From: Asterochloris sp. CNOR1
Lineage: Eukaryota; Chlorophyta; Trebouxiophyceae; Trebouxiales; Trebouxiaceae
DNA: 64,000 nucleotides
Reading direction: 5' to 3'
Assembly (NCBI GenBank): GCA_963969365.1
Contig: OZ017748.1
Coordinates: 2,725,001 to 2,789,000 of the forward strand
Shown: in pieces, positions 1-64,000 of the stretch
How positions within the stretch are numbered: position 1 is the stretch's first letter
How the letters are laid out: every line of letters begins with the position of its first letter
The notes under the pieces: generated by a model
Databases searched by the model: none
What the model saw: the letters and a program-made list of their open reading frames with translations, nothing else
What the model was told of the DNA's origin: nothing
Translations under genes and position numbers: made by a program

Positions 1-252
1 TTGCGGTGTGCCCAGAAGCCTCAACGCAGGGTCCTCCCGCCAGAAGTGGGTGCAGCTTGCTGCGCCTGCCACAGTCAGGCATGGCCTTGCCAGCAGCCAC
101 CTCCAGGATTTGGTGCAGGATTGCGTAGGGCGCCTGCCTGTGGAGCGGGCTGCATAAAGTAACCCTTGCGCCGCTGAAGCGTGGGACCATTATCACAACC
201 AAGGCCCGTGCATGCTGCTATGTCAGCTCCCTGAGCCAGTCGTTTCAACTGC

Positions 253-2312
253 AGGAGAAGGAGACAAAGGGCGAAACCCATGAGAAGCGGCTGCGCATCC
301 TGGGCGAGGAGATGAATACGGAGGAGCTCAAGGAGGTGCTTCAGGTCAGTGGATGGGTGGCGCTCTGAGCCTGCCATCCTGCCTGCCAGGTCATGGTATG
401 CTGCATGCTTGCCCTGGACTGTGCATCGTGCTGCACTGTGCATGGTGCCAGCGGGTGGCAGCGCCATACCACTGGAGCCAAGACAGCCTTGGTTGCCCAG
501 CGGTCAGGTCACGGTGCCAGATCATGCAGCAGCAGCCTCTATCCAAGCCACCTTGACAGATGTCAGCAACACTCTCAACGAGGTCCCAGGAGCAGCCTGT
601 TCTCTATCCTCTGCCATGCCACTGTAGCGCAGCTGGCTCAGCCTATACATGGGCAGCTCATGTGCACTGGGTCACCCAGCTGCCATCAGTGCCAGCAGCT
701 GTCAACCTCTGGCAGGTCTGGCTGCCCTACAGGGGCAAGCTGCCAGCAGCAGCTGCCAGGAATTCCAGCCTCCCAGACATGCAGCAACCCTTGGCAGCTC
801 ATCTGCGATATCTGCAGGCCTGCCAGCGGGCCTGCCTGGCCTCCAGGAAAGTGGCGCCCAGGGCGCAGTGGGTAGGCATCATTGCAGCCCCTGCCCATGT
901 CCTGGATTTCACACTGTCCGATGTGCAGGCCTGCCTGCACGACATGCTGCCCCAGGACCGCCCCGAGGCCAGTAAGCCTTCCCTGTGGAACTGCTGGCGC
1001 CCCAAACCGCCAGCCCACGCTGTGAACGAGGAGGAACTGGACAAGGCAGCAGAGTACGTGGTGTCCAGGTTTGGGGTGTACAGCGACGACGAGGAAGAGT
1101 CTGACGATGAGGATGAGTGGGAGGGCGGCAAGGTGGGCAGGTCCTGCTGTAAGCCTTGTTGAGCGCTGGTGTTACCATAAGTAGGAGGGCAGCAGGGGTG
1201 TCTCTGCACTGCTCTGCCTCCAGCGACGACGAGGAAGAGTCAGACAAGCAGCATGAGTGGAGGCCGGCAGGGTACGTTGCAGGCACAGCATGCAGCTTTG
1301 TTTCTCTGAAGGCTGGTCTGGGAATGGGTGGAGGCCCAGCAGGGTCATGTGTGCACTTCTTTGCCTCCAGAGGGCAGCAAGGTGGGCTGCCCCTGCATGA
1401 GCTCAACGAGCATGTCAGCCTGCAGCGCTTGACTGCAGTGCCCCCATCACAGAGCGGTCACAGAGCTGTCAGAGCGAGTCCTGGTGAAGCCTGTGTCCAA
1501 GAGCCAAGCGTGTCATGTGAAGAGTGCTGCAGCAGGGGGTGTGCATGTGCCTCGACTCAAGCCCGCTGCGCCTGCCCTGCCCGCAGAAGAAGGACGCGCA
1601 TGCGATCAGCGACGCCCAGCTGGAAAAGGAGCGGGAGCAGCTGGCCAAGGCGTTGGAGCGCCTGGCAGATGTGCAGCACGAGCTGGCTGATGGCCAGCGC
1701 AACCTCATGAACGGTGAGCTGCCGCCTGCTGCCTCTGCTTGATGCGCAGCACAACCTGGCTGGTGGCCCGCATGACCCCATGAAAGGTGAGCTGCTGCCT
1801 GCTGCCTCTGCTCAATGGGAAGCACGACCTGGCTGGCAGCAGCTTACAAATCACCGGATGGGTGGCAGTGCGCAAGGCCAGGCTCCTGCAGCTTGCAGGC
1901 TGCTTCACTCGTTGCTGTGCGCAGGACCTATGTGTAGCACAGACTGGGGTTGGAGGCATGCTGCCCCTGCTTTCTAAACTTCTGCACAGCTGGCTTGCTG
2001 GCAAGCGCACGTCATTGAGCAGGGTTTCCCGTCAACTGTTTCAAACAGCTTGATCTGTCACCTGACGTGCAGTGCTTGGCTGCTACCGGCTGCAGGGAGG
2101 CATGCACCATGTCCAGTCCCTAGACAGTGGCTGACTGTCTGCTTTGCTGCAATGCAGGCCAGCGGCAGCTTGCTGAGCAGCAGCGCAGGCTTGTGTCGCT
2201 CATAAATCCGCAGAGGCCTGCAGGAGTAGAGCGGCCCAAGCCGTTGACTGCCAGTGGCAGCGTCCTTCCCCCTGAGCAAGGCGATGATGGAGAGGGCACC
2301 TCAACCTCTTAG
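253..2312 (+). CDS. 3' part of an unrecognised coiled-coil, acidic protein gene
   Basis: I do not recognise this protein. Four exons are supported by splice signals and coding character. The first (253-344) encodes a charged helix around KRLRILGEEMNTEELKEVLQ and ends at a GTCAGT donor. The second (about 927-1131) ends in an acidic run with the sequence VSRFGVYSDDEEESDDEDEW. The third (about 1587-1712) is a strong coiled-coil candidate with EKEREQLAKALERLADVQ. The last (about 2159-2312) begins with QRQLAEQQRRL and stops at 2310-2312. The long stretch 345-926 may hold further exons that I could not place, and the 5' end lies to the left of the window. The coiled coil and acidic box suggest a structural or chromatin-associated protein, but that is only inference. 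It converges with the bL21 gene, leaving about 250 bp for both 3' ends. Confidence 0.5.
1667..1813 (+). repeat. 73-bp tandem duplication spanning an exon end and its 5' splice site
   Basis: The block starting at 1667 (exon end, donor GTGAGC and the first intron bases) is repeated with about 85% identity from 1740-1741, again with a GTGAGC donor. A third, partial copy starts near 1813. The duplication creates two tandem candidate donors inside one gene. Confidence 0.75.
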
Positions 2313-2561
2313 TCGTGTCCAGTACAGCCAAATCCTAGTATGGTCCGGCCCTCTTGTATGGTGACGGCTCTCTTTGTGACCAATTGCCTTTGCACCATAG
2401 CAGTGTGCTGCTGATGCAGTAAGTGCAGTTTTGTTGCACCTATATGCCAGAACACCCTCCTTGCCTTCATTCCCTGCAAACTTTCTTGTGTGCTTATTCC
2501 TTTGAAAGACTTGAAGTGTCTTCTACATTCCTTCCCTGGATTAAGCAGAGGCATGCTGAGC
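2313..2561. other. Intergenic, convergent 3' ends
   Basis: Spacer between the stop of the left-edge gene (+) and the stop of the bL21 gene (-). It is less GC-rich than the coding DNA around it, as expected of 3' UTRs. I see no further gene or structured element. Confidence 0.5.
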
Positions 2562-3323
2562 TCATGCCTTGGAGATCTTTGTGACCATAAACTTGGTCAG
2601 TGGCTGCCTGTGACCATTCTTCTTCTGGTAATGCTTCTTCGGCCTCATCTTGTACACGATCACTTTCTTGCCTTTCAACTCCTCCACAATCTGCGCCTGC
2701 ACCTTCACGTTTTCGAGGTACGGCTGGCCTGCAGCAGGGCCAGATGCTCTGGGGGCTGGTTGTCTTGTTGCCGCAGGCATGAGGTTGCACCAGTGCTGCA
2801 CTGCAATGAACTGCAACAGCCTTGAGGCTTGGGCTCCTGCAAGAACAGCATGCTCACCAACAGAGAATTCCTCGCCCTGCCTAAGTGCCAGCACCCTGCC
2901 AAACTCAATGGTTGAACCAGGTGCCGCCTGCAGAGTGGTGGCAGCTTTGAGGTCAGCTTGAGCAGTCTCGAGGTGCAACATCGTTTCTACCAGTGGTGCC
3001 AAACCTGAAGTCTGTGGCAGGTCTGTTCACGGCCCTCCTCCAGGAACATCTGCTCGCCCCCAATGTCCACAATGGCGTAATCTCTGTCTTGCGTTGCAAT
3101 CTCAGCTCGTGGTGTGGCTTCAGGCAGACGAGTCTGGCTCAGTGTACGCAAAAGCCACAGAAGGTTGCTTTGCCAGACGTGCAGCAGTCTGCTTACCTCT
3201 GGCCTGCTGAAGCCTGCATGGGCGTGGTTTGATGCCAGTATGGGTGCGCAGCGGCAGCCCTTGCATTGCAGATCTCCCCGTGACTGTGCTGCAGCTGTGC
3301 TGCAGCGCCATGCCCCTCAGCAT
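2562..3323 (-). CDS. Plastid-type 50S ribosomal protein bL21 (nuclear gene)
   Basis: Encodes bL21, a 50S subunit protein. Four exons splice cleanly on the minus strand. Exon 1 (about 3197-3323) is a Ser/Thr/Arg-rich leader with no acidic residues, as in a plastid transit peptide. Exon 2 carries the family hallmark [20 protein letters not shown]. Exon 3 reads [19 protein letters not shown]. Exon 4 (2562-2728) gives [19 protein letters not shown], then [20 protein letters not shown] and a short C-terminus. Intron donors and acceptors join these in phase, for example CAG|GTTTGG with CTGCAG|GC, and G|GTGAGC with CTGCAG|GCC. Residues resemble the plastid and cyanobacterial form more than the mitochondrial one; a mitochondrial location cannot be excluded. 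The start at 3323 is the first Met of the leader; the Met at 3266 is an alternative. It lies head-to-head with the next gene over about 120 bp. Confidence 0.88.
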
Positions 3324-3443
3324 GATGCAATGCAGAGATGGCTGGTCAAGTGCTGCTTAACCTAATTATGGAGTCAACCGCAGCTAGGTCACAACACAGC
3401 ATGCAATGGAGCTTGCGTTTCTTAGGGAGCCTGAGCCATCAGA
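3324..3443. promoter_or_regulatory. Short divergent intergenic region, probable shared promoter
   Basis: About 120 bp separate the proposed starts of the bL21 gene (-) and the following gene (+). I see no clear TATA box. The region must hold both promoters unless the true starts lie further inside the genes. Confidence 0.4.
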
Positions 3444-6400
3444 ATGCAGCACGACCCGCCCCCTCTCGGGCACGTCCATCCCTCGCGCTTGTATGGCGAG
3501 GGAGCTGCAAATGCGAGGCTGTTCGGCAGAGTCCCTCTTTCAGAGCCAGAGCCAGAGCCAGAGCCAGAGTCGAAATCAGAGCCTGCTGAGGCACCCCAAC
3601 CACGATGGACCTGGGACGAGCTTGTGGATGCCAGGTGACAAGGGCGCTCACACTGCTGCTCACCCGCATGCAGGGCAAGGTTGAGGAGCTGCTTTGCATT
3701 GCAGGCAGGTGACCAAGGATGTTGCCGGCTCATGGGAGGATGCAGAGTTTCTGTAAGTGTACATTACAGTGCCCTGCTATAGTACCTCCTGTTCTGCATG
3801 AGAGGTCTCAGGTTGCCACTGGACTGTGCTCTGTGTTGGCACAGGGATGACATGCTGCAGCTGCGGTGGCCTCTGTCCTGGAAGCAGCCCCTTTTCGCCG
3901 CCCAAGGACCAAACAGGCAGCAGCAGAGCAGAGAGCTGCTGAAACAGGTGGCACGACATGAGGGCGGCCACACTGTCAGCAGAAGCCTGCCTGTCGCCTG
4001 TCTGGCGCTTGCCAGGTCTGGCCTGCCCCTGGAGGCGGCCATTACCCGCAGCCTGGGCGAGCTGCAGTCTGGCCAGGGCTGGCTGGACGCAGCAGCCCAG
4101 CAGCTGGCCATCAAGGCTGCCCCTGAGCACATCTGGGGGCCCCAAGGTCCTCGCAAGGCGGGGCTCGGCATGAAACGGAAAGCTCCCTCTGCCAGCACGC
4201 ACCCACCCAGAAACCATGAGTTTGTCAAGCCAGACGTGGAGAAAAAGCCCCCACTGTCGCTGCACAGACGCCACAGCAGCAGCCAGCGCGGGTGGCAGTT
4301 CAAGCTGCGACCACAGGGTCCACCACCGGTGCCCAAGCAGGATGGAAAGGACCCACGCATGGTGGCTGCCTCGGTGGCAGGGGTGCTGACCCCTGAAGGT
4401 CCCCCAGCGCAGGCACCTGCCAGTGTCCAGGGGCGCCCATGCTCTCCAGCAGCAGACCTGGCAGGGGTGGAGCCTCCCCAGCCAGGGGAGCAAGCAGCAG
4501 GGGTGGAGCATCCGCAGGCAGGGAAGCCAGCAGCAGGGGTGCCTCCCCCACAGGCAGGCCCAGGCGGCTTAGTCAGTCCTGCTGCTGCCCCCGCCACTCC
4601 GGCGCAGGGGCCCCCTCCCGCAGAGCAGCGGCAGCAGGGGCAGGCGCAGGCGTTTGCAGGGGGCGGCCTCGCTGCCCCGTCTGAGGCACATGCGGAGCCC
4701 ATGCATGTGCCGGAGCGTCCTGAGCCGTGCGACCTGGGGCCCGCCTTTCAGGGAGTGATCGACCACCCTGCCGTCCAGGCAGGTGGCCGCACGCCGATGC
4801 CAGCTTCAGCAGCTGGCACGGCTGGCGAGCAGCCACCACCAGGAGCTGCAGGCGGGCAGGCTGACGCAAGCCCCACAGCACTGTGCCTTGCAGCTGTTCA
4901 GACTGTAAAGCAAGAACCAGACGTCCCACAGGAGGCAGAGCACCAGGTCAAGGTGCTCTTTGAGGGGCCCACCAACATGGAGCTGGGCTTTCTGGAGGGA
5001 CCGGCTTGTGGGGAGCTGCAGGCCCAGCAGGTGAGCCAAGCCCGCGAGCATAGTCGTGGGGGGCAATTGCGCTGGGCAGCAGCAGGCGCCAACCTCTCGC
5101 AGAGCGCTGGCTGGAACGGGCACAGCAGTCAAGGCAGTGGCGGTCTGCCCTGTGGAACAGCACTGCCTGGGTGACTATGTGCAACGCCTGATACCTCAGG
5201 GTGTGAGCGCCGCATTTGTTGACATGACACAGAGGCAGTGCCTGTGCCTCTGCAGCACTGGCCACATGCAGGTCTTGCACCTTGACACTGCTGCACACGA
5301 GCTGCCGTCAGGGATGAGTGCCTGGACCCTGTGCTGGCTGGCGGCTCACCTGCAGGAGCCGGTGGACTGCAGCAAGCTGCTGCTCACGCCGCGGTTAGGG
5401 GACGTGCAGCTGGAGGCACTGCTGCCTCAGCGGGTGGTGGACAGGCAGGCTCCCACGGGAGTGCCTGAGGACGGGCGCCTGGCCCCCTTGAGGCTGCCTT
5501 CGAAGGCCCCCATCGTGACCTGGGTGTGCACCTTCAAGAGATGGCGCCAGATTGGCGTGGATCCCAGGTGGGCTTGCCTTGAGGTTGTGGTCACTTCTGT
5601 TGCCTGGACGCAACAGTTCTGCTGTCTGGGCATCGCTGAGCTTGCAGAATTCGTTATGGATAACAGCCACAGCCCATGCTGTTCGCATGTGCATGTCAGC
5701 TCTACCCTCAAGGTGTGGCCAGACAGTTCAGCCGGCTCTGAGAAAGCCATTGAAAAACCATTGAACCAAACTGCAGGCTTCTTTCGCTCTGGCCTGTGCA
5801 TAGGCCACGAGTTGTTTCGAATGCTGTTTGTTATAGAGGACCTGCTGCCTTCCCTGCAGGGCGCTGGACATCTGCAACAAGACCAACAACCGCAGCAGCA
5901 GGTGCTGCCTGCGTTGTGGGGCGCCGCGCCCAGACCTGGAGCTTGAAGAGCGCATCCATGCCATCCTGCAGGCAAGCTGCTGCGTATGCAGCACAGCTGA
6001 TGTCATTTCAGGTGCATGATTCGCCTTCGGCAAGCCCCAGTTGATGCCCTGCTGATTTGCAAGCAAGCTGCTAGCGCTGTGCAATTGCACTGTAGGCAAC
6101 AGTATGCCATGCTTTTAGGGTGGGCCTGGTCACGTCCTTTGCAGCAGGTTGGCAGGCAGAGTGCTGCGTTGTTGTGTCAGCCACAAGCTAACAGCTGGGG
6201 CGGCTCTGGCTTTGGTTGCAGTCCCTTGTCATTATGCTTCTGCCTTCTGCAGACCTCCGGTGAGCAGGAGGTCGACGTGGAAGATGTAATGGCGCACCTG
6301 GAGGTGTCAGCAGGCAGTGCGGTGGGAGCAGGGTTTGCCTTCACTGCTGACGAGGTTGAGGGCGCACTGGCCCAGGCGCAGGCAGCGAGAGGTGCGGACC

Positions 6401-9400
6401 CGCTGCTGTATGGTTGCTTGGTCAGGTCCCATGGCGAGCCAAGTCATTCTGCTTGCCAGGGATGCCTGGCAACATCCATGTGGCTACACCATCAGCTGCT
6501 GCACATTTCCTCAACACTGGCAGACATGCTGTGCTGATGTGCTTGCACAATGGGACCTGCTTGCCTTTGCCCCCAACTCTCCCCCCGCTCCCCGCCCCCC
6601 CACCCAAGAACATTGCACATCTGAGCGGCATCAGCGCAAAATTGGAGCCGTATGCCTGCAGAGACAGCCCATAGCAGCCAGCCTCAGGCACCGCAGCTAC
6701 CCAGCAGCAGTGATGCAATGGGGCTGGCAGGCTGTGAGCCGATCAGCATGCACCAGCGCAGCAATTGGGAGCAGACTTCAGATGCAAGCAGCCTATCTGA
6801 CCTCGACATGGAGCTGCAGGATTGGCAGCAGGAACCAGACAGCTCCCTGGCAGAGACTCTGCACCAACTGCAGCGGGAGAGGCCTCCCGACAACAATGCA
6901 GGTCAGTCAAATTACCCTGGCTGGTGTCCTGCTGTGGGGGCTGCAGCCAACCATAGCTGTGAGGGTGACGCACCAGATATTGAGTGTGCCCCTTGTGACA
7001 GCGACGCAGGGTCCCAAGGCGGCTTCACATTGCTGCTGTTGTGCCACTGCAGGTGAACAGACGCGTCGGGCCTCAAGGCTGATTGACCAGGCAGCCGCTG
7101 CGCTAACTCTGGAGCCGCGGCTGCAAGCTGCCTGGCAGTCTCAGGCCCGTCCCACGCCCAGTGTGCTTGTAGCGCCTGCTGCGGTGTGGTCGAGCAACAT
7201 TGCGGAGGCCCCTGCCATGGCTGGCACAGCTACCAACAGCACCTCCTTGCACACTCTCTCTGCGGCTTCAGACGGCGTGCATGCCACTGATTCTGACGTG
7301 CTGGGAGCGGGGGCCGCTGGGGCTTCTGGCAGCGGTGTAGGGTCCCAGCAGGCGTTCAGGAAGCAGCACCAGCTGCAGTCGAGGTGCACAGCAGCCGCGC
7401 AGGGCAGCCACCTGTCACGCAACCTTGTGGGTGAGTGATGCAAGCTGCATGCCTCCTAATGCTTAAACACGCATGGCTGAAGGATGGGACCACCTCTCCT
7501 TTCTGCATAGCATGTAGTGTGGTGGCAGGAGCGTGCTGAGCTCACAGACTCACACTGCATGTGCTGCTGTATGCTGGCCCAGGTCCAATGTGGTGGCAGC
7601 ACTTCGAGATGGCAGCCATTCAAGTGCTGTCCAAGTGGTTGCTGATCTCAGGGCACCCTGTCTGCTCTGCAGAGCATGCGCTGCGCATCATCAAGCCCCA
7701 CAAGGGGGGTCAGTACAATCAGCTGGGCCGGTTTGAGACGCATCTGCTGCGCATGCTGGACACAGGAAAACCCCCTGAGGATGAGCAGCTCAGGTGAGCG
7801 TGCCTGCATGTGACCTGGCCAAGATCAAAGTCCCTGACCAAGCATGACATGGGCTCTTACTGGTGGAAAGGCATTGAGTGGACCTTCGTCTCCAGAGAAC
7901 AAACGACTTTGCAATGCATGGCGGCCCACTGTGTTGTGCCTTTCACCAGCCGAACCAGACACTTGAGAAGATCCCTGGTGTGCATACGCACATTCCAGAA
8001 CAAGCTGAACTTTGCGCAACCTGGAGACACTGCAGGCAACTGTTTGTGCAGGCAGCTGTTTGTGACCCTGCCTCCTGAGGAGCATCGAGATGTGGAGCTG
8101 CTTGAGGCAGCACATGACAGTGAGATGGATGTGGCCGGCGCGGTCTCTGTGCCTGGGCGCGCTGAGCCACGGGGAGTGCGCTGCCAGGCGTCTGCAGGGG
8201 CCGTTTCAGACCAGACGCTGCACGTGCTGCTGGGTGGCCAGGTCTGTTCAGATTGAAGGCCAGCAGCTGAATTGTTTGTTGTGAGAGGCTCTGGTGCTGC
8301 CGCACCGCACACGCCTGATAACCTGAGACAGGCTGAGCAGCATGCCAGCAGCATGTGCACCTACATCATGCTTGCTTTTCCTTGACAGTGCAGGGCTGTT
8401 CATTTAGTCCTGCGCCAGCTGAGTGTTTGAACCTCTGCCTTCTGCAGAACCCCTACAGCGCCATCAATGCTGGCCAGGGAGGCACCCACAATGCCCCCAA
8501 TTTCAGGCCTGCCACTCTGTTCAGGCTGGGGCAGGAAGCTCGCCGAACATGGTTAGTGGCACCGCAGCTGTCACTGTCAACAGGTAAGTGCACGCCTGGC
8601 TGCAATGCCTGGTTGCTGGCAGGAGCCAGGGCCCCCTATGGGCAATGCTGAACTGTTGCTGACTTTGCCCAGCCAGCGACAACCTTGCAGTGGCAGCACG
8701 GCTGGCAACTGCAGCGCTGCCTGCCATGGCAGCTGGCAATAGGCGGGTGCATGCAGTGCGGGGCTGCTCAAGCTGTCTTTGAGGCTGCTCAGCCAGCTGG
8801 AGCCTGGCAGTGCCTGTGAGGCAGTGGTGAGCAGCCTCAGGGACAGCTTGAGCAGCCCCGCAGTGCATGCACCCGCCCACTGCCAGCCGCCATGGCAGGT
8901 GCCTAAAGCCAGCGCCTGACCTGCTCATAGACAGTAACCTGCTGCATTTTTCAAAGCTGAGGGCAAATCTAAGCTTGTTCTATTCTGTGCAGGACATCAG
9001 AGAGCGGTGGCGCAGGCCAGGCACAATGCCTACATGGCAGACCTCAGGGAGCAGGACCGGCTCAGATACTATAAACAGGCAGCGGCCAGCAACGGGCGCC
9101 AGAAGATCATTGACTATGAGGTGGCCCTCAAGAAGGGCAGGAGTGCTGCCGCTGAGGAGGCTGCTGCCATTTCCGCTGCCAAGCAGCGGCTGGCCTCCTG
9201 TGCGCTCAGGCCACGCACTGCTGAGGGCTTTCGGCCAGTTGTGCATGTGCAGCAGCCAGCAGCACAGCAGCAGCGAACAACATCAGACCATTTGAAAGCT
9301 GTGGGGCCCCAGCAGCTGCAGCAGCAGCAGGTGCATGAGCCGCCAGGCGGCGACGATGCTGCTGTTGTCTTCCAGGCTGCTGGCGTCACACCTGTGCCAA

Positions 9401-9681
9401 AGTTTTTGCAGACGGGCAAGTCCTCAAGGGATGGCAAGACGCTGGCAGCTGAGTCATGCGCCAGCAAGTGGGCTCTTCTGCCCATCAGCACCCGCGAGGA
9501 CCCTGAGATGCACCAGATTGCAGCAGCATTGCATGACAGCACCGTTGAGAACACCCTCATGCAGGAGCTTGCTAGTGCTGGGGAGTCTGTTCAGGCACTT
9601 TTCCTGGCAGCTGCACAGAGCGGGGTGAGCCTTACTGTGTTGCACTCTGCACTTGAACGCTTGCACAACCTTCAAGCATGA
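3444..9681 (+). CDS. Unrecognised multi-exon protein with Cys-rich motif, Pro-rich region and C-terminal helical domain
   Basis: I do not recognise the family. The proposed start at 3444 opens an exon with an (Glu-Pro)n run made by a gagcca repeat and ends PRWTWDELVDAR. The next short exon reads QVTKDVAGSWEDAEFL. A long exon (about 3845-5030) starts with a folded-looking stretch and continues into Pro/Ala/Gln-rich sequence with three 12-residue repeats of the type AGVExPQxG. Later exons encode a domain with CLGDYVQRLIPQGVSAAFVD (5160-5570), a Cys motif C-x10-CCLRCG (about 5866-5975), VDVEDVMAHLEVSAG (about 6254-6411), HALRIIKPHKGGQYNQLGRF (about 7590-7795), and exons near 8058-8242 and 8448-8580. 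The final exon (about 8992-9681) is helical, with RHNAYMADLREQDRLRYYKQ, and is Gln-rich. Exons are in plausible phase but I did not verify every junction; two adjacent genes are possible. Confidence 0.5.
3543..3569 (+). repeat. gagcca hexanucleotide repeat encoding a Glu-Pro run
   Basis: Four uninterrupted copies of gagcca plus a partial copy lie inside the first exon of the 3444-9681 gene and encode alternating Glu-Pro. Confidence 0.8.
4459..4566 (+). repeat. Three 36-bp coding repeats
   Basis: Three imperfect copies, about 12 codons each, encode GVEPPQPGEQAA-like units in the Pro-rich exon of the 3444-9681 gene. Probably internal minisatellite expansion. Confidence 0.6.
8723..8896. ncRNA. 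Long near-perfect inverted repeat (hairpin) in an intron
   Basis: The 69-nt segment 8723-8791 is the reverse complement of 8828-8896 with about six differences in 69, two of which would be G-U pairs in RNA. The loop is 36 nt. Both arms start and end with gccatggc and tgctca-type sequence. It sits inside the presumed intron between the exon ending near 8580 and the last exon at about 8992, on either strand reading. The structure could be a microRNA or small-RNA precursor, a fold-back mobile element (MITE-like), or a structural hairpin. No target-site duplication was recognised. Only the pairing itself is certain. Confidence 0.6.
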
Positions 9682-9945
9682 CTCACTTCCCCATTTGCAT
9701 CCATTTCATGACGCGGTGAACTCACCCCAGGAGATGCGAACCCCTAGGCAGACGCCCCCCCCCCCCCCTCTTGACCATTGTCAGAACTGAAATTTTATGA
9801 CACAATGGCACGTGAGAGAAACCCTAAAAACAACACGTGCAGGCACAAGAAGTGTGCAGGCTTGGCCCATGACTTATGCTGTCGCTTTTATTTGTCTCCG
9901 AAGTTCTGGGCACTTCTGAACCTCCCTGAGCCTTTGCCCGGCAAT
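9682..9945 (+). promoter_or_regulatory. Intergenic region and probable promoter/5' UTR of the AUX1-like gene
   Basis: This 264-bp spacer holds a 14-base C homopolymer (9755-9768), two CACGTG cores (9809-9814 and 9834-9839) and between them AAACCCTAA (9819-9827). CACGTG is the G-box core bound by bZIP and bHLH factors in plants, and AAACCCTAA is the plant telo-box. All lie within 140 bp of the proposed start codon. Function is inferred from motif knowledge only. Confidence 0.45.
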
Positions 9946-12900
9946 ATGGGCGTCGACAAGTCATCTCCTAGTGATACGCCATCGACCCCGATCAAAGGCG
10001 ATGCTTTCACCAACCAAGAGGTGGCTGCGACACCCAGGGAGGATAGTGCCACATATGGCCAGGTCTGTGCCCACATGCATAATCACAGATGCAACAGCAC
10101 GATCTGGCGTCGCTCTGAGGCTGCAAGCTGATCCTCCATGCAGGGCCACCTTGGGCGTGCAAACCTGGCCTTGGTCGACGACAAGGCAACAGGTGAGGCT
10201 GTGAAATGCCATTCCCTCCTTTCTGGGAAGCCATGTGTGCGGTCAACGTGAAGAGCAGACAGCCAGATATTGCCATGTCTGTCCTGCAGCTGAGCCAATC
10301 ATGAAGAAGGGCTGGCGGGGCGGCGCTGGTTCTAACTTTGACGCATGGCTCACGACGGCGGCGGCTCAGGTCAGTGCCGCCCAGCGCCACAAGTGATTTT
10401 CATACTGCAAGGTGTAGCCGCCACCAGTACTGGCAGCCTGCATTGACGGCCAACTGGCGCTTGAAAATGCAACTGCATGGCCTCCACAATATGCCAACCT
10501 CTCAGTGTCTGCAACCAACGGGCTCTGACAGCACCTTGTGCATGCAGATTGGGCAGGTCATGCTGGCGTTGCCCAATGCAGTTGCAGTGGCTGGCATGCG
10601 TGCAGCGGTGCCTCTGATTGTGGTCTATGCTTGCCTCAGCATCTACACCATCCACCTTCTCACCTCCTGCTACGCTCAGCTCAAGCTACGCAAGGTGCAT
10701 GTCTGCTGCTTTCTTGCTGGTTCTGCCTGTGGTGGCTCTCCCAGCTCAAGGTGTCCAGCTGGTTCCCTGCTGTCTGTGCGTGTGTCTGTGTACAGAGGCA
10801 CTTTGGGAACTTACCAGCTTGAGTGATCTGCTCAAGGTGCGGACTGCCTGCAGGTCAAGGCTGGCAAGTGGGCTGGCGGCCATGACAAGAGGGCCACTCA
10901 ATATTTCGAGGTCATGGGAGGTGGGCACAGACAGCCTGACACATGGCCCTGGCAGCAACCCTGAGTGGCACCACTGGCGACTCTGATGTGACCCTGTTAG
11001 AGTAGCACCAACCTGGGTGCTTTCTGGCCGCAGAGCTTGTGGGCCGCCCCTTTGGCCTGTTTGTCCTGGTCATCACCATCATCTCGCTCCTGTCCACCTC
11101 CATTGCCCAGATTGTGGCCACCAGCACCGGCATGTACTACCTGGTGAGCGGGCCGCTCTGAGCTGCAGCTGTGTGTGTGCACAGTGCAAGGCAGGACAGC
11201 CCTGCCTGTCATCAGCCCAGCTCAGGCGGCTTACCCAGTTCTTCCTTGCCTGCAGGACACTTCAATCAACAAGAGGTGACTTCTTGCTGGGGGCACTGCC
11301 TGCCCTGCCATGGTGCTTGCAGGGCAGACCTGGACCAGCTGCCTGTACTGCACTGCAGGAACTGGTCGCTGATCTGGGGGGCAATAACAACTTGCACCAT
11401 GACAATGATCCCAAACTTCAGGCATTTCAGGTGGGGTCCAAGATCTACTCAGCACTTCACGGCCTGCTTGGCTGCGTCGCCTCAGATAGAAGTACAGTGC
11501 CGCCACAGTCCTTGACCATGCATTTGATCGTGCAGGGTGCTGAACATCATTGCCCTGGTGGGCACATCTTACACTGCAATCTACCTGATTGCCACAGCAG
11601 GTAGGATGTCCCGCATCTCTGTGACTTTGATCGGCTGAGCAAGGAGCAGCTGGGGTGTGAAAGGCTCAGAATGCAAACCCTTGTTGGTTCATTGGACGCA
11701 GTCATGATAAACAGCTGGTTGAATAAATTAAGGATCAGCAGCCAATTTGCACATGCAGCGCTCAGCAACCCACACAGAGGATGTCTCCGGGCTGGTGACA
11801 TCTCCCTTCTGCTGCAGCTTCTCATGGGCTTAACGGGCACGCGTTCCACTTGGGACCCACCTCCATGCAGAACCTGTTCCTGGGTGCCAATGTGTGAGTG
11901 GCTGCATGCCACCACTCTATGCAACACATCCACGTCGGGGGCGTGCTGACTGGTTTCGTTTTGTCAATTGCAGCTTCATGAATGCCTTTGGCGGGCACAC
12001 AATGTCCTTTGAGGTGAGGGCAACCAGCCTGGATGAGCTCAAGGCCCTATAGTTGGGCTGTGTTGCTCTGTTTTCTCTCTGTGCACCAATCTTGTGCACT
12101 CTAGATGCTGCAGCTGATGCCTGGCGTCTGCAGGTCATCGACGCAATGTTCCAGCCCTCCAAGTATGATAAAGTGTACCCCTTCAGCTATATTTTTACCC
12201 TTATTGTGACGTTGCCCCACAGCTTCCTTATCCAGCTCGCCTTCCCAGTTCAGAATGCCAAATACGGGGTAAGTGCAGTGCTGTGCGCGGTTGCCGCATC
12301 AGTGCCCAGAGTGGTTGGATTGGCCTTGCCTGCAGCCAATGCAGTGTCGTTCTTGCTGGCTCACACCTTTCTCTCTACACAGTTTGACAGAGTGTTGATG
12401 TCTTGGGCTCTCCTACAGCCTGCAGCACAGTCTTTGTGCTGGCCATCACACATGCCCTCTGCTCCTGCAGAACGTGTACGGCGCGGTGCCAGTCACTGGG
12501 TGGAGGGATGTCTCCATTGTGCTCATGGTGTGTGTCCCTCTCCAGCAGGCTCAAGCGTGCGTTCCCTCAGCACAAGCTGCTGTGACTGACCCGGTGACCT
12601 TGGTGTGCAGGTCATCCACCAGCTGGTCGCCTACGCCCTCTACATCACTCCCGTCCTCTTCATGTGGGAGAAGCTCATACACACACACGACAAGCCACTG
12701 TGGATTCGCCTGCCCAGCAGGCTCCCAGTGGGGCTGTTTGTGGTGAGCCAATCAGCCCCGCCCACAGCCGGGTCTGACAGCGCCTCCCCCAGTTGTGGTC
12801 ATCTTCAGACTGGGCTTTCTGCTTTCACTGCACATCACCTGTGCTCACAATACACCTCCACTGCCATTGACCTCACTATTGACCCTCTGCAGTGGTTTAT

Positions 12901-13563
12901 TGCGGTCCTGTTGCCCTTCTACAACATCATCAACGCCATCATGGGCGCTCTGGGCAACTCCATGACGGCCTTTGCCATCCCAGGCGCAGCTCACCTGTGG
13001 GTTTTCTGGCGAGCGTCTGCACGCAAAGAGGCAGTCAAGCCACCCTCGTGAGTATTCTTGCATTGAGGTCTATCTTGTAATGCACAGTCCCCTCCTGCTG
13101 GGTCTGGCCATGGCTTGCTGCCCATCTGCGCACTCATTGGGAGCATGCCTTGCTGACGTTGCTGAACCATGTTACTATCCTCTGATCTTGTTGCCAAAGC
13201 CGCAGCACTGCATGCAATGCACATGCCCCTTCCTGCTGTCCTGCAAGTGCAGATTCCACATTGCGCAGAACCTGCTCACTCTCTGCTGTGCACTGCAGAT
13301 TCCTGCCAGGTGGCTGGGCGACAGCTCTTGTCCTAGATGTGTTCCTGGTAGTGTATTTTACAGTCTTTGGCCTTGGGTAAGCCTTGCGCCTGTGTTTTGT
13401 GTGTGTGACTTTCATTACCACCAGTGCACACTCCTGCTGTCGCTGCAGATTTGGCCTGTGGGCAGCCATTGCAGCTCTGATTCAGCAGGTCGACACCCTT
13501 GGTGTCTTTGCCGCATGCTACCAATGTGCATCTATTGTGGCAACAAACAAAATCAATGGCTGA
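9946..13563 (+). CDS. AUX1/LAX-type auxin/amino-acid permease
   Basis: A polytopic plasma-membrane permease of the amino acid/auxin permease family, close to plant AUX1/LAX auxin influx carriers. About 17 exons splice in phase: 9946-10062, 10144-10192, 10290-10369, 10550-10694, 10854-10920, 11034-11143, 11256-11275 (only 20 bp), 11359-11430, 11536-11600, 11818-11893, 11974-12013, 12134-12268, 12471-12527, 12611-12742, 12893-13047, 13299-13376 and 13449-13563. AUX1 landmarks in order are the first helix IGQVMLALPNAVAVAGMRA, VLNIIALVGTSYTAIYLIAT, NAFGGHTMSFEVIDAMFQP, GWRDVSIVLMVIHQLVAYAL, WFIAVLLPFYNIINAIMGAL, SARKEAVKPPSFLPGGWAT and the C-terminal IQQVDTLGVFAACYQC, which closely matches AUX1 RQVDTFGLFAKCYQC. 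The expected protein is about 480 residues, normal for the family. Start chosen at 9946 because it opens a hydrophilic N-terminus in phase with exon 2. Whether the substrate is auxin or an amino acid cannot be read from sequence. Confidence 0.93.
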
Positions 13564-13724
13564 GGATCACATGTCTCAGTTTCCGCACAGATCAACCTGC
13601 ATTCTTCCTGCTAACACCTTCCAGCCTGCAGCAAACTCAGCACAAACCCCCTGCAAATGATACGGCAGTAGTACTTGGGCATGAGGCAAGCAAGTTATGA
13701 AGCAAGCAGGAACCCAAGCCCTCC

Positions 13725-13729
13725 TGTAA
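13725..13729 (+). terminator. TGTAA polyadenylation motif of the AUX1-like gene
   Basis: TGTAA, the usual poly(A) signal of chlorophyte nuclear genes, lies about 160 bp after the stop codon at 13563. Use of this copy is inferred. Confidence 0.45.
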
Positions 13730-13731
13730 AC

Positions 13732-13947
13732 CTGTTTTAGACCAGGCTCAATCATAGTGAAGTTTTCCTTGTTGAACCATGAAATGGAACAACCAACCAG
13801 CACTGTATGTGCCGTCTTCAGGGTTGCTCCTGTGAAAAGCAGTTTCAGACCAGGTTCTATCATGTTTAAATTCTTTCTTTGTCAAGCATGAAATGGTACA
13901 GGCCAAGCAGGATTAGTTGTGTTCTCTTGAGGGTTGATGTGCGAAGC
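13732..13947. repeat. Diverged tandem duplication, period about 108 bp
   Basis: The segment with agaccagg at 13739 and catgaaatgg downstream recurs 108 bp later (agaccagg at 13847), with roughly 70% similarity over the unit. It occupies most of the gap between the AUX1-like gene and the minus-strand BRCT-BAH gene, so it may fall in overlapping 3' UTRs. Confidence 0.6.
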
Positions 13948-13978
13948 TCATAGGAAGAATTGCGCAAGGAGCCAAAGG

Positions 13979-16900
13979 CTACACTGTGCTGCTCTGATGT
14001 GCAGTCATCACATCTGTCCAAGTGCAGCTCAAGCACTTACTCTCATAGCTGTACTTGTAGAGAACAACAAAGTGTTGCAAATTGCCTGCAGCACTGCGCT
14101 GCGAAGCCTCCTGGCACTGCTTCTGCAGCTGCAACTTGTCTGCAACAGTGGTGACACAGCATTTCCTCAACACCGCTGCCAGGACGACACGGTCCTCAAC
14201 ATCATCAGAGGCAAACAATTCCTCTGCGCGCCCAGGGTAGGGGGTCTCCTGCAGCAGCACAGCCTGCCCAGGTCTCAGTGGGGCCAATGCTACAGCTACT
14301 GGTCTCAACCATATGCAGACCTTGTCTGATGCAACCTTGGGCAGACACATACTGCCCCCGACCATGGACAGGAACGCAGGAGCCAACCAGCTGCAGCCAG
14401 ATAATGGTAGCCTTTGCCAATGAGGACATGTGGACCATGAGGAGCCAACGCCACACTCTGTAACCAGCAAGCAGCTGCTGAAGCACATGGAAGCTCAGTC
14501 ACGCTGAGTTGACGGGGTTGCGAGCACGCCTTGCAGTGCATGCTCGGGCCTCACCTCGGGGCGGAAGAAGCGCTTGCAGCACATGAGCATGCGGCTGCGC
14601 AGGCCGAGATCCTCGCTCCAGAGCTTCTTAACCTGGACCAGGCGCGTCCATGGCTCCCCCGGCAGTGGCTGCAGCTCGGCAAAGTCCCCCACAGCCACCA
14701 CCTCGCTGCCCTGCACAGGCGGCAGCATGCGTCAGGCCTGCCGCTGTGCCTCAAGGCGGCTGCCATCCTGCAGCAGCACTGGCGCCACAGATGCCATGTG
14801 GCTCCTAAGGCCACCACCCTGCAACTGCATTGACGTCATGTGGCTGCTGCAGCTACCACCCTGCAACACCACCGACCCTGCAAAACACTATGTGGCTACT
14901 GCAGCGTGGACAAGCTACAGCGACGAGGTGTTGACTGAGCCCATGGATGGCCTGCTCTACAATCTCCTGAGTGACGCTGCGCCCGCAGAGCCCTCAACAT
15001 GTAGGAGAGCTGCAAGCATCCCTCACCAAGCGAAAGGCTCCGTAATAGGTGTGCAGGGGTGGCTGCCTGTTGTCGGGTGGCAGAGAGGCCCCATGCCAAG
15101 CAAGTGTTGCCTGCACATCCCCTGGAGGACGGGCGGCTGCTGCAGCAGGGTCCCTGGCTGTGGCGGCGGGGGCTGCTGCGGGGCCAGGCTCTGTCGTCAC
15201 CCTGCGGCGCTTGGGGCAAGGTCCAGCTGCGGCGCTGTGCGGGGCATCCAGGCTTGGCGCAGGGTCCTGCGCCACCAGATGGCGCCGTTGTCAGGTGGAG
15301 TCCATGCTCTGTCGATGTCACCAAAGCATGACACACCCACACAACTGTAGTGCCTGACAGCCATCAACTTGACTGTGGCCGCCGGCGGCTACACAGGCTC
15401 AACCACAGGGTCAAGTTGAGCAGAGGCATCTCCAGCCGATGGAGGCCTTCCAGCCGTCACGGATGCACAAGGGCAATTGTGCTGTACAGCCCGCACGCTG
15501 TGCGCTGCGCCAGAGGTGCACAACAGCAGGCTGTGCACCTAGTTAACCCTAAACCCTGATACCGGAAGCCAGAGTGCCCTCATCCCCCTCAGCGTCATCG
15601 CTTTGTATTGTTGCATTGCCGCTGGGCCCCGTCACCTGAGGCTTTGGTGCTTCGTTGCCATGAAAGGGCTGGCTGCCCAGCCCGTCGCCAACGTCCCCAG
15701 CCTGCCCATCAGGCGCTGGTTCAGCGCCCTGCTGCAGCAGCCTGAGGGGCTCAGGCAGCTCCCCCGTCACCAAGATGTCACACAGCTCCAACCGCGTGAG
15801 GGCATGAATGCCCTGCCGCCTTGCTGCCTGCTCCACAGCCTACAGCCCACAGAGATCCGCGTGCAGTGGGTCAGCCTTGTCTGAGCTGCACTGCAGGACT
15901 GCAGCATTGGGGGCCGCGCAGGGACTTCAGCTGCCTGTCTGTGGGTGTGTGCGTGTCATGCCCCACTTTCGCCTGCATGTGGGTGTGTCAGCCCACAAAG
16001 GTCTGGCAAGCAGTGGCAGCTGTTTGGCACATCCCAGGGAGGTGTGCCATGACAAGCCTGCATGCAGCTTGAGCTGATGGCTGCCCAGCCCTTGAGTGCA
16101 CACGCTGCAAGTCTTGCTGAGACGGCAGCGCCCTTCAATTTGCGATTGTCAAGTTGAGGACTGCTCTGCAATACACTGCGCCTACCTGAGAGTCAGGCGT
16201 GTCCCTGTCCTCGGCCAGCACCACGGCATGGCAGCCCGCAGAACGTCGCAGGCCTGCATGGGCGACGCGGCGATTGCTCCTGCCAGGCAGCTTGGGCACC
16301 AGCGATGCGCCTGCACCAGCACAGCACTGGGGCTGAGGCTGTGAAGCCAGTGCAAGGCTGTGGGCTGCCGCCAGCTGCGCTGCCAGACCTCAGCACCCAC
16401 ACCTCCTGGGAGCGTGCATTGCCACAACTTGCCAAGCTGCTGGGAGCGGCGGGTACACATACTTGCTGTCCTCATGTGCATTGACTGCTTGTCTTGAAGC
16501 CCCTGCATGTTGCAGGGCTGCCTGCTTGCCTGCAAGCTCCAGCAGCAGGCTCAGCTGCTGTCGCCTCAGCTCGCTGCCGCTTTCATGAGCGTGGATGCGC
16601 AGCCCTGACAGCGGCCTGCGTGCAGCTGATGGTCCCTGCCACACCTGAAGACCAGAAACTGACATTGGCAAGTGGGGCTGCAGGGACTCACCAGCACAGC
16701 ATCATCAATCAACGGGCCAGCATAAGTGCACATCTACCATGCAGGCTCACAGCAATGCCCTAATGACAAGCCTACAGGATCAGCATGGTGAGTAACAGCA
16801 ACAGAGTGCTGGCTTGATGGGTCAGGTGCAGCCAGATGGAACAGCAGCGCAGTTGGACGGTCAGAACACCAGCTGGGTGATGTGATCAGGCCAAATTAGC

Positions 16901-19900
16901 AGGCAACAGCTGGTCAACATGTAGCTCAAGCTCAGATGCAGGGGCAGCACATCACCTTGGTTGGGTCAGCATAAGTCAGCGGGCGCTGAGCCCGCACGCT
17001 GTCCCGCACCCACTGTGGCTTTACGATGGGCAAGCCATGGAGGTGTGCCAGCAAGAATTTGAGGGTCTTGGATTGCTGGCTGGCAACCAGGCACCACCCT
17101 TCACCCTCCGGCCTCTGCAATCAAAACCAGCAAGGGCTATTTGTCGTCTCCTCAATGCTAACAAACAGCAGATGCTTGTGAACTCTGAAAGACAGCGACC
17201 AGCTGAGACCATAAGTCCTCGCTTGCTGACTGTCAGTGAAGGACGCCTGACCTCAGCGTCCGGCGCCGCAGCTGCAACGGTACCCTGTGACACCAGGGCA
17301 TGGGCTACTAGGCAGCACCACACTGCCAGCAGCCCACCTGGCACAGTGCAGGCTCATCTGCGAGCTCCCCACCGTGCAGCTGCACCAGGGCCGACAGCCT
17401 CCTCCGCTCCGTGTCAGCGCCAATGAAGCCAGAGCTCAGGAACGTCATCCCCGCAAATGTGGCTGTGCCCTCCTCTGCCTCCAGATTGGCCTGGACTGCC
17501 GGCTGAGCAGCTGCACCCCCGGTGCCACCAGGTTGCCTGTGACTGCAGGGCCCTTCAGGGGCAGCCTGCACCTCCCGGGGAGGATGCTCTGTGGCAGGAA
17601 CCCCCACTGAGGACCGCTTGGGTGGCCGTCCCCGCTTGTGCGCTGGCAGTGCCGCAGCCTCAGGGTCTGCTGAGGAATCTCTGGCAGCCCCTGCTGCTGG
17701 GGCAGACTGGCGCCTGCTGGCTGCCATGATCCTGTTGGCCTGCAGCCAGAGGCACAGCAGACTGTCAGTGCCGGCCTCACAGACCTGGCTGAAAAGGCCT
17801 GACAGGCGCCACTCTGCGTCACCACAAGCTCCAAGAGTTGGGTGCCTACAGCAGCCGGATCTTCTCCACTGGGGAGCGCGCAGCACCAGCAGCATGATTT
17901 GACAGCTTGCAGGGGCCTGCCCAAATGCAGCAGCACCTCCAGCACATGCGAGCCTGCAGAGCAGGCCCCAGCCTGCTCGCACCTGGACAGACGTGTCCCT
18001 GTCTGCGCGGCACTTCTTGCAGCCAGTGCGCGCGTGGCGGCACTTGGAGCAGCCCAGCGCTGGGACGGGCACGGGCACAGCAGGCTGCCCCGGGGCACAG
18101 CCAGCCTCAGCTGCCGGGGCCTCCCCGCAAGACCCTGGCAATTGTCTGCCGGGGGCAGAGCCCCTGCAGACGTTAGGCCTGGGGGCTGGGCACTCTGCAG
18201 GCGAGGCTGTGTGATCGCAAGGGCAGCTGCTGGTGCCCAGATTCCTCTGCACCCAGGACGGGACTCCGCTCAGCTGCCACAAAGGCGCTGCAGCAATGCG
18301 GCAGACCTGTCCCTGGCAACCGGAAGTGACTTGAGCAGCAGAAGAGACTGAAAGGTGCCCCATACCTCCCAGCAGATTGCTGGTGGCCATGTCTCTCAGG
18401 CTCCCTCAACTTTGTAGGCTTGGTCGCCGTGCAGCATGATGAACAGATGCCAACTCCCAGGAGCTTGCCTGCACACCATCTGCCTCAGGCTCCTCTGATT
18501 CTTCAAAGCACCCTGGACCTGCTCAACACAGCAGCGCAGATCCTAAACTTCCAGCCGCTTGCCTGCCCGCCATCCCTGTCAGGCTCCTCCAGGCTGGCAG
18601 ACGGCTCAGCCCCAAGGGCTTTAGCCTCCCTCAGCAGTACGTCAGGGTCATGCTCAGGGTCCTCGGACTCTGACTCAGATGGCCAACCAGAGGGCTGGAA
18701 CTCTGAATCGCCCCCCTGGGTGTCCATCGCAGCTGGGTCGGCAGACTCGGGCAGGGATTCAAGCTGTCTAGCAGCAGCAGCTGTCCGAGGGGAGATGACC
18801 AGCCTGCAGGAAGCACTGACGAGTGGGCACCTCTACAGCCCCTGTAGAGCCCACAGGTGGAGGGCTTCTGCCTGTACAGGAGAGGTGGCCAGCCTGCAGA
18901 TGTCATGCAGAGATGGGCGCCTCCAAGACTGCAACACAGCCTGTGGATGCTGCAGGGCACTCTGGGCTAAGCTTGCCATGGCCTGCACCTGCAAGACCTT
19001 GTTGCTGTCAGAACGGATGCATGCAGGTGGTACAGCCTGAGTTCCCCACCTGGCAGGTCTCACCAGCCGTCGCCCTGTGCGGCTGCGCTTGCTGGCGCTG
19101 CCTGGCGCCTCTGATGGCCCCGCAGCCGCCTCTTGCCTGCACTTAGTTCCAGCACCTGCACTTGAACCACAGCATCACAGCAGCAGCCAGCTGACAACTA
19201 GCAAGCAGGCCAGCTTCACAGTGCAACAACAAGAGGCAATGGGTATCTGCATGGCACCGCATTGGAGAGCAGGTCATGCAGCTTTCCAACAGCACAGGTA
19301 TCATCAGGCCAACATGTCTTGCTGCTGCAGCAAGCTGCTGAACAGTGGCTGCCACCTAGCCTACCTGCACGCTGCCATTGATCAGCATTGGCCCTCCCCT
19401 GCTGTGGGGACAGCTTGTGCAGGTCTGAGGTTCGCCGTGCGCTCCTTGTGCCACCAAGAACAGAGTCGCCCAGCCCTGTGGCAGGCACGGCCAGCTTGCG
19501 TGCCACCTTCCGGGGGGGAGACGCCGCAGCTGGCTGGGGATTGGCTGGGCCCCTGGCCGCTGCCTGAGCAGCGACATCCCTGCCCAGTGCTGCTGTTGCC
19601 TTCCTCTCCCCCGTCGCGGCCTCGGCAATGGCACTGCCCAGGCGGGCAGCAGAAGCTGCGACCCTGTGAGCCCGCAAGCCAGGGCTGACGTTGGGGCTCT
19701 GCCCTGCCTTGCCAGCTCTGCCAGGGCTCCTGCAGTGCCTGGGAGTGCCCGCAGACCGCAGGTGGGCCCGGGGGCTCATGCGCTGAGCGGGCACTTGCAG
19801 CCTGGTGGTCCCTTCCAGGTGGTGCGCTATTGCAGCCTGCGCCTGGACAGCCTCTGCCTGCCCTGCTGGACACACCTCATCCTCTGGAGCGCTCTGACTG

Positions 19901-22900
19901 CTGGGGAACCTGCGGAGCACCAGTGCTGAGGTTGATGCAGCGCTCCTCAAAAGGCAGACAAAGCCAATTGCTGAGCTTGTGCAGTGCCTATCAGAATGCG
20001 CTTGCAAATGTGCAGGTGGCAGACGCCTGGTGAATCTTGGTGAGGCATGAGCAATGTGTTGCGGCCAAGCTCTCGGTGCAGCTGGAGCACGAGACAACCA
20101 CGCCACTGACAGCTTACGCAAAAGCATCGCCAGCTGCCGCATTCTGTGCCCTCAGCAGCGCCGCCACAGCCGCCCTGGCTGTGGCCTGCGGATTGGCCAC
20201 CTTCCCAGCCGGCGGCGCGCCAGCTGCAGGCATGTTGGCTTGAACCCCTGTGGGAGGGCGAAACCCTGGCCTGCGCTGCAGCGCACCAGAGCCTGGCTGC
20301 TCCCCCCTGCTGCCTCGTGCCATCTGGTGGACCCTGCCCGCAGATTGCCGCCTGGGTCCCCCAGACGCACCTTGCTGCTCAGCAGGCACACGTCCTGGTC
20401 CTGCCTCTGTGCCATGCAGCGCAGCGCCCGCCTTTTGGTGCAGCCTGCCTGCAGACGGCCGCCTGGCTTCCCCGGCACTGTCCTGCTGTGCAGCAGGCGC
20501 ACCCTTGGGCCCCCTGCAGCAACGGCCTGCAGCAGCTGCTGCTGCGGACCTCCAGTCTGGCAGGTACTCGGGATCCTGAGTCTGGAACGGCACCGTCATC
20601 TGCATGGACACAACAGCCCCAGCAGCTGAGGGGGCGACCGGCCCTCTAGCCTTGCCAGGCAGCATTTCCTGATCCTGGGTCTCCAGCCCATGAGGCCACC
20701 ACTGCTGCAGCGCACTGGCATCCCGCCTGCCCTGTGAGTGGACAAGTTCTATAGGGGAGTCTGCGGGGCCTGGAGCCTCGCCAGGCGACTCAGGCTCTGC
20801 AGCGCCGCCATCAGCAGGAGGCCTCGGGGGTTCTGCGGCGCCTTCAGCTGGGCCGATTGACTCACCCGCTGCAGCATCAGCAGCGACAGGGGCCTCTGTG
20901 GCATTCTGAATCTGGCGGGGTGAGTCGAGGAGGGCAACTCGAGCAGCTGCAGCTGCTGCAGCCTCAAAACTCGGTGGGCCTGCCTGAGTCTGCAGGCATA
21001 GGTCCAGGTATGTAGCCCCCTCAGAGCAGCGCAGCTGCGCAGCTGCCACCAGCTGAGCCTGAGGGCTGCAGGCGCCACCTGCGGCCCTGCTGGCTGGCTG
21101 CGGCCGCCCCGGGGCTGCTGCCGTTGCCTTGGGGCGCATGGCTGCCCTGTGTAGCTCTCTTGGCAGGGACACCCCTCGCTCGCTGCCCTTCCGCTGCCTC
21201 TTGTCAGCGGCGGCCACGGCGGCTCCCCTGTTTGTGTGTGCGCCCCATGCGGCGCCAGCAGCATCAGCTGCTCTGCCCCTCTGCTGCCTGGTTCCATCGG
21301 ATGCCACACCAGCACTTCTCTCCACTTGCACCCCCTGTGCAACTTCTTCGGCAGCCGCAGCTGCTGCATGGCTGCGCAGGCGGGGCCTGCCATTTGCTGC
21401 TGAGCACGGACGCCTGAGCGGCAGCTCTGGACGCCCCCGCGCGCTGCCCTGGGCTGACTGCCGGCGCTTGCGCTTGCGGTCTGCTTGCCGGGTGGTCAGC
21501 CTGCAGGGGCTTCAGCACGGTCTTGCCACATTTTTAGGATCTTGCTGTGGGATGATGTGCAGATAATGTCCACAGCCTGCCTGCAAAGTTGCCATCCTGA
21601 CTGATGTTCAAATAGACAATGGGCTGCCTGCAGAGATGCACTGCTGCTGCTGTGTGTAATTCAACAGCTCAGCAACCAGGTGTAGGTAAGCTTCCCACAG
21701 ACCCTGCTGCTTCACCTTTGCAGCGCAAGCCCTGCCACAACCCAGGCCTGCCACAGGCAGCCTGCAACACATCTTGCCATGAGCCCCAACGCCTTACCCA
21801 GAAGCCCTTCCCTTGCGCCCTTCTTCCTGTGGCAAGGCTTGCTGCTGCACAGGAGCCCATCGGCGCCCCTTGCCGCATTCGTTCTGTGCACTGCCATGCA
21901 ACTGCGTCCCACAGGCTGCAGGGCCTCCATCTGCCACCTCATCTGCAGCCCTGGCCTTGTGCACCCAGTCAGGGGTGCTGGGAGGTGTCTGCTCCACGAC
22001 ATACATGAGGGCCTCCGCAGGCTGCTGCTGCTCCCTGTGCTCTGGGCTCAGCGCAGCATTGTGTAGATGCCCAAGCTCCTGCTCTGCAGCGCTGTCCTGG
22101 CCGTCTGAGCGGCGGATCAGGAGTGCCTGCGGGCTCATCTGCATCGGAGCGCTGGAGGGCTCATCTGCCGTTGGCTGCACGCACTGCAGCAAGCACTGCC
22201 AACAGGTCAGACCGGCCCTGCTCCAGGCGCTGCCAGCCTACAGCAGACAGGCGCTGCTCCTGAGGAGCACCTGAAGGAGACTGCAGGATCACACAGGCTC
22301 CCCAGCTGCAACAGCTAGGCATGCATTGGTACTGCTTGGCGTGCTGAAGGCTCTGTGGTGGCCCTGCTGGCTCAGACACGTCACCCTGTGAGGCACTGAG
22401 AGACCCGCCGTGGCGGGCAGGACCAGGGAGCTGGTGTGCCAGTGCTGGAAGGGAAGTCACAAGCATTCATGGCAAGCAGATCCACCTGACTGTTGATGCG
22501 CTGGCTCGTCAGCAGGGCACCCGGCTGGCGCCTCACGCTGCGGGACCCCTCAAAGGGAACTGCTCCATCGCTGTCTCCCGGATCCACTCTGGCGCCGCCA
22601 TCAGGCCACAGATCTGCGCCCGCGGCATCGTTCTGCTGCTGTGTTTGCCCTGCACTGTCTGCCAGCAAGGCGGCTGCCTGCTGCGTGCCGAAGGGCTCCT
22701 GCGGCCCTGCTGCAGTGCCAGCAGCGAGGGCTTCCAGGTCGGGGTGAACCACAGCTGCAGGGGCAGCCTCGTCAGCGGCGCCGGCGGCAGCAGCATGCTC
22801 AGCTCCAGGGCGCCTGTGCGGGGGTTGAGAGGCGGACCTTGACTGCAGGAAACCCAGCGGCAGGGATGGAGGCGTGAACCCCCTGACTGGGGCCTGAGTC

Positions 22901-24156
22901 TCCCCAGCTTGCGCCCCCTTCGCCCTAGTGCTGGTGCTGCTTCTGCGCGGCGGCTCCAGGGCCGAGCGGGTAGGGCTGCTCTCACCACCAGCGCCTCCAC
23001 AAGCAGGGGCAGCAGCAGTGGGTGTGGCTGCATAGCCAGCTGGCACATGTGTGGGGGTCTCAGCTGCACCTTGGGCGGACAGCTCAGCCTGCTGCCTGGC
23101 CAGCTCAGGCTGTGCATCTAGCACAGCAGCTAACAGCACAGCGTCCCCGTTACTGCCAGGCACCTTACCGCCCGCGCTGCCTACCTCTGCTGCCATCCTG
23201 GCCTGATAAGAGCGCGTGGCAGCAGTAGCTGCAGCAGCAGCAGCGGCCGCTGAAGCGAGCCCAGGCGCGCACAGCGACGGCAGCGACAAGGGGCGCGCTA
23301 CCTCCTGTGTCTGCTGGGTCTGTAGGTCCAGCGCCAGGGCTTCCAGGGATGCCAGGCCTGCCTGGCCCAGCTGGCTGCCACCCGTTTCAGCAGCAGCACC
23401 CTTGGCTGTCTGAGGCACCAGCATGGCCGCTGGTGCATGGTGCTGGGTGCTGGCGGGGAACAAATCCATGCCCAGGGCGCCAGCAAGTGACGGGCGCACA
23501 GGCTGCCTGGCACCCTGCTGCGCTGGCTGGGACTCAGGCCACTGGCTGGCCACCCGAGGGCCCACCTGTGCAGCCTCTGGTTGGCTGTCAGCAGGTGGTG
23601 CTGAGCCAAGTTCCGGGCTGCGCCTGCCAACAGCATCACCAGCCGCCTCAGGATCGTCACCGGTGGGCTGAGCGGCCACAACAGCAGCAGGGCTGTCCCC
23701 ATCGCTACCTTCGGTTGCCTCACAGCCAGCCTGAGAGGAGGCGCCCTGCTGTGGCTGCCCTGAGAGCAGCCTCCCGCGCTGGCTGCCTGGCACCGCAGCC
23801 CCTGCCTGCCCCACTGGTGTCGCCTGTGCAGTGCTCAAGTCACCGGGGCCCAGTGCTGATGCAGCACGCCCGGAGGCACCAGCCTCAGCAGCTGTGGGGC
23901 TCCCAGCAGGCTCTGCAGCAGGCCCATGGCTGCCTGGCTGGGCCTCCACCCCAGCCCTGTGCTCTGAGTCCGGCCCGCTGTGAGGACCACCTCCATGCAT
24001 CTGCTGGGGGCTGCGGTTGGAGTGTGGGGTGCGGCCGGGCTGCTGCGTGGCCTGTGTGCGGTCCCTGCCTGGCGTGATTGCTGTTGGACAGCAGCTCTCG
24101 GGGAAGACGTGGCCCCCCTGCTGTAGCCTCTCATCCCGGTGCTGACAATCCTCCAT
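13979..24156 (-). CDS. Large disordered protein with AT-hook, tandem 53BP1-like BRCT repeats and C-terminal BAH domain
   Basis: Probably a nuclear chromatin/DNA-damage adaptor. From 24156 a long Ala/Gln/Ser/Pro-rich exon (to about 22400) is followed by similar exons (21331-20114, 20142-19400, 18770-18500) containing Thr-Gln sites such as ETQDQEMLP and FQTQDPEYLP. Near 18100-18000 lies a Cys motif GCSKCRHARTGCKKCRADRD. An exon at about 17730-17341 carries an AT-hook KRGRPPKRS and the start of BRCT1, ATFAGMTFLSSGF. BRCT1 continues at about 17118-16955 with WCLVASQQSKTLKFLLAHLH and GLPIVKPQWVRDS, which follows the 53BP1 BRCT1 pattern (SGIPCVSHVWVHDS). BRCT2 exons (about 16650-15700) read PLSGLRIHAH, CHAVVLAEDRDTPDSQ and GIHALTRLELCDILVTGELP. 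A BAH domain follows: LHTYYGAFRL, then EVVAVGDFAELQPLPGEPW, KRFFRPE, and ELFASDDVEDRVVLAAVLRK. Exon ends in the long N-terminal part are uncertain, and exons at 24.8-28.4 kb may belong to the same gene. Confidence 0.6.
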
Positions 24157-24831
24157 GCCACACAGCGCCTGCAGACAGTGCCTTGTGCTCAGGTAAACTG
24201 CCTGAGAACAAAAGGTCTTCAGGATACAAGAGGCACCCTGAGCGGCAGCTGCAGCAGCTGCTCAGGCCATCTGAGAAATGCTGATGCGGGGACAGATGGA
24301 CAGAAAGCCCCTGCTGGGGCATGATGCAACAACTCTTTGTAAGCAATGCAACATGCTGCCAACTGGATATAGACCAATCGAGTTGCAAAGCCAATGTACA
24401 CGCCTTATGGGGCTTGTCCATCCCAGCACAAGGCCGCAGCAGCTTGCTCTCATGATGAATGCTGCAAAGCGCTGTCTCACTTTGCAGAAATGCATTGGAC
24501 AACCAGTGCCCTCACCCTGCCAGGGCTGTCCATATCTGGCTGAGTGGGCTCAGCACCCTCAAAGTCCACCGCGTGCAGGCCTAGGCACACTCGAGCAATG
24601 CACAGCTGGCGCTGCAGCCAGGCTTCCTGCAGCACACCAGACCTGCGAGCTCAGCAGCCAAGACGAAGGAGATGTTGACCACAGTCGACAGCAACGCTGA
24701 GCATTGCGCACTTCACCTCACTGTGCAAGGTAGCTGCCTCCAGCCTCAAGGCGCATTCGCCAATGCTTGACAAACGTGCACAGACCACAGAAGCAGGCAG
24801 CAAGCAGCAGGTGGCAGGCACATGACCTTTA
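24157..24831. other. Unassigned stretch between Ala/Gln-rich exon blocks
   Basis: About 675 bp without a convincing exon on either strand. If 13979-24156 and 24832-28427 are one gene this is intronic; otherwise it holds the promoter of the BRCT-BAH gene and the 3' end of the upstream one. Confidence 0.35.
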
Positions 24832-27800
24832 CTACACAGCGCACGTCTGCCCCAGCCACGCGCTGCTCACCGCTGTCCCATGTCTGCGCCACAGGTGGCG
24901 CCCTGCAACGGCCCGCCATGCCCTGCCCTGCTCCGCCTGAAGCGCCTCAAACAGCACCATGCCAGCAGCATCCCCTGTCAGGCCACTGGCGATCCAGTAG
25001 CAAGAGAGGCAGTCACCCTCTGCCTGCGTGTTCTGCAGCGCTTCCACAGGGGAGGCCTCCGATGCATCTGGCAGCTGTGGTCCCTGCAGGCGGCACACAC
25101 CCGGGTTGTCATTGATTGAGCATGCAAGTGACCAGGTTCAGCAGCGGTCTTGCAGCAAACCTGAGTCAAGAACATACCCTCTGGCAACCCTGGCTTGGGA
25201 ACAGACACCCTGACCATAGAGTGAGGTGCTGATTGTTGCCAGTGCACCGTGCACCCCCACCAGCAAGTCGTTTGACTAAGGCCATCAGGGCTCCAGGGGG
25301 AGCACTCCAGACAGCATGACCGACGGGTCTCACCGCAAGCTCAGCTGCAGCCTGCAGCTGTGCCGCTGCTTCCTGCCAATGCAGTGCCTGCTTGGCGCTG
25401 CAGGCATAAGATGCCCGCAGCGCTGCCTGCTCCGCAAGTTCAGCCTCTGCCTGGCACAAGGGCAGGCCCTGCACGCGCTTCCAGAGCACAGCAGCCTCCT
25501 CAATCAAGTCGACCTGCACAGACAGGCAAGGGGCCAGTGCTGAGAGCATGCCACGCAAGGCCTGTTGCAGCCTCAGCTTTGCTTTGTGGAGTGCATGGCT
25601 GCCCACAAGCTATGCCCTACTCAAAAGAAGTCTGCAGCACCATCAGCCACGCACATTGTGCCCTGGATTTGCAGTGATGCCAGCGCTCTACCATGCCCTT
25701 GTGGTGCGCAGGAAGAGCAGAGTGCCTGCGCTTGTCGAGGATGCACAGCTAGCAATTGCAGCAGCCACACCTGTCTAATGTCTGTCCGAGCGTGGACTTC
25801 TGCTTCACGAGCCAGGTGCACAGCAATAATCCTCTGCACATGCTGTGCTTCATCTGCCACAGTGGCAGCGGCTGCTGCCACACCATCCTGGGTGCCAGCA
25901 ACGGCCCCAGCTGTGAGGACTGGTGAAGCGCCGGCCATTGCAAGGCCATCCTGCGGGGCGCTCGCCTCACGCCCAGGCTGAGCAGATTCAGGCTCAGAAC
26001 AGCCGGGGCTGCTTCTGACTGGAGCAGCCTCAGTGATGGTTGCCTTGGCCTCAGCCTGGGCAGACTCGGGTACTGTCAGGCCTGCTCCAACTTGCGGCTC
26101 CCCGGCATGGCTCACGGCAGCTAGAGGGCCGATGTGGCCTCTGCCTGCTGCGTCAACGTTGGTGGCTGGGCCGGTGTTGACCTGCTGACGCTGGGACGCA
26201 GCCGCTGCCGCTGCTGCAACAGCAGCAGCAGCAGAAGGTGAATTCTGTTGCTGCTGCTCTGCCTCTGCACTTGCTCTGACGCCAGAGCCGTGCTGCACAC
26301 CACTGGCTGGGGTCTCAGCTTCATCACCCTGGGCTTGTGACCCTGCATCATAAGTAACGCCTGACTTTCAGCAACCCTAAGCTGGTGCTGAGACACACAA
26401 CCGATCCCAACAGGTGCGCAGAGTCCACGCATCAGACACCCATTGTTGGTATGCTGACCCTACAAAGCTAGGCTAGACATGCCTCTCAAGAGTGAACTTC
26501 ACCAGAGCCATTCAGTGCATGGTGGGCATGGGATCAATAGGCACAACAGGAGGGACACACACCTGCGCGGGAGTCCAGCCCCAGGCTGACTGGGACCATG
26601 CTCGGGTGGCCGTTAGCAGCGCGGGCTGTGAAGGCCGCCAGGCTGGCATCCACCTGTGCCTTCTTGTTGCTGGCAGGCTGCTGATTGCCCGTCTGAGCTG
26701 CTGCCCCTGTAGCCGCACGTACTGCCTTGCTGCTGGCAGGCTCCTGGCTGCCCCTCCTCGCTGCAGCCTCCCTTGCAGCGGTGGGGGCAGGAGCAGCAGG
26801 TGTGCCCCCCCTGCTCTGTGAGGCAGGCCCAGCTTCAGGTCCTTCAGCGGCACTGTTGGTGCCTTCAGCGCCACTGCCAGTTCCCATCCCCTTGGAGGCA
26901 CCCTCTCGCTGGGTTTGATCTCTGCCTGCCTGGCCGGCAGCCCCTGCTCCACACTGCCCTCTGCCCTGCCCTGGGGCCTGCTGGCTGCGCTCCTGGCCTG
27001 CCTGACCGCTGGCCGGCGCTCCTGACTGCGCCAGCTCTGCCTGCTCTGAGCCCTGTGCCCCACCCTCGGGGGCAGCAGCATCAGACCCAGCGCCATCAAT
27101 GCGCTCTGGCGCAGCAGCCTCAGCACTGTGCCTTGCCACATGCTCAAGCACAGCAGCATCAGACCCTGTGCCCTCTGCATGCTCTGGCACTGGAACCTTT
27201 GTGGTCTCCTCCACAAAGGACAACATCTGGAGCTCTGTGGCTGCGCAATCTACAACCTCACTTTCCAGCGCAAGGGAGGCCACCTGGGGCTGGCAGCGCT
27301 GGGAGGCTGTCCCTACCACAGATGGCTCGCTGCGTGCTGGCACCTCCTGCAGCTGGCAGGGTCGAGAGGTGCCGCCAGCCGCGCCCTGCTGGCTGCCTAT
27401 AGGCGGCTGCTGTGGCGCAGCTGCGCCCTCAGGCTGCCCCTGGGGGCCTTTGCTGCCAGCACCTTGCTGGGCTGATGCAGCTGGCCCTCCCTGACTGGAC
27501 TTGGTGTCCTTGCCTGAGGGAGGCAGGCGGGCAGCGTCCTGTTGCTTGACTGCCTGGCTGGATGCTCTTGCACCTCCAGCGCCCCCACTGGCAGCCGCCA
27601 TCGGCCCAGAGCCCAGAGGGGGCTCCTGCTGCGCGGCCAGCCCCGGGGGTGGCATGAGCGCTGCTGAGGCCTGCTGAGCCCCAAGTGCCTGCTGCTGCTG
27701 AACAGCGGGAGGGTGCTGCCCTGGCTGCCTGGCCTGCGAGGGGGAGGTCAGGGGGCTGCGCCCACAACTGCTGCTGACCTTGCTGCCCACAGGGGATGGG

Positions 27801-28427
27801 CGCACCTGCAGCAAAGTGACCGGGGTTGTGATCCTAGCAGATGTGCGGATGTTGCCACCTGTAGTATGCTGTTTTGGTGTGGCAGGCAGACTGGTGCACG
27901 CTGAAGGCGTGGTGGGCTTCCCTGATGCAGCCGCCTGCGTGCAGGCATGGCAGGTGGCTTTCGGACAGGCCTCACCGAGACACCCCAATCTGGGCAAGCG
28001 CTGCTGCAGTGCCTCACAAACTGACCTCCAGTGTTGCTGATAATGTGTCGTGGCCATGCGGGGGCCGCTCCCCGAGGAGGCCCTCCAAATTGATATTGAG
28101 CACACGCCAAAGCTGCATGTCCTGGGGCAGGCTCATCTTGGCAGCGGACTGCTCCTTGCTCAGGGGCGAGATGATGGGTCCTGTGTCACGCAGGTTCCTG
28201 GCGGAGGCGGGCGTCAGCAGCGGCTGGCTGCTGCTAAGCCCTTGGAGGCGCCTGCCGTCCCCTTGGGCCCCCTGGCCGGCATGTGGAGTTTGCGTGTCAC
28301 CTGCCCAGCTGACAGCTGGTTTAAGGGGCTGCGGAGGAGCTGGGCTGAGCGCCTGATCTGAGGCCTGGGACCGCAGGGACAGGCAGAGGCAGCCTGCAGC
28401 ACACGAGGCAGCGTTCGCGTGTGTCAC
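24832..28427 (-). CDS. Ala/Gln/Pro-rich exons, unrecognised protein (possibly 5' part of the BRCT-BAH gene)
   Basis: I do not recognise this protein. The first exon (28427 to about 28035) ends at GGAG|GTCAGT and includes SLPQDMQLWRVLNINLEGLL. A long exon (about 28000-26570) is low-complexity, rich in Ala, Gln, Gly and Ser, and has repeated AxxxGxGSDAAxxE units near 27.1 kb. Further exons lie at about 26340-25770 (poly-Ala run, then VADEAQHVQRIIAVHLAREA), about 25515-25330 (VDLIEEAAVLWKRVQGLPLC) and about 25105-24890 (GDCLSCYWIASGLTGDAAGM). The last three look like folded helical sequence. All run in the same direction as the BRCT-BAH exons that follow, so a single gene of about 14 kb is possible; a promoter could equally lie at 24.2-24.8 kb. 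Junction phases were not fully resolved. Confidence 0.4.
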
Positions 28428-28687
28428 AACTCATGGTGACCTCTGATGGTGCAGCCTGCAGCTCACCATCCTCCATGTGGCCACTCGATTCCAGGTTGTC
28501 TCGAGATTGTTGTCCCAGAAGTCAGGCTTGACAGCCAGTGTCCAATTGATCAGCTGGAGGTGACCATTGATGTGTTGTATGGCAGAGTTGCTAATCTAGC
28601 CTCCCATCGAGCCTGAAGTTGTGCTGTGCTGTGGCCATTTAACACTATCCGTATGTCCTAGGCTCTCTTCAGATTTCTTGAGAGCAA

Positions 28688-31600
28688 ATGGGCGAGGGCG
28701 AGGGCAAGGATCTTTTCAAGAAGGGTGTGGCAATCTCAACGTGGCAATGTAGCCCAGATCCAGGCCTCAGCAATTGGAGCAGATGGTGAGCATCAATCTG
28801 AGAGACAGCTTGTTATGAGGCCACTGCCGAATGCGTGTGCAGTAAGACCTGCAGTGCTGCAGCAGAGGCGGTATCCCCACCACTGAGGCCCATGTGCAGG
28901 GCCAAGAGCAAGAGTTGGTTCGGCATGTCCCATTGCAAGGACAGCATAGACGAGTCTCCGGACTTCTGGAGCAGGTGATGCCCACATGATGGGCAATAGA
29001 CCTAGCCGTGTTGTGCCACCAGGCACTGCAGACTCCTGTCTGCTCTCACAGATGGCATGCATGACCTGTGCTTCGCAGGCAGACCAGCCGACAGCAGGAT
29101 TGCCAGTGTACTCAGGCGTGAGGGCATGACTGCACAATGTAGCTCACCGTGCTCACTTGCCGTCCTCCACAGGCTGGGCCTTATCTGCTCTGCGCTGCTT
29201 TTCGACCAAGGGGATGGTGTGCCAGAGCTTTGCTACCTGCCCATGTGCCTGGCTATGCTGAATGCCCCATGCTGCCCAGCTGCCCTTGCAGCCTAGCTGC
29301 GATCAAGGCAGACATTGGCACCTCGGCCCAACTTAGCCCTGCAGGTACGAGGAGGACATTCTGAACGCCAAGAAGCTGGGCTGCAACAGCTTCCGCTTCT
29401 CGCTGGAGTGGGCGCGCCTGGAGCCTAAGCAGGGCCAGATCGACCAGGATGCAGTCAAGAGGCAAGCACCTCCACACCACCCTGTGTGTCCTTGTGCGCA
29501 CCCAGATTGCAAGTCCATCACCTGGCTGATCCCTGTTGCTGCTGTGCAGGTTCAATGCGATGTTTGACTGCCTGGTGGGTCCCAGTGGCCACCTACGATA
29601 GTAGGCCGCCTGTCAGACATATTGGCCTTAGGCTTGAAGCCTCCCGCGTCACATGCACCTCTGCCTGCAAGCCAGTCCAGGCAGCCTACCCTGTCTTCCA
29701 TTCTCATGCCCACAAGCCTGACTTCTTGCTGGGTGTCTGTCTCTCCTGTGGGCCCCTGTGGCATGTGGTCTGGACTTGAGGTTGTGCAAGCTTTTGCATG
29801 CAGCAGACACATGATCTCACAAGACTCCCTGACTGCGGGCGGTTCCCCCTTTCGGCCCAGGCTCCACACCTGACCTGATGCGGCAGCTGCCCCGCTAAGC
29901 CTGTCTGTGGCGCGACAGCCTGCCCTGCCTCTCAGGCTGCATGCTCAGCTCCTGGCCTGAGGCCTCAGCTGAGACGGGTGCCTGCCTGTGTGCAGGAGGC
30001 CAATGGCATGGAGCCCAGCGTGTCCCTGCACCACTTTGTGCACCCTGCCTGGTTCGATGACCTGGGCGGCTGGGGGAAGGAGGAGAATGTGCAGCTCTTT
30101 GCGAAGTTTGCTGAGTGGTCCTTCCAGCAGTTTGGCATGCGGGCAAAGCTCTGGGCCACCTTCAACGAGCCCTCGGTGCGCCGCCTCATCCCTACCTGGC
30201 AGTGTCACCGCCCACAGCACCTTCCACACCCAGGGTGCACAGCGCTGCTTGATACCTGCCTGGCAGCCTGCTGCTGCAGAGGCCAGTCTCTGTGTTGCCG
30301 CAAACCCTTCAATCCCTGGCAGTGGCACTTGAGCTGCATCACAGACAGCAAGCCGGACCGACACCTGCTTGGCGATCTGGCCCTGCTGCAGACGAGCATG
30401 CAACTGAAGACGAGCTGGTGGCCCTTGTGCAGAGTCTCGCTAATGGTGGCTTTGTAGCTGGCAACTTCCCTCCAGGCAAGGGGCCCTCCAAGTGCTGCTG
30501 CTGCTGGCTCATGTTCACACCTGCATGAGATTGGCAGGTCGTCCAGGCAGCGGCTTGTTGCGTCTGCTGCAGGCAAGATGTTCCACTTCAGGCGCGCAGG
30601 CGAGGTTATGCTGAATGTGCTGAAGGCACATGTAGCCGCATACAAGGCCATCAAGGCCCTGCCAGGCGGCGACAAAGTGCAGGTGAGGCCATGAGACACC
30701 TGGCATCAGGCATGCTGGGGGACATCTGGCCTCTGGGGGCTGATGCAGCCAGATTCTGCTGGGTGAGCTGTGTGCCTGGCAGCAAGCAGGGTGGCCACAG
30801 CGTGCTGTGCACATTTGTGTCATTGTGGATTGATGGCAGTCAGGCCACTGCATGCTTAGCATGAATGCTGCTTGCCTGGCATGCAGGTGGGGCTGACCCA
30901 TGCCATGTGGAAGTTCCGCACGCAGGGCACCGGCCCGCTATACTGGCCAGCAGCGTGAGTCTTTTACTGCATGCCGGCAGCGGAGCTGGCAGCAATCTGC
31001 TGTGATGGCCGCAATGACCAACACAGTGAACAGCTGCTGCACCTGCCCTGCATGGTTGCCCGATGCCCTGGTGTATGCACCAGATGCTGCAAGGCTTTTG
31101 CTGTCACATGTATGCCCCCAGGCTTCTTCACAGCTCCCCTCTCTGTGCAGGTGGGCCTGCCATTGGGCAACATACTGCATGGGCTGGAATGTGATCCATC
31201 AATTTATGCTGACAGGCAAATTTGAGTGGAGCGTGCCTCTGCTGGGGCGGGTGTTGACCTACCAGAATCCCGGCGGAAGGCCTGGGTGCGACTGGTGGGG
31301 CATCCAGTACTACAGCAGGTGAGTTGCGCCAGGCACCACAGCCCTATCAAGGTTGACCCTGGGCTGCAATGCAGCGTGTGCCTCACATCTGCGGCACCTT
31401 GACAGAGGGCACTGCTGTCTTGCCTTGTCCCCAAGCAGCATTAGGGACCAGGCAGCAGACACAGGTAGAAGGAACTGCACCAGATTCCTGGCTGCTTGGG
31501 CCAGGGTCGATGTACAACAGCATCCTGCTGCTGTCGGGCAGACACCAGCCACCACTTGACTATGCCTTTGGTGCGGTGCAGGCCACTCATGTCCTGGTAC

Positions 31601-32729
31601 CTGACTCCCCAGGTGCCTCCAGGGGAACGCATGAGCCTCATGCCGTATGCCAGCGACTGCGAGGGCCTGTACGAGTGCATCCAGCACTCCTCAAAGCTGG
31701 GCATCCCCATCTATGTCTCTGAGACAGGCTTCCCTACCCATAGTGATGATGACCTGGCCACAGTGCTGGACAGATACACCAAGGAGGTGAGACCTGCGGC
31801 AGCAGCAGTAGTCATGAACTGCCCTGCATGCAAGTCCAAGTGAGGCCCTGCAGCACCAGTCAGGTTTTCTCCCAGGCAGCATGCACACATGTGAGTGTGG
31901 AGTCGAGGAAGTACAGTGGCGCTGGGACAGCACACCAAGGAGGTGAGATGTGTGATGACAGCAAGTGCTTGGTGGAGGCAACGCCCTGCAGCAGCAGATA
32001 CACTGTGCTGTTGGTGAGGGGCCTGCAGCATGCAGGTGCCAAAGGGCTTTCAATATCGCCGCTTAGCAAGCTGCCTGCATTGAGCCGGCAGAGTGCTGAG
32101 CAAAAATGCACTGCCGACCCATCTGTGACTGTTGCCTGCTCACTGCAGGTTTTACGAGCCATCAAAGATGGCTACGACTGCCGGGGCATTTACATCTGGA
32201 CCCTGGTCAATAATTTCGTGAGTACCTGTTGCTGCCCAGAGCACATGCCTCTAGCATAACACTCTCCATTGGAGAGCTGATTTCTCACTGATTCTGCTGC
32301 GCTGCAGGAGTGGGCAGAAGGCTACACAAAGCCTTTTGGCCTGTAAGTGCCATGACGACCTGCTGTGGTGCTTGTGTCGACCTGTCATGCAGTATTTGTG
32401 AAGCTGGATGCTGCTGCTGCAGGTATGATTGGCGACCCAAGCGGCCTGACGTGGACAGGAAACTCAAGGCAAGCATGCAGGCCTTGTGTCTAGCATCCTG
32501 CTCTGGTAAAGCTCTCACCATCACCAACGTGGTACATCCTCTCTTTGGCTTGCAGGATGGTGCCAGGGTGCTCATACAGTATTACAAACTCTTACCTGAC
32601 GGCGTGGCAGCTGTCAAGGAGATGGTCAAGCGCATTGCGTTTGATCACAAGCCCATGTATGCTGATATTGTGGCAGAAGCAGCACATGAGGCGCCTGCAA
32701 AGCAGCCACTGCAGCTCACAGCTGCCTGA
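28688..32729 (+). CDS. Glycoside hydrolase family 1 protein (beta-glucosidase-like)
   Basis: A GH1 retaining glycosidase, probably cytosolic since the N-terminus MGEGEGKDLFKKGVAIST has no signal peptide. Exons in phase: 28688-28785, 28900-28974, 29345-29461, 29550-29574, 29996-30175, 30433-30475, 30573-30682, 30887-30954, 31151-31318, 31613-31786, 32149-32217, 32308-32342, 32423-32468 and 32556-32729. The fold can be followed through DESPDFWSRYEEDILNAKKL, FRFSLEWARLEP, PSVSLHHFVHPAWFDDLGGW, the acid/base motif TFNEP, NFPPGKMFHFRRAGEVM, TGKFEWSVPL, CDWWGIQYYSR, the nucleophile strand IPIYVSETGFPT and the aglycone-site segment NNFEWAEGYTKPFGLYDW. The nucleophile motif is ETG where most GH1 enzymes have ENG. 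Three of the introns have GC donors (at 29462, 30476 and 32469). Substrate is unknown; beta-glucoside hydrolysis or transglycosylation fits the family. Confidence 0.88.
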
Positions 32730-33013
32730 TGCAAACCTGTGCCAGCCCCCCTTGACAAGTGATTTGTGAGTTATGAATGCTTGGAACACTTTGTAGCACA
32801 CGAGCACTGAGACCTTCTGCCCTCCCTATATCGAGTGACTGGAAGCATAGCATGTCGCACAGATATCGCTTGATCTCCCCACGTGTCAGAGTCAGTGATG
32901 CGTCAAGAAAATTGAAGCCATGCAAACCCTGCCTCAAGCGATGGTTGACGGGCTATTTCTGAAGTCTGACTCTGATCTGAGGTGCCACTTCTACAAGGTT
33001 TATTGCTGCTCTG
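32730..33013. other. Intergenic, convergent 3' ends
   Basis: Spacer of about 280 bp between the GH1 stop and the stop of the channel gene on the opposite strand. More AT-rich than the flanking exons; presumably both 3' UTRs. No further feature seen. Confidence 0.5.
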
Positions 33014-36000
33014 CTAGCTTCTGGGGTCTGTGTTGCGGCGCATGGGCTGCAGCTCACTCTGACGTTGTCTGGAGGCTGACTGCTGCACAAAATCCTCATC
33101 ATCGCTAAATTGCAACAGGGCTGGCTCATCCCTGGCCGCTTGAGCCCCCAGAGCCTGGTGCTCCTGCCCATCTTGGGAGCGGTGCTGCTGGTGCTCATCT
33201 GTATGTGCTGCAGGGTGCTCAGGGGCGCCTGCATGGCGGTCACCCCAGGCCTGCCCGTGCTCATGCAAGTCGCCGCCTGCCACCTCCAATAAGCTCCAAC
33301 CCCCTCGTCGGCCACCACCTGCCTCTGATGCCCGCCGGCGCTGCTCCCCGTGGGCGGCATGGTCGCTGGTGCGATCTGAGACACGGCTGGGCCTGCATGG
33401 GTCAGCCAAGCTGGTACAGAGCTGACAAGCTGCAGCTGCCACCCAGAGGTGACCGGCTGGCTCCAGGTCCAGAGCCCTGCTGTGAGCCCTGCTGCATTGC
33501 AGCAGCACCCCACAGCTGCAGGCGCCGGACCAGGCTTCCCCGGCAGCTGGCCCGTGTCTCCTACCTGAAGAAATGCCGGTGCTCACGGCCCTCCTTGAGG
33601 TCACCATCAGCAACAGCCCCGATGCTGGGGGGCATGCCCGAGGCGTCGCTGCGCTGGGAGAGCAGGCTGCTCCCCTCCCCAGGGTCCTCTTGTTCCTCCT
33701 CCCCGTCACTGTGCCGCCGTCCCAGCAGATTGGTGCGGGAGGCGGTCTTGAGGACAGAGCGGCTGGGAGCTCTGCAGGGACAGCTGAGGAGTGGGGGACA
33801 GCCGGCAGCGCAGCGCAAGGCAGCACCTTTCAGCGCAAGCAACTTCGCATTTACAGCCTGCCAGAAGCACGCTCGCCCAGCAGGGGCCATTGAGAGCTAC
33901 GCCTGAAGTCCATAAAGCAGACGTGGGGTGTGGCACACCCTGGAGAACATGCAAGTTTGGGCACTACACAGTGTGCGACACCATCACCCTATCAGAACCT
34001 GGTGCAATGACAGCCACCAAGCAGTACCTCCTGCCCAGCACGGCCCTCCCCGAGTTGGGGCTGGCCAGGTTGAGGCGGGTGCCCCCTGCAGCCAGCGGAG
34101 TCGCGCGGTACGCCCCGATCGCGCCCGTGCGGCGGGCCGGCTTGTCTGGCCTGGGGGAGCTTCTGGCAGCGGCGGCAGCCACGGGGCTGGACCCGTCCAG
34201 GCTGGTGCGCAGGCGGGGGATGATCGGTGGCTTGATGACCAAGAGCTGATCCCCTGCCAGGTCTGCGTTGGGAGCCATCGCAGCCTCCTGGCTCTCCTCC
34301 TGCAGGCAGAGGGGTCTGGTGGGTGCCACGCCTGGCTCGCTTTGCATGTGCCAGGCAGGCAGTGCGGTGCCAGGCAGGCGGTGCGGTGCCAGGCAGGCGG
34401 TGCGGTGCCAGGCAAGTGACTTCGGCCCTTGGCAGCTGAGCAGCATGGCAACTGCGCCCACTGGGCAGCGTAGGCGCAGGTACCCCGGGCTCCTTTGCAG
34501 GTGCGCAGTTGCAGCGTTCCAGCAGGCCTGGGAGCAGCAGCGGTGTGCTGAGGGAGTTCCTCCAGGCCTAGAGCGGCACCAGCATGCCATGCAGCACCCC
34601 TTAGCCTGGGTGCAGCCCTGCACCCTAAGCAGCAATCCACAGGCCTTGCCACGCAGTGGCAGCAGGGTGCCCACCTCCAGTGCCTGCTGAATTTTGCCCC
34701 GCATGCCGCTGGTCTGCAGGGACTGCTGCGTGGCCAGGGACGTCCAGGCCTCGCTGCTGTGCAGCACGCGTAGGCGGTGCTCAGCCACCAGGTCCATGGA
34801 GTGAGCGCTGTCAGGGTAGCCCCTCATCACCTCGTCAAAGTCCTCCTGCAGCACTGTGACCCAGACTCTCGGTGGCTGTGCACAGCTTGTGACATGCACA
34901 AAGTTACAAGTGCAGAAGACCAATGCCGTCAGCCCGTATTAGGTCCCCTGCAGCTTGCACAGTGGTGTTCTTAGAGGCAATGCAGCAGTTGTGTCTCCTC
35001 CAAGCCTTCATGCAGGTGGTGCTTACAAAGCCTATAAGCAGTGCTGCTAGGTGCAGCCAGGCTCAGCCAGCACAGGCGCCGGTTTGCTGCCTGTTCCAAT
35101 TCTTCAGGTGCAGACGCTGCTGCCAAGTGAGGCTGAACTCATCAGAGCAGCCCGGGGTATGTCTTTGAGCATTGTGAGTAAACCGGCGCAGCATGCCAGG
35201 GTCAAGAACAGGTGCAGCACTCCAGACAGCCTCAGAGGGCTGTTTTGAAGCATGGTGGATGAATGGCCTGCAGCTCTGACCTTGGTCAGGACGAAGAGGT
35301 CACAGGTTTCTGACAGCGCCCGGACAGAGGCTGTGCGACGCACATTCCTCAGCAGCGCTATTTCGCCAAAGTAGCTTCCCTTCTTCAGAACGGTGACAGG
35401 GATATCATTCAGCTCCACCTGCATGCAATGCAGCTTTGCTCGACAGCACCTCAGAGAGGCAGCCAGTGCCCAGTCCAGTCTAGGATGACAGCAATGCGAT
35501 GCAGCACTGCAACATGCCGCCCAGCAGCCAGCTGAGTTGGGACGCTGCGTCTCCAGCCAGCAGTCTGCTGAGGAGGGGTTGTCAGCGGCCCTTCTGAGCG
35601 GAGCGCCTACTGCCATGTTCTGACACAGCTGCAGTTGTGCTGCAGTAGTGCTGATAGTCAAAGAAGCAATATTGTTGCCACCATCACACCACATTGCTGC
35701 CCCAATATAGTTGCTGCCAGGCTAATGCTGTACCTGGACAGCACCAGACTTGATGAAGTACATCTCCCGTGCCATCTCGCCAGCCCTCACGACGAAATCA
35801 TTTTTAAGGTACACCTGCAGGAATGGGCGATGTTGCCAGGTCACACATCTCAGATGTCTCAAGAGCCCCTGCTGCATGTCACAGCGCTGCACCAAAACGC
35901 TGAATCTAGCACTGCAGAGCCTGCAGTTTGCATCATGTCCAGCAAAGCTGCAGCTGTCCCTTCACACCTTCTGGCTGGGCGCAAGACAGCAGGGGCAAGC

Positions 36001-39000
36001 ATGCTCTGGCAGAGGGCTCTGCAAGTCTGCTGCGCTGCTCGTGGCATGCTCACCGTCGGTCTGAGCTGGGTGACCAGGGAGGTAACAAAGCCTGGCTCTG
36101 CATCCTCAAAAAAGGGCACACAGGCCACCAGGTCCTGGCAGATGTGCAGGCACACCTGCACAGCAGGGCAGGGCAGGGCTCAGGATCGCAGTGTGAAGGC
36201 AGCTTGTGAGGGCCTTCCTGCACTTCATGGGAACACAAGCTACAAGGGCAAGGGACTGTTGCAAGCCGGCCAGGGCTGCCCAGGCTGTAGCAGCACACCC
36301 AGGTCTGTACAGGTGACGCCATCTATGCATGCAGGACCAGGACGTGAATAGGAAACTGCCTGGGACCCTCACTCAGATGCAGAAGCACTTCCAACTGGCC
36401 CTGCCCAATGCACCTCTGTGCGCAGGCTGCCAGGTAGCTCAGTCAGGATCTCATCTTCATCAAAGTGCTGCTCAGCCTTCCAGCGCGCTTCATACGCTTC
36501 CCTGATGCGCTGCCTCAGGTCCTGCAGGCACAGCAGGGCAGAGCGATGCAGCAGGGCAGTGTGGGGAGCGCGGCTGCCCGCAAAGCTATAGTATCACGTG
36601 TGCCAGGCACACCAAGCGGGCCAGCAGTGTTCACTGTGGCGAGGCTATGTAGAGTATATTTGGCATTCAAAGTGGGCATCCAGATAGTTGTAAGCAGTCA
36701 AACCAGCTGGCAGCTAAGCTGATGAAGGGCACCCTCAAGGACATCCTGGGGGGTTGCAGCGTGCACTGGTGGGTGAGGCAGGTCTTGACAGATGCCCAGC
36801 AAACCTGCAGCAGCTGCCACATAAGAATATGGGTGGCCCCACTCACCTGGGGCAGCTCACGGTGCTTCATGTACTGGTTCAGCTCCGTCATACGTGCGGT
36901 GTACTCAGAGTGCGCCGCATTCAGGTGAATCAAGAGCGTGGTGATGATGGAGCCCAGTATCAGCCAGATGGTTGTGCCCACCAGCAGGGAGACACAGGTC
37001 ACCCACACATCCACTGTCGTCACTGGGCTTTGAACCCCGTAGCCTGCAGTGATTGTTGGAAGCTGAGTGTAGGCAGCTGAATGCATGCTGGGCACTTGCA
37101 GACAGGTCAGAAGCACCTGTCGGTGGGCGCGCCACAGCCAGCACTGCTTCCATTGTTCGGACAGACTGCAGGGCACTGAGGCAGCGCGACAGAGCCCCGG
37201 AGATCAGCTCCTGGGCTCACCTGCTGTGACCATCTCGGACAGGGCCTTCAGTGCTGACCAGGTGTACTTCTCAAAGACAGTCATGTCCATGATGTCGTAG
37301 TACCAGACCCAGCAGTTGCTGCAGCAGGGGAGCTAAGCTTGGCACTTTGCAAAGGATTGGAGGAGCCCGTCTGGTCTGTCAATGCACACAATTCAGGCTC
37401 CCAGAGATATTGATGGGGGCAGCCAGGCTCGATCTCCGGCCCCCTGGAGTGACACCAATGCATTTGTGGCGTTGTGCATCTCAAAGATTTATCAGGATTG
37501 CAGTGTCCAGCACAGTTGCAGTGCCCACAGGAGCTGGGGACAGCATAGCTGGCAGCCTTGCCTGCGAGCTCCCTGTGCGGTGCAGCTGCCGTACTGCAGG
37601 CAGGCGTTCCAGTGCACGAAAATGAAGACGTAGGCCAGCAGCTTGGCAATCTGGGCGTGGAACTGGTCAATGTTGGCCACGATACGGAGGCGCCGCAGGT
37701 CTCGGGCCGCCCTACTGAGGGCATGCATGTGCAGCACGCGGATGACCTGCAACCATGCAGGAGGAGCTTCTGCTAGAGCATGCGTGGACTGAGAGAGGAG
37801 CCATGATGCGGGAGCAGCAGCTGTGAGTACGGGCTGCAGCTGATCATGGGCTGGAAATAGGCCCATCTGCAGGCAGGTGTGCTGAGGAGCAGTTTGATTC
37901 TTGCTCCTGTGCAGCTGCATCTCTAAAGTCAGGTGTATGCATGTGTGCACCGAGTTGACAGGGGGCTCTGCTTGGCACCTCTGGACCAACCTGCCCAGGC
38001 TGCTTGCAGTGGGTGTTTGTGCAACAGGCGGACCTTGAGCAGTTTGGGTAGCCTCCAGCGGTCCATCCTTCGCCCCTTCAGCGCAATGTCCAGCGGGAAG
38101 GAGGACACAAAGTCAAGGGCGAACCATGTCTTCAGGTAGTGGATTGCCACAGGGCGGCGCTCCATGACCAGCACCTGCCCAGGCACAGCGAAAACGCTCA
38201 GTTAGCTGGCATTATCACAGCACACAGGACAGGAATGGCACACACAACAACGGGACCTCGCATCAGAGCATGGATATCACAGGAGCGGGTATGACAGCAG
38301 AACACACAAACAGCCGCGGCTGTGCAAGCAGATGTGCCAAATTGCACCTGGTCCTTGATGAAGCCAGTGTTGAAATTCAGGACGACGTCTGCCATGAAGA
38401 AGAGGTCGGCCAGCAAGTCTGTAGCAAGCATCCAGTCAACCTGCGTATTGGCAGGCCAGCTGTGAGCCCCTCAGCTGGTTGTGGTGGGTCTCTGGGCCGC
38501 TGCCTGCTCTAAGTAACAGCCCAGGAACCCTGCATTGGGGGCGGACAGCACCTCTGTGCCAGCCTTGCAGCAGCTGCACCTTGAGGGCTGCAATGGCCAG
38601 GCAACTGGTCTGCCCAAGACCCCAGGGTCAGGCAGCGGCAGCCCTGCACGTCGCGGTGTGGCTCTTTAGTAGAACGGAACAGGTCCCTCACGGGCAAGCC
38701 ATCCCACCTCTAGCTGCTGAAACAGGTTGTGATTGATCTCCAGGTCCTTGTAATAGTCTGGGGCAAAGGCTGCACGGATTGGCAGCACCACCACCGTCCA
38801 AGCCACCAGCAGGATGAGTGCAATGTCCCAATAGTTCCTGCAGCACAGGTGGCTAGCCTGATGCAAACTAGCCAAGAGTGGGGAGGAAGAGGGTTAAGAC
38901 ACTGAGCTATGCCTGAGGAGCAACAGGCCATGTTGAAGCTCAGGGTATCGCTGAGCTTACTGCAAAAGGCAGCCACAAGGACCCCGCACCTGAACTTTGA

Positions 39001-39653
39001 GAGAGGATGCACACGCACATTGTTGGTGGTGGTCTGCTGGATGATCTCGTCTGCCTCATCTGACTGGGCCTGGCCAAAGAGCTTGCGCTTAAAGGAGTCT
39101 GAAGCCCTCCTGCACGCAGCAGCTGCCTCTTGTGCCCAGCATGCTGCACTCAGCCTGCCCAGGCGCTGTGTCAACAGGTACAGACAGCCAGCTGGCAGCA
39201 TGCAAAGGACAGCCTGCTGCTCCACACCAGGGCTGTAGTCTTGGAGGCCCACCTCAGCTGGCGAGCTGAGCTTTGTTGTGGCTTCTGCTCGCCCAGCATG
39301 ATACGTACAGTGGCCGCCTCGGGATTAGCTGCAGTGCCTGGGGCTGCAGATAGGGGCTGCTCATGCATCTTGAGAGCAACGCCCTCTGCCACCTGCTGCA
39401 GTGTGTGCAGGAGGGCGCCCGTGTTGGCCAACAGCGCCGCAGGGACCCCTGGCCACAGCCTGCTGGGAGCAGCATTCTCCACATCCAACGTTGAGCGCGC
39501 TGACGCAGTTTGTGGCTGCCTCCCCGCACTGTGCCTCTGCTCATTGTCGTTGCTGGCAGCCTCCCCTCCTGCATGGTGCCTGTTGAGGGCCAGCATAACT
39601 TCATCTGTGCGAGACATCGGCAGGTCATCCTCCATGATTTGGACTGCTGGCAC
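33014..39653 (-). CDS. HCN-type voltage- and cyclic-nucleotide-gated cation channel
   Basis: A six-helix plasma-membrane cation channel with a C-linker and cyclic-nucleotide-binding domain. In gene order: a polar N-terminus from 39653; KLFGQAQSDEADEI and NNVRVHPLSKFR (about 39095-38995); S1 NYWDIALILLVAWTVVVLPI (about 38840); S2 LLADLFFMADVVLNFNTGF (38420-38350); S3 TWFALDFVSSFPLDIALKG and the start of S4, RWRLPKLLK (38180-38035); the rest of S4 and S5, RDLRRLRIVANIDQFHAQIA (37745-37590); pore helix YTWSALKALSEMVTA (37320-37215); filter GYGVQSPVTTVDVW (about 37050); C-linker LRQRIREAYEARWKAEQHFD (about 36510); and the CNBD exons LVACVPFFEDAEPGFV, VVRAGEMAREMYFIKSGAVQ and GSYFGEIALLRNVRRTASVR (36160-35290). 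The filter GYGVQSPV matches HCN GYGAQAPV rather than the GYGD of K+ channels. The long tail to 33014 is Ser/Arg/Gln-rich and probably disordered. Confidence 0.9.
34351..34407. repeat. 19-bp minisatellite, three copies
   Basis: Three copies of a 19-bp unit (ccaggcaggc followed by ggtgcggtg, first copy with one change) plus a partial fourth, inside an intron of the channel gene. Confidence 0.85.
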
Positions 39654-40628
39654 TCAGCCGAACTTCATGAGAACGAATGCTTAGACATAAATGCTTTCAT
39701 TCCGATGTGGAGCCGTACTGGCAGCAACAGCCTCTGCGGTGGCGAGTCATCAGCGTGACCAGATGCCTCGAAGCATGTGAAATCCTTGACCCAGCATGCC
39801 TTTATGTTCAATGCTTTCAGTCCAGATGGTTGGCAGCAGGCATTCAGACTTGTACCCCTGCTATGAAGGCGTTGACTGCTGAACAGTGCTTGGGCAACAG
39901 CATGCCATTCAAGCAAGGGCGGCTGCGGACGCAGGAGCTCATTCACTTCTGCAGGAGCAGACAGCTTGCAGCTGCTGACAGCAGAGCCTCGACAATGTGA
40001 TACACCGGCAGGCGCCCGATCTTAACATGGACAGCTGCCGCTGCACCCGCTCATCGCTGGCCAAGAAATACACACCAGTCACTTTGCACAGCTGCTGGCG
40101 CAGGGCCCCTCTGAAGCAGTAGAAGATTGCAGCAGCAGTTGTGTCAGGTGGCCACACTCCAGGCATGTCAAGCACATGCTGATGACTCGCACCAGTGCAG
40201 GGGCCCAGCACAGAAGCGATGGGACCTGGCTCAGCACTAAGATTCAAACAGCCTCAGATGGGTCATGGCAGACCTGGCAGCATGGGGACACAGACAGGCA
40301 GTTGCCAACAGCTGGCAAACTGGCCACCAAGGTGCAGCTGGTGGCCACCGATGTGGGGCTCTCTGTTCACACCCTGCGCTGTTGTACAACACAGCACGGC
40401 TGCAGGTGTTCCATCGTCGAACCAAAACCTCACTGCAGCTGCTGTTTTTGATACCGTACACCAGTGCCTGATGTAAAAAGAAGTCCTCAGGGCTATCACA
40501 GCACAACCACGCAGAGCATGCCATTGAGCGACATGGGCATCTTTAGGTTTAGTCCTCTTGGCACAAAAGTCAGCAGGCTACCCGGCATCTGGCCGGACCC
40601 ACAGGCTGTTGCTGGACACCCTGCCAGC
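39654..40628. other. Divergent intergenic region with a possible short minus-strand gene
   Basis: The gap between the starts of the channel gene (-) and RtcB (+). On the minus strand, two stretches look weakly coding: about 40500-40330 (KTAAAVRFWFDDGTPAAVL) and about 40150-40000 (GALRQQLCKVTGVYFLASDE), separated by a plausible intron. I do not recognise them, and no clear start or stop was fixed. Otherwise the region must contain both promoters. Confidence 0.25.
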
Positions 40629-43600
40629 ATGACCAAGCGTACCTACGATGAAGTGAGTCTGAGAGATGTGGTGATCTGACTGCTATGTGCAGTGATCCTG
40701 GGCTTCTACACCTCACAGTTGTTCCATTGAGATGTACTTGACCCCCCAGGCATTGCTGCAGCGCTGTGCTTGCAGAAGTGCAGCTGCTTTCAATGCCTAG
40801 CTTGCTGCAGGTCTGGTCAGCAATGCATCCACATGCCTGAGCACGCTGTGGCACCACTCTCACAAGCTCCAGCCTGGATGTATGCAGGAGCTCAAGTTCA
40901 TCGAGCAAACGGGCCCTGTCCACTACAAGATCAAACAGGACTTTGTGCCCAACATGCATGTCCCCGGCTACTTCTACTTGAATAATCGTCTGAAGGGATT
41001 GGTCTTCGAGGAGCTGCAGATTGCCGCAGAGCGTGGCGGCATCGGTGGCTTCCTGCCAGCTGTGAAGCAGATTGCCAATGTGGCCGGGCTGCCTGGCATT
41101 GTCAAGGTAAAGGGACTCCTCATGCCTTCCAGCTCAGAGACCTGCGTGTCCCTGAGGCTGCCAGAAGGTCTGGTCCTGCCTTGACGGTGTGCAGCTGCAG
41201 CAGAGGCTGCGTGCATCCCCTGAAGGGCTTGTCCTGCCTTGCTGCTGTAGACGAGTTGGGGGCCTGCCCTGAAGGCGTGCAGTTGGCAGCAGAACCTGCA
41301 TGCCATCACGTCACAGACAGACTGGCTCACTGGCACAGTGTGGCTCGGCCTGCAGAAATCAATCGCCATGCCAGACGTACACTCCGGATATGGCTTTGCC
41401 ATTGGCAATGTGGCGGCCTTTGACATGAGCAACCCCGAGTCAGTGGTGTCCCCTGGCGGGGTGGGCTTTGACATCAACTGCGGCGTCCGTCTGATCCGCA
41501 CCAACCTGGTGAGCGCTGCACGCACAATAGCTTTGAGTTCACAAACAGGCACTGCAGATGCCTGTTGTGACCACTTTTATATCTAGCCCGGCGTTCAGCA
41601 TGCCTGCTGGCCAGGGCCGCCCCCTGCTGTGCCGCTCCTGCACACTTCCGGCAGGCTACAGCAGCAGGGTGCTGCGCTGCGCTTGAGCTGCACTGCAAAC
41701 TAGCAGCTGCTGTACCCAGCCTGCTGCTTTGCAGCCCTCCCTGACGCACGGCTACACCCTAGATTGGCCTGACATCAGAACAAACCCAACTGCAGATGGA
41801 GAGGGATGTGGAGGACATGAAGGAGCAGCTGGCGCAGAGCTTGTTTGACCACATCCCTGTAGGTGTGGGCAGCCAGGGCATCATCCCCACCTCCGCCAAA
41901 GACCTGGAGGCCGCGCTGGAGATGGGGATGGACTGGTCCCTCCGCGAGGTGGGAAGGAGCAAGTTTGTTTCCGATAATATTGAGAAGGGGTGATCGCTGC
42001 TCTGGAGATGGACTATGGCTGAGGGCTCATATGCTGCTCCCGCACCGCAAGAGCCCATGCCTGCTCTTGAGCTCCTCCAAACTTGCCTGCAGCCAGAAAT
42101 GTGGAGTGAATCACACAGGAGCTGGGTGTGTCGAGACTTGGGAACCCTAGACATGGGGGGCTGGAGGTACAGCGGGCAGGTCTCGTACTACAAGCTCGGC
42201 AGCAAACAGGGTCAATGACCATTGTCCTGCTGGTGGCCCGAAACACCCGCATGCACAGGAAGTGCCTGCAGGCTGACTGCCCTGCACTCTGTCCAGGTGT
42301 CCCCTGTGCACCTGCAGGGCTATGCGTGGGCAGAGGACAAGGAGCACTGCGAGGAGTATGGGCGTATGCTGCAGGCAGACCCCAGCAAGGTCAGCAGCCG
42401 CGCCAAGAAGCGTGGTCTGCCCCAGGTAAGCCTGCATCCTTGCTAGCTTCATGCCAGCAGTTTCCTTGTCCCCGCCTGTACTGTGTGGCTCCCCTGCCTG
42501 GCAGGCACTGTGCTGCAACAGAGCTGCTGTGAAGTGGTCTGTTTCAGCCATGTTTAGAAGATCATCCTGCGTGAGGCGGGGGGTGGGGGGGCATGGGGAG
42601 GATGGGGCACTGCCCTGGGAAAAGCACTCTCAGCCCTGCAATATGCCTTGCACCCAGCATACACGACAGCAAGGCTTCCACCTGGTGTCCCTCTTCTCTG
42701 CCATGTTATGTCCACCTGTGCCTTGTCCTCACAGCTCAAAACATCTGTTCAAGTCCTGCTGCCCGTTTCTGGCTGCAGATGGGCACTCTGGGTGCAGGAA
42801 ACCACTATGCAGAGATCCAAGTGGTGGACGAGGTGTTTGACAAGGCAGCTGCCCGTAAGATGGGCATCGACCAAGTGGGGCAGGTCTGCATCATGATCCA
42901 CTCAGGCAGCCGCGGCCTGGGGCATCAGGTGAGTCATCCAGCTCACAAGGTTGCTGGCTGGCTATTCACCATTCTCGATTGGCATCATTGGGCGCTGCTG
43001 GGAGGGTCTTGCTGTGCTGTGCATCACGCCTGTACTGATCTGGTGTGCATCATTCGAGAGGTCTGCCGCCGGTGGGTTCAAAGAGCGCTGTGCTGTGCGA
43101 CAGCTTGGACATGAACTATGGGCTTCAAATGCGGCAGCCACCATGCAAACTGCAGTGTCCATGGCTTCCCCTGCCACCAGCATGCGTCCTTTCACTTCGT
43201 CGCACAGCAGCCCATACGCTGCACGGTGTCCAGAGCCCAGCAGTGCCACCTGCCTGACTGCCTCAACTCTCCACCCTGCAGGTGGCCACAGACTCCCTTT
43301 CTTCAGCCAGCAACACCAGTTGCCCACTCCTTTGTGTATTCAGTGTTATAGATGCCTTGCTTACAGAGCCAAAAACGCCACCTGTACTGACTGCACCATC
43401 CTGCAGGTGGCTACAGATGCCCTGACAGCAATGGAGCGGGCCATGGCGCGCGACAACATTCAGACCAATGACCGCCAGCTGGCATGCGCACGCATCAACT
43501 CCCAGGAGGGTCAGGACTACCTTTCTGCCATGTCCTGCGCAGCCAACTATGCCTGGGTCAACAGGTGCTTGGGGAAAATCTGTTGCACGCTGCCTGGATT

Positions 43601-45806
43601 AAAATTTCAATCTTCGGCCCTGGAGGGCAATCCGCTGCGATCTTGTGCAAAGCCCATGGAGAATATCAAAGGGCGGTCGTGCTGCATGTTGCATGAGTTG
43701 GTGCTGACCTCTTGGGGAGCAGGCCTGCCTGCCATGTCCTGCGCACCCAGCTGTGCCTGGGTCAACTGGTGTGCTGCTGCTGATTGCAAGCTGCAGGCCC
43801 AGCCAGCTGGGGCCCACAGCGGCTTTGCAGAGACTGTGCTTGCAGCCACGCATGCTGCAGAGTCGAGGGTGGCCCAGTGGATAACTTGCTTCCTGTGTCA
43901 TGAGCAGCCAAAACGAATTGTGTGCTGTTAGCTGCACCTTCCAAGGTAGTCAGGCCATGAGCATGGATGGCCGCATTGACAGGGCCTGCTGACTGCGGGC
44001 CTGCATAGTCACGCTGGAGCTGTGCTCACAGCACTAACAGTGCGCTAGCAACACCATGCTGTATGTTATGGAAGGGCACCTTGTCCTCTCCCAGTCAGTC
44101 TGCTCAGAGACCTCCCAGGTGGGCAAGCAGCTTACTCTGGTGCTGGCCACTCAGCTCTGGGGTGTTCCAGGTCGTCCATGACCTTCCTGGTGCGCCAGGC
44201 CATGGCCAAGATGTTCAAATCCACCCCGGATGACCTGGACATGCACATCGTCTACGATGTCAGCCACAACATTGCCAAGGTGAGGCGTGCTGCTGCCCAG
44301 TTGTTCTGGCTGCTGTGCTTGGCATGTGTTGTGGATTCCAGAGTGTGACAGTGACAGGCCGATCTGCATTGCAGGGCTTTCCTCAATGCCACAGGGGCTT
44401 GTCTGCTGCCTGCGCCAATCATCCGTTTGCCCAGCCACAAGGCGTGTGTGCTTGCGTGCTGCCTATGAGCTCCAGCTGTGCCTGTCCCCAGTGTGGGCAA
44501 GGGACACTTGGCTCAGGCACTTTTGCTGTGGTCATCACACAGCCTTCTTGCTGCTAGAATGTATGGGTACTCCCCTGTGCAGGTGGAGGAGCACCTGGTG
44601 GATGGGGAGATGAAGCGCCTGCTGGTGCACCGCAAGGGCAGCACGCGCGCCTTCCCCCCTCACCACCCCCTTATCCCGGTGGACTACCAGATGACGGGGC
44701 AGCCCGTGCTCATCGGGGGGACCATGGGCACAAACTCCTATGTCCTCACGGGTCAGCCAGCATCAAGTGGATTGTGGGCTCGACCCCTGCATGCACCTAA
44801 GTGTGCCTGCTGCTGGCCAACCAGCCAAGGCAATGCGCTGTCTCAAGCAACATGGCGTCTGGTGTGTGAGCTTGAGGTGCTGCTGATGGTGGTGCCAGAG
44901 AGCAGGCTATAATGGGGATATACTTGGTGTAAGCGAGCTTCAAGGCAAATGTGCAGGACTGTGAGCATTCTGCTGCATGCTGCAGGCACAGAGACTGGCA
45001 TGAGGGAGACATTTGGTTCGACCTGCCATGGGGCTGGCCGCGCACGCAGCAGGAATAACAGCCGCAACAAGCTTGACTACCAGCAGGCAAGTGCCTCTGC
45101 TGACAGTTGGTGTGTCATATGGTGGGCCCCTTCACCCTTCTGTCTGCTCTTGTGGCTAGCTTGCGTCAGCATATTCCCCTTCAGCTGCTTTGCTTCCACC
45201 CACGATGCGCATGCTCCCCTGGCTTTGCTTGAGCTGCAGCTGTGATGACGAGCTCTTTCTTCAGCATGGCACAGCTGCACGGTCCCAGGAAACATTGTCA
45301 ATGGTTGGCAGCCTGCCTGCCCGCCCCTTCTTGTACTTCAGCTAAAGCAACTGCAGCGGGCTCTCGTGCAGCTTCACTCTTTTGGGAGGTCCAGAACTGT
45401 TGGGAGCCTGCCTGCTTGCATGCCTGCAGGTGCTGGATGCTTTGAAGACCAAGGGCATCTCCATTCGTGTGGCCTCCCCTAAGCTGGTCATGGAGGAGGC
45501 ACCAGAGTCGTACAAGGTGGGTCAGGCTCAACCTCCCTGGCTCTGCGCTAGCAACAACTCATGAAAGCAAGCCTTCACTTGTTGGTAATGATAGGCTGCA
45601 TGTGGCCGCTTTGGGCAGTGTGCAGTTCTGGTGGTCAGGCAGGCAGAGTCCGGCGGGCCTTCAACCGCTTTGCGCCGTGCACAGACCTGTGATGGTTGTG
45701 CTGTGCCACCCTGCAGGACGTGACTGAGGTGGTGGACACCTGCCATGAGGCTGGCATCTCCAAGAAGACCGTCAAGTTGCGCCCCATTGCAGTGGTCAAG
45801 GGGTGA
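40629..45806 (+). CDS. RTCB: RtcB/HSPC117-type RNA 3'-phosphate ligase
   Basis: RNA ligase that joins 2',3'-cyclic-phosphate and 5'-OH ends using GTP and Mn2+; in metazoans and archaea it ligates tRNA exons. Twelve exons: 40629-40652, 40888-41106, 41356-41508, 41763-41948, 42318-42425, 42779-42928, 43407-43564, 44171-44279, 44583-44751, 44986-45086, 45430-45516 and 45717-45806. The product, about 500 residues, aligns end to end with human HSPC117: start [35 protein letters not shown], metal-site [48 protein letters not shown], and the guanylylated-His motif TCHGAGRA, ending [10 protein letters not shown]. All metal and GMP ligands I know are present. Exon 1 codes only eight residues. The intron at 45087-45429 begins with GC (CAG|GCAAGT). 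Land plants mostly use a different, Trl1-type tRNA ligase. Confidence 0.97.
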
Positions 45807-46122
45807 CACATGTGCTCAGACTGTCTGCTGCCCACCTTCCCACATGGCTCTGCCCGCTCTCAGCCCAGCACACTGCTCAGCCCCAGGCGAATCACTGCTC
45901 ATCGAGTGCGCCTGCTCATTGCCAATAAGATTGGGGCTGTTCATGTGCCTTTCAAAGCCTCAGATTTGATACAATTCATTGAAGCACAGGGGTTTTGCTT
46001 TTCACTCTATTCTGCAATTCTGGCAGCTCCTCTTGTCTCAAACGCTCACAATATGTTCAAAACCAAGGATGTCGGGGCAAAATTCGACTGCATTGTCCAC
46101 TCGCCTCACTACTCTCGCCTCA
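45807..46122. other. Intergenic, convergent 3' ends, with a 14-bp tandem repeat
   Basis: AT-richer spacer after the RtcB stop. A 14-bp unit (tcgcctcactactc) is repeated exactly at 46101-46114 and 46115-46128, across its right edge. No gene seen. Confidence 0.5.
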
Positions 46123-47261
46123 CTACTCTAGTCCAGGGAGCTTCTTAATCACAGTTTTCTGTGATAAAGAGAGACAGCCCGCTAAGATGCTGGATGCAGC
46201 TCGCTGCCAAAACTCTTTCAGCAAGGCAAGCAAGGCAAGCAGAGCGCAAGCAGGCAGGTGGCTCACTGCGGCGGAGTTGAAGTCGTCAGCTGGCTTGCCA
46301 GTCTTGTCCACATAGTAGCGCACTCCCAGGTAGGGCAGAGTGAGCAGGCCAAGCAGCTGGATGGGGAAGCCCAGCAGCTGTGGGAACACAAAAGAGCCCT
46401 CAGGCGCGCCAACAGTTGGACTGTTGTGCAGCAGGACGAGCACAGCATCTGTACAGCAGTCTTTGAGCAGCAGGGGAGGCAAGTGGGTGGGCGTCCATCG
46501 CAGCCTGAGGGAGCAGTGCAGCTAATAGGTGCATGGCTCACTATGTTCAGGAGGGGCCGGTGAATGAGCCACTCTGCAAACAGAATCCCAATGGCAATAC
46601 CAACTGTCCACCCTGCAGCCAGCATTGCCAACCTCTCGAAATCCTGTCTGCTGCTTGGCAACAACAAGCAGCCTGACTGGAAGCCCATGAAGAGGTCACA
46701 GACCTGAGATGGCTATCTTGTTGGGACTCGATTCAAATCTGCAGGTCAGCAGCCTGATGTTTTGTACACACTGCATGGTGCCCTGACACTGGCTGCCACA
46801 ATATCGATTCGGCTGAGCACTCACATTACGCAGCACTGAGAGCCTTTGGCAAAAAAGCCAGAAGTCAAAAGCAGGTGCAATTGTTTGGGACTGCTGAAGC
46901 AACGCAAATGAACCCACTTGTCAGCCAGGCTAGCAAGAGCTGAGTCAAAATCAAATCCTCCCTCCGCCCGCACGGATAGCTCTGCCCTCACTGCAGGGCA
47001 GTCAATCTCATTCTGATTGCTGCTGCCTTGACGTGGGCAGCACACACAGCAAACCAATGCAAGATCAGCAATGCAGCTTATTGCCATGATCAACTGGCAC
47101 GAAATTTGTTGATCGATAGGGAGAACGAGAAGGCTGCTGGGCTTACTGGGAGACTGCCTGTTCAGTGAGGACCTTGATGCCCCGAAGCTGGCTCGTTGCC
47201 GTGAGTTGTGGATTGTGGTGGATCTTGCGAGACTCACCTTGTTGGCCAGAGAGACCTGCAT
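46123..47261 (-). CDS. CAAD/CURT1-like plastid membrane protein
   Basis: Probably a thylakoid membrane protein with two transmembrane helices. Exon 1 (47148-47261) is a Ser/Arg-rich leader, MQVSLANKVSLARSTTIHNS, typical of a plastid transit peptide. Exon 2 (about 46931-47025) encodes a soluble stretch with GGFDFDSALASLADK. Exon 3 (about 46550-46642) gives QDFERLAMLAAGWTVGIAIG and ILFAEWLIHRPLLNI. Exon 4 gives LLGFPIQLLGLLTLPYLGVR then YYVDKTGKPADDF. The plan (short amphipathic helix, two hydrophobic helices, YY-containing basic end) resembles CAAD-domain proteins, whose CURT1 members curve thylakoid margins, but similarity is loose. The last exon either ends at SAA|GTGAGC (near 46267) with a further small exon, or reads on to the stop at 46123. 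Other small plastid membrane proteins remain possible. Confidence 0.55.
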
Positions 47262-47379
47262 GACGGTCTGGTGACGGAATCAGGCGGCCTGGGAGTAGGA
47301 GGCAAGAGCTTCTGGCCAGATTATCCACTTTTGAATTTAGCTTTCACCCCATGAACAAGCTTTTTGGCTCTAACCCCCA
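47262..47379. promoter_or_regulatory. Compact bidirectional promoter between two plastid-protein genes
   Basis: Only 118 bp separate the start codons of the CAAD-like gene (-) and the DUF3177 gene (+). Both products have plastid leaders, so co-regulation is likely. No recognised motif stands out. Confidence 0.5.
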
Positions 47380-48555
47380 ATGGCCTACTACTGCAATTCT
47401 GTAAGCCTCACCAGATTGCCCAAACCTTGTCTTGGAAGGCTGAGAGAACATAAAACACATATGCGATCATATGCACAAAGGTCAGCTGTAAAACAGCAAC
47501 GCAGACCAAGCAGCCTAGGAAATGGTAACCGCAAAATTGCACTATGGGCGACAGCTGGCATAGGAGCCTTGCTGGGGGCTGCAATGTGGCCTGCGCATGC
47601 AGCACATGCACTGACGCTGCGCAAGGCTTTGGCTGGGCCCCTGTTTGAGCCTCTGGTGGCCTCAGAGCCTGAATGGCTGCGCAGCCTGGTCTGGAATGAC
47701 TTCCGGTGAGTGTAGTGCTCACTGAACCTCCAGAGGCATGCAAAAGGAATGACCACAACCTTCAGAATTGCAGGTTAGCTGTGGCTTTCAATGTTCTGGT
47801 GCCGATGGTGCTCTGGATCTGGGCGCTGGGGGCACAGACAGGGGTGGATGATGCCATCAAGCGCATCATGTTCAGGCAAGTCGACTCTCATCTGGGCCTC
47901 GTGATCAACCTCACAATCAGTATGTCTTGCTTGCAGTTACTGGCAGGCTGCAAGCCTCTTGATGGGGACTGTCTACCTGAACATTGGAGCTCAACCAGTT
48001 GGGTTTCTTACGGCCCTGGCAGTGCAGGCAGGCACCTCTACACAATCCAGAGTTCTCATGCTTGCTCACAGCCCTGTACAGTCCCATTGCACTTGTGCAG
48101 CTATGCACACAAACATCAACATGTTGCAGGTCATGATTGTGGCAAGTGTCTGGTGGTGGAAGGACCTGAATCAAGAGGTGGCTGAGACCAGGGGCGCCCT
48201 GAAGGGAACATTTGTGGTCTGGCGCTGGGGGGTGACAGCCCTTGGCGTGGCCGGGACGTTGGCACAGGCTAGCCAGACCCAGGTCAGCTGCACCCTGGCC
48301 AGCAGCCCCTCAGACATCCTCAGCAAGCCTGTCTGTGCAGCCTGGCTGGAGCCACCTTACGGCTACAAGGAGATCTTGCACTCGAATCTGCCAGCGGACA
48401 AGCTGCAGCTGGTTGGCTTCTTCATAGCCGCTGTCTGGGCAGCCTACCTGCTGTTCTACATTGTCAACACCCTTCCCAAAACAGGGCGGCAGGCCCGCAG
48501 AAACCTTTCCATGTCTTACAAGGTTCTGCACAGGCTGGGCTTCTATACCTCGTGA
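47380..48555 (+). CDS. DUF3177 family plastid membrane protein
   Basis: Member of a membrane protein family of unknown function found in cyanobacteria and plastid-bearing eukaryotes. Exon 1 (47380-47705) encodes a basic plastid leader, a possible thylakoid-type hydrophobic stretch ending in AHA, and EPEWLRSLVWNDFR. Exon 2 (47774-47875) is LAVAFNVLVPMVLWIWALGA. Exon 3 (from 47937) is YWQAASLLMGTVYLNIGAQP followed by VGFLTALA. Exon 4 (48130-48555) contains SVWWWKDLNQEVAETRGALK, VVWRWGVTALGV, CAAWLEPPYGYKEILHSNLP and a last helix, FFIAAVWAAYLLFYIVNTL. About four hydrophobic helices in total. Conserved family features are the W-D/N-x-R entry, the WRW motif and WLEPPxGY. Intron 2 (47876-47936) has a GC donor, and intron 3 could also use one (VQ|GCAGGC) or a nearby GTGCAG. 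It ends 58 bp from the stop of the MYST gene on the other strand. Confidence 0.8.
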
Positions 48556-48613
48556 GTGACAGAGCAGTTCTAAGTGAGAGAAATATGTACAGAGTGCGTC
48601 AGAAGCCGGTGGT

Positions 48614-52065
<3,452 letters not shown>

Positions 52066-52421
52066 CTGCAGACAGGGCGAAGCGTTAGCAATGTGTGCTG
52101 GCATGCCTGCTGCTGACAGACACGTTATCGCATACCTGCACCAGAGAGCTTCTTCGAGAGGACAGTGTCCGCGTCAGGTCACCGCCTCTCGCCATGCCTT
52201 GGACACAGCTTCAAACACAGCTGCCACACTTAGCCGGGGCGACAAAATTATAGTATACATTCAGAGTCCGAGGTCAAGCAAGGCAGGCAATACAGGAATT
52301 GCAAAGGCACCAGGCTTCCAGCTCTGCTTGCAAAGACGAGCACACCACGAGCAACCACGAGAGACAGGTCCGCTGCTGCTGCTGCTGCTGCGAACACGCT
52401 GCTGCAGTCACCCCGTCACCA

Positions 52422-53803
52422 CTATGGCGAGAGATGGTCCTGTTCGCGCCTGCGCCGCACAAGCTCGGTTGAGGACACACGGCTGGACCCAGGCACTGAG
52501 AGATGGTGGTGCTGGCCGCATGGCCGGCCCTGACTCTGGGAACAGGTCAGGGCTCCAGGCTGCTGCTGCCCCTGCTGTCCGGCGAGCACCACAGCTCACA
52601 AGATGCCGGCATCAGGTCAAGCCCCCACAGCGGCAGCCTGGAGGCACCGTTGATGCCCTGAATTCTGCTCCTGCTGCTGCAATTGCTTCTTCAGTTGCAT
52701 CACATGCACAAACTGCTGCCCCAGTTGCCTCAGTTGCACCAGCTGCTGCCCCAGCTGCTCTGATTCGTGCCCCAGTTGATGTAATTGCACCTGGTGCTGC
52801 CCCAGTCGATGCTCAGGCCATTTCACTGCCCCAGTTCCAGTCCACTATGCTTTCAGAACACTCTGCACAGCTTCAGGACCTCCAACGTCAGATGCAGCTC
52901 CTGAACAAGGACTTCCAGCGCCAGCTGCTCCAGCTACGGCAACAGCTACAGGACAGGGAGGAAGTCATCAGCCAGCTGCAGCACCAGTTCATCCAGGTTC
53001 AGGAAGAGGTGCAGGGCAACAGCCGGGGCCAGCTGCTCCTGGAGCACGCCGTGCGCTCATGCCAGCGGCAGCAGGGCCAACAGCGGGCCCACCCCTCCAC
53101 CTCCCCTCCACTCCGGCACACGCCTCAGACGCTGACACAGCCAGCCACACAGGCCCCAGCACAGCCCTAGCCCCCAGCACAGCTGCCAGTACAGCACCAG
53201 CCCCCAGTACAGCCGTCAGCACAGCCTTCAGCCCAAAACACAGTACAGCGGGCAGCACAGCCACCACGCCACCAGAGTGAGCTGACAGCGCTCATCCCCA
53301 GCTGGGAGAGGCTGCAGCAGCCCCCAATCGACATTGAGGAGGCGCCCGGCAGCGACATGGTGCTGCCTGAGGAGCATGAGAGGCGCAAGCGCAGCGCCAA
53401 TGTGGTGATGTATGGCCTCTCGGGGGAAAGCTCTGCATGCTTGAAGCAGGCAGCGGAGGAGGTGTTCCAGGCACTGAACCTGCCCCACGCTGGACAGCAT
53501 GTGGTTGCAGTGCAGCCCCTGCCTACCCAGGGTCCCCACCCCCCCGTGGTTGTGCGTTTTGATGACCCTTACTGGAGCACACGCCTGCTGCGCTCCAAGC
53601 GTGGCATGCGGCGGCTCCCTGCACTTGCCAGGGTGTACACTGCTGAGCATCTCACCAGGATCCAACAGGCTGAGAAAGCTACAAGGCAGCCCAGGCTTGA
53701 TGCAGCTCGACAGCTGGGCCGTGCCTTCTGGCGGGGCAGTGATGTCATGTTGCACCGCAGAGAGGCCACCCCTGGCTCTGCCCCTGAGGACTTTGCCTGC
53801 TAG
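52422..53803 (+). pseudogene. LINE ORF1 (coiled-coil, nucleic-acid-binding protein)
   Basis: Non-LTR ORF1-type protein that would coat the element RNA. An Ala/Pro/Val-rich region with short repeats leads into a coiled coil (LQRQMQLLNKDFQRQLLQLR, about 52880-52970) and then a folded end beginning RRKRSANVVMYGLSGES and running through VVVRFDDPYWSTRLL, like the RRM-type core of L1 ORF1 proteins. An in-frame stop at 53168-53170 splits it; the same frame stays open on both sides. Upstream Met codons in the frame reach 52034, so the start is uncertain. Confidence 0.65.
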
Positions 53804-53821
53804 GGGTACAGGGGCCGTGGC

Positions 53822-56800
53822 TTGCAACATCAATGCAGAATAATGCAGTGGAACATGCATGGCGGCCTAGCCGGCAACAACAAGCATGATGCACTTGCTG
53901 TGCTTGCTGCAGGACACCCAGCCCTCATTTTGCTCACAGAAACGCATGCCAGCCAGTTTGACTATAGAGCGCCCAACTTGCAGGGATATGACTGCATTAG
54001 CAAGCCACGGCCCCAAGCCCAGCAGGCGAGGCGGGGGCCGCCAAGGGGAGGCATTGCAGTTTTTGTTGCTGATGGCATCAGACAGCATGTTAAAGAGTGG
54101 AAAGTGGCTGATGATGGCACTCACGTTATCCTGGAGCTTGCTGCAGGACTGCTCCTGCCAGAAGAACGGACAGCACATCTGGCAGTGTGCTACGTCCCAC
54201 CCAAACATGGACGCAACGGCAACCTTGAGACATTTGATGACCTGCAGCAGGATCTGGCAGAGCTGCCCCTGGACAGCCCAGTCCTGACTGCAGGGGACAT
54301 GAATGCGCATACTGCAGGGTTGACGGACCTGTACCCAGCACAGGACATTCTCAGTGATGAGGACTCGGGCTCTGATGACGACACTGAGCCCGAAGACTGG
54401 CCTGAGAACTTTCTGACTGTGCCCCGCAGGAACATGCAAGCCCCCAACACAAACAGCAACCACTGGGGCGAGGAATGTATCCAATACCTGCAGGCCACAG
54501 GCCAAGCCATCCTGAACGGCCGGGTACCAGGTGACCTCACCGGCAAGATCACCAGGCGAGACAAGCGGGGCCCGGGAAGCTTGCTTGACTACTTTGCTGC
54601 GCGTGCGGCAGTGGCCAAGCATGTGGTGTCCCTGCAAGTGCTGGATGACCCCTCCAGCCTGCCGGTCCTCTGCTCAGACCACCACCCTGTCCTGCTCACC
54701 CTGACTGGAGGCAGCGTAGAGTGGGCAAACCCCCAACGCGCTGCCCCAAAAGGATCGAGCAACATCAGATACCAAGCTGGCAGCCGGGAAGAGCTGCTTG
54801 CAAAGCTGCAGGCCGGACAGCAGACTACCTCACCCAGTGACTGTGCTGCGGCTGCCCACGGGGAGATCCTTGCCAGGGTGTCTGCTGCTGCAATGGACAC
54901 ATTCCCGCAACGCAAACGGCCCTGCCAAGTACAGATGCCACCATGGGCAGATGCAGAATACAGGCGGGGGAAGCAGAGGCTGGCACGCGCCTGGCGGCCA
55001 ATGCAAGTCCCTGCCTCTGAGCTGACTAGCCTGCAACACCAGGTGCAGGGTATGCGAAAAGCACAAGAAGCGCAACTACTTCAAGGCCAACATGGTCAAA
55101 CTTGAAGCTGCATGCAGGGCAGGGCACCAGTCCTTCTGGATACCCTTCAAGGTCCGGAAACAGTCCCAATGCCCTGTCAATGCCCAAGCACAGCTGACAT
55201 ACATGCAGGAACTACATGGCACGGTGCCGGCACCCGCCCCTGTCCAGCTGTTCCCCTGTGAGCTACCAGCTTACAGGGATCCTGCCCCTGATGCGGCACA
55301 ACTGAACGCTGACATCACTGCCGCAGAGGTTGAAAGAGCCCTGCGGCGGGCCAAGCGCGGTAAGGCAGCGGGCCATGATGGCCTGTCTGCAGACCTGCTC
55401 AAGGATGCAGCTCCTGCCCTGCTGGACAAGTATGTTGACCTTTTCAATCTTATGCTGGCGGGTGACATTCCTGATGCACTATCCATGGGCATCATCATGG
55501 CTGTGCACAAACTGGTGACAAATGTGACATGGCTAATTACAGGAGCATCACAGTCACACCGCCACTCATAAAGGTGTTTGATTCTGTCCTAGAGTGCAGA
55601 CTTACTGCATGGACAGAAGAGCATGGCCTCCGAGCTGCCAGCCAGGCGGGGTTTCGCCCTGACCAACGCACCAGTGATCAACACTATGTCCTCCATACTC
55701 TGCAGGACAAGTACTGCCGTGAAGGGGGACAGCTCCACTGCTGTTTTGTGGATTTCCGCAAAGCCTTCGACACTGTGCCACGGGATGTGCTGTGGGCAGT
55801 GCTCAGTAGCATTGGTGTTGGGGGCCGCTTCCTGTCCTGCCTGCAGGCCATGTACAGCAAAGACTGTGCAGCAGTCAAGACAGCTGATGGCCTCAGCAAG
55901 CCCTTCAGATGCCATCAAGGGGTACAGCAGGGAAGTCCATTGAGCCCGGCGCTCTTTGGTATCTTTGTTGACGCTCTGGAGCGTCTCATGCAGAGGAACT
56001 TTGGCCTCGATGTGCCAGAACTTGACGGGCATGCTGTTCCCCTGCTGCTGTACGCAGATGACCTGGTGCTCATCAGCCGCTCAGCTATGGTTGCAAGGCC
56101 TGCTGGACACATTGCATCAGTTTGCCACCTGCCGCAGACTGCAGGTCAGCATCAAGAAGACCGAGGTGCTTGTGTTCCAGCCGCGCAGGCCTGCGCTGGC
56201 CAGTCTGCCAACGCTCCACTACAACCGCAAGGCCCTGAAGAAGGTCCACCAATTCAAGTACCTTGGCCTTTCACTGGAGACACAGGGTGGATTCAGGGAG
56301 GCCATTGCACAACTGTGTGCAAGCGCACGAAGGGCTGCCTTTGCTGTGCGGCACCGATGTTGTCGGCAGGGCATCTCCAGCTTGGACTGCATCCTCAAGC
56401 TGTTCAACGCCAAGGTGCTGCCCATCTTGTCATACGGCTGCGAGGTTTGGTTCGGCACCTGCTGCAAGGACACAACCAAGCGGCGGTGGGCTGAGCCAGC
56501 CGAGCAGGTGTACAGGGATTTCCTGCGCGGCATCCTGGGCGTATCTCGGCGTGCACCTACCGCTGCTGTGTATGCAGAGTTTGGCACATATCCGTTGGCT
56601 GTGCATTGGGCTAGGGTGGCGGCTCGCTTCCAGGCCCGTGCCCAGTGCATGGAGGATGACAGACCTGTGCGCTGGGCAGCCACATACTGGGGGGTCCCAG
56701 GCCCTGGCACAGACGTGACTAACACTGAGGGCATGGCTGCTGCAGCAGAGGTTGCAAATTCAAGGCTGATTGCAGCAGCCCAGGGCCCATCCTTGTCCCT

Positions 56801-57254
56801 GAATACTTCCATGATGTTAAGCTGCAGGAAGGCTTGGAGCCATACCTGCATCATGTCAAGATTGCCAACCACAGGCGGGCACTGGCCCGCCTAAGGCTCA
56901 GTTGCAGTGAACTCAGGGTCTGCACAGACAGGATTAAAGCCTGTGCGCCCACCCAGGGAGCAAAGGGTATGCCGCCTATGCTCCACTGGTGCTGTGGACG
57001 ATGAGTTGCACATCTTGACAACATGCCCAGCCATGTCTGGTCTCCGTGCAAGCTGCCCTGAGCTCCAGCGAGAGCACAGAAATTTAGCCAGTGTGTTTGC
57101 AGGTTGCAAGCTGTGCTCACTGGGCTGGTTCGCATGCCAGGCCTTGCGAGAGCACAGCCGCCTACTGGAGGCCATGGGCCAGCCACTGTGGCCTGCCAAC
57201 TATGTACCACAGACCAACTGCAGGCCTGGTCCCCGCAGGCGGCGACGGCTATAG
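53822..57254 (+). pseudogene. LINE ORF2 (APE endonuclease, reverse transcriptase, zinc knuckle)
   Basis: Polyprotein for target-primed reverse transcription. Endonuclease (53822-54750): RIMQWNMHGG, LILLTETHAS, LTAGDMNAHTAG and the catalytic SDHHPVLL. Reverse transcriptase (about 55310-56100): GKAAGHDGLSADLLKD, NYRSITVTPPLIKVFDSVL, AGFRPDQRTSDQ, FVDFRKAFDTVPRDV, GVQQGSPLSPALFGIF and the active site YADDLVLISRSA. Thumb and downstream region: VSIKKTEVLVFQ, FKYLGLSLETQ, ILSYGCEVWFGT. C-terminal knuckle: CRLCSTGAVDDELHILTTCP (about 56970-57040). The frame shifts near 55060, 55515, 56090 and again near 56800-56960, so no intact protein is made. ORF2 begins 19 bp after the ORF1 stop, as in two-ORF LINEs. 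Confidence 0.85.
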
Positions 57255-57697
57255 CACAACCACCCCTGCGGGATGAAAATTTGGTAGGCTCAAAGTCAGG
57301 GTTGGTGGGCGAGGTGTCAGTTGCCGGCCCACGGCTCATGCACTGCTGCAGCCCACCTGCATGCTGACACGCCCTGCACCACTAACAGTAGCAACGGTTG
57401 TTGCGGGAAGGCCAACTCCATTCGAGTTGACTGACCTCGTTATCGGCCCTTGGCGCTCAAGTTGGATGCTTGGCATGATCTCACAAGTGCACCACCCGTG
57501 AACCATCGATGAAACAGTCGTTGGGCCCCCAGCTGTGGCCTGCTGTACGACGAAAATTATTATTATAAGGAATGGCCAATGTTTTTGCAGAGGCATGAGC
57601 CTGCAGGGCACTGAGGGGCGTCTCTGAAATGAAGCCATTTGGGCAGGCAACATGCAGAGTTGGTTACACATGGCCCAGTACACTGGATTGTTGAGCT

Positions 57698-58360
57698 TCA
57701 GCAGAGCACAGTTGCAATCCAGTGCCTAAAGTCATGAACTTGGTTCTGCCAATGCATTGCCAGTTGGAACCTGCCAAATCCTGTCAGCGCAACCAAGCTC
57801 AGCAAGGTGCGCGAAACAGAGGCATGCAGTGACCCTAGCTGCTGTGTGGCTGTGATGCCAGCCTTGCGGTCCTGCAAGCACACTACCCAGCCGTAGCTTA
57901 GTATGAGCAGCACCAACGCATCAAGATGCTCATAGCCGGCTTGGGGATGTGAGCCCACTTCAGGCATGTTGCCTGCGTATCAGGGTCACAGCCTTCTTGC
58001 AGATGCCACAGAGGGATGGTCTGGCATTTCTGAGCACATTGAGCAATTACAGCTTCCGTCTTGGTCATGTTGACTGTGATGCAACTTCACGCAATCAATC
58101 TGTAGAGGTTTCATCAGGTGCTGTAGCCCATCTGGCCTTTCTGCTGATGAGAAGAACCAAGTCATTTGTGTGCACAAGTAGTGTCATGCCCAGTACAAGC
58201 GGGATGGTTGCCAGGGCGTCTGGTGAGCACCTTCTCAAGAGCCTAAACAGCAACGAGCTGCTGCGCAGTGCCCAGGTGCGGACCACTTCCTGGCAATTGT
58301 TCCCAGGCTTGAACCCACTCACTATTCCACTGGACGATGCTGAAGGCACTTTCTTGACGC
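57698..58360 (-). mobile_element. Old antisense LINE fragment (reverse transcriptase part)
   Basis: On the minus strand, from right to left, remnants of a second reverse transcriptase can be read: a decayed active-site strand LVHTNDLVLLISRKA (about 58177-58120; YADD is now HTND), then VNMTKTEAVIAQCAQ (about 58075-58025), then LILSYGWVVCLQDRKAG and GRFQLAMHWQNQVHDF (57967-57698). The order and spacing match the same segments of the neighbouring LINE ORF2, but identity is low and the frame is broken, so it is older. The two elements lie tail to tail. Neither border is defined. Confidence 0.65.
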
Positions 58361-58730
58361 TTGGCTGTGGCAATGCATGCAAAAGGTGACCTGAAGTTCG
58401 AAGGGTCTGACCTGAGCTGCTGGCTGGACCATGTGCTGTTGCAGCAGGAGACACAGCTGTGACAACGCGTAGATGATTGACATCAGGACACTGGTCAGCA
58501 TAGTCTGGCATTGCTAGCAGCACAGCACTGACTCGCTATACAGCTATGAGAGACAATTTATTCATCAATGTTGAAAGGATCACTGTACGCTTGCCCAGCC
58601 AGGGCCAATTGTTCCACAAGCTGTGTATTGCCGCACTGTACCAATGCCAAAGCTGTCAAGTGAGCCTCTTCACGCTGCATGCTGCTGTCAAAAGTCCACC
58701 AATGTGGCCTTCTGCCACACTTTGTGCAGA
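58361..58730. other. Spacer between LINE remnant and the RGG-rich gene
   Basis: About 370 bp with no convincing exon. It probably includes the 3' UTR of the minus-strand RGG-rich gene; otherwise I see nothing in it. Confidence 0.4.
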
Positions 58731-61700
58731 TCAGGCCCTGCTCCCGCCCCGCCCACGACACCCGTGACCACTGTTTCCCGGCTGGTGGCCGCCCCTGCCC
58801 TGCCCAGGGTTAGGCCCTGCACCCTGCTGCTGCCTGGGCCCGACTTGCCCGGGTGCCGGCTGCGGCAAAGAGGGGTTCTGCTGCTGCCGGGGGCCGCCCC
58901 TCCCGGGTGCGAGCCTGCCCTGCTGCCGCTGGCCAGGGGCAATCTGCCAGGGCCCCTCCTGCTGCTGCTCCCCAGATGGCCTGCCCCGCCCAGGTGCGGC
59001 GCTGCCCTGCTGCTGCTGCTGCCCAGGGCCACCTTGCCCAGGTGCAGGCCTCCTGGGCTGCTGCCTCAAGGCGCCCCCCTGTGCATGTGCAGGCCTGCCC
59101 TGCTGATAGTGCCCAGGGCCGCCCTGCCTCGGGATGGCTTGGCCCTGCTGATGCCGGCCAGGGCCGCTGTGCCCAGGTGCAGCCCGGCCCTGCTGCTGCT
59201 GCACAGGTGGGCCACTGCTCCTGCCACTGCCCTGGCTCACCTGCTGCTGGGGCCGCTGGGGTAGCACCCTGTCATCAACACGGCGCCTGTCCACCTGCAC
59301 AGGCGTCATGGGACACTCGATGAACTGCACCTCCAGGATCTGTGCAGAAGCAGCAGTGGAAGGGCAGGCAGGGCATGTTCAAGAAGAGGTGCCTGTGCAA
59401 GCAGCGGCTCTTTTGTGCCATGTGGTAGCCAGTGCTGCATGGTGTCAGTCAATGCTCCTGGACAGCTGGGGAGCAGTGTTCCTTGCATTGCGCTGCATAT
59501 GCACTCAGGGCCCCCTTGCAACCTCTTGGACAATGATAAGTGGCGCACTGGAGGCTGCCAGCAGGCCCTACTCTTTGCTATCACCTGAGCCTGTGTGTTG
59601 TGAGGGGCCAACAGGTTGTGGCCATGGCGGCGGGCGGCATTGTTGGGCTGGTGAGGGCCCCTGTGCTGCTGGGGACCAGTCTCGCGACCCATGCCCTGCA
59701 TGTGCCAATGCACGTGACGGTCATAATGCCAGTGTGCCTGCCTTGCGGCTTTATGGGCAGGAGCCATGCAGAGAGCGCAACACGACAAACTAACAGCTCA
59801 GGCTGAGCCACGCTCAGCATGCAAGGACAACAGGCAACAACAAGCTGGCATGCAGTTGAGAGCTAGCTATATGGAGGCTTCCAAGCTTTGCACCCGAGCT
59901 GGCAGCTTGCGCACATAACGGTACCAGCACGCAGTGTTTGACCCAGGGGCCACCCACCTGGCGCACAGCCTGGCTGCCAGCGCCGCACAGAGGGGACTGG
60001 GGCTGAGGTGGGTGTGCTGGCGCCCGCTTGGCCCTGTCTGCCCAGGACAGCCTCTCTACGGTGTTGGCCCCTGTGGCAGCAGACACAGGCGAAGGGGCAG
60101 CTGTGGTGGCGCTTACGCCACCCGCAGTGGGCTCTGTGGGGGCAGCGCCCCTGGAACCTGTACTGCTGCTGCTGCCACTGGAAGACCCAAGCTGGGTCAT
60201 GTTGCTGCCGGTCGGGGCGGCTGCAGGGGGTGCAGCAGGGGCTGCCTGTGGCGCATCCCCTGTCTGCTGCGTGACTGGCGCAAACAGAGCACCTGCTGAC
60301 GGCTGCTGGGCGCGCGCAGCACTGAGCGGCGGTGTCACAGGAACCTGGATAACCTACAGGCAGGCGGCGCTCAGTGCTGTCCAAGCAAGCGCCCCCTGCC
60401 AGCTGGCTGTGACGAGAGCCTTTACTATGCAAGCAGGCAGCAGCACAGCAACCTAGTGCTTCCATGCCTCTTCAAGGGCCCCAGGCATGACAGTATGAGC
60501 ACGTGATGCATGACGCCATGCAGCAGGCTGCAGCACAACAGATTAGCTGCAGGCGATGATCTGAAGATCAAAAGCAAGCCAATCACGCGCAGAGAGAACC
60601 CCCCCGTGCCGAATGGAGCAAGAGGCAGGCAGGATGGGGCGCGCACCTGCACGCTGGGCTGCCTGATCACGCTGACACTCTGCGAGAAGACTGGGCGCGC
60701 TCGTGGGGCCTGCTGTTGGTGTGCCGCCCCCCTGCCTGCAGGACCCTGCCGGTGCCCTTCGCCATCAAGGGGCACTTGCTGGGCGGGCACAGAAGGGCAT
60801 GACTGAGGCGCAGTGGAAGGCTTGGGGGGCGCTGGTGGCGTCCCCTGCTGGGCTGGCATTGCAGACTGCTGGGCGGTGGCCACTGCTGTAGCGCCAGGCG
60901 TCATCACAGGTGCAATAGACTGCTGCGTGGTGGCCACTGCTGGAATGCCAGGCTTCACAGGAGGCTGCTGGGTGGTGGCCACTGCTGGAGCGCCAGGGGT
61001 CATCATAGCCGCAGGAGGCTGCTGGGTGATGGCCACTGCTGGGGCGCCAGGCGTCGTCATCCTTGCCGAAGCCCCTCTGGATGGACCGCCAGGCTGAGAG
61101 TGGAAGGAGCCCACAGGCGCAGCAGGCCCCGGCTGCTGGCTGGCAGGGGTCTGCACGGAGGAGGCTGCTGCCGAGCGCGGGGGCAGCACCAGAGCGTCAG
61201 CTGTCGTCAGCTCCTGGCCTACAGAGGCGCATGCATGGTGTGAGACCACAGAGCAAAACAGATGCCATATCTGACACGCACTTGTGCAGAAGGGGTGTCG
61301 ATGCCTGCTAGTCCGCTCAAGTGCCATTATGGCTAGGTAGGCCCTGGCCCAAGTGCAGCAGAGAGTGACGTGAAGAGTGTGCTGCAGCATTGCAGCCCTG
61401 CCAGAGATTGTCAGCAAACGAGGCAGTCTCACTTGAGGAGCTTGGCAGGGGTGCATTCTCGCCCTGACCGAAGCTGCCAAATTGGATGCCAACCTGCAGG
61501 GGCGCAGCATTTGCACTTGGACCAGAAAGCTGACTTGCACAAGGTCAGGCCTCACTGGGACTATCAGGGCTTACAGGAAAATGCCAAAGTCAGCTCCAGT
61601 TGGCCTGAGGTCAGGGCTTGCAGGGATATGGCCAGCTGGCGGGAGACGGACGGCTCATGCAAAGGCCCAGTGACATGAATCCTGGGCGCAAAGCGAGCTG

Positions 61701-64000
61701 GGTATGGCCACGCATGGGTCCTTGAGCCCTGGCACACCTGAAGCCTATGGGCTGCTGCAAAAGCGCTAGCTGGCACCTGGACTGCAGGAGGCGTTGCAGC
61801 CCTCAGCTGCTGCGCCTGGCCCTGGCCAGCGCTGTGCTGGTGGCCACCGGATGGTGCACCCGGACTGAGCACTGCGCAGGCACCTGCAGCCTTCACCTGC
61901 TGGGAATGCGAGGACTGCACTGGAGCCTGCCCAGTTCTGTCTTGGTGTGTGGGCTGGGCTGTGGGCTGGGCTGAGCCCTGCTCCAGCCCCTGGGCTCCCG
62001 ATGGCTGCGCCGCGCCAGCCTGCTGGGTCTGGCGGGCACCCTGGGAGGGGCCCTGCACTGCTGCGTGATCAAACCTCTGCTGTTGCTCAACATGGGAGGG
62101 ACCCTGAGCCTGGGCCTGCACAGGCACCACAGCAGCCTGCTGCTGGTGCTGCGCATCCACTTGGCTGGGACCCGGGGGCTGGCTCTGCAGAGGCACCAGT
62201 GCAGCCTGCTGTGGCTGCGCTCCTGGGGGTGGCACCCCAGGCTGGGCGTGCATGGGCACCATGGCTACCTGCAGCTGCTGCCTGGTCGCCGTGGGGCCCT
62301 GCGGTGCCGCCTGCCTGCCTTCATGGCTGCCCATGGGCACCTGGCTACGAGTGGCAGCAGCAACTCGCAGGTGGCTGCTGGCATTGGGCGCCAGCCCCAG
62401 ATGCGGTGGGAAGGCCTGCCCAGGCGCAGAGGCAGTGTAGACAGGCGCAGGGAAGCCAGGGGCTGTCATGGGAAAAGGCATCCCGCCGACACCTGGCCCT
62501 GCAGCAACAGCATTGAGCAGCATGTCGTGCTGTGGAGGTGTAGGGCATGCGGTATGGTATTCCTGACACTGAAGCAGTTGCTCTGCAGGCAGGGAGCAAA
62601 GAAGATCGAGGCAACGTAGACCTGGTCCTGTCAGTAAACAGCACATGCAAAGCAGGCTCACCCTGGTGGTGAAAGGGGTGGCCCATTGCAGCAGGCAGAG
62701 CTTGTGAGCCCACCCCAGCCATCCCTTGTGGTGCATGCGCATAAGCCCTGCGCTGCTCATAGTTGGGGTGGGGACCGCGCATGGGCCCAGTGGCTGCCCA
62801 AGCGGCCTGCCGAGCCATCATGAATTCCACAGTGCGCTTCAGCTCTGCATTCTCCTGGACAGCCTGCAGCGACAGCAGCAGCAAGGCTCCAGTTGGTAAC
62901 AGGGGCTGACAGGGAGCCCAGCAGTGAGCCATGAGAAGGCAAGCAAGGCTTGACAGCAGGACGTGGAGATGCCAGCAGCATGGCTGCTCCGTGCGGCAGC
63001 AACGAGGCTCATCAGCAAGGGGGCCATGCCACTCCAGAAGACTCACATGCCTTTCTGCATATCCCGCATAGAGAAAGAAAGCGCTTGCATGAGTTTGCAT
63101 TGCCAAACCCTCTTGCACAATGTCCACAAGCACGATGTCCACCTGCATCCTCCCATGGGTTTCCCAGCTGCATGCTCTATGAAAAGCACTGCCTGTGCTT
63201 CTGCTGGTGCAATGCGCATGGTTGCCTAATGGGCAGATCTGCCTGGCCGCTGCAGCTCAGCCAGCAGGTCCAGTACCTTTGCACATGCAGCTGCTGCTTG
63301 ACACAGCGGCGCTTGCAGCACAGTACCCCGCTTCCATTGCCTGAAGCAGTGCATGTCCAGCAGCATTCCACGAGGGGAGTGCCGCTGAGCACCACATGGC
63401 AGTGCCTCACATCTGCAACCAGGCCCAGCAGCACTGCCTTCAGCACCCCACCCTAGCCCAGCTGCAGTCAGCCTGTGAGGCAACCCTTGACTGGCGCAGC
63501 TGTGCCAGCGCTCGCTGCTCCACTGCACTTCCAGGGCAAAGCCAAATTGTACGCTGCAATGAAACCCTAAACCCCGCCCCGCACTGCCCAGTGCTGCACA
63601 AAGGCAGTCCCACCTGCTGCAGCTGTGCCTGGAAGTAATCTCGGGAACTCTCAGTAGCGCTTTGGTTGTCCTTGGCGCTTTCCAGCTCTTGAACGAGGTC
63701 ATTGAACCTGCAGGTGTTGCAATCTGAGTGAACAAGCAAAATGGAGCACAGACCATCCAGTAACTCCGGCAGGACTGCTGACTGCAGGGTGAGTGCAACC
63801 CTTGTTGGGAGTGTGGTCCCAGAGAGCACCGGCCAGCGCAAAGGGGGACATAGGCAGGCGGCAACAGCAAAGAACGAAAGGTAGACACAGCGTGCAAGGG
63901 CCGTCCCTGCAGGCAGTCCAGGCTTGTGCTGGGCATGAATGGCCAAGAGCTACAGGCTCACAACTAGTGGAATGCACACAGGGCATCATGTCCTGCCACA
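58731..64000 (-). CDS. Gln/Pro/Ala-rich protein with coiled coil and C-terminal RGG repeats (5' end beyond window)
   Basis: I do not recognise the family. Reading right to left: a helical segment ELESAKDNQSATESSRDYFQ (about 63705-63630); NAELKRTVEFMMARQAAWAA (about 62860-62800); long Gln/Pro/Ala-rich exons (62740-61690, 61200-60600) with repeats of TPGAPAVATTQQPP; a Ser/Gly/Thr-rich exon with VERLSWADRAKRAP (about 60330-59960); and a last exon (59330-58731) that starts FIECPMTPVQVDRRRVDDRV and turns into PGxGGPGQQQ repeats ending GHGCRGRGGSRA. RGG and Gln-rich tails are common in RNA-binding proteins that form granules, so an RNA-related role is possible. The exons share strand and composition, but splice joins were not verified. 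Confidence 0.5.
58790..59235 (-). repeat. Degenerate PGxGGPGQQQ-type coding repeats
   Basis: About ten diverged units of 12-15 codons, rich in Gly, Gln, Pro and Arg, form the C-terminal tail of the RGG-rich gene. Confidence 0.65.
60835..61065 (-). repeat. Four 45-54-bp coding repeats (TPGAPAVATTQQPP)
   Basis: ggccactgctg recurs at about 60878, 60932, 60977 and 61031, marking four copies whose spacing alternates between about 54 and 45 bp. They lie in the Gln/Pro-rich exon of the RGG-rich gene. Confidence 0.75.

Follow-up and report, generated by a model that had tools for sequence, protein, structure and literature searches.

Eight minus-strand exons between 17739 and 13979 of the window (the whole 64,000-nucleotide stretch of Asterochloris sp. 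CNOR1 DNA analyzed here), spliced by hand, join in one frame and bring together a BRCT unit (BRCT1), a probable second unit (BRCT2) and a BAH domain (Table 1). As predicted from the sequence and with moderate confidence, the encoded protein is a nuclear, phospho-dependent DNA-damage chromatin adaptor whose BAH would contact the nucleosome or a protein and not H4K20me2. In agreement with the original prediction, no description of a protein of this order was found in the open literature searched on BAH plus BRCT, or on 53BP1 and BCP proteins of plants and algae, and the peptide segments quoted in that prediction all lie on the minus strand in the place and order claimed.

Table 1. Exons and other features of the BRCT-BAH gene region, with positions in the window.
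Feature	Position	Strand	Basis
S/TQ-rich open frame, predicted exon about 24156-22486; putatively of the same gene	22384..24261	-	S/TQ count, coding signal
Putative upstream exon	21798..22138	-	exon-chain program, penalty 14
Putative upstream exon, low complexity	20118..21500	-	coding signal, exon chain
Putative upstream exon	19365..19909	-	coding signal, exon chain
Putative small upstream exon (weak)	19064..19136	-	exon chain
Putative acidic upstream exon	18519..18803	-	coding signal, exon chain
Predicted exon with Cys motif CSKCRHARTGCKKCR (18051-18010)	17983..18163	-	splice model, exon chain
Exon, AT-hook-like KRGRPPKR (17637-17614) and BRCT1 start (TFAGMTFLSSGF)	17338..17739	-	hand splice, gene finder
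Exon, remainder of BRCT1 (SKTLKF...GLPIVKPQWVRDS)	16956..17114	-	Pfam, PDB sequences, HMM; 5' border missed by gene finder
Exon, probable BRCT2 start (PLSGLRIHAHESG); 3' end uncertain, alternative 16403	16463..16644	-	hand splice, shuffle tests
Exon, probable BRCT2 middle (CHAVVLAEDRDTPDS)	16186..16279	-	hand splice, shuffle tests, gene finder
Exon, probable BRCT2 end (GIHALTRLELCDILVTGELP) and linker	15636..15839	-	hand splice, shuffle tests, gene finder
Probable BRCT2 span, residues 335-447 of model	16611-15744	-	
Exon, linker with NLS-like PKRRRV (15215-15198), then YYGAFRL ahead of BAH	15027..15266	-	hand splice, gene finder
Exon, BAH first part (VGDFAELQPLPGEPW ... CCKRFFRPE)	14555..14710	-	hand splice, Pfam, PDB sequences, gene finder
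Exon, BAH remainder (ELFASDDVED ... LRKCCV ... YKYSYE) and stop codon	13979..14263	-	Pfam, PDB sequences; not returned as one exon by gene finder

Scanned alone, BRCT1 (GLPIVKPQWVRDS) matched the Pfam families BRCT_2 at 33.0 bits (cut-off 27.3) and BRCT at 29.8 bits (cut-off 21.3), the corresponding values inside the whole model being 27.4 and 23.8 bits. With an HMM built from four human tandem BRCTs it scored 35.4 bits, which was equalled by none of 1000 shuffles; an NCBIfam scan of the tandem BRCT gave no match. The PDB sequence matches of BRCT1 include 53BP1, Crb2, MDC1 and PTIP, and REV1 and Pescadillo, which are not checkpoint mediators, match equally well. The earlier description of this BRCT as 53BP1-like was too narrow, and a special kinship to 53BP1 was rejected: PTIP, MDC1 and Crb2 are about equally near in BRCT1 by PDB matches and shuffle tests. 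Comparison with Crb2 chain 2vxb yielded two weak stretches (2.9 and 8.2 bits), SSG against SG and SKTLK against SRKVK, and in this weak alignment BRCT1 has Ser-Gly and Lys where phospho-reading tandem BRCTs have their phosphate pocket. In Crb2 and MDC1 an Arg holds the gamma-H2A C-terminus, and BRCT1 has Lys at that place. The crb2-K619M allele breaks the gamma-H2A pocket (PMC4569340, excerpt), and we infer that the Crb2 Lys aligned to that of BRCT1 is K619.

The BAH claim was borne out narrowly: the 140-aa fragment scanned alone matched PF01426 at 32.7 bits as compared to a curated cut-off of 30.8, and in the HMM check originally proposed, Pfam thereby matches both the first BRCT and, in this fragment, the BAH. 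BAH was absent from the Pfam matches when the whole 709-aa spliced model was scanned, and it was not returned at this locus by an exon-by-exon genome search. Its closest PDB relatives were PBRM1 (E 0.003) and EBS (E 0.06), and ORC1 was not among its PDB matches. At the five class-defining places, located on EBS by spacing, the algal BAH has Arg586, Arg610, Phe612, Asp636 and Glu638; none of the five residues is kept in this weak alignment (E 0.06), in which Arg takes the position of the cage Trp. Trp584 of the BAH sits two residues ahead of Arg586. The H3K27me3-reading BAHs of EBS, SHL and AIPP3 have an aromatic cage of Tyr, Trp and Tyr together with His and Asp (PMC7718874, PMC6013494, excerpts), and methyl-lysine-binding BAHs, that of mouse ORC1 included, are said to have a canonical cage (PMC6013494, excerpt). 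Because of the residues found at the cage places of the weak EBS alignment, reading of H3K27me3 or H4K20me2 by the algal BAH was judged unlikely.

The range originally given has its upper limit at 18390, an ATG amid little coding signal that is doubtful as a start; the gene probably begins further upstream. Since the minus-strand coding signal continues from there to about 24.2 kb, the full protein may be longer than 2,000 aa. The upstream exon chain was obtained with the higher of two intron penalties, the lower one giving more and smaller exons; an earlier exon-chain program was dropped, having over-split the region into tiny exons, one of them with a stop. With a codon model partly trained on this gene, the exon-chain score was 206.6 for minus 24500-17739 and 5.6 for plus 17739-24500; 34 further tiles, taken from either strand and overlapping by half, scored 0 to 195, the minus tiles at 131-195 overlapping this region and the plus tile 3402-10163 reaching 170. 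The frame 22384..24261 contains 19 S/TQ as compared to 7.9 expected (0/2000 shuffles) and has the lowest S/TQ p among the 53 window frames of at least 200 aa, and five other upstream frames tested showed no excess. Pfam gave no match in this frame or in 20118..21500, 19365..19909 and 18519..18803, and no family passed the cut-off in the Cys-motif exon 17983..18163; zinc binding by the motif CSKCRHARTGCKKCR is a guess.

As a DNA-damage chromatin adaptor, the protein would bind via its tandem BRCT a serine phosphorylated by ATM/ATR; gamma-H2A.X is the first candidate ligand, since an H2A exon of this genome ends in SQEF (H2A.X-type tail). The C-terminal BAH would give a second contact, to the nucleosome or a partner protein and without a classical methyl-lysine cage, and the AT-hook-like and Cys motifs may contribute DNA contact. 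In 53BP1 and MDC1, an S/TQ-rich stretch is phosphorylated by the same kinases and recruits downstream factors; provided that it is part of this gene, the S/TQ-rich stretch found upstream would likewise be an ATM/ATR target and recruit such factors. Alternatively, the protein might act in transcription or silencing, with the BAH bound to a histone or nucleosome and the BRCT to a phosphorylated partner, e.g., the Pol II tail. This explanation is doubtful but a serious contender: PBRM1 and EBS are chromatin regulators of transcription, and the BRCA1-BARD1 BRCT repeats recognise the phosphorylated Pol II tail (PMC12805184, excerpt), whereas several damage mediators rank near BRCT1, the S/TQ-rich upstream exon fits ATM/ATR signalling and the BAH is without the H3K27me3-reading residues.

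Of the BRCT pair originally predicted, BRCT1 is supported by Pfam and by 0/1000 shuffles; BRCT2 appears in no library and its shuffle tests are mixed, and the second unit is at most probable. With the Pfam threshold relaxed to E 10, BRCT2 (GIHALTRLELCDILVTGELP) still matched nothing; it matched no BRCT among PDB sequences, and its HMM score of 0.3 bits, equalled or exceeded in 48 of 1000 shuffles, is not significant. When BRCT1 was fixed and BRCT2 shuffled, the real score was reached in 0/1000 cases with BRCA1 and 14/1000 with a tandem-BRCT protein that this genome encodes on contig C4, in 124/1000 with 53BP1, 644/1000 with MDC1 and 834/1000 with PTIP, and in 44/1000 with a five-sequence HMM. 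If the BRCT2 stretch were not a BRCT, a single BRCT would accompany the BAH and no phospho-reading pair would exist, which is compatible with the other rivals. The missing library matches, the insignificant HMM score and the shuffle-level comparisons with 53BP1, MDC1 and PTIP speak for such an arrangement, but the BRCA1 and C4 results and the presence in BRCT1 of the pocket residues typical of phospho-reading tandem BRCTs make it unlikely.

Placement of BRCT and BAH in one protein, as originally predicted, is supported by the in-frame model, but three of its eight exons were not exactly recovered by a crude gene finder at any setting. The introns of the model are all GT-AG because sites were so chosen, measure 183-369 nt and, apart from one that splits a codon, are in phase 0. 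With start and stop given and this gene left out of its training, the finder returned exactly 5/8 exons at intron penalty 12, 3/8 at 9 and 1/8 at 6; 17114-16956, 16644-16463 and 14263-13979 were recovered exactly at none of the three penalties. Two adjacent same-strand genes, one BRCT and one BAH, joined only by the model, would fit the hand-chosen splice sites, the Pfam BAH match obtained only from the fragment scanned alone and the missed last BAH exon. We nevertheless consider this quite unlikely, as the BRCT2-side and BAH-side exons join by in-frame phase-0 sites, the intron between them, at 369 nt, is of normal length, and 15839-15636, 15266-15027 and 14710-14555 were returned exactly at one of three penalties.

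The proposal that BAH stands in place of Tudor was weakened because the same genome has a separate gene, on contig C4, that combines a Tudor of the PTM/DIR17 type with a BRCT pair of the BRCA1 class. No Tudor was among the Pfam matches of the 709-aa model or of six upstream minus-strand frames, which cover only some of the predicted exons, and PF09038 was found nowhere in the genome by a profile search that returned no control either. As in BRCT1, the pocket places of the C4 tandem BRCT are occupied by Ser-Gly and Lys, and no BAH was found in the two C4 gene pieces scanned with Pfam. Because it has Arg at the gamma-H2A-holding place (RAKRSLK), where the BRCT-BAH protein has Lys, the C4 protein may be the one that reads gamma-H2A.X. 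That the BRCT-BAH protein is a 53BP1 equivalent, its BAH replacing Tudor by reading H4K20me2, is very improbable: despite the place of 53BP1 among the top PDB matches of BRCT1, its best end-gap-free score with the tandem region among four human proteins and the union of BRCT and BAH in one gene model, the EBS alignment shows Arg for the cage Trp with the other cage positions lost, ORC1 does not match the BAH, BRCT1 is not 53BP1-specific and a Tudor-tandem-BRCT gene lies elsewhere in the genome.

The protein proposed here as a damage adaptor shares with 53BP1 and Crb2 (Rhp9) the broad BRCT class, the pocket aligned between Crb2 and BRCT1, a proposed second chromatin contact and possibly an S/TQ-rich N-terminal region, with PDB sequence similarity confined to BRCT1. 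In 53BP1, Tudor lies ahead of the BRCT pair. The same holds for Crb2 (PMC4569340, excerpt), whereas the algal BAH comes after the BRCT region. MDC1, PTIP and plant BCP3 and BCP4 are likewise of the tandem-BRCT class, and MDC1 and PTIP resemble BRCT1 in the shuffle test; PTIP differs in having six BRCTs, and MDC1, BCP3 and BCP4 in ending with the BRCT pair. The C-terminal tandem BRCT described for BCP4, the plant MDC1 counterpart (PMC11014961, excerpt), is not found in the algal model, in which BAH follows the BRCT region, and the word BAH is absent from the available part of that paper. With EBS, SHL and AIPP3 the protein shares a Pfam-matched BAH, weakly similar to EBS in the PDB comparison, but the cage and the His/Asp are lost in the EBS alignment and the model's Pfam matches include no PHD finger; with ORC1 it shares the BAH domain, but no AAA+ domain is among those matches.

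No paralogue was found in the same genome at E 1 or better, the nine matches among ten candidates scored all being this gene, and the tandem-BRCT query confirmed no related locus in viral and genome contig collections, which hold no eukaryotes as such and hence say little on orthologues. According to the available part of PMC11014961, no protein with the 53BP1 domain order was found in Arabidopsis, BCP1 and BCP4 could not be assigned without ambiguity in most unicellular green algae, and other algae have single BCP3/4 proteins. Tentatively, and as a rather unlikely extension of the damage-adaptor reading, the gene might encode a giant (>2,000 aa) green-algal ATM/ATR-target damage mediator that has an S/TQ cluster at its N-terminus, contacts DNA through a new small Cys motif, carries an AT-hook and ends in a phosphate-reading tandem BRCT followed by a BAH that reads the nucleosome with no methyl-lysine cage, beside the separate Tudor-tandem-BRCT protein; if so, the two jobs of 53BP1-type proteins would be divided between two algal genes. 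A BRCT-BAH adaptor would reveal a new pairing of reader domains and, together with the Tudor-tandem-BRCT protein in one alga, would provide concrete candidates for the reading of damaged chromatin in green algae.

Hand splicing joined the BRCT-like and BAH-like peptides, first noticed in that order at 13979-18390, into one minus-strand gene model. Its introns are GT-AG and span 183-369 nt, and it amounts to 709 aa once a provisional first exon (18390-17983) is added. When a gene finder whose training set was 767 codons from other genes was run between a fixed start and stop, it found 5 of the 8 spliced exons exactly at an intron penalty of 12, 3 at 9 and 1 at 6; exons 2, 3 and 8 were recovered exactly at none of the three penalties, with some of their borders matched. 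In the genome searched (56.4 Mb, 21 contigs), where chlorophyll a/b-binding proteins gave 31 exon-level matches, marking a photosynthetic eukaryote, no paralogue was found at E <=1 (10 candidates scored; all 9 matches lay in this gene). We read the locus as a real, probably single gene in which a damage-type BRCT is paired with BAH, the main doubts being the second BRCT and some exon borders. An amino-acid transporter gene on the plus strand ends just beyond this gene; farther along the window, near 30 kb, is an exon of a family 1 glycosidase.

Exons of the BRCT-BAH gene model and predicted upstream exons
Feature	Position	Strand	Basis
Exon 1/8	17739-17338	minus	hand splicing
Exon 2/8	17114-16956	minus	hand splicing
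Exon 3/8	16644-16463	minus	hand splicing
Exon 4/8	16279-16186	minus	hand splicing
Exon 5/8	15839-15636	minus	hand splicing
Exon 6/8	15266-15027	minus	hand splicing
Exon 7/8	14710-14555	minus	hand splicing
Exon 8/8	14263-13979	minus	hand splicing; stop codon at 13979
Upstream exon	24156-22486	minus	exon-chain program, penalty 14
Upstream exon	22138-21798	minus	exon-chain program, penalty 14
Upstream exon	21500-20118	minus	exon-chain program, penalty 14
Upstream exon	19909-19365	minus	exon-chain program, penalty 14
Upstream exon	19136-19064	minus	exon-chain program, penalty 14
Upstream exon	18803-18519	minus	exon-chain program, penalty 14
Upstream exon	18163-17983	minus	exon-chain program, penalty 14

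The domain searches bore out the joined architecture in part. BRCT1 (exons 1 and 2) exceeded the Pfam cut-offs of BRCT_2 (33.0 bits, cut-off 27.3) and BRCT (29.8 bits, cut-off 21.3) and scored 35.4 bits against an HMM built on four human tandem BRCTs (0/1000 shuffles). The BAH domain passed its cut-off when a 140-aa fragment was scanned (32.7 bits, cut-off 30.8) but was absent from the results for the whole 709-aa model, and an exon-by-exon genome search with PF01426 matched only another locus, on contig C5. BRCT2 (exons 3 to 5) had no match in Pfam and no BRCT among its PDB sequence matches, and its HMM score was insignificant (48/1000 shuffles equally good). Anchored shuffles formed a mixed set: BRCA1 (0/1000), the C4 protein described below (14/1000), 53BP1 (124/1000), MDC1 (644/1000), PTIP (834/1000) and a five-sequence HMM (44/1000). 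Judged by place and pattern, BRCT2 is a probable BRCT.

Over the tandem region, end-gap-free, 53BP1 ranked top of four human proteins, with the C4 protein above it. For BRCT1 itself, PTIP outscored 53BP1 and MDC1 pairwise, and among weak PDB sequence matches REV1 (20.2 bits, E 0.004) preceded 53BP1 (18.7 bits, E 0.013), followed by Crb2/Rhp9 (17.4 bits), Pescadillo (16.7), MDC1 (16.1) and PTIP (15.5). Crb2 and MDC1 carry an arginine that holds the histone C-terminus, where the window protein has Lys. In two weak stretches, the Ser-Gly past strand 1 of BRCT1 and the Lys of S-K-T-L-K align to Crb2, in which K619M disrupts the gamma-H2A pocket (PMC4569340).

Reading of H4K20me2 by the BAH domain, as originally proposed, is unlikely: ORC1 was absent among its 17 PDB matches, which included PBRM1 (21.0 bits, E 0.003) and EBS (16.7 bits, E 0.06), and the reader residues are not kept. 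For SHL and AIPP3 these are given as Tyr-Trp-Tyr plus His and Asp (PMC6013494, PMC7718874; review PMC13068663). In an alignment to EBS, well anchored around RPE and less sure at the first Tyr, near which Trp584 lies, the window protein has Arg586, Arg610, Phe612, Asp636 and Glu638; since 0 of 5 are kept, classical methyl-lysine reading is unlikely. We favour contact with unmodified histone through another face, as described for Arabidopsis ORC1b (PMC6013494).

Coding signal is low around ATG 18390, by a noisy measure that also scores exon 2 low, and minus-strand signal extends farther upstream. Constrained to finish at the 17739 exon, the exon-chain program gave 1493 aa at penalty 14 and 13 exons (1344 aa) at penalty 10, or 2226 or 2044 aa when started at 28.3 kb. 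In a control, the region 24500-17739 scored 206.6 on the minus strand vs 5.6 on the plus strand, a figure that is not independent because part of the training set for the codon model came from this gene; 34 other tiles scored 0 to 195. Of these, the best on the minus strand overlap this region, and a plus-strand tile elsewhere scored 170. We infer that the upstream exons belong to the BRCT-BAH gene. One of them holds 19 S/TQ vs 7.9 expected (0/2000 shuffles as high), the lowest p among 53 window frames of at least 200 aa; a clear excess was absent from five other upstream minus-strand frames (observed/expected 4/3.2, 10/9.0, 3/3.0, 1/2.2 and 1/0.6). At 18051-18010, minus strand, a Cys motif, CSKCRHARTGCKKCR, with no Pfam family above cut-off, may be a small element for contact with zinc or DNA. 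More minus-strand coding signal at 25334-28136 may represent further N-terminal exons or a separate gene.

No BRCT-BAH protein was found in the open-access literature searched, which covered BAH together with BRCT as well as plant and algal 53BP1 or BCP proteins. Both domains are termed promiscuous in PMC2993927. PMC11014961 counts 21 BRCT proteins in Arabidopsis, none with the TP53BP1 order, names BCP4 as the MDC1 counterpart and reports that BCP1 and BCP4 lack unambiguous identification in most unicellular green algae.

In the original proposal BAH stands in for Tudor in a 53BP1-like adaptor; this substitution is weakened by a gene in the same genome (L040, C4:415500-424500, about 1780-5280, plus strand) encoding the C4 protein, which has the same order as 53BP1: Tudor, a long low-complexity linker and tandem BRCT. 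Its Tudor matched PTM_DIR17_Tudor (29.7 bits, cut-off 27.2) and PDB 7de9 (E 3.3e-7), and one long open frame holds the second half of Tudor and the start of a BRCT. The tandem BRCT, spliced by hand with one GC-AG intron, matched BRCA1 across both repeats (E 4.6e-8), with Pfam BRCT at 21.5 bits (cut-off 21.3) and BRCT_2 at 25.4 bits, under its 27.3. Elsewhere, on C16:91000-99500, an open frame at about 3418-3789 contains a BRCT-like helix, RRTSKYLMGVATGKWVVSLGWVQ, and another BRCT-like piece is close by.

We consider the chances evenly balanced that the window protein would act as a phospho-anchored chromatin adaptor; the rival explanations are not all mutually exclusive, nor do all of them exclude this reading. 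Among 20 loci examined out of 29 histone matches, a candidate H2A.X on C8 (about 1396-2157) comprises a frame for the H2A core and, after it, a second frame that closes with GKKGEEGGSVSQEF (...SQEF) and a stop, so gamma-H2A.X signalling is possible in Asterochloris sp. CNOR1. Given its Tudor-then-tandem-BRCT order and its Arg (RAKRSLK) where the window protein has Lys, the C4 protein would be the better candidate reader of gamma-H2A.X, and the BAH protein is not simply a Tudor protein with a swapped reader domain.
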